From positions 1-60,716 of the forward strand of contig NZ_JAGQEG010000028.1 in the NCBI RefSeq assembly GCF_018305005.1: a stretch of DNA of 60,716 nt. Reading direction: 5' to 3'. How positions within the stretch are numbered: the first letter of the stretch is position 1; each line of letters opens with the position of its first letter. The translations under genes were made by a program, and so were the position numbers. The DNA comes from Collimonas silvisoli (GTDB lineage: Bacteria; Pseudomonadota; Gammaproteobacteria; Burkholderiales; Burkholderiaceae_D). A model generated the notes under the pieces. It was not told where the DNA came from, searched no databases, and saw only the letters and a list, made by a program, of their open reading frames with translations. Positions 1-60,716 of the stretch are shown in pieces.

Positions 1-535
1 ACCGCGAGCGTTTGGCCAGATATTCCGGCTGGAACATGCACATGCGGATCGCGTCGCGATACACGCCGTTGATGAAAAACTCGCTTTTCAACTCGCTTTC
101 CAATTCAAATCCGCACTTTTGGTAGATATGGATAGCCTTGTGGTTTTCCTTATCGACATATAAGTAGAGCTTGTACAAATTGAGCACGCAGAACGCGTAC
201 TCAATCGCCAGCCGGGTAGCACGCTCGGCGTAACCCTTGCCCTGCGCACTCGGCGCAACGATGATCTGGAACTCTGCACGCCGATGGATATGGGTAATTT
301 CGACCAGCTCTACCAGCCCCACCATTTCGCCGTTATCGCTTTCCAGGATAAATCGCCGTTCGCTTTGATCATGGACGTGCTGGTCATACAGTTGCACCAG
401 TTCGACGTAAGCTTCGTACGGCTCCTCGAACCAATAACGCATGATGTGGCTGTTATTGTCGAGTTGATGCACAAAATGCAGATCGTTACGTTCCAGGGGC
501 CGCAGTTTCAGGCCCGGTTGCACTAGGGTCGTCAT
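1..535 (-). CDS. speG: Spermidine N1-acetyltransferase SpeG (3' end cut by window edge)
   Basis: GNAT-fold enzyme that transfers acetyl from acetyl-CoA to spermidine or spermine in the cytoplasm, lowering free polyamines. Translating the reverse strand from the ATG at 535 gives 178 residues, and the frame is still open at base 1. The sequence follows E. coli SpeG closely from memory: LRPLER near residue 11, [11 protein letters not shown] at 32, HDQSERRF at 55, HRRAEFQI at 84 and [15 protein letters not shown] at 152. The acetyl-CoA loop is QGKGYA (98-103). The family is about 186 aa, so only a few C-terminal residues are missing. It lies just downstream of fadE on the same strand, with 41 bp between, and may be read through from it. 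Confidence 0.94.
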
Positions 536-576
536 TTGATTTCTTTCTTGCTTGTTGCAAATTTTATGGTTGTTGT

Positions 577-3078
577 TTAAGACTGCTGCAGCGCTTGCAT
601 ACGCTTTTGCGCGGATTCCAACAGATCGAAATCCTGCGGAAAATCGTCCACTTGCACGCTGATATCGCCGTAGCGCGCAAAATCCTGCAAGACCTGCCGC
701 TCTTGTTCGGTAATCTCGCCACTGGCGGCTGCGGCCGTTATCCAGTGCTGCATCTCGATCAGGCTTTGCGGCAGCGGCGCCAGCGTACCAGCCTGGATCG
801 TCGGCTTGAGCCGTGCTTCAATCGCATTCACCTGCGGAATCAACTGAAACGCCAGCTCGCCAAAGGCGTGCGGCGATTGCTCCGTGCCAGGCATATACAT
901 GCCGGCAGTCAGACGGTCGCGGCTGTCGCCGCTGGTTTGCATGATGCGAGCGACCTTGCTGTCGAGCGCATCCGATGGCAGCTTGTAAGGCGCTCCGAAA
1001 GGAAAGGCAATCAAACGCAACAAGACCGCCAGCGGGCGATTCGGGAAATTATCCAATACACCCAGGCAGGCTTCCTGCGCCTGGTGCAAGGCATCTTGTA
1101 TCGCCCAGTGCACATAGGGCAGATCTTCCTGCGGCCGGCCATCGTCTTCGTAGCGCTTGAGTACGCTGGACACCAGATACAGCTGCGACAAAATATCGCC
1201 CAGCCGGCCGGAAATCCGCTCGCGGAATTTCAGCGAGCCGCCGAATACGAACATCGACACATCGCTCAGCAGTGCGAACACCGCCGACATGCGATTAACC
1301 GCGCGGTAAAAATGCCGCAGCTCCGGCGGCGCTGCACGCGGCGCGCTGGGCAGGCTGCCGCTGGTCAGCCCCGCCATCAAGGTCCGTGAAAAATTGGCGA
1401 AGACAAAACTGATGTGCGCGAAGAGCGCACGGTCGAAATCGGCCAGCGCCTTGTCTTGATCGGTCTCGCCGGCTGCCGCCATTTCCTTCAGCACATAGGG
1501 ATGGCAACGAATCGCCCCCTGGCCGAAAATGATCAGGCAGCGCGTCAGGATATTCGCGCCTTCCACCGTAATCGCAATCGGCATTTGCTGGTAGCTGCGC
1601 GCCAGGAAATTATTCGGCCCCATGCAAATGCCCTTGCCGCCCAGTACATCCATGCCGGCATTGATCAGGATCCGGCCGCGCTCGGTTACGTGATATTTGG
1701 AGATGGCTGAAATCACGGAAGGTTTTTCGCCGGCATCCACCGCCAGCGCCGACAGCCTGCGCACCGCATCCATCAGATACAGGTTGCCGCCCATGCGCGC
1801 CAGCATTTCGTGTATTCCTTCGAACTTGCCGATCGGAATCCGGAATTGATGGCGCATCGCCGCATAAGCACTGGCGCCGCGCACCGCCAGCTTGGAAAAG
1901 CCGACAGTCGACGACGGCAAGGAAATCGCCCGGCCGGCGGCCAGGCATTCCATCAACATGCGCCAACCCTTGCCGATCCGTTCGCGGCCGCCGATCACCC
2001 AGTCGAGCGGGATGAAAACGTCCTTGCCGGAAGTCGGACCGTTCTGGAACACCGCATTCAAGGGCCAATGACGGCGCCCGGTTACCACGCCGGGATGATT
2101 GACAGGGATCAGCGCGCAGGTGATGCCCAGATCTACCGTACCGTCGACCGCCAATAACCGATCCGGGTCCTGGACCCGGAACGCCAGCCCCAGCACCGTC
2201 GCCACCGGCGCCAGCGTGATGTAGCGCTTGTCCCAGGTGATCCGGAAACCGAGCATTTCCTGACCGTCGTAGCTGCCCACGCAAACCACGCCGATATCCG
2301 GGATCGCCGCTGCATCGGAACCGGCGTAAGGGCTGGTCAAGGCAAAACAAGGAATTTCTTCGCCGGCCGCCAGCCGCGGCAGGAAATAATCCTTTTGCGC
2401 TTCAGTGCCATATTGCAGCAGCAACTCTGCCGGGCCGAGCGAGTTAGGCACCATCACTGAAATCGCCGCAGCAGAGCAATGCGACGACAACTTCATGATC
2501 ACCTGCGAATGCATGTAGGCAGAGAACTCCTTGCCGCCATATCGTTTGGGAATGATCATGCCGAGAAAACCATTCTCTTTCACGAACTGCCAAGCCTGCG
2601 GCGACAGATCCTGCCAGATTTCGGTGCTTTCCCAGTCGCTCATCAAGCCGCACAACTGCTCGACTTCGTTATCGAAGAAAGCCTGTTCTTCGGCCGTCAA
2701 TTTCGGCGCCGCCAGTTGCAGCAATTTGTCCCAGGCCGGCTTGCCGGAAAACAGTTCGGCGTCCCACCAGGTGGTGCCAGCCTCGATCGCGTCACGTTCG
2801 GTCTGCGACATGCGCGGCAAGATGCGCTGGAATATTTTCAGTATCGGGCGGCTGAGCAAAGCGTAGCGTAGCGGTTTGACGGCCACCATCAAAGCAGGGA
2901 TCACCAACAGCAGCACCAGCAGTATCGCTGCCAGCAGACCGATCCCCGCAAACCGGAAACCGCCGCCGATCCAGAGCAAAATGGCAAGCAGCCAAAACCA
3001 GGCGTTCACACGCAACTGCATTAATGCCATAGCGCCGACCAGCAACGCTGCGATCCAATAGAACATGTTGACTCCCAA
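577..3078 (-). CDS. fadE: Acyl-CoA dehydrogenase FadE, membrane-anchored
   Basis: First step of fatty-acid beta-oxidation: FAD-dependent conversion of acyl-CoA to trans-2-enoyl-CoA, with electrons passed to the respiratory chain. The 833-aa length matches the long FadE type (E. coli FadE is 814 aa) rather than the usual ~380-aa acyl-CoA dehydrogenase. Residues about 1-55 form two hydrophobic segments. The acyl-CoA dehydrogenase core follows (about 90-510), including [12 protein letters not shown] near 172, [15 protein letters not shown] near 246 and the [21 protein letters not shown] segment near 510. A DUF1974-type C-terminal domain follows. A second ATG at 3066 (MFYW) is an alternative start. 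No other beta-oxidation genes are adjacent. Confidence 0.95.
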
Positions 3079-3569
3079 TCTGGCGGTTCATCGAACGACA
3101 AATCTTGAACATAACCGACACGGGGTAGAACGCGGTTATTAAGATAGGACAGGACTGAATATGGAACGGGCATGCCAGACAAAAGCCGTGCCTGGCGATA
3201 TGACCCGGTAATTCTTTAACCTTTGGTCACTATTTGGCTGGGGAAAGTTCACAAGAAGCAAATTTAAATGTTAAAAAACACTCATTTAGCCTATCCTATG
3301 AGATTGTTTGGCGATAAATAAAAATTATATCCATACAGCAACATGCAACCCTTTGTAAATCTTTGTATCCATTTGTCAACCTTACTATAAAATCGCGCGT
3401 TACATGGTATGTAAACTTGCGCGGCCTTATGAAAAAACCTAAAACCAGCGGGCAAACAGCCCGTTGCTGCTGCCATAAATAACAAATACCTCGTAGCCAG
3501 CGCATAATAAATAAGCCAGCAGGCAGCCATCAACCCCTATCAGACAAGTTACAAGAGCACACGCCTTTC
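3079..3569. other. Intergenic region between fadE and the SDR gene; one candidate promoter
   Basis: This 491-bp AT-rich gap between divergent genes contains no ORF I believe; an 80-codon reverse ORF at 3291-3533 has no family signature. On the + strand TTGTAT (3363-3368) and TATAAA (3386-3391), 17 bp apart, make a plausible sigma70 promoter for the SDR gene, leaving a leader of roughly 170 nt. A short inverted repeat, CTCAT/ATGAG, lies at 3281-3302. A stem CGGGC/GCCCG with a 5-nt loop lies near 3450. No factor can be named from these. Confidence 0.4.
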
Positions 3570-4688
3570 ATGAATAATTTAATTTTGATGACCGGTGCGA
3601 CCGGCTTTCTAGGTGGCGCCAATGCAGTTGAGGCAATTCATCGGGGGCTAGGTAAAAATCTGCTGCTGCTGGCACGTGCGGAAACTCCTGCGGCGGCACA
3701 TGCCCGAGTTATCGAGAATTTACAGCTGCTGGGGGCGAGCGCGGCCGACATAGCACAGATCAGTGTCGATCAAATCCTGTGCTCCGACTTGTCGGAACTT
3801 GATAGCGTTAGCAACGACCCGCGCCTGGACCGGGTATCGGTAGTGATCCATTCGGCTGCTCTGGCTACTTTCTCGAACCATCCCTCGCTCGAAAAAATCA
3901 ATGTTGACGGCACCCTGGCGCTCGGCAAGCTGATGCATCAGCGGCCGGCCCTGAAGCGCTTCATGTATATCGGCACCGCCATGGCTTGCGGCGAAGGCGC
4001 CGGCATTAACGCCGTGGTGAAAGAACGGATCGACTTGCCGCTCGGCGACGAACATCTGGTGGCATATACCCGTTCCAAGGCGTTGGGTGAAAAGAAATTG
4101 CGCGATACGTATCCTGACCTGCCGCTGGTGTATGTCAGGCCGTCGATCATTGTCGGCCATACCGCGCTGGGTTGCGCGCCGTCGCAAAGTATTTTCTGGG
4201 TCTTCATGGTCTGGCAACTGCTGGGCGCGCTGACCACCGCCCTCGACGAAAAAGTCGACGTGGTGCCGGTTGACTGGTGCGCGCAAGCCATCATCGATCT
4301 GGCCCAAAAGGATACGCTGACGCATAACGTATTCCATATCTCGGCCGGCCTCGGCTCCAGCGTATCGTTCCGCGAAATCGATCTGGCGCTGGCGGCGGCC
4401 CGCGGCATCGAACCGATTGGCGCCACATACAAGCAAATCACGCCAGACGCCATCGCCACCTTGCTGCCGCGCATGCGCGAATGCGTACCTGAATGCAATG
4501 ACCGCCTGCTGTTGCGCGCACTCAAACTGTATGGCGCTTTTGCCGGCCTGAATTACGTATTTAGCAACGACAACCTGCTTGCCGAAGGGATTCGCCCTCC
4601 ACCACTATTTACCGATTACATCCCGCTCTGCGTCGAGTCGGCAAAACACATTCCGATCGCCGAACAGATGAAGTGGGATTTCAAATAG
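3570..4688 (+). CDS. SDR-family NAD(P)-dependent reductase, thioester/fatty-acyl reductase-like
   Basis: Extended short-chain dehydrogenase/reductase of 372 aa. A Rossmann fold opens with TGATGFLGG (residues 7-15), and the active-site pair YxxxK is YTRSK near 165-169. The layout fits the NAD_binding_4 (male-sterility/thioester reductase) group, whose members reduce acyl thioesters or modify linked alcohols. The substrate cannot be told from the sequence. It stands alone between fadE (divergent) and a protease gene (same strand, about 100 bp downstream), so no operon defines its role. There is no clear Shine-Dalgarno before the ATG at 3570. A nucleoside-diphosphate-sugar epimerase role is the main alternative. 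Confidence 0.75.
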   Translation: MNNLILMTGATGFLGGANAVEAIHRGLGKNLLLLARAETPAAAHARVIENLQLLGASAADIAQISVDQILCSDLSELDSVSNDPRLDRVSVVIHSAALATFSNHPSLEKINVDGTLALGKLMHQRPALKRFMYIGTAMACGEGAGINAVVKERIDLPLGDEHLVAYTRSKALGEKKLRDTYPDLPLVYVRPSIIVGHTALGCAPSQSIFWVFMVWQLLGALTTALDEKVDVVPVDWCAQAIIDLAQKDTLTHNVFHISAGLGSSVSFREIDLALAAARGIEPIGATYKQITPDAIATLLPRMRECVPECNDRLLLRALKLYGAFAGLNYVFSNDNLLAEGIRPPPLFTDYIPLCVESAKHIPIAEQMKWDFK

Positions 4689-4785
4689 ATTTTTCACAAT
4701 ATCTCACATTGCTGGTGCATCTATCTGTTGCCCGTTGTGGCCATTCCGTTAGAATTGCCTACTAAAATCAACAGAGGAAGCAGCC

Positions 4786-5676
4786 ATGAAATGGGAAGGC
4801 AATCGGGAAAGTGACAACGTCGAAGACCGCCGTGACGATGGTGATAGCGGCGGCGGTGGTTTTGGTTTTGGCGGCGGCCGTTCGATAGGCCTCGGCACTA
4901 TCGCCATTGCGCTGGTGGCATCGTATTTCTTTGGCATCAGCCCGACAACCGTACTTAGCCTGCTGAGCGGCGGGCCGGTCAGCCAGCCACAATCGCAGCA
5001 AGCTCCAAGACCCAATCGCACCGGGCCGGCCGAAGACCGGCAGACCAAGTTCGTGCGCACCGTTCTGGGCGACACCGAAGACGTCTGGACTCAAATTTTC
5101 CGCGCCAACGGCAAGACTTATCCGCCGCCGACCCTGGTGCTGTTTTCCAACGCCACCCAAACTGCCTGCGGTACCGGCCAGACCGCTTCCGGTCCATTTT
5201 ATTGTCCCGGCGACCGCAAGGTATACATCGACCTCAGCTTTTATCAATTGATGCAAAAACGCTTTCATGTATCCGGCGAATTTGCCCAGGCATATGTGAT
5301 CGCCCATGAAGTCGGCCATCATGTGCAGAACCTGATGGGCATCATGGACAAGGTCAACAGCGCCGAGCGCCAGATGTCCAAGGCGCAGGCGAACGCGATG
5401 TCGGTGCGGCTCGAACTGCAAGCCGATTGCCTGGCCGGAGTCTGGGCCTTCCACGCCAACCAGGCGCGCAGCATCCTGGAACAAGGCGATGTCGAAGGCG
5501 CCCTGAACGCCGCTACCGCGATCGGCGACGACGCCCTGCAAAAACAGGCGCAGGGTTATGTGGTGCCGGACTCCTTCACCCACGGCACTTCCGCGCAACG
5601 GGTACGCTGGTTCAAACAAGGCGTCAGCACCGGCGAAGTCAAATCCTGCAATACGTTTGAAGTAAAAACGCTCTAA
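4786..5676 (+). CDS. ypfJ: YpfJ-family neutral zinc metallopeptidase
   Basis: Predicted membrane-anchored zinc protease of 296 aa. The N terminus is charged and Gly-rich (residues 1-30). A single hydrophobic segment follows at about 33-53, then a Pro/Gln-rich linker and the catalytic domain. The zinc motif HEVGHHVQ begins near residue 174, and the downstream ELQADCLAGVWA contains a likely third ligand. Other family landmarks seen are ACGTGQTASGPFYCPGD and VYIDLSFY. A strong ribosome-binding site (AGAGGAAG) precedes the ATG at 4786. The length matches the family. The biological substrate is not known for this family. Confidence 0.92.
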   Translation: MKWEGNRESDNVEDRRDDGDSGGGGFGFGGGRSIGLGTIAIALVASYFFGISPTTVLSLLSGGPVSQPQSQQAPRPNRTGPAEDRQTKFVRTVLGDTEDVWTQIFRANGKTYPPPTLVLFSNATQTACGTGQTASGPFYCPGDRKVYIDLSFYQLMQKRFHVSGEFAQAYVIAHEVGHHVQNLMGIMDKVNSAERQMSKAQANAMSVRLELQADCLAGVWAFHANQARSILEQGDVEGALNAATAIGDDALQKQAQGYVVPDSFTHGTSAQRVRWFKQGVSTGEVKSCNTFEVKTL

Positions 5677-5749
5677 AAAACCACGGCGGCAATAAGCGCA
5701 TCAACCAGCCCATCTCAACCCAAAACTGGATCACATCGCGGAGAACTCC

Positions 5750-6142
5750 ATGACGATTGCTTACTGGTGTGTACTGATTGCCGGACTGATGCCGTTGTTT
5801 ACGGTTGTGATCGCCAAGCGCGGCCGCTCTGACTTCGACAACGCCGAACCACGCGCCTGGCTGGAGAAGCAATCGGGATTACGGCGTCGCGCCGATTATG
5901 CGCATCGCAATCATTTCGAGGCATTCCCGTTTTTTGCCGCCGGCGTGATCATTGCGCAGCAAGTTCATGCTGCGCAAAATATACTGAATCTGCTGGCGCT
6001 GATATTTATTGTCGCCCGTGTCATCTACACCGTCCTGTATCTGCAAGATCGCCCTAGCCTGCGCTCGGCCGTATGGGGCGTTGGGTTCCTGGCTGCCATC
6101 AGCTTGTTCGTGCTGGCGGGACTGACTCACTCAATCCACTAA
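5750..6142 (+). CDS. MAPEG-family membrane protein
   Basis: Small 130-aa integral membrane protein with about four hydrophobic segments (roughly 1-22, 55-70, 75-95 and 105-127). The sequence resembles bacterial MAPEG proteins (membrane-associated proteins in eicosanoid and glutathione metabolism): a short loop with NAEPRAWLEKQSGLRRRADYAHRNHFEAFP carries the Arg, Asn and Glu residues typical of the family. Family members bind glutathione, but bacterial roles are mostly unknown. The start has GGAGAA upstream. It sits 73 bp after ypfJ and 16 bp before the next small gene, so it may share a transcript with both. Confidence 0.82.
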   Translation: MTIAYWCVLIAGLMPLFTVVIAKRGRSDFDNAEPRAWLEKQSGLRRRADYAHRNHFEAFPFFAAGVIIAQQVHAAQNILNLLALIFIVARVIYTVLYLQDRPSLRSAVWGVGFLAAISLFVLAGLTHSIH

Positions 6143-6158
6143 ATCAGATAGTTACAAG

Positions 6159-6446
6159 ATGCAGCATCAAGCCACCATTCAACTACTGCGCGACGCCTTA
6201 AGCGCATTGCAGAACGGCAGCAGCACCGTAACGGCCCTGTGCCAAACCTGGCGTGCGCAAACCGCGCTGCCGGCGGCGTTGCCGCCGCGTTTCGCGGAAG
6301 TCGCGGAGAATTTTCTCGGGCGGCTGGAAGCCGGCAGCCTGTTCAGCGAAGAAAGCTGTTCGTTCAGCCAGCAAGACTTGCTGGATAATTTGCATGTCTG
6401 GCTGGATCAGGCGCAACTGGCATTGAGCCGCGCCGCCAATACCTAA
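6159..6446 (+). CDS. Hypothetical protein, 95 aa
   Basis: I do not recognise a family. The protein is soluble and helix-rich in appearance, with one Cys in the middle region and one in a short motif (EESCSFSQQDLLDNLHVWLDQAQLALS). It starts 16 bp after the MAPEG stop and ends 25 bp before the S4-domain gene, so the three probably form one transcript. Synonymous codon bias (GC-rich third positions) matches the neighbours, which supports real coding. Confidence 0.6.
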   Translation: MQHQATIQLLRDALSALQNGSSTVTALCQTWRAQTALPAALPPRFAEVAENFLGRLEAGSLFSEESCSFSQQDLLDNLHVWLDQAQLALSRAANT

Positions 6447-6471
6447 ACCTATTTATCTCCATCGGAACACT

Positions 6472-6702
6472 ATGCAACAACTGGAATTACGCCTCAACAG
6501 CGATTACGTCGAACTCAATCAACTGCTCAAGCTGACCGGCGTGTGCGACAGCGGCGGCGCGGGCAAGGCGCTGGTCGCCAGCGGCGTGGTTGCGGTCGAC
6601 GGCAAAATCGAACTGCGCAAGACCTGCAAAATCCACGCCGGACAAAAAGTCACCATCGGCGACCTTCTTATCTACGTGCTGCCTCGACGTAGCGCACCTT
6701 GA
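6472..6702 (+). CDS. S4-domain RNA-binding protein, YbcJ-like
   Basis: A 76-aa protein that is essentially one S4 RNA-binding domain. It has the pattern of E. coli YbcJ: an N-terminal strand, ELNQLLKLTGVCDSGGAGKALVASGVV (with the Gly-rich turn), then VDGKIELRKTCKIHAGQKVTIGD. It likely binds structured RNA in the cytoplasm; a ribosome or tRNA target is family inference only. The stop codon overlaps a possible hairpin, TTGATCG (6699-6705) with CGATCAA (6715-6721), which may end the transcript of this four-gene stretch. Confidence 0.85.
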   Translation: MQQLELRLNSDYVELNQLLKLTGVCDSGGAGKALVASGVVAVDGKIELRKTCKIHAGQKVTIGDLLIYVLPRRSAP

Positions 6703-6908
6703 TCGTTACTTTTGCGATCAATCTCCCGACCTTTGTCGATCCGGCATGTCGACATTTCTCCAGCCCAAACCACTCGAATCTTTCTGATATTGCTGCGTTG
6801 CGCCGCTTAAGTAGCGCAGCTGTGCCGCAGATGCTTCCAGCACGTAAAATCCCGCTGAAAGTCGACTGTCGACAGACAGCGGCCAGATACGTGCCGGCAA
6901 TCAAAACG

Positions 6909-9122
6909 TCACGTCAACGCTGCAATTTCGATCGCACTCAAAGCGCCGCGATAGATGCGGAATTCGTCCACCAGGCCATTGAAGTGCGGGTCGCCGGCAA
7001 ACTGCGATCGTCCGATCCAGTTCTGACCGGTGCTGCCCAGGCGGAACGGTGCAAGCACCATCTCGGGGTTTTTGCCAACTGCGCTGCCATTGACGTACAA
7101 AGTACCGAGATTGTCCGACAGGGTAACGGCAACATGCACCCATTGTCCGGTCGGCAATGCGGAGTTGCTATCGATCCTCTGCCCGCCGCTGCCGCCATTG
7201 ACCGTCATCGAAAAGGACGCGACCCCTCTGCCGTTGCGTGCCGTCAGCATCATGAAGTGGCTGGTGCCGGTACCGAAGTCGAACACCCGCGCCCAGTTGC
7301 TGGAGGCATTCCAATAGACCCAGGCCGCGATGGTGAAATCCGAGACGTCGGCCATGATGCCGGCAGGCAGGCTGACGTAGCCGTTGCTGCCGTTAAGCGC
7401 AACCGCGCCGCCCTTCCTGCCGCGCGCCCAAGTTGCGCCGTTGACCAGCGTCCCGGCGTGCCCCTTGCCGCTGGCATCGGCTGCCTTGGCGCCGCTGCCA
7501 TCGTCAAACGCCAGATACGTTAGCAGCTGCACGGCCGTAATCGCGGTCACCTCGTTGGAGACAGCGGTTTCGCCTGACGGCGTCATTGCTGTCACGACAT
7601 AGTAGTAGGTGCCGGCCGCAAGACCGTTGTCCGTGTAGGTGAGCAGATCGGCGATACCAGTCTTGACGGTCCGGTAAGGCCCGCCGGCGGTCGTGCTCCG
7701 CTTGACGTTATAGCTGCTCGCATACGCCGTGCCCCACCATGACAAAACGACCTGCCCCGGACGTGCAATCGCGGTCAGGCCGCTAGGCGCGGCGCCGCGT
7801 GCGATCGGATCGCGGCTGCAGGTCAGCGTGCCATAGCCCAGTTGATCGTAACCGCCGCTGTTCGGCCCGTAGTTGCCGCCGCCACCCTCCGGCTGGATCT
7901 GCCTGGCGAATCGCGCGGAATAAGGAGCCGCCAGACCCTTGCGGTTGACGTAGTGATTGACTACCAGCGCCCAGCAGGGCCTGACCGCACCTCGCGCAAC
8001 CGTCGACAAGGCAGTTTGATTGACGTTGTTGACATTGTTGTAGGTGACATAAGGCATCGTATAAAACGTGCTGCCGGACTCGATCAGATTGGTTTTGGCG
8101 ACGTATTCTGCGCCGGCCAGAAAGCGGTTATTGTCATAGCCGTACAGATCGACCCCCTGGTTCCATGCCATTTCGCAAATCGGCCCCATCAATGCGATGC
8201 CCATCGTGGTGTGTCCCTGGTCGCGGCCGGCTTCCTGCCACTGCCCCAGATAACCTGGATGCATATAATAGACGGCTTGCGAGACGGCGCCGTTGCCGGC
8301 CCCGTGCTTGAAGTAATCGACGGCCTCGTTAAACATGGCACGGTCGTCGCACAGCACGCCGATCGCCATGATTGACGCCATATTGCACAGGTCCCAGTTA
8401 GCCCAATAGTGGGTAACTTCGGTATTGTTGTGACGGATCAGGAAATCATGATTGATCGGGTAAAAGACACGCCGCATCATGCTCTGGAAACGGGCAAAGT
8501 CCGCAGCAGCCCAACCGCCATAAGAGCGCATGATTTCGGCGGCATTGGCGAATTCGTAGCCGTAGATGCCGGCGGCCAGATCGCCATTCGAATTGCCGCC
8601 TATTCCTGTAAGCGCCGACCAGTCATTCAAGATAGCCACCGCCTTATCGGCATAGGCGGTATCGCCCGAAATTTTCCATCGCAGTGCACAGGCATAGGCA
8701 GCGGCAATATCGTTGTACAGACGGGGGAAGTTCTGGCTATGCACGCCGTCGCCCCCGCGATAGATCGCCTCCTGCGGACGAGGTATCCAGTTCAAGCTGG
8801 CATGATGGTTCTCTATCAGAATGTTCCAGCCTTCGATCCATGGCGAAGCTTTCTCCTCCACCTTTTTCCGCATCCGGTCAAAGTCAGCCTGAGTATGCAG
8901 GAGGCCGGGATGTACGAATGCACCGCTTGCGGAAGTTGCTGCGCTTGCGCCAGACGCGGATATTGCATCGCTACCGTAACCCGCCAGCATCAATGCGCCC
9001 AAGCTGGAAATGAAATGGCGGCGCGACATGCCCCCGCCGTATCGTTCGGCACGAGACTCTTCGCTTGCATCGAAAAATGCCTGTAGCAATTCGCCGTTGG
9101 CCGGGATAATCGGATTACTCAT
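6909..9122 (-). CDS. Tat-exported alginate-lyase-like polysaccharide lyase with FN3 and LamG domains
   Basis: Predicted secreted polysaccharide-degrading enzyme of 737 aa. I chose the ATG at 9122 because AAAGGA precedes it; a start at 9143 would add seven residues. A twin-arginine signal (SRRHFISSLGALMLAGYG) lies at about 33-50, after an unusually long n-region. An alginate_lyase-type alpha-toroid (about 65-420) follows, with the conserved-looking RHNNTEVTHYWANWDL and MHPGYLGQWQEAGRDQGHT. Then come a fibronectin type III domain (about 440-525) and a C-terminal LamG/concanavalin-like domain (about 540-737). The substrate is not fixed by the sequence; alginate or another uronate polymer is inference. 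There is no lyase operon around it. Confidence 0.82.
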   Translation of the reverse strand: MSNPIIPANGELLQAFFDASEESRAERYGGGMSRRHFISSLGALMLAGYGSDAISASGASAATSASGAFVHPGLLHTQADFDRMRKKVEEKASPWIEGWNILIENHHASLNWIPRPQEAIYRGGDGVHSQNFPRLYNDIAAAYACALRWKISGDTAYADKAVAILNDWSALTGIGGNSNGDLAAGIYGYEFANAAEIMRSYGGWAAADFARFQSMMRRVFYPINHDFLIRHNNTEVTHYWANWDLCNMASIMAIGVLCDDRAMFNEAVDYFKHGAGNGAVSQAVYYMHPGYLGQWQEAGRDQGHTTMGIALMGPICEMAWNQGVDLYGYDNNRFLAGAEYVAKTNLIESGSTFYTMPYVTYNNVNNVNQTALSTVARGAVRPCWALVVNHYVNRKGLAAPYSARFARQIQPEGGGGNYGPNSGGYDQLGYGTLTCSRDPIARGAAPSGLTAIARPGQVVLSWWGTAYASSYNVKRSTTAGGPYRTVKTGIADLLTYTDNGLAAGTYYYVVTAMTPSGETAVSNEVTAITAVQLLTYLAFDDGSGAKAADASGKGHAGTLVNGATWARGRKGGAVALNGSNGYVSLPAGIMADVSDFTIAAWVYWNASSNWARVFDFGTGTSHFMMLTARNGRGVASFSMTVNGGSGGQRIDSNSALPTGQWVHVAVTLSDNLGTLYVNGSAVGKNPEMVLAPFRLGSTGQNWIGRSQFAGDPHFNGLVDEFRIYRGALSAIEIAALT

Positions 9123-9583
9123 TCTTTGTCCTTTCAATGACACATATTTCTGCTGCGTGAAAATCGCCCAGGAAATTGCATGCCGTCTGACAGGCGCAAT
9201 TCATCCCACATCGAGTGCCGCAACGACCATGCTTGACGTCGCGGTTAATCTGCTGAAATTCTGCAAAACGCAAATAACGTGCCAACGGCGGATATTCAAT
9301 AACGGCCTTGCATCAATGGCAGCGCTAACAAATATCGTCAGTTTTTTTGTTTTTAGAGCAAATTTCAGTCGGAACTGAACTGTCCAATTTCGTGCTTACG
9401 AAAACCATTCACTAAAAGGGCGAGGAGGGAGAGGGAAATGGAACGAAGGGCCGGCTGCAGTCAAGCGCTGACTGATTGTATCCATGATTGAATTTGCGGG
9501 CACGAAGCGATTCGTGCCCTCAGTTTCAATCATCCAGATCTCAGCAGGCCTGGTCCAGACGATCCAGGAGTGACGCTTACGAA
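9123..9583. other. Intergenic region between the lyase and porin genes
   Basis: A 461-bp gap that should hold the lyase promoter and the porin transcript end. The only clear structure is the perfect hairpin at 9498-9519 (listed separately). ORFs at 9010-9378 (+) and 9396-9587 (-) show no family features and I reject them. No confident promoter was found. Confidence 0.4.
9498..9519 (-). terminator. Hairpin downstream of porin, possible terminator
   Basis: Perfect 9-bp inverted repeat, GGGCACGAA / TTCGTGCCC, with a 4-nt loop, 65 bp beyond the porin stop. There is no clean U-tract on the minus strand, so it may stabilise the 3' end rather than terminate by itself. Confidence 0.5.
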
Positions 9584-10696
9584 TCAAAAGGAGGTGACCA
9601 TACCCAAATAGACGCCGCTCTGATTCCGGCCAACGGCTGGATTATCGAAATTGTTATTGTTAGCGCCAGGATTATTTCCTGCTACACCAAAATTCGAATT
9701 TTCACCGTTCATTACATGGGCTACGGTACCGTACAAGAACGTCCGTTTGGAGAGGTTGTACATTCCGCCTACAGCTAACAAGGTTGCATGCCCCGACGCA
9801 TCATGAGTGGCGTCACCATTGCCGCTGCCGACTTTAACTCGATAGATAGCGCCGTCCAGTAAGAACTGCGGGCTCAATTGATATTTCGCTCCGACCCATA
9901 CGTGGTCAGCCGTTTTTGCCAGGCCGGCAGGTGTGTCTGGAGCATTGAGATGATTGTAGCCCGCCATCATCGTCAGGCTGCGATAAGTCACGGCCGCCCC
10001 AGCGAAAAGTTCGTTAGAGTAGAGGAAGACATTGCTCAATTGTCCATTGGAATCACGCAACGTATCGTACATCGCGCGAAGCATGATTCCGTCATTTCGG
10101 TACGTCAACTGGACACCTTCGCTACGACCGTAACTTCCGGCGGCGCCCCGATTGAATCCGTTTGCCTGATTTCCCAAGGCCATCTGTGCATACACATCGA
10201 ATCCGCCAAATTTGGACGATTGCCAATCAACATTGTTACTGGTGATGGGAACACTACGTCCTCGAATCAGCGAAGCTGCGGAATATGTGGCTTCAAACAT
10301 CGGATCGGCATCCCACTGGCCGTTTGCAATGAAGAGATTGCGGCCCAACGTGACGCGTCCAAATTTTTCCGACTGCAAACCGACGAATGCCTTTCGATTG
10401 AACAATTGGTTGCTTGCACCTGTAGATGCACCGGTCATGACGTTGAAACCGGCTTCCAGATTTAGAATCGCCGATAAGCCATTGCCGAGATCTTCCGATC
10501 CGGTCAGACCTAGATAGCTAGCGCCCCAATCGCTACTTTGAGCACGCCAACGAGAGGCAGAGCTACCGTCCGTAGCTCGAATAGACGTCGTGTAATCGAA
10601 ACCTACGTCCAGTCGACCATAGATCGTTACATTACTTTGGGCGTGCGCCAACGCTGTTCCGCCGAGAATGACGGCGGCGACCATGACTTTCTTCAT
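9584..10696 (-). CDS. Gram-negative outer-membrane porin (Burkholderiales type)
   Basis: General-diffusion porin of 370 aa, a 16-stranded trimeric beta-barrel type by family. A signal peptide (MKKVMVAAVILGGTALAHA) is followed by SNVTIYGRLDVGFDY, the standard first strand. The C terminus ends in Phe, as needed for BAM-dependent insertion. Many alternating polar/aromatic strands are visible (NVDWQSSKFGGFDVYAQMAL; KYQLSPQFLLDGAIYRV). GGAGACAAA precedes the ATG. It lies downstream of the hydroxyquinol/sugar operon on the same strand but is separated by a hairpin (10875-10905) and 246 bp, so it probably has its own promoter. It likely admits the substrate of that operon. Confidence 0.93.
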   Translation of the reverse strand: MKKVMVAAVILGGTALAHAQSNVTIYGRLDVGFDYTTSIRATDGSSASRWRAQSSDWGASYLGLTGSEDLGNGLSAILNLEAGFNVMTGASTGASNQLFNRKAFVGLQSEKFGRVTLGRNLFIANGQWDADPMFEATYSAASLIRGRSVPITSNNVDWQSSKFGGFDVYAQMALGNQANGFNRGAAGSYGRSEGVQLTYRNDGIMLRAMYDTLRDSNGQLSNVFLYSNELFAGAAVTYRSLTMMAGYNHLNAPDTPAGLAKTADHVWVGAKYQLSPQFLLDGAIYRVKVGSGNGDATHDASGHATLLAVGGMYNLSKRTFLYGTVAHVMNGENSNFGVAGNNPGANNNNFDNPAVGRNQSGVYLGMVTSF

Positions 10697-10874
10697 TTTG
10701 TCTCCAATATTTTAGATTTTAAATTTCACTCATTTGCGAGTCTTACATTGCAGCTGCGCGGCAATCCTTTGTATGAAGGTGTCGGATTCGAGATTTCTTT
10801 CCCAGAAAAAAGACAACACTTCTCCCAATCAATCAAAGATTGATTTTTCTAATGTCCAGCTATTTGATTTAACG

Positions 10875-10905
10875 AATCATCGTCACCAAAAAAGTAACGA
10901 TGATT
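10875..10905 (-). terminator. Hairpin after the maleylacetate reductase gene
   Basis: A 9-bp perfect stem, AATCATCGT (10875-10883) with ACGATGATT (10897-10905), and an A-rich 13-nt loop. It lies 38 bp past the maleylacetate reductase stop. No uridine run follows, so it could be a weak terminator or a processing structure separating the catabolic operon from the porin. Confidence 0.45.
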
Positions 10906-10942
10906 GAGCGGCGGGCGTGAGCGGCAATCCTAATTACATAAA

Positions 10943-12007
10943 CTACACAGCGGGGAGCGCACCCTCCCAAGCGCGTTGCAGCAGAGCTCGCAACGGTTTA
11001 TCTTCAACCGGACGTGGATTCCAATAAGGATTGGAAATGGCAATTTCACAAGCTTTGTCCAGGTCACTCTCTGCCATTCCGATATCCCTCAGGCCAGCCG
11101 GCACCCCAAGCTCACGAGACAACGTATAGATAGCAGCAGCAGCGTCCGTACTACCCAGGGCGCGTGCCACCCGAGACATTGCGTCAGGAGCGGCCGCAGA
11201 ATTATAGGCAAGTACATGCGGTAGTATTATTGCGTGCGTTTCCGCATGAGGTAAGTTAAACGATCCTCCTAAGGTATGGCACAACTTGTGATGCAGCGCC
11301 ATTCCGACGTGCCCCAGCACGGTCCCGCAAAGCCAGGCCCCATAGAGACAATCGCTGCGCGCCTCAATATCTTGGGAATCGGCATTCAGATTACGCATTC
11401 CTTTGGCAAGTGCACGAATTCCTTCTTCGGCCATCAGCGACATAACAGGATTGCTGTCTCTTGCATATAGGCCCTCCGCCGCGTGAGCGATGGCATTCAA
11501 TCCGCTGACAAATGAAATCTTCGTCGGTAGGCCAACTGACAGTTGCGGATCATAAATGACTGTGCGAGGAAGAACGCGCATATCGCGGCCGGTTCGCTTG
11601 ATGCCGTCTTCAGTGATGCCGAAAATAGGCGTCATTTCGGACCCTGCGTATGTTGTCGGTATGGCGATAATGGGCAGGGAGGATTCCAGCGCGATGGCTT
11701 TTCCAAGCCCGACAGTAGATCCGCCGCCAATTACCACGGCACAATCAGCTCCCACCTGGAGCGCATGTGCGGTGGCCGCTCTGGCGGTTTCAATCGGTAC
11801 GTGCATGACGGCGCCGGCATAAATTCCGGCACATCGATTTCCCAGCAGCTCGGCTACGGCATCTGCTTGAGCTCGCTGTTCCGGCGTGCACAGCACCAGC
11901 GCCCTGCATGCACCAAGCGCCTCCACTTCCCGCTCTATATGTTTAAGGCTGCCCAATCCGAAGACCACCCGCGACGCGTTGGTCGTATAAGTAAAGTCGT
12001 AGGTCAT
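10943..12007 (-). CDS. Maleylacetate reductase (iron-type alcohol dehydrogenase family)
   Basis: NAD(P)H-dependent reduction of maleylacetate to 3-oxoadipate, the step after hydroxyquinol ring cleavage. The 354-aa length and opening FTYTTNASRVVFGLGSLKHI match the family. The nucleotide loop is GGGSTVGLGKAIAL (near 96) and the PTTYAGSEMTP motif follows near 118. Metal-region histidines appear in HHKLCHTLGGSFNLPHAETHAIILPH. The start codon shares one base with the upstream Dabb stop (TAATG), implying translational coupling. With the dioxygenase at 19750-20673 it forms the two-step hydroxyquinol lower pathway; 3-oxoadipate CoA-transferase and thiolase genes are not in the window. Confidence 0.93.
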   Translation of the reverse strand: MTYDFTYTTNASRVVFGLGSLKHIEREVEALGACRALVLCTPEQRAQADAVAELLGNRCAGIYAGAVMHVPIETARAATAHALQVGADCAVVIGGGSTVGLGKAIALESSLPIIAIPTTYAGSEMTPIFGITEDGIKRTGRDMRVLPRTVIYDPQLSVGLPTKISFVSGLNAIAHAAEGLYARDSNPVMSLMAEEGIRALAKGMRNLNADSQDIEARSDCLYGAWLCGTVLGHVGMALHHKLCHTLGGSFNLPHAETHAIILPHVLAYNSAAAPDAMSRVARALGSTDAAAAIYTLSRELGVPAGLRDIGMAESDLDKACEIAISNPYWNPRPVEDKPLRALLQRAWEGALPAV

Positions 12008-12384
12008 TATCGATCCGTATTTTCCGAGAGTGCCGGATTACCAACCGGCGCAAGATAGTCAACTTGATGCCGGGCGATTCGACAGTCGCCCAGCACGTCT
12101 TTGATGCGTAAATGCTCAGGGTGCGATGCGTATGCAGCCAATGACTCTGGCGACTCAAACTCCATATAGAGAACCACATCGCACGCATAATCCACGCCGC
12201 TCACATCCAGGCCAACCTCAACCTTAGTCATGCCAGGAATTTTTCCGGCCAGATCCTCAAAGCAGCGCTTGACGAAAACAGCAGTTTCACGCTTCTTTGC
12301 GGGCGTGTCGCCGCGGATATCCCACATGACAATGTGCTTCATCATCAACTTGCCCTGGATTGTTGCTGCCATCTGGTTTGTCAT
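12007..12384 (-). CDS. Dabb-family (dimeric alpha+beta barrel) protein
   Basis: Stress-responsive A/B-barrel domain protein of 125 aa. The core MKHIVMWDIRGDTP...KIPGMTKVEVGLDVSG...DVVLYMEFESPESLAAYASHPEH is typical: the N-terminal His strand, the PG turn and YxxHPxH. The first ATG (12384) has GGTGGA upstream; starts at 12345 or 12342 would begin at the domain itself. Dabb proteins include the plant polyketide cyclase olivetolic acid cyclase, but most bacterial members have no known activity. Position inside the operon, with its stop fused to the reductase start, argues for a catalytic or accessory role in this pathway. Confidence 0.85.
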   Translation of the reverse strand: MTNQMAATIQGKLMMKHIVMWDIRGDTPAKKRETAVFVKRCFEDLAGKIPGMTKVEVGLDVSGVDYACDVVLYMEFESPESLAAYASHPEHLRIKDVLGDCRIARHQVDYLAPVGNPALSENTDR

Positions 12385-12489
12385 TAAAATTTTCCACCAA
12401 CGATTTTGAAATTCACAAAACCAAGTCGATCACCCTTAAGTTTTCCGATTACTCCGCTTAGCCACCATAAGGCGGCTAAGCGAAAGAAT

Positions 12490-13698
12490 TTACATCTTGT
12501 TCTTGTTGTACACGTCGAAGAACACCGCTGCCAGCAATACCAGGCCTTTTATAACTTGCTGATAGTCGACGCCAATTCCCATGATTGACATGCCATTGTT
12601 CATGACTCCCATGATGAATGCTCCGACAACGGCACCCATGACTTTTCCAACGCCGCCAGAGGCCGACGCGCCACCGATAAAGCAAGCCGCAATTACGTCC
12701 AGTTCAAAACCGGTACCGGCCTTTGGCGTCGCGCTGTTGAGACGGGCGGCAAAGATCAACCCTGCCAGGGCGGCAAGAATGCCCATGTTGATGAAAGCGT
12801 AAAAGGTAACCCGTTCTGTCTTGACGCCGGAGAGCTTTGCAGCCTTCACATTCCCGCCGACCGCATAAACACGACGACCGATCGTTGTCCGATTCATGAT
12901 GAACGTGTACAGGCTGATCAAAACACCCATAATCACCAGGACGGTCGGCATGCCGCGATAGCTTGCGAGCAGATAGCTCGAAGCCACGACGAGAGCGGCC
13001 AGAATCGAATTCTTGATAAAGAACATGGCAAACGAGCCATTCTTCAAACCGTGCTTCTCGGCGCTGCTACGCTGGCGCCATTCGATCACAAAGAACAAGG
13101 CGCCCACAACAAGACCCAAAAGCAGAGAAGTGACCCGTAACTCGGCGCCATGGAAGAAATCAGGAATGAAACCGGAGCTGATTATTGCAAATGCTTCTGG
13201 AAACGGTCCAATCGATTGCCCATCCAGCGACAGGATCGTGAGTCCGCGAAACACCAGCATCCCGGCCAAAGTCACAATGAACGACGGCATTCTCCAGAAT
13301 GCTACCCAATATCCCTGGGCCGCACCGATAAGCGCACCCGCGGCGACGCAAAGGAGCGTGGCAGTCAGGGCGTTCAAGTTGTAGTGAACCATCAGCAATG
13401 CGGCCAGGGCGCCGATGAAGCCTGCAGTGGAGCCCACGGAAAGATCGATGTGTCCGGCAACAATGACCATCAACATGCCCAGAGCCATAATCACAATGTA
13501 GCTATTCTGTAGTACAAGATTCGTCAAGTTGAGCGGCTGCATCAACACGCCGCTCGTCGACCATTGGAAAAATCCCATAATCAGGATGAGTGATATCAAT
13601 AGCCCGTACTCCTGAAGTCCGCGCTTCAGCGACGCCGCTATTTCGGTTCTATTTGCGGGGCCGTTTTGCGGCGCCGTTGTCATCAATGCTTCGCCCAT
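12490..13698 (-). CDS. gguB: Sugar ABC transporter permease, GguB/MmsB type
   Basis: Inner-membrane permease of a CUT2-type (ribose/xylose/multiple monosaccharide) ABC importer, 402 aa, with about ten hydrophobic segments. The conserved NLVLQNSYIVIMALGMLMVIVAGHIDLSVGS stretch is present, as is GGNVKAAKLSGV. I chose the ATG at 13698: it follows the ATPase stop by two bases and has GGAGG 7-8 nt upstream. A start at 13713 would overlap that ribosome-binding site. It acts with the ATPase at 13700-15229 and the binding protein at 15322-16395. The large size and sequence place it with the ChvE-GguAB group. Confidence 0.92.
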   Translation of the reverse strand: MGEALMTTAPQNGPANRTEIAASLKRGLQEYGLLISLILIMGFFQWSTSGVLMQPLNLTNLVLQNSYIVIMALGMLMVIVAGHIDLSVGSTAGFIGALAALLMVHYNLNALTATLLCVAAGALIGAAQGYWVAFWRMPSFIVTLAGMLVFRGLTILSLDGQSIGPFPEAFAIISSGFIPDFFHGAELRVTSLLLGLVVGALFFVIEWRQRSSAEKHGLKNGSFAMFFIKNSILAALVVASSYLLASYRGMPTVLVIMGVLISLYTFIMNRTTIGRRVYAVGGNVKAAKLSGVKTERVTFYAFINMGILAALAGLIFAARLNSATPKAGTGFELDVIAACFIGGASASGGVGKVMGAVVGAFIMGVMNNGMSIMGIGVDYQQVIKGLVLLAAVFFDVYNKNKM

Positions 13699-13699
13699 T

Positions 13700-15229
13700 T
13701 CAGTTACCTCCATTTTTTACGATTGCTCGCATGATCTTTTCCTGGCTGACTTCCTGGGCCGAGAATTCACCGACAAATCGGCCTTCATTCATGACATAGA
13801 CACGATCACACATTCCTAGCAGCTCAGGCATCTCTGAGGAAATCATGACGACGCATTTACCTTCGGCCACCGCTTGGTTGATGATCGAGTAGATTTCGTA
13901 CTTGGCGCCCACATCAATGCCACGCGTCGGTTCGTCAAGAATAAGAACCTCGGGTTGGGAATACAGCCATTTGCTGATTACGACTTTTTGCTGATTGCCA
14001 CCGGAAAGATTGCCGACTGGCTGGCCGCCGTTCTGGCAGCGAATGCGCAGTCTCTGGAGAAAATCCTTGGCGACAGAAATTTCCTGATGATCGTTGATGA
14101 CACCGCATTTCGAAATACCCGGCAAATTGGCCAGCGTGATATTTCGCTCAATCGAATCATTTAGAAGCAGGCCGTTTCCCTTGCGGTCTTCGGTTACATA
14201 TGCCAGGCCGTTTGAAATTGCCTTCGGCACTGTAGAGACGTCTACTTTTTTCCCGTGCACAAGTACCTCGCCACGAATACCCTGGCCGTATGCGCGGCCA
14301 AAAATACTCATCGCGAGCTCGGTTCTCCCTGCTCCCATAAGTCCTGCGATACCGACAACTTCACCTGCGCGAGCGTAAAAATTAACGTTCTTCACGATTG
14401 CACGATCTCGTTGCGCCGGGTGCTGGACATGCCAGCCCCGAACTTCAAATATCGTCTCGCCGATCTTGGGTATGCGTTTGGGATAACGGTCTGCCATCTC
14501 GCGACCAACCATGGCACTGATAATGCGATCCTCGCTGATCTCTTCAGCTTTGCAATCGAGCGTATCGACAGTGGATCCGTCCCGGATCACCGTGATGGCG
14601 TCCGCAACGCGTGAGATCTCGTTCAATTTGTGAGAGATGATGATCGCTGTCACCCCCCGGGATTTCAGCTCGAGCAGCAGCTCCAGCAGTGTGTCGCTAT
14701 CTTTTTCGTTAAGACTGGCGGTAGGTTCGTCGAGAATCAGAAGCTTGACTTCTTTCGACAACGCTTTTGCGATTTCTACCAGTTGCTGCTTGCCGATACC
14801 CAATGCGCCGATCAGCGTATCGGGCGAATCGTTTAATCCGACCTTTTGCAGCAGCTGCTTTGTTTTCGCGTAGGAAGAGGCCCAGTTGATGACCCCGGAT
14901 CTGGATTGTTCATTGCCGAGGAAAATATTCTCGGTAATGGATAGCATCGGCACTAAAGCCAGTTCCTGATGAATGATGATAATGCCAACTGATTCGCTGT
15001 CATAAATCGATGAAAACTCCCGCCCGGCGTGGTCGTAGACAACTTCACCTGAGAATGCGCCATGCGGATACACTCCGCTCAGGATTTTCATCAGTGTCGA
15101 CTTGCCTGCGCCATTTTCACCGCATATGGCGTGAATTTCGCCTCTGCGCACAGTCAGATTCACGTTATCCAGCGCTTTCACGCTACCGAAACTCTTCTGA
15201 ATGCCTCGCATCTCAAGGATTGGATCCAT
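13700..15229 (-). CDS. gguA: Sugar ABC transporter ATP-binding protein, GguA/MmsA type
   Basis: Duplicated ABC ATPase (509 aa), as usual for CUT2 sugar importers. The first half has Walker A GENGAGKSTLMK (near 39), signature ALGIGKQQLVEIAKAL and Walker B LLILDEPTASL. The second half has GLMGAGRTELA and the signature LSGGNQQKVVISKWL, followed by VLILDEPTRGIDVGA. The first signature lacks the classic LSxGQ, which is common in this family's first domain. GGGGGA precedes the ATG. It energises uptake by GguB with the ChvE-like binding protein. Confidence 0.94.
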   Translation of the reverse strand: MDPILEMRGIQKSFGSVKALDNVNLTVRRGEIHAICGENGAGKSTLMKILSGVYPHGAFSGEVVYDHAGREFSSIYDSESVGIIIIHQELALVPMLSITENIFLGNEQSRSGVINWASSYAKTKQLLQKVGLNDSPDTLIGALGIGKQQLVEIAKALSKEVKLLILDEPTASLNEKDSDTLLELLLELKSRGVTAIIISHKLNEISRVADAITVIRDGSTVDTLDCKAEEISEDRIISAMVGREMADRYPKRIPKIGETIFEVRGWHVQHPAQRDRAIVKNVNFYARAGEVVGIAGLMGAGRTELAMSIFGRAYGQGIRGEVLVHGKKVDVSTVPKAISNGLAYVTEDRKGNGLLLNDSIERNITLANLPGISKCGVINDHQEISVAKDFLQRLRIRCQNGGQPVGNLSGGNQQKVVISKWLYSQPEVLILDEPTRGIDVGAKYEIYSIINQAVAEGKCVVMISSEMPELLGMCDRVYVMNEGRFVGEFSAQEVSQEKIMRAIVKNGGN

Positions 15230-15321
15230 ATTTCCCCCAATTTTCTACGCGCCATGCCCGTATGGCAGATCAGCCTGAAACTAGCCGGACGCGCCGGCCA
15301 GGCATGACTACGGTTTGATGC

Positions 15322-16395
15322 TTATTTCAATTGCGCTTCGGTGTAGTAGCGACCACGTGTGACCAGCGCTTCTTTCCAGTTGCCCGCGTCGACTAGCATT
15401 GGTTTCACAAGGTAGGTCGGCACAATCTTGACGCCGTTGTTATAGCTTTTGGTATCGTTGACCTGTACGGGTTTTCCGGTCAGAGAGTCGACGACAATAT
15501 CGGCGGTGCGGGAAGCCAGCTCACGCGTATCCTTGAATACCGTTGTCGTTTGATCGCCGCGGATAATCGCTTTGATGTTTGGAATTTCGGCATCTTGGCC
15601 GGTGACAATCGGCATCTTTTGCTGAGGGGCGCCATATCCGACACCTTTCAGCGACGAGATGATGCCGATCGCGACTGCGTCGTTCGGTGCCCAGACCGCA
15701 TCAAGGCGAGCGCTGCTGTAGAACGCGCTCAAGAGGTTATCCATGCGGGATTGCGCGGTCGCGCCATCCCAGCGGTAAACCGATACTTTCTCGATCGCAG
15801 CCTGCTTGCTTTTTAAAACAAACTTGCCGCTGTCGAAATAAGGTTTCAACACCGACATGCCGCCAGCATAAATCTTGTGAGCATTGTTGTCGTCGATCGA
15901 ACCGGCGAAGATTTCTATGTTCCAAGGTTTTTTGGCGCCACTTTTTTCGTAGGCGCTGACAATGCTCTGTGCTTGCAACACACCAACCTGATAGTTGTCG
16001 AATGTCGCGTAGTAATCGACTTTGTTGGTCTGCGTGATAAATCGATCATATGAAATGATTTTAATGCCGCGGCTGCTTGCGCTTTGCAGAACGTCCGACA
16101 GGGTTTTTCCGTCGATTGGAGCGATTACCAGGGCTTTGACGCCTTTGGTCACCATGTTTTCAATCTGATTGACTTGAGTCGGCACATCGTAATCGGCATA
16201 TTGCAGATCAGCCGCATAGCCTTTTGCTTTCAATGCCGCAACCATGCTTTGACCGTCAGTCATCCAGCGGGATTCTGTTTTGGTTGGCAACGAAATGCCG
16301 ATCGTTCCCTTTTCTTGTGCAAAGCTGGCTGAAGATGTTACGGCCAAAGAGCAAGAAACGGCCATCGCAAATGCGAATTTCTTGATTGTATTCAC
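15322..16395 (-). CDS. chvE: ChvE-like periplasmic sugar-binding protein
   Basis: Periplasmic binding protein of 357 aa. I chose the GTG at 16395, with GGAGA 7-8 bases upstream, because it starts directly at a normal signal peptide (NTIKKFAFAMAVSCSLAVTSSASFA); an upstream ATG at 16476 would add 27 unlikely residues. Mature regions track Agrobacterium ChvE closely from memory: QYADYDVP, QIENMVTKGVKALVIAPIDG, YYATFDNYQVGVLQA, VSGQ-like VTGQDAEIPNIKAIIRG and VNDTKSYNNGVKIVP. ChvE binds several aldoses; related CUT2 systems import myo-inositol. The ligand here is unproven. Confidence 0.93.
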   Translation of the reverse strand: MNTIKKFAFAMAVSCSLAVTSSASFAQEKGTIGISLPTKTESRWMTDGQSMVAALKAKGYAADLQYADYDVPTQVNQIENMVTKGVKALVIAPIDGKTLSDVLQSASSRGIKIISYDRFITQTNKVDYYATFDNYQVGVLQAQSIVSAYEKSGAKKPWNIEIFAGSIDDNNAHKIYAGGMSVLKPYFDSGKFVLKSKQAAIEKVSVYRWDGATAQSRMDNLLSAFYSSARLDAVWAPNDAVAIGIISSLKGVGYGAPQQKMPIVTGQDAEIPNIKAIIRGDQTTTVFKDTRELASRTADIVVDSLTGKPVQVNDTKSYNNGVKIVPTYLVKPMLVDAGNWKEALVTRGRYYTEAQLK

Positions 16396-16498
16396 TTGAT
16401 GTCTCCTTCTATTTTTGATTTTGTCATCGCTCACCAACGACGCGCGGAAGCCGCGCGCCGAGAGCCGGCTCGCCACAACACGAATGGACTTCGCTCTT

Positions 16499-17587
16499 TC
16501 AATCTATGAAAACTTCGCCTCCGGCCTGTTTGCTGGACGCAAACAAAGCTTCGATCACTCGGCTGATGTTGTAGGCCTGCGTTGCAGACACCGCTGACGC
16601 TGTGCCGTTGCGCAAGGCATTGAAAAATGCATTGGACTCCCGATCGAAATAGATCGGATTGCCGATTTCCGCGAGCTCCGGCGAATACTCGGTCTTCTTC
16701 GTAGCCCAGATTTCAGGAAAACTTGTCTCTTGCCATTCCGTCCATCCCTCGGCATGTTTTCCCTTGCCGGAGTCGTAAATCTTGTAGCTGGCCGGCAATG
16801 AGCGCGAAGACATAATTCCTTCAGTGCCGTAGGCGGTGATATCCCAGCTCTCGGTCCACGGCAAGACGTCCCATGACATGAAGTCAAGCACGACCACTTT
16901 ATCTTCGTAGTTAAGTACGGCGCCCGCTGCATCCTCTCGCGATTCGTCACCGCGAAAATTGGGGAATTTCGTGATGCGGGCATTGACCGACTTCGGCATG
17001 CCGAAATGAAGAAGGACGCGGTCTACAAGATGGCATCCGATGACAAACACGGCGCCGCCAATATCTCCGGGCTGCGTCATATGGCTGGTGCCGGCTTCAT
17101 CGTGCGAACATCCGCCATGCGCTCGAACCTGCAATACCTTGCCCAGTCGGCCCGATTGCAAAGCCTCTTGCATGGCATCGACGGACGGTGCGAAGCGCCA
17201 GCAATAGCCGACCTGAACCAGCCCGCCGGTTCGCTCTACGGCTTTTACTATGCGCTGGGCATCTGCGGCGCTTCTACCTGCCGGCTTCTCAACCAGCACC
17301 GCTTTGCCTGCTTCAAGCGCTTCAATCGCTAAATCGGCCATCTTGTCGCTCTTGGAGTGAACGAGAACGGCATGCACATCGGGATCGGCCAGGATATCTT
17401 CCTTGCTGCGCACTTCCAGGCCGAGCGCCTCAACAAACGGTTTCAACAAAGGACTGCTGTCCCATGCACCGATCATCCGGGCGTCTTTGCGTCGCTGAAT
17501 TGCTTTAACTCGGCCAGAAGTATGAGGATGGGTAATGCCCAAACAAGCAATTCCGGCTACTTGATCTGCCCCGATTGTGTAAGTCAT
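16499..17587 (-). CDS. Gfo/Idh/MocA-family oxidoreductase with atypical dinucleotide loop
   Basis: NAD(P)-dependent dehydrogenase of the Gfo/Idh/MocA family, 362 aa, acting by family on sugar or cyclitol hydroxyls. The cofactor/substrate lysine motif EKP is at 100-102 (VEKPAGRSAADAQ) and the second-domain acid-base pair is GCHLVDR (H186, D189). The N-terminal nucleotide loop reads LGITHPHTSG rather than the usual GxGxxG. It lies 56 bp downstream of the IolG-type gene on the same strand. Two dehydrogenases in one operon suggest either two successive oxidations or an oxidation followed by a reduction. The substrate is unknown. Confidence 0.85.
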   Translation of the reverse strand: MTYTIGADQVAGIACLGITHPHTSGRVKAIQRRKDARMIGAWDSSPLLKPFVEALGLEVRSKEDILADPDVHAVLVHSKSDKMADLAIEALEAGKAVLVEKPAGRSAADAQRIVKAVERTGGLVQVGYCWRFAPSVDAMQEALQSGRLGKVLQVRAHGGCSHDEAGTSHMTQPGDIGGAVFVIGCHLVDRVLLHFGMPKSVNARITKFPNFRGDESREDAAGAVLNYEDKVVVLDFMSWDVLPWTESWDITAYGTEGIMSSRSLPASYKIYDSGKGKHAEGWTEWQETSFPEIWATKKTEYSPELAEIGNPIYFDRESNAFFNALRNGTASAVSATQAYNISRVIEALFASSKQAGGEVFID

Positions 17588-17642
17588 GTCGTCTTCTCCA
17601 TTTATGATTTCTCTATTGCACCCGACTCAACCTGATCCGGCA

Positions 17643-18638
17643 TCAAGCCAGACTTGAAACCTGCACCGGCTTACCCGTCAACGCAGATTGCAGAGCGCAC
17701 TCAGCCAGACGCAAAGCTTCAAGACCATCTCGAACGGTTGTTGGCATCGGCGCATTGTTTTTGATTGCGTCGACAAATGCTTCCAGCTCGTTTTTGTATG
17801 CGTCGACGTAACGTTCAAGGAAGAAATTCAGCAAAGGTTCGCGGGCGTCGGTTGTCTCCGCTGTCCACCGGCGGATAGTGGATGGACGCAGATTGTCCTG
17901 CAGCAGCATGCCCTTGGAGCCGGAGACCTCGAAGCGCTGGTCATACCCGTACACGGCTTCGCGGCAGCAGTTGATGTGGCACTGCTTGCCTGATGCCGTA
18001 CGCATCTGGACCATGATCGTATCGAAGTCATTCAGTTCTGCAAGCGATGAGTCAATCAGGCGATTACCCATGGCCATGACTTCAACCGGCTCTTCGCCCA
18101 GCAGCCAACGTGCCGTGTCGAGATCATGGATGACCATGTCGCGGAAAATTCCGCCAGAGTGAAGCACGTAGTCCCGCGGTGGCATGCCCGGATCGCGGCT
18201 GGAGATAATGACTTGACGGATATCTCCGATTTCGCCCGCATCAATTGCTTTTCGGAACGCTTGGGAGGTAGGATCAAAGCGGCGGTTGAATGCCAACATC
18301 ACTCTGCCATTTAAGCGCTCTACTTCCGTTGCAGCTTCAGTTGATTTGAGCATGTCAAGATCGATCGGCTTTTCGCACAGCACTGCTTTACCTTTGCGTA
18401 CGGCCTGGAGCATGTAGGTAATGTGGGTATCCGTCGGCGTTCCGATGACGATTGCATCCACATCGTCGCGATCGATTGCCGCAGAACAGTCGGTAGTGGC
18501 GTCGCACCCCAGTCGCACGGCAAGCGCTTTAGCGGAGGCCTCAACCGGATCGGCTACCTTAGCGTTGAGGCTTGCGGCTACGTTGGAAGCATGAATTTTA
18601 CCAATGCGTCCGGCACCTAAAACAGCGATTCTAATCAT
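17643..18638 (-). CDS. Inositol 2-dehydrogenase-like protein (IolG family)
   Basis: Gfo/Idh/MocA dehydrogenase of 331 aa with strong IolG features: GAGRIGKIHA (8-17), the CEKPIDL motif with Lys90, and GGIFRDMVIHDLD, giving Asp167 and His171 in the positions of the IolG catalytic Asp-His pair. IolG oxidises myo-inositol to 2-keto-myo-inositol with NAD+. The neighbours lack the canonical iolB, iolC, iolD and iolJ, so the ketone probably does not enter the standard inositol route. GGAGATGAA precedes the ATG. Substrate could be another cyclitol or a sugar. Confidence 0.88.
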   Translation of the reverse strand: MIRIAVLGAGRIGKIHASNVAASLNAKVADPVEASAKALAVRLGCDATTDCSAAIDRDDVDAIVIGTPTDTHITYMLQAVRKGKAVLCEKPIDLDMLKSTEAATEVERLNGRVMLAFNRRFDPTSQAFRKAIDAGEIGDIRQVIISSRDPGMPPRDYVLHSGGIFRDMVIHDLDTARWLLGEEPVEVMAMGNRLIDSSLAELNDFDTIMVQMRTASGKQCHINCCREAVYGYDQRFEVSGSKGMLLQDNLRPSTIRRWTAETTDAREPLLNFFLERYVDAYKNELEAFVDAIKNNAPMPTTVRDGLEALRLAECALQSALTGKPVQVSSLA

Positions 18639-18775
18639 TTCATCTCCAAAGATTTATACATGCGAAGGAAGCGGTATCCACATCGCAAATTCATAAAATT
18701 AAAAATTGGCCTAATTCCGCAAGAAGCTATTTCCTGGTCGCGCGTGACTGCGACGATAGTCGGAAAGCATGCTGC

Positions 18776-19660
18776 CTATACTCGCTTGCGGGCCTCGACC
18801 GCTGCGAACTGCGCCATGGTTGAGTCAAAGGCGCGCTTGGCCATCTCTTCCAACGGCAGTTTGCGGAACGATTGCGAAAGAATTTCGACGCCGTAGTAAG
18901 GGCCGGCGAAGCCTGCCTGCTGGACAGCTTCAATGAAGGCCGGAGCGTTATAAACACCTTCCCCGCAAAGGCGGCGATTGAAGCGTGTGTCCTCAAAAAG
19001 AGTGCCGACGACTTGTTCATCCGCATCATCGAGTTCTATCGACTTGATGAATCGGGAGGGAATTTTTGCAATCTCGTCATAGCTGCTTCCGCCGCGCACG
19101 ACATGCCATGTGTCGACAGTCAACCCGCCATTTGGCTGATCTGCAGCTTCAACGATCGCGAGTCCATCTTGAATGTTGCGAACAATCGAGAACGGCATGA
19201 ACTCAAGAGAGACGGTCGCACCAACTGAACTTACTTCTTCACAAAGCTTCGCGAACTCGGCAGCCATGCGAGGAAAATCGGCTGGCCCCTCATCCGCAAA
19301 ACTTGCCCCGATTTTCAGGTTGCGCATACCAAGCGCTCCGCCCAATTCAATGACATCTCGACGGAATTGATCCGATGCTGCTCGCAACTCACCCGACTTG
19401 TACCAATCGACAAGGATTTCGAGCTCGAAGTGTTTCATTCCGTTATCGGCCAAGATATTTCTGACTCCCGACACACCGACTTGAGCAACTGCGGCCTTCA
19501 GGTCATCAAGCACCAGGCCGATGCCCTTCCAACCAGCCTTGGCTGCAGCTTCTGCACGCGCCTGCAAAGGAAATGGGCTCACCTCGCTTGGCGCACATGG
19601 ATATACGTCACCGGCGATAGTCCAATACGCAGCAAGCAGATCAATGCTGTTTTCATTCAT
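18776..19660 (-). CDS. IolE-like sugar phosphate isomerase/epimerase family protein
   Basis: TIM-barrel (AP-endonuclease-2/xylose-isomerase-like) enzyme of 294 aa. Likely metal ligands are E153 (SLEFMPF), D183 and H186 (VDTWH), E209 and E234 (CGEG). The family includes 2-keto-myo-inositol dehydratase IolE, 3-dehydroshikimate dehydratase and 3-keto-C-glycoside cleaving subunits, all of which eliminate next to a keto group. That chemistry fits a position right after a ketone-forming dehydrogenase. GGGAG precedes the ATG. I cannot tell dehydratase from epimerase by eye; the dehydratase reading is inference from context. Confidence 0.82.
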   Translation of the reverse strand: MNENSIDLLAAYWTIAGDVYPCAPSEVSPFPLQARAEAAAKAGWKGIGLVLDDLKAAVAQVGVSGVRNILADNGMKHFELEILVDWYKSGELRAASDQFRRDVIELGGALGMRNLKIGASFADEGPADFPRMAAEFAKLCEEVSSVGATVSLEFMPFSIVRNIQDGLAIVEAADQPNGGLTVDTWHVVRGGSSYDEIAKIPSRFIKSIELDDADEQVVGTLFEDTRFNRRLCGEGVYNAPAFIEAVQQAGFAGPYYGVEILSQSFRKLPLEEMAKRAFDSTMAQFAAVEARKRV

Positions 19661-19749
19661 TTGTCATTACTCCCAATTTTTGTTCAAACCAAAGGTGTGA
19701 TCTACTTGAAATCGCACAATCTGAATTACTCGGCTGACGCGGTTTAAGC

Positions 19750-20673
19750 TCAGGTTTTAACTGCGTTGTCAGGTTTCTTATGTGCGAGCGTGAAATCCCA
19801 TTTAACTTTCCAGAAGGGTGCGGTCACCCCTAGCTCTCGAGCGGCGTCTTCGTCTGTCACTTCTATGAATTCCGCCACAAGATCGCGCTTCACTCCGAAC
19901 ACGGTGTCTTCTGCCAGATATGGACAGTCCGGCGCGAAGATATGCGTGATGACCGGCTCAAAGCCTGGCGCAGCTACAATGAAATGCAAATGGGCAGCTC
20001 GATTCGGGTGTCGTCCCAGGCAGCGCAAGAGCTTGCCAACGGGACCGTCATCAGGAATTGGATAGTGACGCGGTTTGACAGATTTGAACCAGTAGCTGCC
20101 GCTGTCGCTGGTGCTGAATACCCCTCGCAAATTGTGGTCTGGCTGCAGGTCTTTTTGCTGGACGTCATAAAACCCATCGTCATTCGTCTGCCAGACATCA
20201 AGTGTTGCATTGGCAATCGGGTTGCCGCTCACATCCAATACTCGGCCTGAGATCACCATAGACTGTCCCTTTCCATCCAGGCAGATATTTGCTCCGTTTT
20301 CGTAACGCGGGGCATTTTCAACATAGAAAGGGCCAAGGATGGTATTAGGAGTCGCTCCGCTAGGACGTCGATGATTAATCGCATCGACCAGCATCGACAC
20401 GCCAAGCACGTCGGACAAAAGAATGTATTCCTGACGCCAATCGGAGCACATTTTCCCGGTTTCCGTCAGAAATTTGATTGCAGCCAACCATTCGTTATGC
20501 GTCGGCTCAATTTCTTTGATGGCGGCGTGTAGATGTTTGACCAGGACCGTCATTACGTCGCGCAAACGCGGTGAAACATCCACTCCCATCCGGGAGTTCA
20601 CAACCTCCGCAGAATTTTCTTCTTCGAAATACGGCAGGTTTTCAATCGTTGACTTCAACGTTTGCTTGGGCAT
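19750..20673 (-). CDS. Intradiol ring-cleavage dioxygenase, hydroxyquinol 1,2-dioxygenase type
   Basis: Fe(III)-dependent intradiol dioxygenase of 307 aa. Iron ligands are visible: Y169 (GFYDVQQ), Y204 (PRHYPIPDDG), H228 and H230 (RAAHLHF). The helical N-terminal dimerisation domain (about 1-115) and the TILGPFYVE motif fit the catechol/hydroxyquinol group rather than protocatechuate 3,4-dioxygenase. Pairing with maleylacetate reductase in the same operon points to hydroxyquinol (1,2,4-trihydroxybenzene), cleaved to maleylacetate. It is the first gene of the leftward operon, with GGAG before the ATG, and lies 114 bp from the divergent LysR start. No phenol hydroxylase or decarboxylase that would supply the triol is present. 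Confidence 0.93.
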   Translation of the reverse strand: MPKQTLKSTIENLPYFEEENSAEVVNSRMGVDVSPRLRDVMTVLVKHLHAAIKEIEPTHNEWLAAIKFLTETGKMCSDWRQEYILLSDVLGVSMLVDAINHRRPSGATPNTILGPFYVENAPRYENGANICLDGKGQSMVISGRVLDVSGNPIANATLDVWQTNDDGFYDVQQKDLQPDHNLRGVFSTSDSGSYWFKSVKPRHYPIPDDGPVGKLLRCLGRHPNRAAHLHFIVAAPGFEPVITHIFAPDCPYLAEDTVFGVKRDLVAEFIEVTDEDAARELGVTAPFWKVKWDFTLAHKKPDNAVKT

Positions 20674-20703
20674 GAGTGAGTCTCCTAATTATTTTGAATG
20701 CCT

Positions 20704-20721
20704 ATGCTTGGAAATAAGTAT
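20704..20721. promoter_or_regulatory. Candidate LysR-type operator
   Basis: ATGCTT (20704-20709) and AAGTAT (20716-20721) form a near-perfect inverted repeat (5 of 6) with a 6-bp spacer, and contain a T-N11-A core. The site lies between the dioxygenase operon and its divergent LysR gene, the normal place for a LysR activation site. Confidence 0.5.
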
Positions 20722-20787
20722 ATATTCACAAAAAGAGGAAAAACAGGTCAAAAAATGCAATCTCTTTTGCAAAAATTGGGAAAATCA

Positions 20788-21699
20788 ATGAATCAGCTGC
20801 GTGAAATTGAGCTTTTCGTTCAAGTCGGTAATGTCGGCAGTATCAGCAAGGCGGCGGAGCAGTTAGAAATATCCATATCCGCTGCGAGCCGGTATTTGGT
20901 TGCTTTGGAAACCCGTTTGGGAGTTCAACTGGTGAGGCGAACGACCAGGCGGCTTTTTCTCACCGAAGCAGGAGCGGAGTTTCACCAGCGATGCAAAGGC
21001 ATTTTAGGGGACTTACGTGAGGCAGAAGACACGGTAACCGAGACTGCAATAAAGCCGACAGGGACGCTACGTGTGACAGCGTCGCTTTCCTTCTGTCTTC
21101 TACATATAACACCGCTGTTACCGGAGTTCAGTCAGCGCTATCCAGAAATTCAAGTCGAAGTCATCGCAGCCAATCGCTACTATGACATTATCGAGAATGG
21201 GATTGACGTTGCTATCCGCACGCGACAAGTCGAAGCGGATAGCAACATCACCATACGCCGGCTCGCCGAGACGCGACGAATATTAGCTGCAGCCCCTTCA
21301 TATATCGAAAAATTCGGAACGCCAGTTTTGCCACCCGATCTTAAACATCATCATATACTCAACTACGCGTTGGCAAATACGCCAAACGAACTTCCTTTAA
21401 AGCGCGGTAAAGAAAGTATCGTCACAAAAATTCGACCGCTCCTGGAAGCAAATGATGGACAAATACTTCGGCATGCAGCTATTGCCGGCATGGGTATCTT
21501 GGTCCAACCGAAATACATTGTGTATGACGATCTGGTGGCGGGGCGATTAGTCCCCGTGCTGGACGATTGGGATTTGCCTCGCCTTACCATTAACATTGCG
21601 TTTCAAACGCGCGCGCATCTTCCTGCCAAAGCTCGACTTTTTATCGATGCACTCGTTGAACGGTTCCGAATCAACGACTTTGAGCGCCTATGGTGCTGA
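20788..21699 (+). CDS. LysR-family regulator of the hydroxyquinol/sugar operon
   Basis: LysR-type regulator, 303 aa from the ATG at 20788, which gives the standard opening LREIELFVQVGNVGSISKAAEQLEIS. An in-frame ATG at 20698 would add 30 unlikely residues. The winged-helix domain spans about 1-60 (RYLVALETRLGVQLVRRTTRRLFLTEAG) and the inducer-binding domain about 90-300. It belongs to the CrgA/AaeR-like subgroup by its VDVAIRT-type motif (GIDVAIRTRQV). It is divergent from the dioxygenase gene and probably activates that operon in response to a pathway intermediate. Confidence 0.93.
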   Translation: MNQLREIELFVQVGNVGSISKAAEQLEISISAASRYLVALETRLGVQLVRRTTRRLFLTEAGAEFHQRCKGILGDLREAEDTVTETAIKPTGTLRVTASLSFCLLHITPLLPEFSQRYPEIQVEVIAANRYYDIIENGIDVAIRTRQVEADSNITIRRLAETRRILAAAPSYIEKFGTPVLPPDLKHHHILNYALANTPNELPLKRGKESIVTKIRPLLEANDGQILRHAAIAGMGILVQPKYIVYDDLVAGRLVPVLDDWDLPRLTINIAFQTRAHLPAKARLFIDALVERFRINDFERLWC

Positions 21700-21762
21700 A
21701 TTCCAGTCGACATCTGAAGAACCGGACTTCCTGCAACAGCCTGGGTCGTTTTTTTAAGCGCC

Positions 21763-22632
21763 TTACAAAGCAACGTTCAACGGAATCTTCAGATAACTCA
21801 CGCCATTCTCTTCCGCCGCGGGCAACACGCCGGCACAGATATTGAGTTGGATCGAAGGCAGCATCAAGGTCGGCAAGGTCAGCGTGGCGTCGCGCTGGTT
21901 ACGCATGGCGATGAATTCGCTTTCGCCGACGCCGTCGCGCACATGGATGTTTTTCGCCCGTTGCTCGGCGACTGTCGCCTCACAGGCTGGAAGCCGGCCT
22001 TCGGGCGGATAGTCGTGGCAGACGAACAACCGTGTCGATGGCGGCAAACTCAACAAGCTGCTCACTGAACGATACAAGCTGCTGGCGCTGCCGCCGGGGA
22101 AATCGCAGCGCGCAGTACCGAGATCCGGCATGAACAGCGTGTCGCCGACAAACGCTACATCCTGCTCCACCAGATAAGCCATGTCGGCCGGCGTGTGCCC
22201 CGGAACATGCAGCGCTTGGGCACGCAAGCTGCCGATGTAAAAAATCTCGCCTGGCGCGAACAAATGGTCGAACTGGGCGCCGTCCAGTAAAAATTCCGAC
22301 TGCAGATTGAAGATTTTTTTGAATACTCCCTGAACCATCTTGATCTGATCGCCGATGGCGATTGCGCCGCCCAGATGCTGACGCAGATAGGGCGCTGCCG
22401 AAATGTGGTCGGCATGGGCATGGGTTTCCAACAGCCATTGCACCTTCAAGTCCTTGCTGCGTACGAACTCAATGACGCGATCGGCCGATACCGTGGAAGT
22501 GTGGCCGGCAATCGGATCGTAATCAAGCACCGAATCGATAATCGCGCACTCGCCGCCGCCCGCCGCATAGACCACATAGGTAAACGTGGAGGTATTCCGA
22601 TCAAAAATGACTTCTATTTGTGGACTTGCCAT
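21763..22632 (-). CDS. MBL-fold metallohydrolase, persulfide-dioxygenase type
   Basis: Metallo-beta-lactamase-fold protein, 289 aa, resembling bacterial persulfide dioxygenases (ETHE1/Blh group), which oxidise glutathione persulfide to sulfite. The motif HAHADH is at 71-76 (H71, H73, D75). HVPGHTPADMAYL and VGDTLFMPDLGTARCDFPGGSA follow, the latter being characteristic of this group, then FVCHDYPPEGR with another ligand His. AAGGA precedes the ATG. It is divergent from a sulfide:quinone reductase fusion and shares a palindromic control region with it, supporting a joint role in sulfide detoxification. Confidence 0.9.
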   Translation of the reverse strand: MASPQIEVIFDRNTSTFTYVVYAAGGGECAIIDSVLDYDPIAGHTSTVSADRVIEFVRSKDLKVQWLLETHAHADHISAAPYLRQHLGGAIAIGDQIKMVQGVFKKIFNLQSEFLLDGAQFDHLFAPGEIFYIGSLRAQALHVPGHTPADMAYLVEQDVAFVGDTLFMPDLGTARCDFPGGSASSLYRSVSSLLSLPPSTRLFVCHDYPPEGRLPACEATVAEQRAKNIHVRDGVGESEFIAMRNQRDATLTLPTLMLPSIQLNICAGVLPAAEENGVSYLKIPLNVAL

Positions 22633-22683
22633 CTAACCGCATCCTTAACTTAACACTACGTAACTATATAGAAACACGCAACA

Positions 22684-22711
22684 TTGACAAAAATCCAATT
22701 CACATTATATT
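22684..22711 (+). promoter_or_regulatory. Sigma70-type promoter toward the SQR fusion gene
   Basis: TTGACA (22684-22689), a 16-bp spacer, then TATATT (22706-22711): a consensus -35 and a 5-of-6 -10 element. On the opposite strand a perfect TATAAT occupies 22709-22704 and can serve the MBL gene. Confidence 0.6.
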
Positions 22712-22731
22712 ATTAACAATCAAGTTAATAA
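22710..22731. promoter_or_regulatory. Palindromic operator shared by the divergent sulfide genes
   Basis: Perfect 8-bp inverted repeat TTATTAAC (22710-22717) and GTTAATAA (22724-22731) with the spacer AATCAA. It abuts the rightward -10 and lies upstream of the leftward -10, so a bound repressor would block both. ArsR-type sulfide sensors (BigR/SqrR group) bind AT-rich dyads in front of such genes; the actual regulator is not in this window. Confidence 0.65.
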
Positions 22732-23014
22732 GCGGTTTTTAATTGAACAGACATTTCGCTAGAGCAAAACAGGATATGCCGCAGCCCGGCGAGCGCTGAC
22801 CGCACATGGTTAACATGCATTGGCAACCTAAGGTCAATCGCTGACTTCAGTCAGTTCACCCAGGCGCCGCAAAGCATCATTATCCATTCCTTCCCTTGTT
22901 GCCATCTTCAAACAACTGCCACGACAGCAACTGCCGGCACCCCGATGTCGCCGCCTGCCAGGATTTGTGGGAAATAAGTAAAGCTCAAGTAAGTAGTGCC
23001 ACCCGCCTGTCACG

Positions 23015-24637
23015 ATGGAATCAGCAGCCATGACCTTTAATATCATCAAGCATAACGACTTATTTTCAACTGCCGGTCAAATCGGCCTGGAAGATTTGCC
23101 CCTTATTGTAGCCGCCGGCTACAAGTCGGTGATTTGCAATCGTCCTGATGCAGAAGACGGCGGCCGGCACGTCAGCAGCAGCGAGCTGGCCGCAGCCTGC
23201 GCCGCGCATGGCCTGGTCTTCGGCTATTTACCTGCAGACGCCACCCGCCTCAGCAAAGAGCACGGTGCGGCGCTGCGCCAGTTACTCGCCGACATGCCCG
23301 GCCCTGTCCTGGCTTTTTGCCGCACCGGGAACCGTTCGACAAATATCTTCAGGCTGGCAAATATCATCGACACGCCAGGTCTGGCCGCAGGAACCGCGAA
23401 CGACAAACTCAAGCAGTATGAAATCGTGATTGTCGGCGGCGGTTCCGCCGGCATCGCGGTTGCCAGCAGCTTGCTGAAGCGCGCGCCCAATGCGCAGATC
23501 GCGATTATCGATCCCAGCAGCCAGCACTATTACCAGCCGGCCTGGACGCTGGTTGGCCGCGGCGTTTTCGACAGCCAAAAAACCGTGCGGCCGATGGCGT
23601 CGCTGATACCTGAAGGCGCACAGTGGATACAGCAGGCCGTGTCGGAATTGCTGCCGGATCATAACCGCATCCGCCTCGACAACGGCGACCTGATCGCCTA
23701 TCGGCAGCTGATTGTCTGCCCCGGCCTGCGGCTGGCCTGGGAAAAAATAGAAGGCCTGCAGCAAACCCTTGGCAAGAACGGCGTCACTTCAAACTACCGC
23801 TACGATCTGGCGCCCTATACCTGGCAACTGGTGTCTCAATTAGCGCAAGGCAAGGCGTTGTTTTCACAGCCGGCAATGCCGATCAAATGCGCCGGCGCGC
23901 CGCAAAAAGCCATGTATCTCTCGTGCGACTACTGGTTGCGCCAAGGCGTGCTGAAGCAGATAGAAGTCGAATTCAACAACGCCGGTAGCGCCTTGTTCGG
24001 CGTCGCTGTATTTGTGCCGCCGCTGATGCGCTACGTAGAAAAATATCAGACGCGGCTGGTATTCGAATCGACCTTGGTCAAAGTCGATGGTGAAAAAAAA
24101 CTGGCCTGGTTCGATGTCAAGGATGGCGCCGGCAACATCAGCCGCCAGGAAAAATCGTTTGACATGCTGCATGCGGTGCCGCCACAGGTGGCGCCTGATG
24201 TGGTGCGCGATAGCCCCCTGGCGAATCTCGACGGCTGGTGCGAAGTCGATCCAGCCTCGTTGCAGCATGTGCGCTATCGGAATGTATTCGCGCTGGGGGA
24301 TGTCTGCTCAACCAGCAATGCAAAAACGGTGGCGGCAATCCGCAAACAAGCTGTCGTGGTAGCCAGCAACCTGCTCGCCGCATGTGCCGGCAAGCCGCTG
24401 AGCGCGCGTTATGACGGTTATGGCGCTTGTCCGCTTACGGTCGAAAAGGGCAAGGTGATATTGGCCGAGTTCGGTTATGGCGGCAAGCTGCTGCCGACTT
24501 TCCGGCTCGACCCGACCATCGCGCGCCGCAGCACCTGGTTCCTGAAGACCACGGTGCTACCCTGGGTCTACTGGAAGTTGATGCTCAAGGGTAAAGAGTG
24601 GTTAGCGAAACCCTCGAAACCTGCAGAGAATCCGTGA
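23015..24637 (+). CDS. DUF442 phosphatase-like domain fused to type II sulfide:quinone oxidoreductase
   Basis: A 540-aa fusion. Residues about 8-125 are a DUF442 (Blh N-terminal, PTP-like) domain with the signature loop CRTGNRS at C102. Residues about 134-540 are a flavoprotein with the FAD motif GGGSAG (141-146), matching the eukaryotic-like SQOR type from memory: KCAGAPQKAMYLSC (C292), LHAVPPQVAPDVVRDSPLA, GDVC (C431) and YDGYGACPLTVEKGKVILAEF. It oxidises sulfide to a persulfide and reduces quinone at the membrane face. ATG 23015 or 23030 could be the start; both have weak ribosome-binding sites. It pairs with the divergent persulfide dioxygenase. Confidence 0.92.
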   Translation: MESAAMTFNIIKHNDLFSTAGQIGLEDLPLIVAAGYKSVICNRPDAEDGGRHVSSSELAAACAAHGLVFGYLPADATRLSKEHGAALRQLLADMPGPVLAFCRTGNRSTNIFRLANIIDTPGLAAGTANDKLKQYEIVIVGGGSAGIAVASSLLKRAPNAQIAIIDPSSQHYYQPAWTLVGRGVFDSQKTVRPMASLIPEGAQWIQQAVSELLPDHNRIRLDNGDLIAYRQLIVCPGLRLAWEKIEGLQQTLGKNGVTSNYRYDLAPYTWQLVSQLAQGKALFSQPAMPIKCAGAPQKAMYLSCDYWLRQGVLKQIEVEFNNAGSALFGVAVFVPPLMRYVEKYQTRLVFESTLVKVDGEKKLAWFDVKDGAGNISRQEKSFDMLHAVPPQVAPDVVRDSPLANLDGWCEVDPASLQHVRYRNVFALGDVCSTSNAKTVAAIRKQAVVVASNLLAACAGKPLSARYDGYGACPLTVEKGKVILAEFGYGGKLLPTFRLDPTIARRSTWFLKTTVLPWVYWKLMLKGKEWLAKPSKPAENP

Positions 24638-24662
24638 TGCCGGCAGCGCAATAACGGCAAAC

Positions 24663-26945
24663 TCAGCGCAATGCCCGCAACAGTCTCAAGCCGTTAAATA
24701 CCACCAGCAAGCTCGCTCCCATGTCGGCGAATACCGCCATCCATAGCGTCGCTTCACCGGTCAGAGCCAGCACCAGAAAGACCGCCTTGATGCCGAGCGC
24801 CAAAGTGATATTTTGCATCAGCACCGTATGGGTCTTTTTACTTAAGCGAATGAATGCGGCAATCTTGCGCAGGTCGTCATCCATCAGCGCCACGTCGGCG
24901 GTTTCCAGCGCCGTATCGCTGCCTGCCGCGCCCATCGCAAAGCCGATGCTGGCTTGCGCCAGCGCCGGCGCATCGTTGATGCCGTCACCGACCATGCCGA
25001 CATAGCCATAGCGCTGGCGCAGATCATTGATGGCGTTGCGCTTGTCTTGCGGCAGTTGGTCGCCGCGGGCGTCGCTGATGCCGACCTGGGTCGCAATGGC
25101 TTGCGCGGTATGCGCGTTATCGCCCGTCAGCATGACGGCCTCGACGCCGATCGCATGCAACTTGGCCACCGCTTCGACTGCGATGTCGCGTATCGTATCG
25201 GCCACCGCCAGGATCAGCAAAGGCTGTGCGGCCGAACACAGCACCACCGCGGTTTTGCCTTCGCTCTCTAACGCCGACAAGTGCGCCTCCAGGGCCGGGC
25301 TGCAGATATTCATCTCATGCACCAGCCGATGATTGCCCAGATAGAATTGCCGGCCGTCGATATCGCCTTGCACGCCACGGCCGGTGAGCGCCTCAAAAGC
25401 GCCCACCTCAAACAATGCCTCTGGATTACCCGCTGCCTGCCAGTGCGCCACCACTGCGCCCGATACCGGATGGTCGGAACGGCTGGCCAGACTGGCTGCC
25501 TGGCGCTGCAATTGCAATAGCCGGCGGCCATCGGCGTCGGCCGCGGGCTGTACCGGTTGCACATCGGTGACACGCGGTTTGCCCAGCGTCAGCGTGCCGG
25601 TTTTATCGAGTGCCAGTGCTTTGATCTTGCGCCCCATCTCCAGATACACCCCGCCCTTGATCAGCACGCCGTTCCTGGCGGCAGCCGCCAACCCGCTCAC
25701 CACCGTCACCGGTGTCGAAATCACCAGCGCGCAAGGACAGGCGATCACCAGTAGCACCAAAGCCTTGTACAGCCATGGATAAAACGCCAGGCCCATCAGC
25801 AAGGGCGGCAAGGCGGCTACCAGTAGCGCGGCCAGCACCACCACCGGAATGTAGTAGCGCGCAAACTGATCGACGAAGCGCTGCGTCGGCGCCCGCTCTC
25901 CCTGCGCCTGCTGTACGCTCTTGATGATGCGCGCCAGGGTTGAATTGGCTTGCAGCGCGGTCACGCGATAAACAAAGGAGCCGCGCTCGTTGATAGTGCC
26001 GGCAAACACCGGATCGCCGGCCTGCTTCTCCACCGGCATGCTCTCGCCGGTAATTGCCGCCTGATTGATGGTGGTTTGACCTTCTGTCAGCAGCCCGTCC
26101 AAAGGCACCCGCGCCCCCGGCTTGACGCGGATCAGCGCTGCCAGCGCCACCTCGCCGGTGGCAACTTCACGCCACTCGCCGTCGGCGCCTTGCACCGTTG
26201 CCAGATCCGGCGCCATCGCCATCAATCCCTTGATCGCATTGCGGGCCCGGTCCAGCGATAAAGCTTCGATCATTTCCGCCAGCGCGAACAAGAAGATCAC
26301 AACCGCCGCTTCCGGCCACTGGCCGATGATGGCAGCGCCGATCACCGCCAGCGACATCAGGAAATTCATGTTGAGAGAAAAATTGCGCAATGCGATCCAG
26401 CCCTTTTTCAACGTATCCAGACCGCCGCTCAGGATCGCAACCAGCGCCAGGCCGATCACCAGCCATGAACTGTCCTGGCCGCCGCTCCAGGCCACAAGTT
26501 CGGCGCCGACCGCGGCAATGCCGGAGAGCGCCATCAACAGCCATTTCTTTTTGGAGATCTTGAAAGCGCCGTCGCCCATGCCTTCAGTTAAATCGACAGC
26601 ACCGGTCAGCGTGTCCGATTTGAGCGCCGGCTCCATGTCCAGTGCTTTCAAGGTGGCGATGATGGCGTCTACCGACGGCAGACGATGATGGACCGTCAGT
26701 TCGCGCTGGATCAGATTAAATTGCATGGCCACGATCCCGGCCATGTCTTTGAATCTGTCACGGATTAATTTTTCTTCAGTGGGGCAATCCATGTTCTGGA
26801 TCAGGAACACCGCCTGTTCGGCGCCCGCAGCCAGTGATGGACGGCTGACAGCAAACCCGCCCGCATCTGCCGGTGCATGCTCATGCTTGTGATCGTGCTG
26901 GTGACTATGCTGATGATCCTGATGGTCGTGTTCGCAACGGCCCAT
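24663..26945 (-). CDS. cadA: Heavy-metal P1B-type ATPase, CadA/ZntA (Cd/Zn/Pb export)
   Basis: P1B-type efflux ATPase of 760 aa. Residues 1-25 are His-rich. A heavy-metal-associated domain (about 45-115) carries MDCPTEE, a CxxE-type site typical of Cd/Pb/Zn pumps in Cupriavidus relatives. Then follow the membrane helices, TGESMPVEK, the transmembrane metal site CPC (ACPCALVISTPV, near 400), the phosphorylated DKTGTLT (near 446) and the MVGDGINDAPALA hinge. AAGGAG precedes the ATG. It is divergent from a MerR-type regulator, and its own promoter has a 19-bp MerR-type spacer. Confidence 0.95.
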   Translation of the reverse strand: MGRCEHDHQDHQHSHQHDHKHEHAPADAGGFAVSRPSLAAGAEQAVFLIQNMDCPTEEKLIRDRFKDMAGIVAMQFNLIQRELTVHHRLPSVDAIIATLKALDMEPALKSDTLTGAVDLTEGMGDGAFKISKKKWLLMALSGIAAVGAELVAWSGGQDSSWLVIGLALVAILSGGLDTLKKGWIALRNFSLNMNFLMSLAVIGAAIIGQWPEAAVVIFLFALAEMIEALSLDRARNAIKGLMAMAPDLATVQGADGEWREVATGEVALAALIRVKPGARVPLDGLLTEGQTTINQAAITGESMPVEKQAGDPVFAGTINERGSFVYRVTALQANSTLARIIKSVQQAQGERAPTQRFVDQFARYYIPVVVLAALLVAALPPLLMGLAFYPWLYKALVLLVIACPCALVISTPVTVVSGLAAAARNGVLIKGGVYLEMGRKIKALALDKTGTLTLGKPRVTDVQPVQPAADADGRRLLQLQRQAASLASRSDHPVSGAVVAHWQAAGNPEALFEVGAFEALTGRGVQGDIDGRQFYLGNHRLVHEMNICSPALEAHLSALESEGKTAVVLCSAAQPLLILAVADTIRDIAVEAVAKLHAIGVEAVMLTGDNAHTAQAIATQVGISDARGDQLPQDKRNAINDLRQRYGYVGMVGDGINDAPALAQASIGFAMGAAGSDTALETADVALMDDDLRKIAAFIRLSKKTHTVLMQNITLALGIKAVFLVLALTGEATLWMAVFADMGASLLVVFNGLRLLRALR

Positions 26946-26996
26946 TGTGTTCTCCTTGACGCGGGTTTTGATGACGCAATCGATTACTTCTTGCGC

Positions 26997-27027
26997 ATTT
27001 AAAACCCTGTAGCTACTATAAGGTCAA
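26997..27027 (-). promoter_or_regulatory. MerR-type promoter/operator of cadA
   Basis: On the minus strand: -35 TTGACC (27027-27022), -10 TTAAAT (27002-26997), spacer exactly 19 bp. The spacer holds the dyad ACC-T-TAG ... CTA-A-GGT. A 19-bp spacer with an internal dyad is the hallmark of MerR-family activated metal-resistance promoters. Confidence 0.85.
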
Positions 27028-27062
27028 GGATTTATCTTGAAATAAGCCGGAAAGGAGCAAGC

Positions 27063-27518
27063 ATGAGCGCAATTTCACTCAAAATCGGAGAACTGGCCAG
27101 TCATGCCGGCTGTCCGGTGGAAACCATCCGCTATTACGAGCGCGAAGGCTTGCTGCCGTTGGCGGCACGCTCTCAAAACAATTACCGCCTGTACGGACAG
27201 GCGCACATCGAGCGCCTGCAATTCATCCGCCATTGCCGCTCGCTGGACATGACGCTGGACGAAGTACGCAGGCTATTGCAGTTTCGCGACCTGCCGGAAG
27301 ACAATTGCGCCGAAGTCAATACCTTGCTGGACCATCATATCGATCACGTCGCCGACCGCATCAACGAATTGAAAGCATTGCAATCGCAGCTGAAACAATT
27401 GCGCAAACAATGCCAGAGAGCCCAGGCAGCCAAGGATTGCGGCATCCTGCAGGGCTTGGCCAGCATGGAAGACGAAGCGCCGGCGAATCTTGGCAGCCAT
27501 GGCGGCGGCGTCCATTGA
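27063..27518 (+). CDS. cadR: MerR-family Cd/Pb-responsive regulator (CadR/PbrR type)
   Basis: MerR-family transcription factor of 151 aa. The DNA-binding domain opens LKIGELASHAGCPVETIRYYEREGLLP (7-33), followed by a long dimerisation helix (about 85-120). Metal-binding cysteines are C82 (DNCAEVN), C117 and C126 (KQCQRAQAAKDCGIL), the three-Cys set of CadR/PbrR proteins. A C-terminal tail with His residues (SHGGGVH) recalls CadR. AAAGGAG precedes the ATG. It is divergent from cadA and should distort that promoter to activate it on metal binding. Confidence 0.93.
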   Translation: MSAISLKIGELASHAGCPVETIRYYEREGLLPLAARSQNNYRLYGQAHIERLQFIRHCRSLDMTLDEVRRLLQFRDLPEDNCAEVNTLLDHHIDHVADRINELKALQSQLKQLRKQCQRAQAAKDCGILQGLASMEDEAPANLGSHGGGVH

Positions 27519-27566
27519 GCCGCTCGCCAAGCGCCGCCAGACTCTCTGCGACACACCGACAAGAAG

Positions 27567-28448
27567 ATGAATATTCACTCCGATGACCTGCGGATTTTTA
27601 TCGCCGTGGTTGACAGCGGCACGCTCAGCGCCGCCGCCGAACAGCTGGGCCAGACCACATCCGGCCTGAGCCGTGCCTTGTCGCGGCTGGAACAAAAGCT
27701 GGCCACCTCGCTCCTGACCCGCACCACGCGCCGCATGGAGCTGACGGAAGAAGGCCATCTTTTCCTGGAAAAGGCGCGCACGATTATCGCGGCGATGGAA
27801 GAAGCCGAAGAAGCCATCCAGGTGCGTCATCAAAGACCGTCGGGACGCTTGCGGGTGGACGCTTCGCCGCCCTTCATGCTGCATTGCATAGTGCCGCACA
27901 TAGCCGAATTCCGGCACAACTATCCCGACATTACACTTGAGCTAACCAGCAACGACCAGAATATCGATCTGCTGCAGCAGCGCACCGACATCGCCATCCG
28001 CCATGGCGCGTTGCAAGATTCGATGCTGCATGCGCGCCGGCTGGGAGCAAGCCTGCAGCACATCGTCGCCAGCCCCGGCTACCTGCGCACGCATGGCAAG
28101 CCAGGCAGCGCAGAAGAGCTGAAGCAGCATCAATTGATCGGCTTCACGCAGCCGGAGTCGCTGAATACCTGGCCGTTACGGCAGCAACAGGAAGAGAACC
28201 TGACGATCAGTCCGACGCTGCTGGCGTCCAGCGGCGAAACCATACGCCAGCTGGCCTTGCATGGACTCGGGATTGCGTGCCTGTCGGCTTTCATGGTCCA
28301 CGAAGATATCGCCCAAGGGACTTTGGTCGATATCCTGGCCAGCCATAACAATGGCTACCGCCAGCAAATTCACGCGGTGTATTACAGGAACACCCAGCTG
28401 GCGCGGCGCATCACATGCTTTCTCGATTTCCTGCAACTCAAACTCTGA
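27567..28448 (+). CDS. LysR-family transcriptional regulator
   Basis: LysR-type regulator of 293 aa. The N-terminal winged helix is clear (LRIFIAVVDSGTLSAAAEQLGQTTSGLSRALSRLEQKL, then LLTRTTRRMELTEEG). The effector domain spans about 90-290 with TDIAIRHGAL. It starts 48 bp after cadR on the same strand, but no shared role is evident. It converges with the aldo/keto reductase gene. The target genes cannot be inferred from this position. Confidence 0.9.
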   Translation: MNIHSDDLRIFIAVVDSGTLSAAAEQLGQTTSGLSRALSRLEQKLATSLLTRTTRRMELTEEGHLFLEKARTIIAAMEEAEEAIQVRHQRPSGRLRVDASPPFMLHCIVPHIAEFRHNYPDITLELTSNDQNIDLLQQRTDIAIRHGALQDSMLHARRLGASLQHIVASPGYLRTHGKPGSAEELKQHQLIGFTQPESLNTWPLRQQQEENLTISPTLLASSGETIRQLALHGLGIACLSAFMVHEDIAQGTLVDILASHNNGYRQQIHAVYYRNTQLARRITCFLDFLQLKL

Positions 28449-28466
28449 GTCTTTGCCAGACAACGT

Positions 28467-29474
28467 TCAATCAGAGTGAGGCTGTTCGCTATCCAGATGC
28501 GCCATCATCACCGGTGCATAACGTTCACCGGCGATGGCGTCGGCTGGTACGGCTAACTCGATCCTGGCCAGATCGTCGGTGCTCAACTGAATGTTCAGTG
28601 CCCCCAACGATTCAGCCAGCCGATCGCGGCGGCGCGCGCCGACCAGCGGCACGATATCCTTGCCGCGCGACATGACCCAGGCAATCGCAATCTGTGCCAT
28701 TGTCGCCTGCTTGTCGGCGGCGATGGCGCGCAAGGCTTCCAGCAAAGCCAGGTTATGCGCAAGATTGTCGCTGCTGAAACGCGGACTGCGGCCGCGGAAA
28801 TCGCCGGGCGAGAAAGACTTGTCCTTGCCCCAGTGGCCGCTGATCAAGCCGCGCGACAGTACGCCGTAGGCGGTTATACCGATGCCAAGCTCACGGCAAA
28901 CCGGCAATATCTCGGCTTCGATGCCGCGCGAGACCAGCGAATATTCAATCTGCAGATCCGCAATCGGATGCACGGCCTGCGCCCGGCGCAGGGTGTGCGC
29001 GCCGACTTCGGACAAGCCGATGTGGCGCACGTACCCTGCTTTCACCATATCGGCGATAGCGCCCACCGTTTCTTCAATCGGCACCGCCGAATCGAGCCGC
29101 GCCGGGCGGTAGATATCGATGTGGTCGGTGCCGAGCCGGCGCAAGGTGTAAGCCAGGGAATTTTTCACCGCTTCAGGCCGGCCGTCGATGCCGCTCCAGC
29201 CGCCGGCGGGATCGCGCATGGCGCCGAATTTAACACTGAGCAATATCTGATCGCGATTGCGCGTGCGCAGCGCCTCCCGAATCAGCATCTCGTTATGCCC
29301 CATGCCGTAAAAATCGCCGGTATCCAGCAAGGTAATGCCGGCATCGATGGCTGCGTGCAGCGTGGCGATGCTCTCATTTTCATCCGCCGGTCCGTACAAA
29401 TCGGACATGCCCATGCAACCGAGGCCGATGATGGAAGATAGCGGGCCGGTGCTGCCTAATTGTTGCGTTTTCAT
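28467..29474 (-). CDS. Aldo/keto reductase (AKR13/YakC-like)
   Basis: NADPH-dependent aldo/keto reductase of 335 aa with a TIM-barrel fold. The catalytic set is visible: Asp in DTGDFYGMGHNE (near 52) with Tyr at 56, and Lys in LLSVKFG (near 82). The usual His motif is replaced by YRPARLD, as in the AKR13 group. GVLSRGLISG and the GARRRDRLAESL cofactor region follow. AGGATG precedes the ATG. It is divergent from the LysR gene at 29623, which may control it. The substrate is unknown; methylglyoxal or aryl aldehydes are usual for the group. Confidence 0.9.
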   Translation of the reverse strand: MKTQQLGSTGPLSSIIGLGCMGMSDLYGPADENESIATLHAAIDAGITLLDTGDFYGMGHNEMLIREALRTRNRDQILLSVKFGAMRDPAGGWSGIDGRPEAVKNSLAYTLRRLGTDHIDIYRPARLDSAVPIEETVGAIADMVKAGYVRHIGLSEVGAHTLRRAQAVHPIADLQIEYSLVSRGIEAEILPVCRELGIGITAYGVLSRGLISGHWGKDKSFSPGDFRGRSPRFSSDNLAHNLALLEALRAIAADKQATMAQIAIAWVMSRGKDIVPLVGARRRDRLAESLGALNIQLSTDDLARIELAVPADAIAGERYAPVMMAHLDSEQPHSD

Positions 29475-29560
29475 AATGACATCCTCATGTGGTTTACTTG
29501 ACGGCAGCTAAAGTGGAAGCCAGATCCATCTGCCTTGAAAACATTATTGCTTGCCCTAAT

Positions 29561-29574
29561 TCATTAATAAATGA
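29561..29574. promoter_or_regulatory. Inverted repeat between aldo/keto reductase and LysR genes
   Basis: TCATT-AATA-AATGA, a perfect 5-bp inverted repeat in an AT-rich 148-bp divergent gap. It is a possible LysR-type site, though it lacks a clean T-N11-A spacing. Confidence 0.3.
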
Positions 29575-29622
29575 GCATAAAATGATTTCTTTATTCGAAA
29601 GTCACAAATAATCGGAACAGCC

Positions 29623-30522
29623 ATGGACAGGATTCAGGCAATGGAGGTCTTTTCGCGTGTCGCCGAATTGGGCAGCTTCAGCCGCGCGGCTGAGCAGTTG
29701 AATCTGCCGCCGGCCACCGTTACCAATGCTATCCAGGCACTGGAGAAGCACATCGGGGTACGCCTGTTGCAGCGAACCACGCGCAAGGTAACGCTGACCG
29801 ATGAAGGCATCACCTATCTCGACCGCTGCACCAGATTATTGGCTGAATTCGAAGATGTCGACGCCCTGTTTCAACACGACCAACTGCAGCCGCGCGGCGT
29901 GATCCGGGTCGATCTGCCGGAACGCCTGGCGCATATGGTGGTGATTCCTGCGCTGCCGGACTTCTTTGCACAGTACCCTAATCTGCGGCTCAAGCTGAGC
30001 GCCACCGATCGTTTTATCGATCTGATTGGCGAGGCGGTGGACTGCGCGGTGCGAGTCGGTGCGCTCAGCGACTCAAGCCTGATTGCGCGCCGTATCGGTA
30101 GCCTGGAACAGATCAACTGCGCCGCCAAATCCTACCTGGATCGCTACGGCCGGCCGCAGACCTTGAGCGATTTACAGCATCACATGGCGGTCAATTACTT
30201 TTCCAGCCGTACCGGACGCGATCTGGGCTGGGAATATATGGAAGGTGGCGAGCCGCGTTTTCTGAAACTCCCGGGCCTGATTTCAGTGGCCAGTTCGGAT
30301 GCCTATCTGGCTAGTTGCGGCGCCGGACTAGGGCTGATACAAGCACCGCGCTTTGGCCTGGAAGACTTGCTGAAGAGCGGCGCCGTTGAAGAAGTGCTGC
30401 AGGATTTCAAGCCGGCGCCGTTGCCGATATCCGTGGTGTACGCCCACAACAAACATCTGTCGCCGCGCGTGCGGGTGTTTGTCGACTGGATCGCTAAACT
30501 ATTGGCCGCCCGCTACAGCTGA
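29623..30522 (+). CDS. LysR-family transcriptional regulator
   Basis: LysR-type regulator of 299 aa of the CrgA-like subgroup: MDRIQAMEVFSRVAELGSFSRAAEQLNLPPATVTNAIQALEKHIGVRLLQRTTRKVTLTDEG, then an effector-binding domain with VDCAVRVGALSDSSLIARRIG. It is divergent from the aldo/keto reductase gene and is the obvious candidate to control it. The stop codon lies inside a strong inverted repeat (30516-30545). Confidence 0.93.
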   Translation: MDRIQAMEVFSRVAELGSFSRAAEQLNLPPATVTNAIQALEKHIGVRLLQRTTRKVTLTDEGITYLDRCTRLLAEFEDVDALFQHDQLQPRGVIRVDLPERLAHMVVIPALPDFFAQYPNLRLKLSATDRFIDLIGEAVDCAVRVGALSDSSLIARRIGSLEQINCAAKSYLDRYGRPQTLSDLQHHMAVNYFSSRTGRDLGWEYMEGGEPRFLKLPGLISVASSDAYLASCGAGLGLIQAPRFGLEDLLKSGAVEEVLQDFKPAPLPISVVYAHNKHLSPRVRVFVDWIAKLLAARYS

Positions 30523-30545
30523 GCTGACCGAGACCGGCTCAGCTG
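30516..30545. terminator. Bidirectional hairpin between convergent LysR and DUF885 genes
   Basis: Perfect 9-bp stem CAGCTGAGC (30516-30524) / GCTCAGCTG (30537-30545) with a 12-nt loop. It overlaps the LysR stop and lies just past the DUF885 stop, so it can serve both transcripts. U-tracts are weak on both sides. Confidence 0.6.
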
Positions 30546-30553
30546 TTGATAAA

Positions 30554-32317
30554 CTAGGCGGCCGCTGCCTGCTGCGCAATCCAGTTGTTTATCTGGGTTT
30601 CCAGCATCTCCAGCGGCAAAGCGCCATTGTCGATGACGGCATTGTTAAAGCGCCGCAGGTCAAATTTGCTGCCCAGTTGCTGCTGCGCTTTTTCCCGCAA
30701 GGCCTTGATTTTCAACTGGCCGATCTTGTAGCCCAGCGCCTGGCCGGGATCGACGATGTAACGATCGATTTCGACCTGGTTGTCGTGCGGCGGATTGGCT
30801 GTATTCACATTCATATATGCAATCGCCTGTTGCCGCGTCCAGCCGAGTGCATGCATGCCGGTGTCCACCACCAGCCGGGCAGCCCGGAACAGCTCATCGT
30901 TGAGATGCCCGAATTGCGAATAGGGGTCGGTATAGAAACCCATTTCACCGCCCAGGCTTTCAGCGTACAGCGCCCAGCCTTCGCCAAACGCGACATACCA
31001 GCCGAACCGCCTGAACTCCGGCAAGCCTTTGGTTTCCTGGGCGCGCGCGGTCTGCAAGTGATGGCCCGGCACCGACTCATGCAAGGTCAGGGTTTCCATT
31101 TCCCATTTAGGACGCGAATCCAGCTTCGACAAGTTGGCGACAAAATACCCTGGCCGCGAACCGTCCGGCGTTCCCGGCTCGTAATAGGCGCCGGCCTGGT
31201 TCTCGGCGCCTACTTCCGGCACCGGTTTCACATCGACCGCGGCGCGCGGAATATCGGCGAAAAACCGCGGCAGCTGCGCGGAAGATTTCTTGATGATGTC
31301 CTTGTAACCGGCCAGCAGATCTTCCGGTTTGGTGTAATAGAAACGCGGATCGGTATTCAGGAAGGTGATGAATTCTGCGAACGTGCCCTTGAAACCGGTC
31401 TGTTGCATCACCAATTTCATTTCGCCTTGAATCCGCGCCACTTCCTGCAAGCCGATTTCATGGATTTCTTGCGGCGTCATGCTGGTGGTTGTGTTTTCCT
31501 TGACCTTGTAGGCGTAATACGCCGCGCCGCCGGGCAAACTCGAAGCCGCTATGCTATCGCGGCAAGCCGGCAGGTAAGTGTTGCTGATATAGGCATCCAG
31601 TTTGCGGAAAGCCGGCGCCACAGCATGATGCAACAAACGCTCACCCTCACGCGCCAGGCTGGCGCGCTGCGCCGCCGGAATCGAAGCAGGCATATCTTTG
31701 AACGGAGCCGTCAATGGGCTGCTGTCGAGCTTGGCGACGAATTCCTGCAACTGTCCGGGAACCACGCTCATGGTGACTTTGGGAGCCACCCAACCGGATT
31801 TTACGCCTTGCTGCAATTGTGCAATCACGCCGTCGACATGCTTGGGCAATGCCCGCAGGCGTCCCAGGTAATTGCGATAATCCTTGGCCGTATTGAATGG
31901 CGTTTGCGCAACCAGTTGCGGAAACTCGAACTGGACGCCATTCAACTGAGAGATCGGTTCCGGATTGTATGGATAGAACCTGGCGGCTTGAATGTTTTTC
32001 TGTTTTTCATAGATAAACAGGTCGTAGGAAAGCAGATCCTGGCCGCTTAATTTGCTGCGATCGATGCGCTTGGCCTGCTCCAGCATTTGCTCCTGATGCG
32101 CATTACCTGCCAGGCTGGCTGCCGGCGAGACGTCCGACAGGCGGTCGTTGTAACGATTGTCGCCAACCGCGGTGGCAGATTCAGGCGCGTGGCGCATGCT
32201 CCATTGCCAATCGCGGTCGAACAGCGCGTTCAACTGCTGCTGCGGGGTTGCTGCGTGGCTGAATGCGTGGCTGAACGGCGCCAACAAAATGGTAAAAAGA
32301 AAGAGGAATTTATTCAT
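30554..32317 (-). CDS. DUF885 family protein, exported, peptidase-like
   Basis: A 587-aa protein with a clear signal peptide (MNKFLFLFTILLAPFSHAFSHA). The mature part is a DUF885 domain. Its central motif LHESVPGHHLQ (near 411-420) resembles a zinc-protease HExxxxxHH arrangement, and RFGWYVAFGEGWALYAE follows about 25 residues later, the usual downstream Glu element. Family members are presumed metallopeptidases, but activity is rarely shown. GGAG precedes the ATG. It stands alone, converging with a LysR gene and followed upstream by a diguanylate cyclase gene on the same strand 77 bp away. Confidence 0.88.
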   Translation of the reverse strand: MNKFLFLFTILLAPFSHAFSHAATPQQQLNALFDRDWQWSMRHAPESATAVGDNRYNDRLSDVSPAASLAGNAHQEQMLEQAKRIDRSKLSGQDLLSYDLFIYEKQKNIQAARFYPYNPEPISQLNGVQFEFPQLVAQTPFNTAKDYRNYLGRLRALPKHVDGVIAQLQQGVKSGWVAPKVTMSVVPGQLQEFVAKLDSSPLTAPFKDMPASIPAAQRASLAREGERLLHHAVAPAFRKLDAYISNTYLPACRDSIAASSLPGGAAYYAYKVKENTTTSMTPQEIHEIGLQEVARIQGEMKLVMQQTGFKGTFAEFITFLNTDPRFYYTKPEDLLAGYKDIIKKSSAQLPRFFADIPRAAVDVKPVPEVGAENQAGAYYEPGTPDGSRPGYFVANLSKLDSRPKWEMETLTLHESVPGHHLQTARAQETKGLPEFRRFGWYVAFGEGWALYAESLGGEMGFYTDPYSQFGHLNDELFRAARLVVDTGMHALGWTRQQAIAYMNVNTANPPHDNQVEIDRYIVDPGQALGYKIGQLKIKALREKAQQQLGSKFDLRRFNNAVIDNGALPLEMLETQINNWIAQQAAAA

Positions 32318-32394
32318 CCATGTCTCCGAAGATTAGCCTGCCATTCTAGCAAACTAAGTCGGAGAAATTGCCGAACGGAAATCCCCACTCTCCC

Positions 32395-34194
32395 CTATTC
32401 GCCGACACCGCCAACTCCATGCAAAGGGGCGACGGACGAAGGTGCGCATGGCGTCGAAGCCACCTCCTGCGTACATGTCACTACGGTGTTGCGACCGCCA
32501 TTCTTAGCCCTGTATAACGCGCCGTCGGCGCGTGCTATCAAGCTTTCAAGATTATTATCCTGCTCAAACGCTGCCACGCCAAAACTGGCTGTAACCTTAA
32601 CCATCACGCCATCATCCAGATGAAAATGGCGGGCATCAATCGCGCGCCGCAATTTCTCTGCCACGGCAAGTCCTTGAGACAAGTCGATTTCAGGCAGCAT
32701 CAAGAGAAATTCTTCGCCGCCATAACGTGCCAGCAGATCGACCTTGCGGCGATTGCGCCGACACAGCTCAGCCACTACGCGCAGCACCTGATCGCCCGCC
32801 TGATGCCCGTATTGGTCATTGACTGTCTTGAAATGATCGACGTCCATCAGGATCAGCGTCAACTGCCGCCGATAGCGCTGGGCAATGCCAAACTGCTGTT
32901 CACCTTGCGCGAAAAATGCGCGGCGATTCAGCAGTCCGGTCAAGAAATCCGTGTCGGACAAGGTCTGCAATTGCGCAATCATCGCCTCGCGCTGCTTTTC
33001 GAGACGAATTTTATCCAGGCTGCGCGCCTTTAACACACGAATCGCCCGCATCATGGCGCCGATCTCATCGTCGTAGCGCGGACTCGGAATTGCAGTGCCG
33101 AGCCGCTCATCGGCCAGCGACACGAACAGTGCGGTGGCGTCAAGAATCGGACGCAGGACGCGCTGCCGTATCACCCACATCAGCAACACAAAAATAGCCA
33201 TGGCGACAGCAGCCAGAGCGCTTACCGCCAGTAAAAAATAAGCGGCCTGCTTGCTGCGGTATTCAGCCCGGGCAAGCATCTCTTCCACGATAAGATCGCG
33301 CAGATGTGGAATCGCGGCCATTCTCGGCACGTAGCGGGCGCTCAACTCGTGGGCGTTCATGCCATAATTTCCCGAGTGACGCCCGATAGCGAGCAACTCA
33401 TTCAGCAAATCCAGACCGCCTTCAAGATATTGATCCCGCACCGTATCCAAAGCCGTCTTGAAAGCCGGTTTATGGCGATAAGCGTGCAGCTGCAATTCAA
33501 TCACCGAATAAAGCTGCTCGATCTGACCCGACAGTTTTGCAAATGTGTAGATTTCATGCGCAGTCAGGGGCCGATGAGCAACCACCGGGGCAACGAAGAT
33601 CGCGCCCATCCGCCCCGCAATATTGCGCAAGCTAGAGGTCAGCCGAGCGCTATCCAGGCCGTCGCGAAACTGTGGATCCGCCTGGGCGGCAATGCCGGAC
33701 AGGGCGGCAATCGCGGGGGCAATTGCGTCGACTGACTGCGCCATCATTGCCACGGCGGCGCCAACGGCTTCTGTATCGCGCTGCGGCGTTGGCTGGGCCA
33801 GCAGAAAATCAACCCTGATGCGCGCCGCTGCCAGCGCCCGCTCGGTCGATTTTACGTGGGCAATCACCGGCGCCAGCCACGGCGCAGCTTGTGCTTGCAA
33901 CGCCTGCCGCAGGCTTGCCAGCGCTTGATCGCTCGCGCCCCGTAGCCGCTCTAGCCGAGCAAGTTCTCTGGCGGCGTCGTCAGATTTTTGTCTCAACAGC
34001 GTATTGGTCGGACCACGCTCAGCCGTCAGCTTTTCCTCGACCATCAACGCAAGCTGAAAACTCTTGATGGCAGGTATGCTTGTTGTACTGCGTTGATACG
34101 CAGACCATTCGCTGCTCACAATTCTGCCGATCAAGGTCAGAAAAAGCAGCATCAGCAAGATGGAAATCAGCCAAAATAAACGATTTAGCGGCAT
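32395..34194 (-). CDS. Membrane diguanylate cyclase (sensor + HAMP + GGDEF)
   Basis: Makes cyclic di-GMP from two GTP. The 599-aa protein has a transmembrane segment near 5-25, a long helical periplasmic sensor region resembling nitrate-sensing NIT-type domains (about 30-310), a second transmembrane segment (LLAVSALAAVAMAIFVLLMWV), a HAMP-like linker and a C-terminal GGDEF domain. The active site is RYGGEEF near 490. An inhibitory I-site RxxD (RKVD) sits five residues before GGEEF, so product feedback is expected. DTDFLTGLLNRR and MDVDHFKTVNDQYGHQAGD are intact. The sensed ligand is unknown. It neighbours the polysaccharide cluster, a common c-di-GMP target. Confidence 0.93.
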   Translation of the reverse strand: MPLNRLFWLISILLMLLFLTLIGRIVSSEWSAYQRSTTSIPAIKSFQLALMVEEKLTAERGPTNTLLRQKSDDAARELARLERLRGASDQALASLRQALQAQAAPWLAPVIAHVKSTERALAAARIRVDFLLAQPTPQRDTEAVGAAVAMMAQSVDAIAPAIAALSGIAAQADPQFRDGLDSARLTSSLRNIAGRMGAIFVAPVVAHRPLTAHEIYTFAKLSGQIEQLYSVIELQLHAYRHKPAFKTALDTVRDQYLEGGLDLLNELLAIGRHSGNYGMNAHELSARYVPRMAAIPHLRDLIVEEMLARAEYRSKQAAYFLLAVSALAAVAMAIFVLLMWVIRQRVLRPILDATALFVSLADERLGTAIPSPRYDDEIGAMMRAIRVLKARSLDKIRLEKQREAMIAQLQTLSDTDFLTGLLNRRAFFAQGEQQFGIAQRYRRQLTLILMDVDHFKTVNDQYGHQAGDQVLRVVAELCRRNRRKVDLLARYGGEEFLLMLPEIDLSQGLAVAEKLRRAIDARHFHLDDGVMVKVTASFGVAAFEQDNNLESLIARADGALYRAKNGGRNTVVTCTQEVASTPCAPSSVAPLHGVGGVGE

Positions 34195-34340
34195 ACGGAT
34201 AGCATGCGTCCAGACTAGGACTAGGATGTGAATGTAATCTATTGTTTACAATAGTTAATGGCTATTGCAATGTAATTTCAATAGCCACATGATCGAATGA
34301 TCGTATCACAAGCTGCTAAAACGATAACTTATTTGACTGC

Positions 34341-35489
34341 TCAGATTCCCAGGCTTACGCGCTTTTCCATCTGCCCGTGCATTGCCAGCACATCACGATA
34401 GAGCGTGGCATAACTCTCACCCATCACCCTTGCCGTAAACAATTTCTGGTAACGCGCTTGCGCGCGTGTCCCCATCGTCTGCGCCATTTGCGGGTTATCC
34501 CATAACTGTTGCATCGCCAGCCTGAAGGCGTCGGCATCGCTGGGAGGGACCACCAAGCCGGTTTCGCCGTGGTTGTTGATATAACTGGTGCCGGTGCCGA
34601 TCTCGCTGGAAATCATTGGCTTGCCGTACATCGCTCCTTCCAGCAGGGAGATGCCAAACGCTTCCGACCGCAAATGCGATGGGAACACCAGGGCGTAGCA
34701 CAACTGCAGCAACGCGACTTTGTCTTCATCGCTGACGATGCCGAGGAAGATCACATTGCGCAAACCCTGCTCTTGGGCGCGCTGTTTCAGCTCTTGTTCA
34801 ATCGGCCCGGCGCCGACAATCACAATCGGGTAATCGGTTCCGCGTGCGGCGTCCAGCAGAATATGCAAACCTTTGTAGTAACGGATGGCGCCGACAAACA
34901 AAAAGAACCTCCCGCCAATCCGCTTTTGCCATTCATCCATCCGCGTCGCCGACGGTGCCGGATAGTTGTTCTTGTCGAGACCGATGGGAATCACCTGTGT
35001 CTTGTCCCTATATCCGGCCAACACCGAGCTGGTTTGCAGATAATTCGGAGAGGTAGCGACGACCGCATCGACACTGGTGAGAAAGCGATGCATCAGCGGC
35101 CGATATAACTGCAACAATGTCTTGTAGCGCACGATGTCGGAGTGATAGGTAACCACGCTCGGCTTGTTCATGCGCGTAACAAAATGAGCGAAATCCATGA
35201 ACGGCCATGGAAAATGGTAGTGCACGATATCAACCTCGGCCGCGAGTTGCGCAAAACGCCTGAGAGCCGCAAACGAAAATCCGGTCGAAGCGATCTGCAG
35301 GTCAAGCTTGACCCGGTGCACTTTATGTCCTTCGTACATCAATTCTGCTGGATCCGGGGCATCGCTCAGAGTCAGCACTTCGCTCTCGATGCCGCTGACG
35401 GGCGAACACTTGCACAATTGATAAATGGTTTGTTCGATTCCGCCGTACGATTCCGACTGATAGGTCTTGTAGAAATGAAGAACCCGCAT
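34341..35489 (-). CDS. Glycosyltransferase, group 1 (GT4-like)
   Basis: GT-B fold glycosyltransferase of 382 aa and the last gene of the leftward polysaccharide cluster. It has an N-terminal acceptor domain (YGGIEQTIYQLCK near 16) and a C-terminal nucleotide-sugar domain with FLFVGAIRYYKGLHILLDA and FPSHLRSEAFGISLLEGAMYGKPMISSEIGTG, giving the ExxxxxxxE pattern of GT4 retaining enzymes. AGGAG precedes the ATG. It is 103 bp from the next upstream gene, so it may be more loosely joined to the operon than the others. Donor and linkage cannot be told from sequence; D-rhamnose or mannose is plausible from rmd. Confidence 0.92.
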   Translation of the reverse strand: MRVLHFYKTYQSESYGGIEQTIYQLCKCSPVSGIESEVLTLSDAPDPAELMYEGHKVHRVKLDLQIASTGFSFAALRRFAQLAAEVDIVHYHFPWPFMDFAHFVTRMNKPSVVTYHSDIVRYKTLLQLYRPLMHRFLTSVDAVVATSPNYLQTSSVLAGYRDKTQVIPIGLDKNNYPAPSATRMDEWQKRIGGRFFLFVGAIRYYKGLHILLDAARGTDYPIVIVGAGPIEQELKQRAQEQGLRNVIFLGIVSDEDKVALLQLCYALVFPSHLRSEAFGISLLEGAMYGKPMISSEIGTGTSYINNHGETGLVVPPSDADAFRLAMQQLWDNPQMAQTMGTRAQARYQKLFTARVMGESYATLYRDVLAMHGQMEKRVSLGI

Positions 35490-35592
35490 TGCACACTCCT
35501 CTCGTAATCTGCCCCATCTTCTGCTGCAACAAGAAGTGAAAGGCTATTTTCTATTTGTGCGAACTGACTGCATCAACGACGCACAGCATCTC

Positions 35593-36732
35593 TTAACAAT
35601 TAACCGCCTGCCGGTAAACTTCGGCAGTGATGGCTGCGCACTTCTTCCAGGAAAATTGCACGGATCGCTCCAAACCCGCAATCCGATGCGCCATCCAGGC
35701 ACGGTCATCTTCCATCAGCCTGCGCATCTGCTCCGTCAGTCCCGCCTCATCCTGCGGATCGACATACGCGGCGGCCGCAGCGGCCACTTCCGGCAGGCTG
35801 GCGCTATCGGATGCAATCACCGGCGTGCCGCTGGCCATCGCTTCCAGCACCGGTAAGCCGAAGCCTTCATACAAGGAAGGAAACACCATCATCCTGGCTG
35901 CCGCTGTAACGCAAGCCAGGTCCGCCTGATCCAGATAACCTGCCAGGCGCACATGGCCGGAGCTGATCGCTCGCGACAACTCGCCGCTCAGTTCCCCCGC
36001 CTGCCATCCCGGCATGCCTACTACCAGCAACGGAAAACGGCTCCGCAAAAGCGGCGGTAAACGCGCATGCGCCCTCAGTGTCAGCGACAGATTTTTCCGC
36101 GGTTCCAGAGTCCCGACCGACAGGATAAAACCGCGATAACTCAAACCCAGTTTTTTGAGACGAACCGCCAACTGCTGCTCAAGCCTGGGTTGAAAAACAG
36201 CAGAACAGGCCAGCGGCGCCACCACCACTTTTTGGTCGGGCAGGCCGAAGTGCTGCCTGATCTCATGTCCGATAAATTCCGAATCAACCAAGATCCGGCT
36301 GACACGCGTCAAGGCCGACGGCAGCCTGCGCTCGATTTCCCTCAGGCGATCTTTAGGCTGTGTTTGCGGATAATGGATATGCGTCAAATCGTGCACAGTC
36401 ATCACCGTCGGCCCCGCGAAATCGAGCGGCCACAAACTGGGCTCGTGATACACATCCGGACGCAGCTCGCGCGCACCGCGGTTAAAATTCTGTTGCTCAA
36501 AGATCCGCCGCAAAGCGTAGGCGGCTGGCAGTCGCTTGGCCACGCCGGCCCAGCGCGAATAACCTGGCATCGGCGCGTCAGCGAGCGCATCGCGCCAGCG
36601 CGAACCATAAAAAAAATGCATTCCCAGGCCGGGGTCTTGCTGCAAGGCTTGCGCCAGCTCGACAACATAGTTGCCGATGCCGGTGCGCGGCGCGAGCAGG
36701 ATCTTGCTATTCAGGGCAATGGTCAGTTTCAT
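35593..36732 (-). CDS. Glycosyltransferase, group 1 (GT4, mannosyltransferase-like)
   Basis: GT4-type glycosyltransferase, 379 aa from the ATG at 36732 (MKLTIALNSKILLAPRTGIGNYVVELAQAL). An ATG at 36750 is possible but would add only RKVNVM. The C-terminal domain has ILSVGTLEPRKNLSLTLRA and FPSLYEGFGLPVLEAMASGTPVIASD, the group-1 motif with its two glutamates. The sequence style (ILVDSEFIGHEI, EPRKN) resembles WbdA/WbpY-type rhamnan and mannan polymerising enzymes. Its start overlaps the end of the upstream gene by 26 bp. Confidence 0.92.
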   Translation of the reverse strand: MKLTIALNSKILLAPRTGIGNYVVELAQALQQDPGLGMHFFYGSRWRDALADAPMPGYSRWAGVAKRLPAAYALRRIFEQQNFNRGARELRPDVYHEPSLWPLDFAGPTVMTVHDLTHIHYPQTQPKDRLREIERRLPSALTRVSRILVDSEFIGHEIRQHFGLPDQKVVVAPLACSAVFQPRLEQQLAVRLKKLGLSYRGFILSVGTLEPRKNLSLTLRAHARLPPLLRSRFPLLVVGMPGWQAGELSGELSRAISSGHVRLAGYLDQADLACVTAAARMMVFPSLYEGFGLPVLEAMASGTPVIASDSASLPEVAAAAAAYVDPQDEAGLTEQMRRLMEDDRAWMAHRIAGLERSVQFSWKKCAAITAEVYRQAVNC

Positions 36733-38107
36733 GACATTCACTTTGCGCATGCTGTTGCGTTTGTACCTGACGTACCACCCGTGCCACCAGTTGGCGAGCC
36801 GAATCCTCCCAGTTCAGCCAGGACCAGTCCGCCATATGCCGTGCCGCCGGGAAAATGCCGCTGTCCTCAAACAGCTGGACCTGCCGCGCCAGCGATGCCG
36901 GCTGGCTCAAATCGAAATAGCTGACAAATTCGCCGCCGATTTCATGGAACACCGGAATGTCGCTCGCCATCGCCGGCAAGCCGCGCTGCATGGCTTCTAC
37001 CAGCGGCAAACCGAAGCCTTCTACAAACGACGGAAAAACCAGTGCTCTTGCCAGGCCATAGCAATATTCCAGTTCAACATCGCTGAGATCGTTGAACATG
37101 AACAAGCGCCGCTTCAGTTGCGGATGTTTTTCCACGCGTTCGATCAGCCGTTCGTTCTTCCAGCCTATGCGTCCGATAAAACACAGTACGACTTCGCTGC
37201 CGTCCTGCCACAGACTTTCAAAGGCATCCAGCAGATAGGCGTGGTTTTTGCGCGGCTCGATGGTGCTGACCATCAGATAGATGGCGCGGCCGGAGGTAAA
37301 TAATTTTTCCACTGCCGGACGCACCGACTTACTCGGATCAATCTGGTCAAGTTCAGAACCAAGATGAAAGAAATCGAACCAGCGGCTAGCTGCACGCTCA
37401 TGGCCTAAACGTCGCTGCACCTCCTCGCCCACCTGATCACGAATGGTACCGGATATGGCAATGAATCCATTTGCCGTATTGGCAATCCATTCAAACCAGC
37501 GATCGAACACTTGCACCAGCGGACCGTCGCAAAACTGGGGATGCGTCAATGGAATCAAATCGTAGATTACCGAGACGATAGCCACTCCCTGTTGCTGCAA
37601 TTTCTCAGCCACAGGAAAAAAATCGGCGTGCCATGATGAATCCAGCAGCACCAGGATATCGTCGCTACGACACGCCATTTCAAAAGCACGCGGCTGTTCT
37701 TCCGTTTTTTTAAGGATCCACTCGGTAAGATGCAGGGGCAGTACGAACGAGGCGCTCACCAGGCGGCACAGCACATACGTTACGCGCCTTACGTTATGAG
37801 AAGATCTCCACGGCCAGAACCGAAGCAGACGCGAGTGAATCAACCAGTAGCGATTGCGTATCTGCACCAATTTCTGCGCCAGTTTCTCCAATGCCTGTTG
37901 TAAACGGTCTCGCCAATCGTCCGCATGTTCCGGGATCAGCTGTTTGACTTCAAGTATCTTGCCCTTCTTGAAAATAACCGGAATACAAACAACTTCGTCT
38001 TGCACCGATGGCAGATGATTGATGATATTGCGGACGACGCGCTGTATCCCGGAATTCATCTCAGGATGATGGAAAACATAGGTGCATTCGATCAATAGCC
38101 TGGTCAT
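36707..38107 (-). CDS. Glycosyltransferase, group 1 (GT4-like, 466 aa)
   Basis: GT-B glycosyltransferase with an N-terminal Rossmann domain (FHHPEMNSGIQRVVRNIINHL) and a long middle stretch. The C-terminal group-1 domain has LMVSTIEPRKNHAYLLDA and FPSFVEGFGLPLVEAMQRGLPAMASD. At 466 aa it is longer than the usual ~380; the additional residues lie around 70-150 and include a hydrophobic piece (VLCRLVSASFVLPLHL) that may associate with the membrane. ATGA overlap (38104-38107) couples it to wzt. It probably builds the exported polysaccharide backbone. Confidence 0.92.
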   Translation of the reverse strand: MTRLLIECTYVFHHPEMNSGIQRVVRNIINHLPSVQDEVVCIPVIFKKGKILEVKQLIPEHADDWRDRLQQALEKLAQKLVQIRNRYWLIHSRLLRFWPWRSSHNVRRVTYVLCRLVSASFVLPLHLTEWILKKTEEQPRAFEMACRSDDILVLLDSSWHADFFPVAEKLQQQGVAIVSVIYDLIPLTHPQFCDGPLVQVFDRWFEWIANTANGFIAISGTIRDQVGEEVQRRLGHERAASRWFDFFHLGSELDQIDPSKSVRPAVEKLFTSGRAIYLMVSTIEPRKNHAYLLDAFESLWQDGSEVVLCFIGRIGWKNERLIERVEKHPQLKRRLFMFNDLSDVELEYCYGLARALVFPSFVEGFGLPLVEAMQRGLPAMASDIPVFHEIGGEFVSYFDLSQPASLARQVQLFEDSGIFPAARHMADWSWLNWEDSARQLVARVVRQVQTQQHAQSECHETDHCPE

Positions 38108-39366
38108 GCCGCCACTCCATCCTTACTCGCACCGGCGCTGCCATGCGAGCGCTCTACCGCCATCTCGGCGTCCAGAAATGCGCAACCGACAAAATCGGGA
38201 TGGCGCGTATTAATCACATGGAAAATTACGCTGTAATCGCGCCACTCGTAGTTGGTATCGAGATGCGAATCCAGCCGCGACAGTGAAATCGCCACCGAAT
38301 AACTGCCCTTGCCCAGATTCATTGGAAAGCGGCAGCGATACAGCAGATCCTCGCCTGGCAGCAAATCGGTCTGCGGCATATCGAGCCGGTGGCTATTGAT
38401 GCCGAAGATCGATTGCCCCAGCTTGTCCTTGATCATGTAACCCATGACCAGACGCGCTACCGGGGCATTGACGGCAACCCGGACTTCCAGCGTGACATAG
38501 GCGCCGACTTCAACCACCTCCAAGTGCTTGCCTTGGTCATCCAGCAAAGTTACCGAAGCAATGCTGGCTTCGCCGGTGCCGGAAATGGTTCTTAGCCGGC
38601 CATCGGCCAGACGTTCTTGCCTGACCGTCTGCTGTTCTCGTTCCGCCAGCATGGCGTTATAAAAATCCATTACTTCCACCGGATCGCCCTGCATCTCCAG
38701 CTTGCCGCGATTGAGCAGGATGGCGCGGTCACAAATGGTCTGTATCGCATAACGATCGTGCGAGACGATCAGCAAGGTGGTGCCGGCGCGACGAAATGCG
38801 CGGATACGTTCAAAACTTTTATGCTGGAAATACGCATCGCCGACAGACAAGGCCTCATCAACAATCAATACGTCCGGCCGGCTGGCGGTAGCCACGCTGA
38901 AGGCCAACCGCATCTGCATGCCGCTGGAATAAGTTCTGACCGGTTGATCCATGTATTCGCCGATTTCGGCGAAGGCTTCGATAGCCGGCATCAGCGCTTC
39001 GATTTCAGTACCGCTCAAGCCCTGCAACTGGCCCGCCATGATGGCATTCTGCCTGCCTGTGAAATCCGGATGAAAGCCCATCCCGAGTTCCAGCAATGCC
39101 GCCACACGCCCCTGAATCGCGACGTTGCCGGTAGTAGCCTGGGTAGTTCCGGCAATTAATTTCAAGAGAGTGCTTTTGCCGGCGCCGTTGATGCCAACAA
39201 TACCGACTGCCTCGCCAGCCTCCAGCTCAAAGCCAATGTCTTGCAACACCCAATGCAATTGATGCCGCTGCCTGGCAAACGGCAAGATCCATTCGGCCAG
39301 GCGCGCCCACCGCCCGTTGTATGCCTTGTAGGCTTTGCCCAAATTTTTAACGGTTACCTTACCCAT
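38104..39366 (-). CDS. wzt: Polysaccharide ABC exporter ATPase Wzt with C-terminal carbohydrate-binding domain
   Basis: ATP-binding subunit of an ABC-2-type O-antigen/capsule exporter, 420 aa. Walker A GINGAGKSTLLK is near 70, the signature YSSGMQMRLAFSVATA near 150, then Walker B VLIVDEALSVGD. Residues about 250-420 form a Wzt_C-type beta-sandwich (GYMIKDKLGQSIFGINS), which in characterised systems reads the modified non-reducing end of the chain before export. The start shares bases with the wzm stop (TGATG). With Wzm it moves the undecaprenyl-linked glycan across the inner membrane. Confidence 0.94.
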   Translation of the reverse strand: MGKVTVKNLGKAYKAYNGRWARLAEWILPFARQRHQLHWVLQDIGFELEAGEAVGIVGINGAGKSTLLKLIAGTTQATTGNVAIQGRVAALLELGMGFHPDFTGRQNAIMAGQLQGLSGTEIEALMPAIEAFAEIGEYMDQPVRTYSSGMQMRLAFSVATASRPDVLIVDEALSVGDAYFQHKSFERIRAFRRAGTTLLIVSHDRYAIQTICDRAILLNRGKLEMQGDPVEVMDFYNAMLAEREQQTVRQERLADGRLRTISGTGEASIASVTLLDDQGKHLEVVEVGAYVTLEVRVAVNAPVARLVMGYMIKDKLGQSIFGINSHRLDMPQTDLLPGEDLLYRCRFPMNLGKGSYSVAISLSRLDSHLDTNYEWRDYSVIFHVINTRHPDFVGCAFLDAEMAVERSHGSAGASKDGVAA

Positions 39367-40175
39367 CAGAGCTCATCCACCATTTCACCTGCGTGCCGAC
39401 GGAACAGCAGCATGCCAAAAACGCACAAGGCAACACTCAATAATGTCACTGCCCACAATGCGCTCCACTGCGGCCAGACGCCGCTGACGAAAATCCCCTG
39501 ATAGGCAACCATCAGCGCCGTCATCGGATTCAATTTAAGCAAGACTTGAACACTCTCAGGCAAGGTCGACACGGTATACACAATCGGCGTAAACCAAAAC
39601 CAGAATTGCAGCACGATGCCAAACAGCTGGCCGATATCGCGGAAGAACACATTCAACACGCCGAGCACAATCCCAAGACCGATGGAAAACAGCACTTGTA
39701 TCAGCAGCAGCGGCAGCACGCCAAGGAACACCCAGCCCGGAAAATTACCGGAGATGAGCAAAAAGCCCAGGAACAATCCAAAGATGATGGAAAAATTCAA
39801 ACCGGCGTTCATTACCGTAATGACCGGCAGGCAAATGCGCGGGAAATTCAGCTTCTTGATCAGGTTGCCGTTTTCCAGAAAGACATTTTGCAAGCGCGAT
39901 ACAGTCTCGGTAAAAAATCCCCAGGTCAGCAAACCCGCGCACAAATAAATACCGTAGCCGAACTGACTACTCGCATTCGGCAAACGCGCGTGCATCAATT
40001 GCGAGAAAATCACCGTGTAGACGACAATCATTGCCAGTGGATTCAACACCATCCAGGCCGCACCCAGCATCGAATTGCGATAGCGCGCCTGAAACTCGCG
40101 CCTGACGCTGCCGAGCATGAATCCGCGGTAATGCCACAAGGAGCGCAAGATAGTGCGCGTCTTTGTCTGCAGCAT
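39366..40175 (-). CDS. wzm: Polysaccharide ABC exporter permease Wzm
   Basis: Inner-membrane ABC-2 permease of 269 aa with six hydrophobic segments. The cytoplasmic opening is REFQARYRNSMLGAAWMVLNP, typical of Wzm/KpsM/RfbD proteins, and DIGQLFGIVLQFWFWFTPIVY follows. I take the ATG at 40175 rather than 40184: its first base is the last base of the upstream 64-codon ORF's stop (TAATG), a standard coupling arrangement. It acts with Wzt encoded immediately downstream. Confidence 0.92.
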   Translation of the reverse strand: MLQTKTRTILRSLWHYRGFMLGSVRREFQARYRNSMLGAAWMVLNPLAMIVVYTVIFSQLMHARLPNASSQFGYGIYLCAGLLTWGFFTETVSRLQNVFLENGNLIKKLNFPRICLPVITVMNAGLNFSIIFGLFLGFLLISGNFPGWVFLGVLPLLLIQVLFSIGLGIVLGVLNVFFRDIGQLFGIVLQFWFWFTPIVYTVSTLPESVQVLLKLNPMTALMVAYQGIFVSGVWPQWSALWAVTLLSVALCVFGMLLFRRHAGEMVDEL

Positions 40176-40369
40176 TACTTGCACCTGCCGTATTTATCGT
40201 CGAACCGCACGCTATCGTCTTCGCCTGAATAAGCGCCGCTTTGCAGTTCGATCATGCTCGGCTTCAACAGGCCTGGATGTTCCAGACGATGCTCGCCGCC
40301 AGCCGGGCTATGAGTCGAGTCATTGGCAACCTGTCCATTCGACCCAGTAATCAATACAGTTTTTGTCAT
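40175..40369 (-). CDS. Small 64-aa protein coupled to wzm, unknown
   Basis: I do not recognise a family. The ORF has a good ribosome-binding site (GGAG, 9 nt before the ATG at 40369), and its TAA stop overlaps the wzm ATG. The protein begins MTKTVLITGSNGQVAND, which imitates the start of an SDR nucleotide-binding loop. It then turns into a short hydrophilic tail rich in Asp, Glu and Ser (SGEDDSVRFDDKYGR) with no transmembrane segment. It is either a genuine small protein, or a truncated sugar-dehydratase start retained because it couples wzm translation. Its operon place between rmd and wzm supports translation but not a function. Confidence 0.6.
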   Translation of the reverse strand: MTKTVLITGSNGQVANDSTHSPAGGEHRLEHPGLLKPSMIELQSGAYSGEDDSVRFDDKYGRCK

Positions 40370-40419
40370 CGCGTTTGTCTCCGTTAGTTCTATTTTTTAT
40401 CGTGCCAGGCCAGAGAGGT

Positions 40420-41352
40420 TCAGTGTTTCGTGTTCTCCGCCGTTACCCTGGCATCCCAATCCGCCAAGACATTCAGCAAGGTCTGTTGCATGGGAATGTG
40501 CGGTGTCCATGCCGTTGCCAGCGTGATTTTCTGGTTGCAGCCCTTTACCCGGTGCACGTCGGAGGACCGCATACGCGCAGGATCTTGGGCAATCACGGCA
40601 TCTGTTTCGGTCAGGTAAAGCATGCTGGCGATCATGTCGCGGATCAGATATTCCTTGCCCGAACAGACGTTGTAGATCTCGCCATTCCGGCCTTTTTCCA
40701 ACAGCGCCAGATACGCCGGAATGACATCTTCGACATCAAGAAAATCGCGGCTGACATCGACGTCGCCGACCAATATGCGCGCCTCTTGCAGGCCCAGCCT
40801 GATGCGCGCCAATTGCCGCGCAACGCTGGAAATCACAAAATCTTGGCGCTGCCCCGGGCCGATGTGGTTGAACGGGCGCGCCACCATGATCCGCCACGGC
40901 ACATTGCAGCTCCACTGATAGCACAGCAATTCTGCTGCGGCCTTGCTGACCGCGTAGGGATTCTGCGGACGCGCCGGCTGTTGCTCGGTGATCGGCAAAC
41001 ACTCCGGACTCACCCTGCCATAGACGTCGCCGGAACTGACATATAAAAAAGTGCCGTTAAAGCTGTTGCGTTGCAGCGCTTGCAGCAAATTCAAGGTTCC
41101 CTTGAGATTGACATCCAAGGTGTGCGCCGGATCACGAAACGCCTCCGGGATAAACGTCTGACCGGCAAGATGGATCACGGCGTCGGGACGCGCCTGCTGC
41201 AATACCCGCGCCAGCGATGCCGGCTCCAGCAAATCATAAGGGCTGTCGGCCAGCACCAGCTCCCAACCTTGGGCAGCGACTGCATGTGCGCCCATGCGCT
41301 CAAAAGCCAGCCCGACAAATCCCGACTGCCCAGTAATGAATAATCGTTTCAT
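40420..41352 (-). CDS. rmd: GDP-4-dehydro-6-deoxy-D-mannose reductase (GDP-D-rhamnose synthesis)
   Basis: Reduces GDP-4-keto-6-deoxy-D-mannose to GDP-D-rhamnose. An SDR protein of 310 aa with GQSGFVG (8-14), VSSGDVYG near 108, catalytic YAVSK near 137 and RPFNHIGPGQ, all typical of Rmd. The 'DFLDVEDV' element is present. AAGGG precedes the ATG. GDP-mannose 4,6-dehydratase (gmd), needed to make the substrate, is not in the window. The product suggests that D-rhamnose is part of the glycan exported by Wzm/Wzt. Confidence 0.9.
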   Translation of the reverse strand: MKRLFITGQSGFVGLAFERMGAHAVAAQGWELVLADSPYDLLEPASLARVLQQARPDAVIHLAGQTFIPEAFRDPAHTLDVNLKGTLNLLQALQRNSFNGTFLYVSSGDVYGRVSPECLPITEQQPARPQNPYAVSKAAAELLCYQWSCNVPWRIMVARPFNHIGPGQRQDFVISSVARQLARIRLGLQEARILVGDVDVSRDFLDVEDVIPAYLALLEKGRNGEIYNVCSGKEYLIRDMIASMLYLTETDAVIAQDPARMRSSDVHRVKGCNQKITLATAWTPHIPMQQTLLNVLADWDARVTAENTKH

Positions 41353-41406
41353 ATGCAGTCAACCCTTCCCTGCCGTTGTTCAGTTAAAAACATGCCGCGT
41401 TCTCAG

Positions 41407-42261
41407 CTAAGGCTTGCGCGCAATAATGACCTGGCTTTTCGGCATGAAATCGTTCAAGGCATTTCTGACATGCTCGCCGTTCGGACTATCCATCAAGATC
41501 TCCCAGGTTTTCGCCCAGCTATCCAGCAAAGGATGACGGGGGTTGCTCAGATCGACTTTGCAGACCCAGAAAAACAGCCACCAGACGGACCAGTAAAAAC
41601 CGTAGTATTCGTGACCTTCGATAACCAGGCCCGCATCCGTCACCATCTTCTCGAATTCATCGCGTTGAATAATCCGGATATGGTTAGGTTTCTCAAAATG
41701 CGAAGCCGGCGCCACCTTTTTCTGCAAATGTTCTTGTACCGGATCCGGCACCGAGAGCAGATATTGCGCGCCCTTCTTGCCGACTCTGACCAGCTCACTC
41801 AGAAATTGCGCCGGATCGTCGACATGCTCAAGCACTTCCATCGAAATCACCTTGGAAGCAATGCCATCTTCCAGCAACAATGGATTGGCGTCGCTCACCA
41901 CTGCTTGCACTAACCGCGCCTGAGTTCCCGCCAGACGCAGCCTGGTGGACTCTACCTTGTGCGCGTCGATATCGGCAACGATCACATGGGCGCCGCGGTT
42001 CGCGCAAAATAGTGAATTGCCGCCATCGCCACAGCCGACATCAAGCACAACATCTTCGGAGCTGATAGCAAAGCCGCGATAAAGTTCGTCGCTTTGCTGG
42101 AGATACCAGCCGCTGGCCAGCGCATCTCGCAAGCCGATATGAAAGGAATCGACAGGTGCGACCGCAACCGACGGCGCTGACGGCGTCACTGGAATAGCGC
42201 CCCCTGGAACAGCGACATCTTTTTTGCCGATACCGAGCAAGCCCCTGATAAATTTCCTCAT
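41407..42261 (-). CDS. SAM-dependent methyltransferase in the polysaccharide operon (paralog 1)
   Basis: Class I SAM methyltransferase of 284 aa. Motif I is VLDVGCGDGG, the acidic loop VIVADIDA, and the Methyltransf_11-type SMEVLEHVDDPAQFL is intact. I chose the ATG at 42261, which overlaps the acyltransferase stop (ATGA). The C-terminal third (DSWAKTWEILMDSPNG...PKSQVIIARKP) matches the second methyltransferase at 43469-44359, so the two are paralogs. It may methylate a sugar hydroxyl, possibly the chain-terminating residue; that is inference from the ABC-dependent export setting. Confidence 0.88.
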   Translation of the reverse strand: MRKFIRGLLGIGKKDVAVPGGAIPVTPSAPSVAVAPVDSFHIGLRDALASGWYLQQSDELYRGFAISSEDVVLDVGCGDGGNSLFCANRGAHVIVADIDAHKVESTRLRLAGTQARLVQAVVSDANPLLLEDGIASKVISMEVLEHVDDPAQFLSELVRVGKKGAQYLLSVPDPVQEHLQKKVAPASHFEKPNHIRIIQRDEFEKMVTDAGLVIEGHEYYGFYWSVWWLFFWVCKVDLSNPRHPLLDSWAKTWEILMDSPNGEHVRNALNDFMPKSQVIIARKP

Positions 42262-43448
42262 GATTTCTCGCTGTCCGCGGTGATCGATGGCTGGCTGCGG
42301 AATCTGGCCAACCATGTCTGCCACCAGTCCTGCCGCAAGCTGAGGCGGTCGGCGAACTTCTTGCCGCGCGCCCGGAAAGGGGTTTCAACAAAACGATAAT
42401 TCAATTCGCTGAAAATCAGCAGCAGCACGATAGCTGTCAGAGCCAGGCGGATGTTATAGGTTCTGTCGAAAATGGTATCGACGGGCGCTAGCCGGAACCA
42501 GATTTCGCGGCTGGCCAGATAAGCCGGTATATGCGTCAGGTAAAGCGCGTAGGAACGGCTGCCGAACCACAGGAAAACTTTCTTCAACGGGTTGTCCGGC
42601 ATCAGATAATCTTCGTCATACGATGCGATGAATACCAACGCAACCGAGAATAGCGCGACTACGCCAATCCAATAACGGAACTCCTGGAAGCGATAGGATC
42701 CGATCCCCCCCATGCCCAGCACCAGAGCCGCCAAAAAAAACCAGCGCAGCCACAGATGATTTTTCAGGAATACCGGCTCGAATCTGCGATAACTCTCTTT
42801 TTTGCTCCACATCGCCAGCAGCACGCCGAGCAACAATGCATCGGAGCGCGTTGTCATCAGAAGCAAGCTGATATGGCGATTGGCGGAAAGCTGCAGCAGC
42901 ACCGCCATCACCAGCACCCACGGCAGCCAGCGGCGGAAAATAATCGCCACAAACGGCAACAACAGATAAAACTGCTCTTCCAGCGACAGACTCCAGTACG
43001 GAAAGCTGGCGCCGTATTCAGAGCGGCCGAAAATCTCCCGCAAACGAAAATTTCCATAGTTGAATACGCCGGCCAGCGTAGCGTCAAGATTGGTCTTCAA
43101 TAAACCGAATACGCCGGATTTATTGAAGGCAACGGTGGCGACCAGGATCAGCAGCAACCACAACCACGCTGACGGCCATAAGCGCGACGCCCGCCGCACC
43201 CAAAAACCCAGCATGACAGGGAATGCCTGCCCATTGCTCCGGCTCAAGCGCGGAATCAGATCGCGGGCGATCACGAATCCGGAAATCGCAAAAAACAGAT
43301 CGACACCGGTCCAGCCGCCGAAATAGGTGTAGAGAAATTCAAGCAGGCGATTTGGCTGTCCGAACAAGTTGAAACGCGTATGTTCGATCAGCACGAAAAT
43401 CACCGCGATTCCGCGCAATAGTTCGATATCCTTGATACGATGATTCAT
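42258..43448 (-). CDS. Acyltransferase 3 family (OafA/YrhL-like) membrane O-acetylase
   Basis: Integral membrane acyltransferase of 396 aa with about ten hydrophobic segments. The opening HRIKDIELLRGIAVIFVLIEHTRFNLF contains the family's R-G-hydrophobic-H motif, and GGWTGVDLFFAISGFVIARDL is the second hallmark. FRLREIFGRSEYGASFPYWSLSLEEQFYLLLPF completes the recognised core. It probably O-acetylates the glycan at the inner membrane. There is no SGNH domain; the C-terminal end is a short Arg-rich tail. Downstream it overlaps the methyltransferase by ATGA. Confidence 0.93.
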   Translation of the reverse strand: MNHRIKDIELLRGIAVIFVLIEHTRFNLFGQPNRLLEFLYTYFGGWTGVDLFFAISGFVIARDLIPRLSRSNGQAFPVMLGFWVRRASRLWPSAWLWLLLILVATVAFNKSGVFGLLKTNLDATLAGVFNYGNFRLREIFGRSEYGASFPYWSLSLEEQFYLLLPFVAIIFRRWLPWVLVMAVLLQLSANRHISLLLMTTRSDALLLGVLLAMWSKKESYRRFEPVFLKNHLWLRWFFLAALVLGMGGIGSYRFQEFRYWIGVVALFSVALVFIASYDEDYLMPDNPLKKVFLWFGSRSYALYLTHIPAYLASREIWFRLAPVDTIFDRTYNIRLALTAIVLLLIFSELNYRFVETPFRARGKKFADRLSLRQDWWQTWLARFRSQPSITADSEKS

Positions 43449-43468
43449 CTGCGATCAGCTCCGATAGT

Positions 43469-44359
43469 CTATCGATGGTCTGGATGGTAAGGCTTACGGG
43501 CGATGATCGCCTGGCTTTTCGGCATGACGCTATCCAATACCTGCTTGATCCTGGCGCCCTCCGGCAGCGAAATCAATTGATGCCAGGTCTTTGCCCACTC
43601 GTCCAGCAAAGGAGGATACGGCGGCTTGATGTTGTCGCGCGTGGCGCCCTGGTCGCCCTCACCGTCCGGTTTGCTGGCCCAATACAGGCACATCCAGAGC
43701 GACCAGAAAAAACCTGAAGCCTGCCGCCGTTCGATCTGCAAACCGGCATCGGTCACCAGTGCCGCAAACGCGTCGCGCTCGAAGACATGGATATGGTTGG
43801 GTTTTTGAAAATGCGAGGCCGGCGCCAGCTGTTTCTGCAAACCTTCGCCGACCGGATCAGGCACGGTCAGCAGATACAGCGCACCCGGTTGCCCGACGCG
43901 CACCAGTTCAGCCAGCACCTGCGCCGGATCGTCGACGTGCTCCAGCATTTCCATGGCGATGATGCGGCTGGCGCAAGCATCCGGCAACGGCAGCGGATTG
44001 GTATCGCATACCAGAGCCTGCGAACTGCGTGCCGGGCTGTCTGCTACTTTGGCGGACAGGCGCGCCACCTGCGCGGCATCGGTATCGGAAAAAATCACAT
44101 GCGCGCCGCAGCGTGCCGCAAACATGGTCGCCCCGCCCTCGCCGCAACCGACATCGAGCACCACATCCGCCGGCGTAATCGCAAAACCTTCCAGCAACTC
44201 GCCGCTGTCCTGGCGGAACCAGCCGCTTTGCACGTTATCAACCAAGCCGCAGATGCGTGAATCAACCACGCCAGCCGGCGATACCAGCTGCGGCAGTTCC
44301 ATCTTCCCGGCGGTTTTTGATTTAGCCGGGCGCAACCAGTCGGCGAGGAATCTGATCAT
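43469..44359 (-). CDS. SAM-dependent methyltransferase in the polysaccharide operon (paralog 2)
   Basis: Class I methyltransferase of 296 aa starting at the ATG at 44359, which overlaps the glycosyltransferase stop (ATGA). An upstream ATG at 44503 would add 48 residues inside the neighbouring gene. Motif I is VLDVGCGEGG, and AMEMLEHVDDPAQVLAEL matches the first methyltransferase almost word for word. Shared C-terminal blocks are PASHFQKPNHI, LLDEWAKTWHQLI and PKSQAIIARKP. Sequence divergence across the rest suggests a different target hydroxyl or sugar. Confidence 0.88.
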   Translation of the reverse strand: MIRFLADWLRPAKSKTAGKMELPQLVSPAGVVDSRICGLVDNVQSGWFRQDSGELLEGFAITPADVVLDVGCGEGGATMFAARCGAHVIFSDTDAAQVARLSAKVADSPARSSQALVCDTNPLPLPDACASRIIAMEMLEHVDDPAQVLAELVRVGQPGALYLLTVPDPVGEGLQKQLAPASHFQKPNHIHVFERDAFAALVTDAGLQIERRQASGFFWSLWMCLYWASKPDGEGDQGATRDNIKPPYPPLLDEWAKTWHQLISLPEGARIKQVLDSVMPKSQAIIARKPYHPDHR

Positions 44360-45681
44360 GCGGATACCTTCGCCGCCGCGTGCCGGATGTCGCTTGCGCC
44401 CACCCCTGGATGATTGGAAAAGAAAGCCAGCAGACGCTCTTTGACGACAGCTTGTGAACAGTGCCGTTGCAGTTGCCGTACCGCGTGTTCCGCCATTTGC
44501 CAATATCGTTCAGGATCTTGTTTGGCGACGCGATAACTTTCCTTGTAGGCGCTAAGCAAAGTGCCCCAGTCGATGCGGTAACGCAAAGTACGATAGGCCT
44601 GGCGCGGATCGTGCGGCCAGTGGCTGGGCTCGGTGTTGGAGTCCAGCACAAATGCATTATCGCTATCGATATAGTCGGCCATGGCCGTGTTGACCGGCGC
44701 GATGGCGGGTTTGCCGCAAGACATGAATTCCATCAAAGGCAGACACTGGCCTTCGCCATGCGAGGTATTCAAGACATAGGTGGTTGCCGCCACCAGGTTT
44801 TCATAGTCGGCGTCGCTCAGGTAACCGTGAATCAGCAGAATCCGGCATTTGAACGGCGTCAGCTTGTAAATATTCTCTAATAAATTATCGATGCCGATGC
44901 GTGCATCATTGTGAGTCAGCTTCAGCACCAGCGTGGCGTCTTCGACATCGCGCAAGGCCCAGCAAAAAGCGCTGATCATGTCGTACCAGTTCTTGCGGCC
45001 GTCATACGGATTGAAGACCGAGGTATACACCACGCCGCCGATGTGCACCTTGACCGGCTCACGCTGGGCCAGCGCCGGCGGCCGCAGCAGATCCGGCTTG
45101 GGATGGCGCCGGCGCGGCGGGCTATATGGAGAAAGGTCGACGCTGCGGCTGTCGATCACGGTGCCGGCTACATTCAGCACGACGCCATCCGGATGATTGG
45201 CAATCGAACATTTTTCGCCCAATGCGGAAAACCGGTCCCAGACCGGAGCCGGAATGGCTGCCACCGGAAACTCCGGCGTCATCGCCTGCCGGACCGAATC
45301 CGCCGTATATGCGGAATGCGTGATCGCGCAACCAAGCTTGTTGAAGACATAGCGCCAGTCGTGGCGCGGTTCGCCAAGCCAGACCTCGTTGGGCAAGGTG
45401 CTGAATTCCCAGGCAAATACCGGAATAGTCGGACAAGCAAGATCGACCGCCGTTTTGTGCGGCGGCGAAAAAGACAGGAATACGCAGGATTCGCCGTGCG
45501 CTCTGGCGCTGCGGTAGATGGCGTCGACTTCGCGTGCAGGATCGCTGACGGCGACCACGATGCCAAGTTGCTCCAGCACCGGACGAAACTCTTTCAATAC
45601 GAAGTAGTAGCTGTATTCCGGCAAGCCCAGATTTGTCTCAATCGAGCCGGCGTTGGTATCGGAGTAAATAATAATGATCAT
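44356..45681 (-). CDS. Glycosyltransferase, group 1-like (paralog A, 441 aa)
   Basis: GT-B-like glycosyltransferase without a close named relative that I know. The N-terminal part has LGLPEYSYYFVLKEFRPVLEQLGI and VFLSFSPPHKTAVDLACPTIPVFAWEF. The C-terminal half has GGVVYTSVFNPYDGRKNWYDMISAFCWAL, then LNTSHGEGQCLPLMEFMSCGKPAIAPVNTAMADYI, the group-1 Glu motif. It shares every block with the upstream 45678-47273 gene, so the pair arose by duplication. Both ends overlap neighbours by ATGA (44356-44359 and 45678-45681). Confidence 0.88.
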   Translation of the reverse strand: MIIIIYSDTNAGSIETNLGLPEYSYYFVLKEFRPVLEQLGIVVAVSDPAREVDAIYRSARAHGESCVFLSFSPPHKTAVDLACPTIPVFAWEFSTLPNEVWLGEPRHDWRYVFNKLGCAITHSAYTADSVRQAMTPEFPVAAIPAPVWDRFSALGEKCSIANHPDGVVLNVAGTVIDSRSVDLSPYSPPRRRHPKPDLLRPPALAQREPVKVHIGGVVYTSVFNPYDGRKNWYDMISAFCWALRDVEDATLVLKLTHNDARIGIDNLLENIYKLTPFKCRILLIHGYLSDADYENLVAATTYVLNTSHGEGQCLPLMEFMSCGKPAIAPVNTAMADYIDSDNAFVLDSNTEPSHWPHDPRQAYRTLRYRIDWGTLLSAYKESYRVAKQDPERYWQMAEHAVRQLQRHCSQAVVKERLLAFFSNHPGVGASDIRHAAAKVSA

Positions 45682-47273
45682 CTGACACCGGGTTTCAGAA
45701 AGAAGTCACGCAACTGTTCCTTTACGACAGCCCCTGCGCAATAGGACGCCTGACGCGCCATGGCGTGCTCGCTCATCTCGATATATTTTTCCGGCTCCTG
45801 TTTTGCCACCCGATAGCTATCCTTATAGGCGCTACAGATTGATTCCCAGTCAAGCCGGTAGCGCAAGGTGCGAAACAGGTCGCGCGGATCGTGCGGCCAG
45901 ACATTGTGCTCAAGGCTGGACTTGACGATGAAGGCAGCGCCGTCATCGATATAATCTTCCATCGCTGTATGCAGCGGAACAATCACGGGCTTGCCGCAGC
46001 ACATGAATTCCATGAGCGGCAAACATAAACCTTCACACAGCGAAGTGTTGACGTAAAAGCTGGTGGCGCCGATCAATTCTTCATAGGTCGCGTCATCCAG
46101 GTAGGCATGCAAAGTCACGACCCGGCATTTGAACGGCGCCAACTGCGACAACAAGGTCAGCAAGGTGTTGTGATAGACCGACAAATCGCGCTCGTTCATC
46201 TTCAGGACCAGCGTCGCATCTTCCACATCGCGGAAGGTCCAGCAGAATGCCGTCACCATGTCGAACCAGTTCTTGCGGCCGTCCTTGGGACTGAGGATAG
46301 AGGTGTAAATCACGCCTTCCAGATTGACCACGGCTTCAGGTTCCTGGGCCGGGATTGCGGCTGGCGTTGGCTCTGGGATTGGCGTTGCCGCCGATGATGG
46401 CGGTGATTCTATCGGTATCGGCTGGGGCTTTCTGACTGGATTGCCAGTCAGGGCGCGTCCTAGCGCGTAACCGTTGCGCCCGCCCACCGCCACCATCTTG
46501 GCCAGCCACAAAGGCAGCAGATCGCGCAATGCCTCCCGGTACCATGTCAGCAGATGGCGCTTAGTCACAGCCAGTCGATAACGCAGGCTTTTTGCCGGCG
46601 ACGGCGATGGTGCTGGTGCTGGCGACTCCGGCAATGTTTGCACAACTGTCGGCGGCGCTTCGTGTTCCGTTACGGCTGCCACATCCGGACAGGAAAGATG
46701 CGCTATCAAACCGTCTGCAGACAAACCCAATAGATGACTATCGATCACCGTACCGCGCAGTTGAAGCGTGCTTTTCCTGGGCGGCAGGCAACGCCCAAAC
46801 CGCGCACGGGCATTGGCAAACTGCTCCCACAAAGGCGCCGGCAGGGCCAATACCGGAAATGCCGCCCCCATCGCATTTTTGACCGTACCAGCGGTATAGC
46901 TGGACAAGGTAATCGCTCTGCCGTGACGGGCAAACACCACGCGCCAGTCGTTACGGACATCGTCGTCCCATATTTCATCGGGAATATTGCTGTACTCCCA
47001 GGCGAAAACCGACAGCGTCGGGCACTTGAGATCGATCAGGGTCTTGTTCGGAGGAGAAAAAGAAAGGAACACGCATTCTTCGCCGCGCTGCAGGCATTCT
47101 TCAAACAAGGGGTCGACTTCGGCTTCCGGATGCTGCACCAAGGTGACCGTACCGAGCTCCGCCAAAACGGTGCGAAAAGCTTTCAAGACAAAGTAGTAGC
47201 TGTACTCTGGCAAACCAAGGCTTTTATCGATCGTACTTTCGCCAATATCCGAATACAGAATGAAATTCATCAA
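45678..47273 (-). CDS. Glycosyltransferase, group 1-like with Pro-rich insertion (paralog B, 531 aa)
   Basis: Paralog of the downstream gene and first gene of the leftward polysaccharide operon. It shares LGLPEYSYYFVLKAF, CVFLSFSPPNKT, FAWEYS, YTSILSPKDGRKNWFDMVTAFCW and CEGLCLPLMEFMCCGKPVIVP. Between residues about 200 and 310 it carries additional sequence absent from paralog A: two Pro/Ala/Ser-rich linkers (SPAPAPSPSPAKS; PEPTPAAIPAQEPEA) around a more hydrophobic basic stretch (YREALRDLLPLWLAKMVAVGG). That block may anchor the enzyme or its partner at the membrane. The promoter for the whole cluster is presumably upstream in 47274-47755. Confidence 0.88.
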   Translation of the reverse strand: MMNFILYSDIGESTIDKSLGLPEYSYYFVLKAFRTVLAELGTVTLVQHPEAEVDPLFEECLQRGEECVFLSFSPPNKTLIDLKCPTLSVFAWEYSNIPDEIWDDDVRNDWRVVFARHGRAITLSSYTAGTVKNAMGAAFPVLALPAPLWEQFANARARFGRCLPPRKSTLQLRGTVIDSHLLGLSADGLIAHLSCPDVAAVTEHEAPPTVVQTLPESPAPAPSPSPAKSLRYRLAVTKRHLLTWYREALRDLLPLWLAKMVAVGGRNGYALGRALTGNPVRKPQPIPIESPPSSAATPIPEPTPAAIPAQEPEAVVNLEGVIYTSILSPKDGRKNWFDMVTAFCWTFRDVEDATLVLKMNERDLSVYHNTLLTLLSQLAPFKCRVVTLHAYLDDATYEELIGATSFYVNTSLCEGLCLPLMEFMCCGKPVIVPLHTAMEDYIDDGAAFIVKSSLEHNVWPHDPRDLFRTLRYRLDWESICSAYKDSYRVAKQEPEKYIEMSEHAMARQASYCAGAVVKEQLRDFFLKPGVR

Positions 47274-47755
47274 AATCGTAATTTAATCGAATGTTAATCG
47301 TCAAAACGCTTGTCAAAACCAGCTGCAGTTTTGGCATATTGCTTTTTTAGACTTGTCTCAGCCCCGTAGTCGAGGCCATTCTTTGTTATGTAATGAGGAA
47401 GTGCGGCAACGGCAGTACGGCGCATCGACCAGAAAGTTTCCTTTCAGACACCCTCCCTATGACTGCCGATAATACCTGATACTGCGCGACGGTAGTACGA
47501 TGCGCGACGGCTTTAGAGCGGGAACCCTATTGTGTAAAAATGTAGCAATATATGAATATTCGATCCTCCTGTACTTGACAAGAAGCTCTCGGCTTGACGC
47601 TCAGTTTGCTTTTTGCTTATAGCGCAGCGGAATTCGGGCCAAATTCAGGCCAAACTCGGCGCCGGCTGGCATTGGGCGGGATTTGCGGGATACTGGCGGC
47701 TGCAAGAACGCTGGGCGATTAGCGTTTGCAGCCGGTAAGGTAGGGCGATTGAAGA
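47274..47755. other. Intergenic region upstream of the polysaccharide operon
   Basis: A 482-bp gap between the divergent ends of the operon's first gene and the DUF4096 gene. The 70 bp next to the operon are AT-rich (TTTAATCGA, TGTTAATCG) and are the likely promoter area. Two imperfect copies of ACGGyAGTACGryGC lie near 47409-47424 and 47489-47504. Near 47635-47660 short repeats of the type 'ATTCrGGCCAAA' occur twice. I found no JUMPstart/ops element and no ORF. Confidence 0.4.
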
Positions 47756-48226
47756 TCAGCCGGTCTGGCTGTCATCGGTGACCAGCCACACCCACGACGA
47801 AGACAATTCGTCGGCGCGCGCCGGTTTTGCATTCGCACTCACGGCTGAAGCCATGGCACGTCCATAAATTTTCACGTTAGTCCGCCTGATCGATCTTTCC
47901 GTATTCAATCGGGTATGTTCGTCGCCAAGGGTGACAATTGCCCCCAGCATTGCTTGCAGTGCATGATCGTCAGCCAGATTTTCAGACAGGCGCCGCCAGA
48001 CATCGGCTTTGGTCCAGCGCCGAAACCGCATGTAGCTGGTTCTCCAGCGGCCGAATTGCGGCGGCAAATTGCTCCATGAGCCGAATTTCAGCGCAACCCA
48101 CAACACCGCCTCCATGAATAGACGATTGTCGCGGCCGCACATCCCGGAATCCCCAGGCCGTCCGACCAATAGAGGTTCCAGTTTCTCCCACTGAACATCG
48201 CGAAGAACGCCATCAATTTTCTGCAT
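47756..48226 (-). CDS. Orphan IS5-type transposase OrfA-like protein (DUF4096)
   Basis: A 156-aa protein from the ATG at 48226 (an upstream ATG at 48283 is possible). Residues about 8-95 match the DUF4096 N-terminal domain of IS5-group transposases: VQWEKLEPLL, GMCGRDNRLFMEAVLWVALKFGSWSNLPPQFGRW, then YMRFRRWTKADVWRRL. The DDE catalytic part that would follow is missing, replaced by about 50 residues of unrecognised sequence ending SSSWVWLVTDDSQTG. No terminal inverted repeats or target duplications were seen. It is either an IS remnant or a retained DNA-binding protein. Confidence 0.7.
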   Translation of the reverse strand: MQKIDGVLRDVQWEKLEPLLVGRPGDSGMCGRDNRLFMEAVLWVALKFGSWSNLPPQFGRWRTSYMRFRRWTKADVWRRLSENLADDHALQAMLGAIVTLGDEHTRLNTERSIRRTNVKIYGRAMASAVSANAKPARADELSSSWVWLVTDDSQTG

Positions 48227-48696
48227 CTTTTTACTCTTTGATTGTTGAAAATGAATCAAGCGCATCGACTTGCCTTTTGGCAAATCTCTTTTTCTTTTGG
48301 AAATCGCTTGTCCAGGTCCAATCGGTTAACCCTGCCGCTATGCATTCACCGGTTTGTTAAATCGGGCGACAGCACGCAAGCAAAGAGTAAAAGCAAGAGG
48401 CTTACGAAACCACCTAAAAACTCAATCTTTAACTATGGTTGACAAAAATTAACAATATTTAACTGTTCAATGACGTCAGATAGACACCTATTATTTCCTA
48501 TGGAAAATTAAATCGATTTAACTATTTCTTTTAGTTAATGTTTATTGTCCGTTGGTTTGGCGCGGATCCGGCAGCAACGCCGCAAGTTCATAGGCGTCAG
48601 ATTACGGACCGTGAACGCGCCAGCCGCAAACTGGGGCCGTGGGGCTACACGCATTCCAGGAAACAAAACACGTGGTCACAGCGCTATCCGGCTAAA
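48227..48696. other. AT-rich region with repeated TTAAC motifs and a palindrome
   Basis: A 470-bp gap upstream of the DUF4096 gene and downstream of the orphan binding-protein gene. The part from 48420 to 48540 is strikingly AT-rich compared with the rest of the window. It holds the TTAAC array listed below. The right-hand 150 bp contain no feature I recognise. The + strand ORF 48538-49338 is antisense to the binding protein and rejected. Confidence 0.45.
48429..48538. repeat. Cluster of TTAAC motifs with a 14-bp AT palindrome
   Basis: TTAAC occurs at 48429-48433, 48449-48453, 48459-48463 and 48518-48522, and as GTTAA at 48534-48538. The first three are spaced 20 and 10 bp, i.e. on one face of the helix. 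TTAAATCGATTTAA (48508-48521) is a perfect palindrome. This looks like a multi-site binding array upstream of the DUF4096 gene. Confidence 0.5.
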
Positions 48697-49827
48697 TCAG
48701 TGCAGGAATCTGCCGCTCTTGGCAACCATGGTCAAATCGACGAACTCCGAGCCGTTGTGATTGCTTGGGCTGAAGGTAACGAAATAGCCGCCGGCGTCAT
48801 AATGGTTGACGGTTTCCAAGGCCCGGATCAAGCCATCGCGCGACAAATTGCTGCCGGCGCGTTTAAGGCCTTCCACCAAAACCTTGGCAGCAATGAAACC
48901 TTCCATGCTGACGTAATCCCATTCTTTCTTGCCGTCTTGCAGATAGTATTTGCGGTACTCCTTGACGATGCCATTCACTTCATCCCAAGGCGCCGGCATC
49001 ACCTGTGCAATCTGCACCCCGCTGGCATCCTTGCCCAGCGCGTTCACCAGCTGCTGGCTGCCGACGAACGAAATGTTCCAGAACGATGGCGGACTGCCGG
49101 CGGCGATCATGGCCTTGATGAAAGCAGCGCTGGAATTGTAGGCCGACACCAGGATCACCGTCTGCGGTTTGCTTTGGCGGATCTTGGCGACCGCATCGCT
49201 GACGTCCACGCTATTGCGCTCGACCGTGCCCAAGCCGGCAACCTCGATGCCGCGCTTCTTCAATGCCTGTGTCACTCCCTCCAGGCCAGCCTTGCCATAG
49301 GCGTCATTCTGATAGAAGACTGCAATCCGCTTCAATGACAGGGTGGTGATCTGCTGCACGATTTTTTCAGTCTCGGCAAAATAGCTGGCGCGGATGTTGA
49401 AGATATTCCGGTTGAAAGGTTCGCGCAGCGATTGAGCGCCGGTAAAGGGCGCGAAAAATGGCATCTTGGCCTTGGTCACTGCTGGAATCGAGGCATTCGA
49501 GGTGGGCGTACCGACATACCCGAACAAGGCCAGTACCTCGTCTTGTTCAATGAACTGCTTGGTATTGGCAGCCGCGCGGTCCGGTTCATAACCGTCGTCC
49601 AGCGTCTTCAGAATGATTTTTCTGCCGAACACGCCGCCGCTGGCGTTGACCTGATCGAAATACGCCTGGGCACCGTCATGCATGCCCTTACCCAACTCCT
49701 TGGCAGGTCCGGTAAACGCGGCCGACTGGCCGAGAGTAATGGTGGTGGCGGTGACACCGGTCTCAGCGCGGCAGAAGGCGCTTGCCAACAGCAGGGATGA
49801 CAGGAGCAGTAGTTTATGAAGTCGCAT
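48697..49827 (-). CDS. Branched-chain amino-acid-type ABC substrate-binding protein (orphan)
   Basis: Periplasmic binding protein of 376 aa (Peripla_BP_6/LivJ family). I chose the ATG at 49827, which starts a clean signal peptide (MRLHKLLLLSSLLLASAFCRA); an upstream ATG at 49887 adds 20 unlikely residues. Mature landmarks: TTITLGQSAAFTGPAKELGKGMHDGAQAYFDQVNASGGVFGRKI, GYVGTPTSNASIPAV and FYQNDAYGKAGLEGV. No permease or ATPase gene is adjacent, so it may work with a distant transporter or as a sensor ligand binder. The ligand is unknown; family members bind amino acids, amides, urea or aromatics. Confidence 0.92.
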   Translation of the reverse strand: MRLHKLLLLSSLLLASAFCRAETGVTATTITLGQSAAFTGPAKELGKGMHDGAQAYFDQVNASGGVFGRKIILKTLDDGYEPDRAAANTKQFIEQDEVLALFGYVGTPTSNASIPAVTKAKMPFFAPFTGAQSLREPFNRNIFNIRASYFAETEKIVQQITTLSLKRIAVFYQNDAYGKAGLEGVTQALKKRGIEVAGLGTVERNSVDVSDAVAKIRQSKPQTVILVSAYNSSAAFIKAMIAAGSPPSFWNISFVGSQQLVNALGKDASGVQIAQVMPAPWDEVNGIVKEYRKYYLQDGKKEWDYVSMEGFIAAKVLVEGLKRAGSNLSRDGLIRALETVNHYDAGGYFVTFSPSNHNGSEFVDLTMVAKSGRFLH

Positions 49828-50030
49828 GCGAAATCCGATTATTCGTTTAGATAATAAAGTTGAAGAACATTGCAAAATTCGACACAATCGATGTTAGCGC
49901 TACCGAAAATCGCCGATGAAATTTGTTGCAGCGCAAAAAATTTCTGCCAAGTTAAACGCAAAGGGGGTAATGCTGTCAAGCAAGTCAACCTTGTTTTGTG
50001 CGCTGGCGGGTATAAATAGCCATGAATGTA

Positions 50031-50049
50031 TATAATGAGAATCATTATT
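50031..50049 (+). promoter_or_regulatory. Fur box upstream of feoAB
   Basis: The 19 bases from 50031 match the classic Fur consensus at 16 of 19 positions, including the core AATGAGAATCATT. The site lies 15 bp before the feoA ATG, so iron-loaded Fur would block transcription of the iron-uptake operon. Confidence 0.9.
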
Positions 50050-50064
50050 GATCATGGCTTTTGT

Positions 50065-50313
50065 ATGAGACTTTGTGATTTGACGCCGTTTACGCCCGCA
50101 GTGATTGAGCATGTAGAAGACGTGCTGGAGCAAGACCCGATTGCCAAGCGCCTGCGCGAACTGGGTTTTGTCCACGGCGAAGCCGTCAGCCTGGTGGCGC
50201 GCGGCCCGGTCGGCGCCGATCCGCTGATGATACAGATCGGCTTCACCCGTTTTGCCCTGCGTCGCGCCGAGGCGCACCGGGTCCACGTCACCCCTGCTCA
50301 TCCAGCTGTCTGA
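50065..50313 (+). CDS. feoA: Ferrous iron transport protein A (FeoA)
   Basis: Small SH3-like cytoplasmic protein (82 aa) that assists FeoB. Starting at the ATG at 50065 the sequence is MRLCDLTPFTPAVIEHV, followed by RLRELGFVHGEAVSLVARGPVGADPLMIQIGFTRFALRRAEAHRV, the FeoA pattern. An ATG at 50026 would place 13 more codons across the Fur box and is rejected. The ribosome-binding site is weak. feoB begins 12 bp after its stop. Confidence 0.93.
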   Translation: MRLCDLTPFTPAVIEHVEDVLEQDPIAKRLRELGFVHGEAVSLVARGPVGADPLMIQIGFTRFALRRAEAHRVHVTPAHPAV

Positions 50314-50324
50314 ATCCCCGCATA

Positions 50325-52169
50325 ATGTCTAGCGCATCCTCCCTCCGCATCGCCCTGGTCGGCAACCCCAACTGCGGCAAGACCGCCCTGTTCAACCAAT
50401 TGACCGGAAGCCGCCAGAAAGTGGCGAACTATGCCGGCGTCACGGTAGAACGCAAGGAAGGCCGCTTCACCGCACCATCCGGACGCGTGTTCCAATTGCT
50501 CGACCTGCCCGGCGCGTATAGCCTGGAAGCAACCAGCCCGGATGAGATGATTACCCGCAAAGTCTGCCTCGGCCAGATGCCCGGCGAAGCGTTGCCGGAT
50601 CTGGTGGTTTGTGTGGCGGATGCAACCAATCTGCGCCTGCACCTGCGGTTTGTACTGGAAGTCAAACGGCTGGGCCGGCCCGTGGTGCTGGCGTTGAACA
50701 TGATGGACGCCGCCCGCAAACGCGGCATCACCATCGACCGCGAAGAGCTGGAACGTCGTCTCGGTATTCCCGTAATTGAAACCGTGGCGGTACGCAGCGG
50801 CGGCGCGCGCGCGCTGATCCAACACCTGGATCAGGCCGCTGCCCCGGCTCCAACGCCAGCAAGCGGCAGCGCCGACGACGACTTGCACGCAGAAGTGCGC
50901 AGCATGCTGGCGGCGGCGGTCAGCATGCCGCGCAACACTTCGGTAATCGACGATGCGGTCGATCGCTGGGTATTGCATCCGGCATTCGGACTGGCGCTGC
51001 TGGCAGCCATCATGTTCTTTATTTTCCAGGCGGTTTTTTCCTGGGCGCAGCCGCTGATGCAAGGCATCCAGGCCGGCGTAGGCGCAGTCGGCGCCTGGGT
51101 TGCCGCTGCGATGCCGGAAAGCCTGCTACGCAGCCTGATCAGTGATGGCATCTTCGGCGGCTTGGGTACAGTGCTGGTATTTTTGCCGCAAATCCTGATT
51201 CTGTTTTTCTTTATCCTGATGCTGGAAGAATCCGGCTATCTGCCGCGCGCCGCCTTCCTGCTCGACCGCATGATGTTCAAGGCCGGCCTCACCGGCCGTT
51301 CCTTCATCCCGCTGCTGTCGAGTTTTGCCTGCGCCATTCCTGGCATCATGGCCACCCGCAGCATTCAAGACCCGCGCGATCGCCTCACCACCATCCTGGT
51401 GGCGCCGCTGATGACTTGCTCAGCACGGCTGCCGGTATACACACTGCTGATCGCCGCCTTCATTCCGAACCGCAGCGTGTGGAGCCTGTTCAATATGCAA
51501 GGCATCGTCCTGTTCGTACTGTACGTGGCCGGGATCGTCAGCGCGCTGGCGGTATCCTGGGTCATCAAGCGCGTGCGCAAGGACAAGAGCGAGCATGCAT
51601 TGCTGATGGAATTGCCGTCCTACCGCTTGCCCAGCCCTCGCAACATCGCCATCGGCCTGTGGGAACGAGCGCTGATCTTTTTACGCCGGGTCACCACCAT
51701 CATCCTGGCGCTGACCGTACTGCTGTGGTTCCTATCGACCTTCCCCGGCCCGCCGCCAGGCGCGACTATGCCGGCCATCGATTACAGCCTGGCCGGCAGG
51801 ATCGGCCATCTGCTGGAATACATCTTTGCCCCTATCGGCTTTAACTGGCAGATCTGCATTGCGCTGGTGCCAGGCATGGCAGCGCGCGAAGTTGCCGTGT
51901 CGGCACTGGGAACTGTATATGCCATGTCTGGCGGTGAAGACATGATTGCTTCGCAACTGGGGCCGATGATTGCCCATCAATGGTCGTTGGCGACTGCGCT
52001 GGCGCTGCTGGCCTGGTACGTGTTTGCACCGCAATGCATGTCGACACTGGCAGTGATGCGGCGCGAAACCAATTCCTGGAAGATTGTCGCCGTCGCTAGC
52101 ACCTACCTGTTTGGCCTGGCTTACCTTGCGGCTTTCCTCACCTACCAAATTACGAAGCTCCTGACATGA
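50325..52169 (+). CDS. feoB: Ferrous iron transporter FeoB
   Basis: Main Fe(II) uptake protein, 614 aa, in the inner membrane. The N-terminal G domain has G1 GNPNCGKT (13-20), the G2/G3 region with LLDLPGAYSLE and LNMMDAARKRG as G4. Gate motifs follow: LPRAAFLLDRMMFKAGLTGRSFIPLLSSFACAIPGIMATR and APLMTCSARLPVY, with the conserved Cys. At 614 aa it is shorter than E. coli FeoB (773 aa); the spacer and C-terminal part are reduced, common in betaproteobacteria. It overlaps the following gene by ATGA. Confidence 0.95.
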   Translation: MSSASSLRIALVGNPNCGKTALFNQLTGSRQKVANYAGVTVERKEGRFTAPSGRVFQLLDLPGAYSLEATSPDEMITRKVCLGQMPGEALPDLVVCVADATNLRLHLRFVLEVKRLGRPVVLALNMMDAARKRGITIDREELERRLGIPVIETVAVRSGGARALIQHLDQAAAPAPTPASGSADDDLHAEVRSMLAAAVSMPRNTSVIDDAVDRWVLHPAFGLALLAAIMFFIFQAVFSWAQPLMQGIQAGVGAVGAWVAAAMPESLLRSLISDGIFGGLGTVLVFLPQILILFFFILMLEESGYLPRAAFLLDRMMFKAGLTGRSFIPLLSSFACAIPGIMATRSIQDPRDRLTTILVAPLMTCSARLPVYTLLIAAFIPNRSVWSLFNMQGIVLFVLYVAGIVSALAVSWVIKRVRKDKSEHALLMELPSYRLPSPRNIAIGLWERALIFLRRVTTIILALTVLLWFLSTFPGPPPGATMPAIDYSLAGRIGHLLEYIFAPIGFNWQICIALVPGMAAREVAVSALGTVYAMSGGEDMIASQLGPMIAHQWSLATALALLAWYVFAPQCMSTLAVMRRETNSWKIVAVASTYLFGLAYLAAFLTYQITKLLT

Positions 52170-52462
52170 CGCCATTTCTCGTAATCCAAGCCATCGTGAT
52201 CGGCGTCGCCGTAATCACCAGCCTGCTCTACGCCTGCCGCCGCCTGATGCCAGCCACCAGCCAACGCTGGCAAGCGGCATTGGCGAACGCCCTGAGCGCC
52301 GCTTCTCGACCAACTGCGTTGCGCGCGATCGGCAAGCGCCTGCAGCCGGCCGCATCTGCCGGAGGATGCGGCAGCGGTTGCGGCTCGTGCTCCACCGGAT
52401 GCGGTTCGGCATCCACCGCTACTCAACAACCGTTGCAGTTCCGCGAACGCTCACGCGAATAA
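52166..52462 (+). CDS. FeoB-associated Cys-rich membrane protein (DUF6587-like)
   Basis: A 98-aa protein whose start overlaps the feoB stop (ATGA). One N-terminal transmembrane helix (FLVIQAIVIGVAVITSLLYA) is followed by a basic stretch and a Gly/Ser/Cys cluster (GGCGSGCGSCSTGCGS), with four Cys in a CxxxCxxCxxxC arrangement. Similar small proteins often follow FeoB and may take the place of FeoC or handle iron at the inner face; that role is inference. No FeoC gene was seen. Confidence 0.8.
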   Translation: MTPFLVIQAIVIGVAVITSLLYACRRLMPATSQRWQAALANALSAASRPTALRAIGKRLQPAASAGGCGSGCGSCSTGCGSASTATQQPLQFRERSRE

Positions 52463-52531
52463 AAATCAGGGAAACTGTTTTTAAGCGGCGAGGAGGCCTG
52501 CTGGACGATTATCAGACGCCGCCCCCACGCA

Positions 52532-52762
52532 CTACGAGAGCGCCGGCAATTTGAGCACCGTCACCCGGTCGATAAAAAATTCGCCATCGACACACTTCCG
52601 ATGCGGCACACCGGCAACCTTGAATCCCGGACCGCCCTCTGCCACCCAAATCTTGGCAACCGTATCGAAATCCTCCAGCTCCAGTCCAAGCAGCGGCGCC
52701 GACAGCACGAATTGCGCGCCTTCTTTTTGTCTTGCCAAAACTTCTTCAATCGTCTTTGCCAT
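52532..52762 (-). CDS. Hypothetical protein, 76 aa
   Basis: I do not recognise a family. It begins MAKTIEEVLARQKEGAQFVLSAPLLGLELEDFD, giving an amphipathic helix, and ends with short strands (KVAGVPHRKCVDGEFFIDRVTVLKL). No signal or membrane segment. It lies between the convergent feo operon and the Lrp gene and is read toward feo. The CDS has good codon use and no better ORF overlaps it. Confidence 0.6.
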   Translation of the reverse strand: MAKTIEEVLARQKEGAQFVLSAPLLGLELEDFDTVAKIWVAEGGPGFKVAGVPHRKCVDGEFFIDRVTVLKLPALS

Positions 52763-52821
52763 GATTTCAATCTAAATTGCGAGCTTATTCATTATCCGGG
52801 TAACGCCAAGAACACAGCGCC

Positions 52822-53298
52822 TCAAGCATCGCGCAACAATTCACGCGGCAGCTCATAGGTTTCCTTGATCGCCTGCAACACGATATTGGAGCGGATATCT
52901 TGCACGCCCGGTATTTTATATAACTTTTCCAACACAAAAGCGGAATAGTGCTTCAGATTGCGCGCCTTCACCCGCAACAGGTAGTTTGCATCGCCGGTGA
53001 TGATGTAAGAACCCACCACCTCCGGATAATTCTGCAGCGCCTGCATGAAATTCTCATGCCAGCTCTCGACATCGCGCCGCATCGTCACCTGCACGAATAC
53101 ATCCAGCTCCAACCCCAGTTTTTCCGGATTCAGCACGGCGCTGTAGCGGCTGATGACGCCCTCTTCCTCCAGAATCCGCACGCGCCGTAAGCACGACGAT
53201 GGCGACAGGAAAACCTGTTCCGCCAGATCCTGGTTGCTGATCCGGCCATTCTGCTGCAATAAGGTCAGAATGTTTAAATCGATGGTATCGAGCTGCAT
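52822..53298 (-). CDS. Lrp/AsnC-family regulator (KynR-like)
   Basis: Leucine-responsive regulator family, 158 aa. The helix-turn-helix is LDTIDLNILTLLQQNGRISNQDLAEQVFLSPSSCLRRVRILEEEGVI and the RAM effector domain follows (VVGSYIITGDANYLLRV). It is divergent from kynBUA, the position of KynR, which activates kyn genes on kynurenine in Pseudomonas. An inverted repeat between the two genes (53310-53325) is a candidate site. The assignment as KynR is from context. Confidence 0.85.
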   Translation of the reverse strand: MQLDTIDLNILTLLQQNGRISNQDLAEQVFLSPSSCLRRVRILEEEGVISRYSAVLNPEKLGLELDVFVQVTMRRDVESWHENFMQALQNYPEVVGSYIITGDANYLLRVKARNLKHYSAFVLEKLYKIPGVQDIRSNIVLQAIKETYELPRELLRDA

Positions 53299-53309
53299 TG
53301 AAATTATCT

Positions 53310-53325
53310 TTCAATATCAATTGAA
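53310..53325. promoter_or_regulatory. Inverted repeat between the Lrp-type regulator and kyn operon
   Basis: TTCAAT-ATCA-ATTGAA, perfect 6-bp arms in an AT-rich gap, 12 bp before the regulator's start and about 100 bp before kynB. Suitable as an Lrp/KynR operator. Confidence 0.5.
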
Positions 53326-53421
53326 TATTCTTAATTTTATTCTAGATAATATGTAAACCATCTATTAATTTCGTAGAAAAATTCCAGCAAGCTCGCCTAA
53401 AATAATTCGTCTGATTCAGCA

Positions 53422-54066
53422 TTGGAGAAAGCCATCGCCACCTCAAAACCCATCTGGGACATCAGTCCCGCTCTGTCCGCCCGGATTCCGGTGTGGCCGG
53501 GCGACACTGCCTACAGCGCGCAGACCACCTGGGAAATCAGCGACGGCTGCCCAGTGCATGTCAGCCGTATCATGCTGTCCACCCACACCGGAGCACACTG
53601 CGATGCACCCAGCCATTACGATGCGCAAGGCCTGACCATCGACCAGGTCGGTCTGGATGCCTATATCGGCCCCTGTCGCGTGATCCATTGCATAGGCGCC
53701 GCACCGGTTACACCGCAGGACATTGCCCATGCGTTGGCAAAGCTGCCGCCGCGGGTGCTGCTGCGCACTTACGCCAGCGCGCCGCAAGAACAATGGGACG
53801 CGGCGTTTGCGGCGGTAGCGCCAGAAACCATCACGCTGCTGGCGCAACATGGAGTACGCCTGATCGGCATCGATACGCCTTCACTCGATCCGCAGGATTC
53901 CAAAACCTTGCTGGCGCACCACGCCGTCAGGCAGCACGGCATGGCCATCCTGGAAGGTATCGTGCTCGATGCGATAGACGCCGGCGACTATGAACTGATT
54001 GCCCTGCCTTTACGCCTGGCCGGCATGGACGCCAGTCCGGTGCGCGCCATCTTGCGCTCTCTCTAA
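53422..54066 (+). CDS. kynB: Kynurenine formamidase (arylformamidase) KynB
   Basis: Hydrolyses N-formylkynurenine to kynurenine plus formate. The metal-dependent cyclase-like fold shows [18 protein letters not shown] and the signature [13 protein letters not shown], giving likely ligands H55, H59 and D61. Length about 210 aa is normal. The start is uncertain: no ATG exists near the N terminus. The TTG at 53422 gives 214 aa; the GGAG inside it is placed as a ribosome-binding site for ATC at 53436, five codons later. First gene of the kynB-kynU-kynA operon. Confidence 0.93.
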
Positions 54067-54083
54067 TCTGCAGGAATACAACT

Positions 54084-55346
54084 ATGACCAACCGCATCAA
54101 GACCCGCGCAGACTGCCAGACCCTGGATCAAAACGATCCGCTGGCACCGCTGCGCTGCTTGTTCGATTTGCCGCCAGGCGTGATTTACCTGGATGGCAAT
54201 TCGCTAGGGGCGCGCCCGCACGCGGCCTTGCAACGCGCACAGCAAGTCATCCAGCAAGAATGGGGCAAGGACCTGATCCGCAGCTGGAACAAGGCCGGCT
54301 GGTTTGAGCTGCCGAGCCGGCTCGGCAACAAACTGGCGCCGTTGATCGGCGCCGCCGAAAATGAAGTGGTGGTCACCGACTCCACCTCCATCAATCTGTT
54401 CAAGCTGCTGGCCGCCGCCTTGCAGATCCAGGCCGCCAAGCCGGATGCAGCGAGCCGCAAGGTAATCGTCACCGAACGCGACAATTTCCCGACCGATATC
54501 TATATGGCGCAAGGCTTGACCGAATGGCTGGATCGCGGCTATCGCATCCACCTGATCGACACGCCGCAAGAACTGAGTACCGCCGTGAATGCCGAAACCG
54601 CAATCCTGATGCTGACCCATGTGAATTACCGCAGCGGCCATCTGCATGACATGCAAGCCGTCACCAGAGCCGCGCAAGAACAAGGCGCGCTGGTGCTCTG
54701 GGATCTGGCGCATTCGGCAGGCGCAGTGCCGTTGGATCTGCACGCGGCAAATGCCGATTTTGCGGTGGGCTGCACCTACAAATACATCAACGGCGGCCCC
54801 GGCGCACCGGCCTTTGCCTGGATCGCGCCGCGCCATCACGCGCAATTCCGGCAGCCGTTGAGCGGCTGGTGGGGCCACCGCGCGCCGTTCACCATGCAGC
54901 CGACATTCGCGCCGGCCGAAGGCATACGCCGCGCGCTGTGCGGCACTCAGCCGATCGTCTCGCTGGCGATGGTGGAATGCGGCCTCGATATCTTCGCGCA
55001 AACCGATATGCAAGCCGTGCGCCGCAAATCGCTGGCGTTGACCGATCTGTTCATCGCCCTGGTCGAAAGCCGCTGCGCTGGTCTCGGCCTGACGCTGGTC
55101 ACGCCGCGCCCGCACGAGCAGCGCGGCAGCCACGTCAGCTTTACCCATGCGCACGGCTACGCCGTCATGCGCGAACTGATCGCCCGTGGCGTCATCGGCG
55201 ATTACCGTGAGCCGCAAGTGATGCGTTTTGGCTTCACGCCGCTGTACACGCAGTTCACCGACGTCTGGGATGCGGTCGATACCCTGCACCGGATTCTGGC
55301 GGACCAGGATTACGAAATCAATGCGCCACAAGAAGCGGTAACCTAA
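54084..55346 (+). CDS. kynU: Kynureninase KynU
   Basis: PLP enzyme that cleaves kynurenine to anthranilate and alanine, 420 aa. Motifs: [13 protein letters not shown] near 33, the [15 protein letters not shown] aspartate region, and the PLP lysine in [11 protein letters not shown] (Lys233). GWWGHRAPF and the C-terminal [12 protein letters not shown] are also present. AGGAATACAACT precedes the ATG. It lies 17 bp after kynB and 18 bp before the kynA ATG. Confidence 0.96.
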
Positions 55347-55364
55347 TTGTTCAGGAGTGACGAA

Positions 55365-56207
55365 ATGGAATGCCCATTCAACCCCAAAGAGTCATGGCAC
55401 GGCGCCCGGATGGATCTCGGCGACAGCATGAGTTATGGCGATTACCTGGCGCTGGACCAGATCTTGTCGGCGCAACGGCCGCGCTCGCCGAATCACAATG
55501 AAATGCTGTTCATCATCCAGCATCAGACCAGCGAGCTGTGGATGAAACTGATGCAGCACGAATTGCACGCGGTGCGCGCGCAGATGCGCAATAACGATTT
55601 GGCGCCGGCGTTCAAGATGATGGCCAGGGTGGCGCGCATCATGGACCAGCTGGTGCACGCCTGGGATGTGCTGGCGACCATGACGCCGCCGGAATACACC
55701 GCGATCCGCCCTTACCTCGGCCAATCGTCCGGATTCCAGTCGTTTCAGTATCGGGAGATCGAATTCCTGCTGGGGAACAAGAATCCTGCCTTGTTGCAGG
55801 TGCATCAGCACTCACCCGAGTCGTATGCACGGCTGCAAGATGCATTGCTGCAACCCTCGATCTACGACGAAGCGGTGATGCTGATGGCGCGTGCCGGCCT
55901 GGCGGTCGACCCAGCGCGCTTGAGCCAGGACTGGAGCCACGCCACCGCCGCCGACAGCTCGGTGGAAGCTGCCTGGCTGGCGGTGTACAAAGCACCTGAC
56001 ACGCATTGGGAGCTATACGAACTGGCCGAAAAACTGGTCGATCTCGAAACTTCTTTCCGCTACTGGCGCTTCCGCCACCTGACCACGGTGGAGCGCATCA
56101 TCGGTTTCAAAAAAGGCACCGGCGGCACCGAGGGCGCCGGCTATTTGAAGATGATGCTGGATGTGGTGTTGTTCCCGGAGTTGTTTTCGTTGCGGACTTC
56201 GCTCTGA
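55365..56207 (+). CDS. kynA: Tryptophan 2,3-dioxygenase KynA
   Basis: Haem enzyme that opens the indole ring of tryptophan to N-formylkynurenine, the first step of the kyn pathway. I chose the ATG at 55365 with AGGAG upstream, giving 280 aa, rather than a TTG at 55347. Family motifs: [56 protein letters not shown] and [32 protein letters not shown] with the haem-ligand His region. Last gene of the operon. Confidence 0.96.
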
Positions 56208-56219
56208 GGCGGCCGACCC

Positions 56220-56825
56220 TCACACACCCTGATGACGTTTTGCCACGCGTGCCCGCACATCTTGCACATCGGCCGGTTCGCAACGCAGTTCCAGCAACTG
56301 ATTGACGGCAATCTCGTCGGCCAGCGAGGTTGCCGTTACCTTGGCGCCGAAAAAATCCGCATCCAGGCTGAGTGCATTGCAGATGCGCTTGCGGCCTTGT
56401 TCATCGGCCGGCAGCTGCAGCACCACCGTCAGGTAGTTTGGCGCGGTAGCATTCGGTCCGCTATCCGGCAATGGCTGACGCTGCGCAGCCTGGGCCAGCT
56501 CCTGTTGCGGCAGAGCCGGCACAACTTCCAAGGGGGATCGCGCTTGCTGTTCCTGGCTGATTTCATCCATCGACACCAGCACCGAGCTATGCGGCCCGGG
56601 CCATTTCTTGACGACGCCGATCACGGCCGGCACGCCGCCGCTGACTTCATATTCGGTTTCGGAAATTTTCTCGTAATGAAACGGCGCCCAAGCCGGATCG
56701 CCGTGCTTGCGCATCGCCACCGCCTCCAGCACCTGGCTGGCGGGCGCGCCGTTGCCCAGCATGCCGACCGTGCTTAACCCTGCGTCGGCTGTTGTGTCAT
56801 CCATCTTGCCCGCCTCATTCATCAT
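56220..56825 (-). CDS. Hypothetical protein, 201 aa, in the endonuclease operon
   Basis: I do not recognise a family. The N terminus is low-complexity (MNEAGKMDDTTADAGL), the middle has HYEKISETEYEVSGGVPAVIGVVKKWPGPHSSVLVSMDEIS, and the C-terminal part (about 125-200) looks like a small alpha/beta domain (YLTVVLQLPADEQGRKRICNALSLDADFFGAKVTAT). No signal peptide or membrane segment. It starts 4 bp after the 81-aa gene, indicating co-translation with the endonuclease operon. Confidence 0.65.
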   Translation of the reverse strand: MMNEAGKMDDTTADAGLSTVGMLGNGAPASQVLEAVAMRKHGDPAWAPFHYEKISETEYEVSGGVPAVIGVVKKWPGPHSSVLVSMDEISQEQQARSPLEVVPALPQQELAQAAQRQPLPDSGPNATAPNYLTVVLQLPADEQGRKRICNALSLDADFFGAKVTATSLADEIAVNQLLELRCEPADVQDVRARVAKRHQGV

Positions 56826-56829
56826 TCAT

Positions 56830-57075
56830 TTAAAACGGATTGCTTACCTTGACTACAGGCGCAACGGCCAGAACCTCCGGCAATGTCCTCGATTCAAGTT
56901 GTTCCACCACCCGATTGGCCAGGGATTGCAGGGCTTTGGCCTGCTCCAGTCCGCGCTGATCCAGAGTCAGATCGAGATCACCATACAAGCTGACCCGGTC
57001 CAGGCGATTCTCAACAGTCAACTTGCCGATGGAGAGCGTTGCACTTTCATCGGCGAACGGAATAAATTCAGACAT
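56830..57075 (-). CDS. Hypothetical protein, 81 aa, downstream of the endonuclease
   Basis: I do not recognise a family. It is acidic and short: SEFIPFADESATLSIGKLTVENRLDRVSLYGDLDLTLDQRGLEQAKALQSLANRVVEQLESR, with alternating strand pattern and then a helix. It begins 4 bp after the endonuclease stop and ends 4 bp before the 201-aa gene. The strict spacing makes a functional link to the nuclease likely, but the nature of the link is open. Confidence 0.65.
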   Translation of the reverse strand: MSEFIPFADESATLSIGKLTVENRLDRVSLYGDLDLTLDQRGLEQAKALQSLANRVVEQLESRTLPEVLAVAPVVKVSNPF

Positions 57076-57079
57076 GTGA

Positions 57080-57979
57080 CTATCCTTTATGTATCAGGTT
57101 TGTGACGAAATTGAGCAGCATTTTCAAAACATCGTTGAACAACGTAGACAGCAAATCCGCTTCTATTTTTTTAACCTGCGCGGCCGGCTCCCTTGCTCTT
57201 TCAGGCGCACTCCTGGCGCCGTGCTGTCCGGCGCCAGCTCCCGGCAAGGGCATTGCCACATCCTTGACACGCTTCGGCACACCCGGCAGAAAATCGATGC
57301 GCAAGGTATTTTCCAGTTGTGTCACCGACAAAGCCTGATAGTGGGAAGTGTCCTCGTTCTTGATGAAATAGGCGGCGGCCTGCTGCCTCCTCGGACTATA
57401 GACTACTTTATAAAGATAAGTCGGCACCAGCACATTGCCGATCTTTTGCAGATCCTGGCCGAGAAAAGCCGGTCCGGTAATCACATACAGCTCGCCGTCT
57501 TTCACCGCCAGACGCCGCACCGCGCTCTCGATCTCGGCCCAGATATGGCGATTGTTCTGCGGATTCTGCGGAATCATGTTGGCAAGACTAAAACTTTCAT
57601 ACTGCGAAGTGCGGTTCGCCATGTCGCCGTTAGGGCTCATATGGCCGCGATCGAAACCGGAACGCGCATAGTCTTTCAGCTCGGCACGGCCATTGATCAG
57701 CAAGGCCGGCTCGGGATGAAAGGAGTTTTCGCGCGACAGCGTGCGGGCAGCCTCGATATTATTCCGCGTCAAGTGTTCCGCCGACCATAAAGGCGTGCGC
57801 GTGATTCCTGAATGCATGACGACAAAAGCCTGGTAACACAACTCCTGCGTCTGGCGCGCCAGCTTGTCGTTGAGAATTTGGGGAGCTAGACCGGCGGCGT
57901 AATGCGATGGGCAATCTGTAGCAAAAACCGCGGAACTGAGAAAGAAAAGCAGGAAAAAGAGACGTAACTTGTGCAGCAT
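57080..57979 (-). CDS. Secreted DNA/RNA non-specific endonuclease (NucA/EndA-like)
   Basis: Beta-beta-alpha-metal nuclease of 299 aa with a signal peptide (MLHKLRLFFLLFFLSSAVFA). The active site is DRGHMSPNGD (110-119), with H113 as general base, and the Mg ligand Asn probably in NMIPQNPQNNRHIW. PLWSAEHL and VTGPAFLG are also family features. A Cys pair (C23 and C48) may form a disulfide. The C-terminal 50 residues are unrelated and end in a hydrophobic tail (LLNFVTNLIHKG). It would degrade nucleic acids in the periplasm or outside the cell. Confidence 0.92.
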   Translation of the reverse strand: MLHKLRLFFLLFFLSSAVFATDCPSHYAAGLAPQILNDKLARQTQELCYQAFVVMHSGITRTPLWSAEHLTRNNIEAARTLSRENSFHPEPALLINGRAELKDYARSGFDRGHMSPNGDMANRTSQYESFSLANMIPQNPQNNRHIWAEIESAVRRLAVKDGELYVITGPAFLGQDLQKIGNVLVPTYLYKVVYSPRRQQAAAYFIKNEDTSHYQALSVTQLENTLRIDFLPGVPKRVKDVAMPLPGAGAGQHGARSAPERAREPAAQVKKIEADLLSTLFNDVLKMLLNFVTNLIHKG

Positions 57980-58063
57980 TGCTCACCAAAACTGTATAAA
58001 TGCACAGTATAAGGTTTTACTTAAATCGCTCCAAGCACTATCCCAGGATTTCTATCGGCGATT

Positions 58064-58579
58064 TCAATGCGGCGTGCGAAATTCGTTGGCAACCCAAGCG
58101 CTTGCGCTACTCTGGCTGAGCTTGAAAGTCGCCGCCACCCGCACCTGCGCCAATTGCTCGCCGTCGGCATTGTGCGCGGTCAGCAAGGCATACGGAAAAT
58201 CGTCGTCGGGAACAATATCAAGTGTGACATTCAGCGTTGCCTCAGCGTCGCTGACGACAATGCTCTTATGCAGCATCGCATGCAACTGCTGCTCGTGCCG
58301 ACGCACGAATTCCGACGCCGTCTTGACCAGCGTGATAAAAGCCGAAGCATCCAGCGGCTTCGGATTTTTTTTATCGCGCCCCATGGTCCAAGGCCCTATC
58401 AACGCCGGTTCCGGTTCCCCATCCTTGATCATCGCCACCGCCCAGCCGTCATCATCGTCGTTCTTGATAATGCGCGCAGTCCAGCCATCGTCCCGCCACA
58501 AGCGCGGTTCCTGGGTTTTCTGATCGCCGCCAGCAGCGTCATCGTGTTCGTCGGGAGTTGGAGCGGAATTATCTGTCAT
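58064..58579 (-). CDS. Hypothetical protein, 171 aa, upstream of the endonuclease
   Basis: I do not recognise a family. From the ATG at 58579 the protein starts with an acidic tail (MTDNSAPTPDEHDDAAGGDQ), followed by WRDDGWTARIIKNDDDDGWAVAMIKDGEPEPALIGPWTMGRDKKNPKPLDASAF, a Trp/Asp-rich fold, and a helical middle (TLVKTASEFVRRHEQQLHAMLHK). An upstream ATG at 58963 would add 128 residues through a repeat element and is rejected. It lies 84 bp before the endonuclease gene on the same strand and may head that operon. Confidence 0.65.
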   Translation of the reverse strand: MTDNSAPTPDEHDDAAGGDQKTQEPRLWRDDGWTARIIKNDDDDGWAVAMIKDGEPEPALIGPWTMGRDKKNPKPLDASAFITLVKTASEFVRRHEQQLHAMLHKSIVVSDAEATLNVTLDIVPDDDFPYALLTAHNADGEQLAQVRVAATFKLSQSSASAWVANEFRTPH

Positions 58580-58757
58580 TGCGGGTGCTTCGCTGCTAAT
58601 AGGGGTACAAGAAAGGACACCGGAAAAAAGCCGGCAAGCCCGAATTGTATAGTACAAAGCGCAGCGGCAAAAAAACAAGGCTGTTGCTTTTGACATTGCA
58701 GTTGCTGTTGAAGCTGCCGTTGCCGTTGCTTTTGACTTGCCCCGCATTGGGACGTTG

Positions 58758-58853
58758 CCAAATGAGAGAGCGGGCAGCCGGGAATTGTGGGGAAACATGT
58801 TTGAGCCGAAGGCGAGTTGGTTTCTCCACCCGGCTGACCGCTCTCTCATTTGG
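58758..58853. repeat. Large imperfect inverted repeat (cruciform), 96 bp
   Basis: Perfect 16-bp outer arms CCAAATGAGAGAGCGG (58758-58773) and CCGCTCTCTCATTTGG (58838-58853). Inner arms AGCCGGG (58776-58782) / CCCGGCT (58829-58835) and an 8-of-9 match TGGGGAAAC / GTTTCTCCA continue the stem. A loop of about 23 nt contains TTGAGCCGAAGGCGAG. I recall similar modules scattered in betaproteobacterial genomes; this is unverified. Confidence 0.75.
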
Positions 58854-58901
58854 GGACCTGACCGAAGGGAAGGCAACGGCTTTGCGGTCGCCTTTTCTTT
58901 G

Positions 58902-58957
58902 CTTACTTTCTTTTGGCGAAGCAAAAGAAAGTGAGTAGCCGCCGGGCTACCCCCGGC
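58902..58957. repeat. Tandem pair of hairpins following the cruciform
   Basis: First hairpin: CTTACTTTCTTTTG (58902-58915) pairs with CAAAAGAAAGTGAG (58922-58935), one G-T wobble, 6-nt loop. Second hairpin: GCCGGG (58941-58946) / CCCGGC (58952-58957), 5-nt loop. Together with the cruciform it forms one conserved-looking intergenic module. Confidence 0.7.
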
Positions 58958-59042
58958 ATGCATCCACGAAGTAGCAAACGTTTTAAGTAACAGCGACCGA
59001 TCATCGGATGCAACGGCACGTACTCCGTGGTCCGTTAATCGA

Positions 59043-59086
59043 GGTCAGAGTAATTTTCGCAAAACCCGCGAAAAAAAACTCTGACC
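59043..59086. repeat. REP-like hairpin (GGTCAGAGT...ACTCTGACC)
   Basis: Outer arms GGTCAGAGT (59043-59051) / ACTCTGACC (59078-59086), inner arms TTTTCGC (59054-59060) / GCGAAAA (59068-59074), loop AAAACCC. Similar GGTCAGAGT dyads accompany REP-associated Y1 transposase genes in other bacteria; none is in this window. Confidence 0.65.
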
Positions 59087-59248
59087 CCGGTTAACTATTA
59101 CCGTAGCCATTTTGGCGTAAAGCATAGGTGAAACAACATCCGTGGCGAGTAAAGAATCGTAAAAGAAATAAGTGGCATACTACCCAGATCGCAAGACCGG
59201 ATAAGCTAGATGACAAAACATCAGCAACCAATGAAAGGCAGAAGAAAA

Positions 59249-59917
59249 ATGAAAAACTGGATACGTCTCAACAAGGGATTCCTGCTATTCCTTTTCCTAT
59301 TCGGCATCTTCCGCACCGCAGTCGCCGACTGGAACCCAATCCCCTCCGGCTCCATGCGCCCCAACCTGCTGGAAGGCGACGTAGTATTCGTAAACCGCCT
59401 CGCATTCAATCTCAAAGTCCCGCTCACCAACATCGTCATCAGCCATCTCGGCGAACCCAAACGCGGCGACATCGTCACCTTCTTTTCCCCTCTCGACGAC
59501 ACCAGGCTCATCAAGCGCGTGATTGCGCTACCCGGCGACACAGTCGAAATGCGCAATGAAAAAATAATCATCAACGGCCATCAAGCCAGCTACGCCAAGC
59601 TGGGCACAGCCCCCGAGCCGCTCGAACAAGGCGGCGCCCTGGTCGCCCTGCGCCTGAACGAAAAGATGGGCGCCGAACAACACCGAATCCAGCTGCTGCC
59701 GCAAGTCAACGCCAACCGCAATTTCGGCCCGATAACGGTACCGCAGGATCACTACCTGATGCTAGGCGACAACCGTGACAACAGCGGCGATTACCGCCAT
59801 TTCGGATTCGTGCCGCGCGAATTGCTGATCGGACGCGCCGAACGCGTGCTGGTATCGGCCGACATCAAAGGTAACTGGCTGCCAAGAACCGAACGCTTCG
59901 GCATGCAGCTGCATTAA
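59249..59917 (+). CDS. lepB: Signal peptidase I (LepB/S26 family), single-anchor type
   Basis: Inner-membrane serine protease that removes signal peptides from exported proteins. From the ATG at 59249 the protein is 222 aa with one N-terminal transmembrane helix (GFLLFLFLFGIFRTAV). The catalytic Ser is in IPSGSMRPNLLEGD and the Lys in RLIKRVIALPGDTVEM. YLMLGDNRDNSGDYR is the box E motif. In-frame ATGs at 59210 and 59231 are alternatives. The single-helix form is shorter than the main housekeeping LepB (two helices, about 300 aa), so this may be a second enzyme. Confidence 0.92.
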   Translation: MKNWIRLNKGFLLFLFLFGIFRTAVADWNPIPSGSMRPNLLEGDVVFVNRLAFNLKVPLTNIVISHLGEPKRGDIVTFFSPLDDTRLIKRVIALPGDTVEMRNEKIIINGHQASYAKLGTAPEPLEQGGALVALRLNEKMGAEQHRIQLLPQVNANRNFGPITVPQDHYLMLGDNRDNSGDYRHFGFVPRELLIGRAERVLVSADIKGNWLPRTERFGMQLH

Positions 59918-59938
59918 TTAGTTAATTAGTTAGTTGTA

Positions 59939-60716
59939 TCAACGCTTGCGGCCCACTGCGCGGCTGCCGATGTTATGCAGCCGCTTCTCAATCAATTCCG
60001 ACATGCCCTGCGCCGCGATAGAAAGAGAACGCTCTTTCTTTTTCACGATCAGGATCGGCCGCACCACTTCCTGCGCCTCGATTGGAATACTCACCAGATT
60101 CATGTGCCGGAACTGAAACAAGGTCAGCTCCGGCACGATGCTGACGCCCAGCCCGGATTCAATCAAACCCGCCACCGTGGCCAGATGCTCCACCTCCAGA
60201 CCGGAATTCATCACCGGAATACCGCGCAGCAGCAGCTCGACATGCTGGCGCACGCTGGTGCTGCGCGCCAGATGTATCAGCTCGCAGCCGCTTAAATCAG
60301 ATAGCCGGATGCGACGCTTGCCAGCCAGTGCATGGTCCTGGCGGCACACCAGATAAAACGGGTCGCTGCATAGCGTCTTGGTATCGAACTCGGTCAGGCC
60401 GGAACCCGGCGCAGTCAAGGCAATATCTACCTTGCCCTGGCGCAGCATGGCCAGGCACTGGTCCGACAAGGCGTCGAACAACTGCACGCTAATCCCTGGA
60501 TAAATCCGCTTGTATTCGGCAATCACCGCCGGCAAGCCGTTCGCCGCCAGCGACGGCAAGGCGGCGATCGCCACCCGCCCCTTGCGCCGGGCCACATAGT
60601 CGCTCATGTCCGCAAACGCCGCCTCGATATCGCTGACCAGCGAGCGCGCCACTTCGGCAAACAATTCGCCCTCGGCGGTCAGCGTGACGTTACGCGTGTC
60701 GCGCTCGAACAGTTTG
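59939..60716 (-). CDS. LysR-family regulator, 5' end cut by window edge
   Basis: The reading frame is open from base 60716 leftward. Its first residues KLFERDTRNVTLTAEGELFAEVA are the end of a LysR winged-helix domain, so about 50 N-terminal residues are missing; an apparent start near 60664 is a TTG inside the gene and not the true one. The effector domain follows (GRVAIAALPSLAANGLPAVIAEYKRIYPGISVQLFDAL and KVDIALTAPG). The target is unknown. It converges with lepB. Confidence 0.9.
   Translation of the reverse strand, partial: KLFERDTRNVTLTAEGELFAEVARSLVSDIEAAFADMSDYVARRKGRVAIAALPSLAANGLPAVIAEYKRIYPGISVQLFDALSDQCLAMLRQGKVDIALTAPGSGLTEFDTKTLCSDPFYLVCRQDHALAGKRRIRLSDLSGCELIHLARSTSVRQHVELLLRGIPVMNSGLEVEHLATVAGLIESGLGVSIVPELTLFQFRHMNLVSIPIEAQEVVRPILIVKKKERSLSIAAQGMSELIEKRLHNIGSRAVGRKR

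Follow-up and report, generated by a model that had tools for sequence, protein, structure and literature searches.

A conserved gene cluster of Collimonas silvisoli with a putative route from cyclitols through hydroxyquinol

Described pathways with related enzymes

The catabolic formation of aromatic compounds from saturated polyols in bacteria is taught as mainly a matter of quinate and shikimate. In that pathway, as in the route proposed here, a cyclohexane polyol is oxidized and then made aromatic by a dehydratase with a TIM barrel, from one superfamily in both cases, and intradiol cleavage leads on to 3-oxoadipate; its enzymes are quinate/shikimate dehydrogenase, the dehydroshikimate dehydratase QuiC and protocatechuate 3,4-dioxygenase. 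The present cluster differs in having no protocatechuate steps and, instead, IolG or SDR enzymes, a sugar transporter, a hydroxyquinol-type dioxygenase and a maleylacetate reductase. With the canonical myo-inositol (iol) pathway the cluster shares an IolG-type first step, but it is without IolE, IolB, IolC, IolD and IolJ, and a dioxygenase, rather than IolD, is proposed to open the ring. The hydroxyquinol pathways for resorcinol, nitrophenols and chlorophenols are alike in their lower part, dioxygenase and reductase, whereas the operon described here holds no hydroxylase to supply hydroxyquinol. C-glycoside deglycosidase systems, comprising DgpA and its partners, place a MocA fold beside a xylose-isomerase-like TIM barrel, as is also the case here; however, the corresponding MocA protein of this cluster (MocA2) is without dehydrogenase motifs, and the dioxygenase and reductase are present in addition.

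A further counterpart is found in Corynebacterium glutamicum, where the iol2 cluster (oxiC-cg3390-oxiD-oxiE) encodes inositol dehydrogenases and a putative sugar phosphate isomerase and, going by gene numbers, adjoins iolT2-rhcM2-rhcD2, the genes of an inositol transporter, a reductase and a dioxygenase (PMC7764795, PMC9603128). According to the available text of the enzymatic study, OxiD and OxiE act on myo-, D-chiro- and scyllo-inositol, with Km values of 19.6 mM for myo-inositol (OxiD) and 12.4 mM for scyllo-inositol (OxiE), compared with 61 mM for C. glutamicum IolG, making OxiD the better myo-inositol dehydrogenase there, while OxiC has an incomplete GxGxxG motif and Ile in place of the catalytic Asp (PMC9603128). 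The high Km values were considered as a pointer to another substrate, an idea that was rejected because OxiD outperforms IolG on myo-inositol. 1,2,4-Trihydroxybenzene releases the iolT2-rhcM2-rhcD2 operon: binding of the repressor IhtR to the iolT2-rhcM2D2 promoter is disturbed by this compound but hardly by 5 mM inositol, and the level of rhcM2 RNA with inositol is like that with indole (PMC7764795). In the text available, the oxi and rhc genes are interpreted as inositol redundancy and as an aromatic or indole response (PMC7764795, PMC9603128). Judged by description, this gene set resembles the present cluster in its dehydrogenases, isomerase, OxiC, transporter, reductase and dioxygenase, and differs in its IclR-type repressor, the regulator here being of the LysR type. 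The transporter of the iolT2-rhcM2-rhcD2 operon is presumably of the MFS type, in contrast to ChvE/GguAB in this cluster.

Gene content of the Collimonas cluster

Nine genes, each assigned to a family, form a single leftward run on the minus strand at 10943-20673 of the window (the whole 60,716-nucleotide stretch of DNA analyzed), in agreement with the preliminary description as to both positions and families. Also upheld was its statement that the cluster contains no hydroxylase, decarboxylase or IolB, IolC, IolD or IolJ, as all nine genes belong to other families. The unit probably takes in the divergent LysR gene as well (20788-21699, plus strand; the ORF opens at 20698 and homology begins at residue 31), together with a gene at its downstream end for a porin (9584-10696, minus strand; Porin_4, PF13609), the probable means of outer-membrane entry, since a porin gene also follows the reductase gene in an Azospirillum plasmid copy of the cluster (L014).

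The intradiol dioxygenase (19750-20673; PF00775 and PF04444) is closest to hydroxyquinol 1,2-dioxygenases. Among solved structures it scores 320 bits with 8r2x, 250 with PnpC (3n9t) and 230 with 1tmx, against 135 for the best catechol dioxygenase, and the two Tyr and two His ligands (Y169, Y204, H228 and H230) are found as previously claimed. It falls below both protocatechuate model cut-offs (56 and 33 bits versus 296 and 126) and is thus not a protocatechuate 3,4-dioxygenase. The reductase (10943-12007; iron-ADH fold, HHKLCH motif) has its best solved relative in 3jzd (535 bits; deposited as an iron-containing alcohol dehydrogenase), and scores 407 and 393 bits with the maleylacetate reductases 3w5s and 3hl0. 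The proximity of the two proteins to a named hydroxyquinol dioxygenase and to maleylacetate reductase supports the hydroxyquinol-type lower pathway suggested earlier. A protocatechuate or quinate cluster was rejected as an identity for the locus; the host carries a separate quinate/shikimate-type cluster of the same plan on another contig (C33).

The dehydrogenase at 17643-18638 exceeds the inositol 2-dehydrogenase cut-off (TIGR04380, 380.7 versus 355 bits), bearing out its assignment as IolG-type; D167 and H171 are where the preliminary description placed them, and the canonical motifs occur in 45 of 45 relatives above 55% identity. The three transporter components likewise pass their model cut-offs, as expected for ChvE/GguA/GguB: the ChvE-type periplasmic binding protein (15322-16476; NF040907, 467.8 bits, cut-off 460), the GguA ATPase (13700-15229; NF040905, 847.5 bits, cut-off 810) and the GguB permease of a CUT2 sugar ABC transporter (12490-13713; NF040906, 570 bits, cut-off 450). 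The ChvE structure 3urm matches the binding protein with 423 bits from residue 54, and translation probably begins a few tens of codons into the ORF. The Dabb (dimeric alpha/beta barrel) protein (12007-12384; PF07876, 71.5 bits) may be a second dehydratase or an aromatizing isomerase.

For the TIM-barrel protein (18776-19660; PF01261), a predicted metal-dependent dehydratase or isomerase, the earlier label 'IolE-like' holds at the level of the superfamily but not for IolE itself. Its profile scores 140 bits with Lmo2234, 79 with the QuiC-type 5hmq and 25 with IolE (3cny), and at E<=0.001 no IolE model of NCBIfam matches it, the only hit being QuiC, a two-domain model whose cut-off is 1200 (42.7 bits); an IolE identity is therefore ruled out. 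The predicted fold (pLDDT 95.8) is nearest to Lmo2234 (TM 0.85), the dehydroshikimate dehydratase QuiC (0.82) and IolI (0.82), with 2-hydroxy-3-keto-glucal hydratase also among the matches (TM 0.65-0.67). Although the protein lies below the QuiC equivalog cut-off, several active-site positions (E153, D183, E259, H186 and R229) are common to the host's own QuiC-like protein, while Glu209 is replaced there by Gln.

The protein encoded at 16499-17587 (MocA2) had been described as a second MocA dehydrogenase, of which the fold stands and the enzymatic function does not. DgpA-type MocA oxidases carry an NAD-binding GxGxxG motif and a catalytic Asp. In the MocA2 family, THPH is present in all 29 aligned rows and GxGxxG in none, and MocA2 has an aliphatic residue at the position of the catalytic Asp; a working dehydrogenase was therefore rejected, despite a fold that is that of dehydrogenases. 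DgpA is the best solved sequence match of the MocA2 profile (69 bits) and levoglucosan dehydrogenase the best fold match. With no complete GxGxxG and an aliphatic residue for Asp, MocA2 is OxiC-like, a comparison made from the description of OxiC alone.

Conservation of the cluster and search for a hydroxylase

Relatives of the TIM gene were found by one peptide pattern, and the best 80 of 134 were taken as genome loci; these are not independent, since many are from Burkholderiales and Pseudomonas, two (L065 and L068) come from one record, and some are cut by contig ends. Scoring was by identity and bit thresholds, with weak relatives dropped (two IolG-like proteins at 32-34% and a MocA2 at 38% in L103). 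Within this best 80 of 134, the conserved association with polyol enzymes anticipated by the preliminary description is evident: a dioxygenase relative lies near the TIM gene in 63 loci, accompanied in 59 by a maleylacetate reductase (61 when the reductase alone is counted), with Dabb relatives in 60 and LysR relatives in 55. No dioxygenase was scored within 10 kb in the remaining 17 loci, which include both from Bacteroidota as well as two (L069 and L072) that hold a cut dioxygenase frame. No IolG was scored in 35 of the same 80 loci, and many of these have SDRs, so that the substrate cannot be deduced from the dehydrogenase.

The module is found in Pseudomonadota and Actinomycetota. Its gene order is repeated in Paraburkholderia (L012, 60-85% identity per gene) and Azospirillum (L062, 49-74% per gene, and the annotated plasmid copy L014), from which it follows that the grouping is not due to chance. 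MocA2 was found in 1 of 274 genomes of the host's class, namely the host itself; in the class of a Geodermatophilaceae genome, MocA2 occurs in 2 and the TIM protein in 8 of 296 genomes, both counts including the Geodermatophilaceae genome itself. Near distant Actinomycete TIM homologues (30-38%), a dioxygenase relative was found in none of the 7 other genomes whose stretches were inspected, and the viral contigs searched yielded no relative of the cluster. In 89 clustered stretches (the best 80 of 134, 8 further loci and the window; L012 and L048 are apparently one and the same Paraburkholderia locus), the porin family occurs in 22, window included, its Paraburkholderia member being located upstream of the cluster; in 12 stretches a YciI protein accompanies Dabb or takes its place; and genes for 3-oxoadipate CoA-transferase and thiolase, each family in 10, are near some copies (Aureimonas, Agrobacterium), fitting 3-oxoadipate as the product. 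A canonical iolD above cut-off is encoded by the host on contig C35 only, outside the cluster, and by 16 of 20 cluster-bearing genomes searched, with none above cut-off in the other 4. These sequence comparisons support ring opening independent of IolD, as had been suggested, and a pure inositol pathway was rejected.

Homologous clusters do not consistently include a hydroxylase: none of the recurring families, each of which was named from a single representative, consists of aromatic hydroxylase, glycosidase or sugar-remnant genes, with the caveat that a PhyH-type oxygenase family is present in 15 Burkholderiales loci and a luciferase-like monooxygenase family in 6 of the 89 stretches. FAD_binding_3 has 21 matches in the genome, with 0 in the window. 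An HMM of four host FAD monooxygenases, which recovered 4 of 5 further host loci as a positive control, matched 3 ORFs in the best 80 of 134 loci: one in a dioxygenase-less locus and two outside the cluster in dioxygenase-bearing loci, L039 (2762-5146, 26.8 bits) and L054 (20220-20864, 43 bits, cut by the stretch end). This control covers FAD_binding_3-type enzymes and those recurring families.

The proposed route and its alternatives

Gene families, conserved linkage and missing motifs are read from sequence, and from these we infer all reactions, both dehydration assignments and the substrate. It seems likely that a non-aromatic polyol is converted to hydroxyquinol, and we lean, with less assurance, toward the operon encoding a full degradation pathway for a cyclitol with the oxidation level of a deoxyinositol. 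That the substrate is specifically of this level is a tentative proposal. The candidate substrate would be quercitol or viburnitol (C6H12O5), with conduritols or 2-deoxy-inososes as near alternatives; the literature matches listed include none that describes bacteria growing on quercitol. Following import by the porin and ChvE/GguAB, IolG would oxidize the ring carbon beside the CH2 group to a ketone, the only oxidation, and the TIM protein, as a relative of the aromatizing 3-dehydroshikimate dehydratase, would remove water beta to this ketone. A second water would be lost through MocA2, Dabb or the TIM protein again, an assignment that is a guess, and the ring would tautomerize to hydroxyquinol (C6H6O3), to be cleaved by the dioxygenase to maleylacetate, which the reductase would convert to 3-oxoadipate. 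In favor of this reading stand, besides the sequence evidence, the response of IhtR to 1,2,4-trihydroxybenzene (PMC7764795), the host's own quinate/shikimate-type cluster and, as chemical precedent, the formation of a benzene from a protected inosose under base (PMC11467972); weighing against it are the loci scored without a dioxygenase or IolG, the distant TIM homologues with no dioxygenase nearby, and the Glu/Gln difference at position 209 between the TIM protein and the QuiC-like protein.

An unlikely alternative places the substrate at the inositol level, such that an inositol isomer, or a demethylated methyl-inositol, is oxidized to an inosose and loses two waters to give a tetrahydroxybenzene that the dioxygenase opens. 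This would suit the TIGR04380 score of IolG and the inositol isomers used by OxiD and OxiE (PMC9603128, available text), and there is a chemical precedent in a protected inosose that under base loses two alcohols to form a 1,2,3,5-tetraoxygenated benzene (PMC11467972, available text); the PhyH family of the 15 Burkholderiales loci could provide demethylation. However, the product of such a ring opening would not be maleylacetate, yet 61 of the best 80 of 134 loci carry the reductase, and some have 3-oxoadipate genes; canonical iolD is already available in the host and in 16 of the 20 genomes; and in C. glutamicum inositol hardly affects IhtR binding and yields rhcM2 RNA as indole does (PMC7764795, available text).

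Ordinary aromatic degradation, with hydroxyquinol made by a hydroxylase encoded elsewhere and the polyol genes serving a separate function in the same operon, is improbable. In its favor, the dioxygenase and reductase belong to the classic lower-pathway enzymes, and PhyH, luciferase-like and, in L039 and L054, FAD-monooxygenase-like ORFs lie beside or outside some clusters; but polyol enzymes, sugar transporter, dioxygenase and reductase remain together across classes, no aromatic hydroxylase recurs, and the controlled HMM search gave only its 3 ORFs. In a further reading, the sugar of an aryl- or C-glycoside would be oxidized at C3, and the TIM protein would catalyze an elimination that frees a triol aglycone for ring cleavage. 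This deglycosylation is given a slightly lower probability still and on balance appears less likely than the cyclitol route. It draws on the relationship of MocA2 to DgpA and levoglucosan dehydrogenase and on the glucal hydratase among the TIM fold matches, but QuiC and IolI are nearer to the TIM protein than that hydratase, MocA2 is without the motifs such an oxidation calls for, and no glycosidase or sugar-remnant gene is among the recurring families named.

Compared with these alternatives, the cyclitol route through hydroxyquinol is preferred: probably, as far as protein families and gene linkage indicate, a ring alcohol of plant type is made into an aromatic ring that is then opened, which would be an unrecognized parallel to the quinate route. 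More speculative is a widespread cyclitol aromatization pathway in Pseudomonadota and Actinomycetota, in which OxiC and MocA2 represent a dehydrogenase fold turned into a redox-neutral dehydratase or aromatase. If correct, the pathway would resemble quinate catabolism minus the carboxyl group and would constitute a second route, from carboxyl-free cyclitols, linking sugar-type and aromatic catabolism. It would suggest functions for cg3390 and OxiC of C. glutamicum, account for an inositol transporter sharing an operon with hydroxyquinol genes in that organism, offer enzymes for the production of benzenetriol from cyclitols, and provide a fate for quercitol-type plant polyols.

Composition and conservation of the cluster

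At window 10943-20673 lies the minus-strand run of nine genes that the preliminary description listed, and its make-up was confirmed: a hydroxyquinol-type intradiol dioxygenase, a TIM-barrel protein (TIM, 18776-19660), IolG, a second MocA-family protein (MocA2, 16499-17587), ChvE, GguA, GguB, a Dabb protein and maleylacetate reductase; the residues named in that description occupy the positions it gave. The cluster is flanked by a divergent LysR gene, and a porin gene lies downstream. Horizontal acquisition is suggested by the G+C content of the cluster (52.8% versus about 56.6% in both flanks) and by the rarity of the TIM gene in the order, where it is found in 2 of 300 genomes (E<=1e-20), the host itself being counted and the second carrier belonging to a different family. 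Adjoining the porin gene, window 6909-9143 encodes an alginate-lyase-like protein that has a LamG/concanavalin-type domain at its C-terminus. At window 21763-26945, an MBL-fold hydrolase gene diverges from that of a fusion protein (beta-lactamase-hydrolase-like phosphatase domain plus pyridine nucleotide-disulphide oxidoreductase), followed by a P-type ATPase gene; the hydrolase/fusion pair resembles sulfide detoxification genes.

Genome contigs were scanned once with the TIM alignment, and among the best 80 of 134 TIM relatives a dioxygenase relative is present in 63 loci, a reductase in 61 and both in 59, the chance of an intradiol match in a random 21 kb being ~2% (a rough yardstick, from five matches in 5.66 Mb). 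The same 80 loci contain IolG (45), MocA2 (51), Dabb (60), LysR (55) and ChvE (31), and 15 have neither dioxygenase nor reductase, including both Bacteroidota loci (L086, L088). Carriers belong to Burkholderiales, Pseudomonas, Rhizobiales, Rhodobacterales, Azospirillum, Arthrobacter and Geodermatophilaceae. The order dioxygenase-TIM-IolG-MocA2-ChvE-GguA-GguB-Dabb-reductase is retained in Paraburkholderia and on an Azospirillum plasmid, where a porin gene follows; on plasmids of Rhizobium, Agrobacterium, Shinella and Rhodococcus, SDRs replace IolG and the sugar transporters differ, with no annotated reductase in the Shinella stretch. The Aureimonas cluster also carries a 3-oxoadipate CoA-transferase and a thiolase, families (CoA-transferase subunit A and thiolase) that each recur in 10 of 89 stretches.

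Several variants were observed. Eight Pseudomonas clusters (L051, L054, L056, L058, L059, L071, L076, L093) encode a pair of dioxygenases. The first shares about 72% identity with the window's enzyme; the second is divergent (31-37%) and lies on the opposite strand, adjoining the reductase in most loci and accompanied by a DUF4440 protein in some. A Burkholderiales variant (L043-L047), in which an amidohydrolase and another kind of MocA protein occur, joined in several loci by FMN reductase and YciI, perhaps serves an aminated or acylated cyclitol. In one actinomycete genome (L146 and L147), a single region holds CUT2 transporter genes together with distant TIM, IolG-like and MocA2-like genes; no dioxygenase relative was found in the stretches taken there, and the same upper pathway with a different ending is possible.

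Predicted ring cleavage and the supply of hydroxyquinol

The solved structures closest to the dioxygenase are 6-chlorohydroxyquinol 1,2-dioxygenase (8r2x, 320 bits), PnpC (250 bits) and hydroxyquinol 1,2-dioxygenase (1tmx, 230 bits), the top catechol 1,2-dioxygenase scoring 135 bits. The reductase matches 3jzd, deposited as an iron-containing alcohol dehydrogenase (535 bits), and two structures named maleylacetate reductase (407 and 393 bits). Judged by these matches, the lower half of the route would most simply lead from hydroxyquinol through maleylacetate to 3-oxoadipate.

The preliminary description would have been refuted by homologous clusters consistently including a resorcinol/phenol hydroxylase that supplies hydroxyquinol; among FAD_binding_3-type proteins and the named neighbour families, no such enzyme recurs. 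An HMM built on four FAD_binding_3 proteins that the host encodes, which recovered 4 of 5 further host loci as a positive control, matched 3 ORFs in the 80 loci, none inside a dioxygenase-bearing operon: L064 lacks a dioxygenase, and of the other two matches one sits at the border of L054 and one upstream in L039, both outside the operon. Nor is an FAD aromatic hydroxylase found among the named gene families that recur beside the cluster (a single representative gave each its name), which comprise SDR, LacI, porin, sugar transporters, zinc ADH, NADPH-dependent FMN reductase, SnoaL/DUF4440 and others. A luciferase-like monooxygenase family recurs in 6 stretches, and a PhyH-type family, represented by an Fe/2-oxoglutarate oxygenase, in 15 loci, all Burkholderiales (L024, L032, L033 and 12 more). 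The latter, absent from the cluster in the window, might serve carrier strains as a hydroxylase or demethylase and so widen the substrate range.

The IolG, TIM and MocA2 proteins

IolG scores 380.7 against an inositol 2-dehydrogenase cut-off of 355, and canonical motifs are present in 45/45 of its relatives. The TIM protein, earlier called IolE-like, is not IolE: in the profile search IolE reached just 25 bits, behind Lmo2234 (140), 5hmq (79) and IolI (76), a ranking repeated by the predicted model (pLDDT 95.8; TM 0.85, 0.82 and 0.82 to the latter three). Its sole NCBIfam match is QuiC, far under cut-off, and 5hmq is a TIM/4-HPPD fusion that corresponds to QuiC, in agreement with the gene pattern of a host cluster on contig C33. 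Alignment with the host's QuiC-like protein shows E153, D183, H186, R229 and E259 in common, and a fourth metal position occupied by Gln in that protein and Glu209 in TIM; these positions have functional roles in QuiC. All six residues are invariant across 45 aligned TIM sequences.

The second MocA dehydrogenase of the preliminary description retains the MocA fold (predicted model, pLDDT 90; top fold matches levoglucosan and scyllo-inositol dehydrogenases), but not the dehydrogenase motifs. THPH (residues 19-22), in the loop joining the first strand to the first helix of the model, replaces GxGxxG in 29/29 aligned rows (GxGxxG in 0/29), with Val (27) or Ile (2) in place of the catalytic Asp. 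THPH occurs in 55 of 56 matching frames (55 loci), the exception coming from a split gene in Mesorhizobium (L083), of which it is the second half. The same motif defects are described for C. glutamicum OxiC by Ramp et al., whose account leaves function open (PMC9603128). Because of these replacements, shared with OxiC, an ordinary dehydrogenase role is unlikely, and we infer a redox-neutral dehydratase or isomerase. The gene is also in two frames in Rhizobium leguminosarum WSM1689 (L011:5403-6495), which suggests decay in some nodule strains.

Proposed substrate and relation to inositol catabolism

A deoxyinositol would be oxidised at the carbon next to CH2 and would then, on paper, lose water twice from beta positions to give 1,2,4-trihydroxybenzene; by our own bookkeeping, a ketone at any other carbon would lead to pyrogallol. 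The role of MocA2 bears on this chemistry, since C6H12O5 to C6H6O3 is exactly one oxidation and two dehydrations. As a chemical precedent, a protected inosose is described as losing two alcohols with base to form a benzene (PMC11467972). Inositol itself would yield tetrahydroxybenzene, cleavage of which would not give maleylacetate, and for this reason a substrate at the deoxyinositol level is favoured, though not proven. The earlier aryl-glycoside alternative is weakened because MocA2 lacks dehydrogenase motifs and glycosidases are absent from the named recurring neighbour families. Analogous logic to the deoxyinositol route, but with a carboxylated substrate, is seen in a separate quinate/shikimate-type cluster of the host genome (contig C33, L013:3700-15526), which holds a shikimate dehydrogenase-like gene, adjacent QuiC-like TIM and 4HPPD-like genes, a PcaR-type regulator, protocatechuate 3,4-dioxygenase, PcaB, a fused PcaCD, a shikimate-type transporter and a porin. 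Among the top papers listed in searches of mostly open-access literature, none presents inositol-type dehydrogenases, this TIM protein and hydroxyquinol cleavage as one pathway.

A canonical iolD (926.7 bits) lies on a different contig of the host genome, and iolD exceeds the cut-off in 16 of the 20 cluster-bearing genomes searched and in none of the other four (Polaromonas, Pseudomonas PB101, Azospirillum, Geodermatophilaceae), so that, judged by gene content, the cluster is neither a replacement for the iol pathway nor dependent on it. In C. glutamicum, the iolT2-rhcM2-rhcD2 operon is described as carrying genes for a dioxygenase, a maleylacetate reductase and an inositol transporter, under a repressor, IhtR, that 1,2,4-trihydroxybenzene disturbed most strongly and inositol scarcely at all (PMC7764795). 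Gene numbering (cg3388, cg3389-cg3392) places this operon beside oxiC-cg3390-oxiD-oxiE; reported Km values are 19.6 mM (myo-inositol) and 50.6 mM (D-chiro-inositol) for OxiD and 12.4 mM (scyllo-inositol) and 51.6 mM (myo-inositol) for OxiE, and OxiD outperforms the canonical IolG of C. glutamicum on myo-inositol, a point for an inositol role in that organism (PMC9603128). The Geodermatophilaceae locus L103, with LacI, MFS, IolG, TIM, dioxygenase, reductase, MocA2 and IolG in a single stretch, is a bridge between the window-type and C. glutamicum layouts. We propose C. glutamicum as a candidate carrier of the same pathway.
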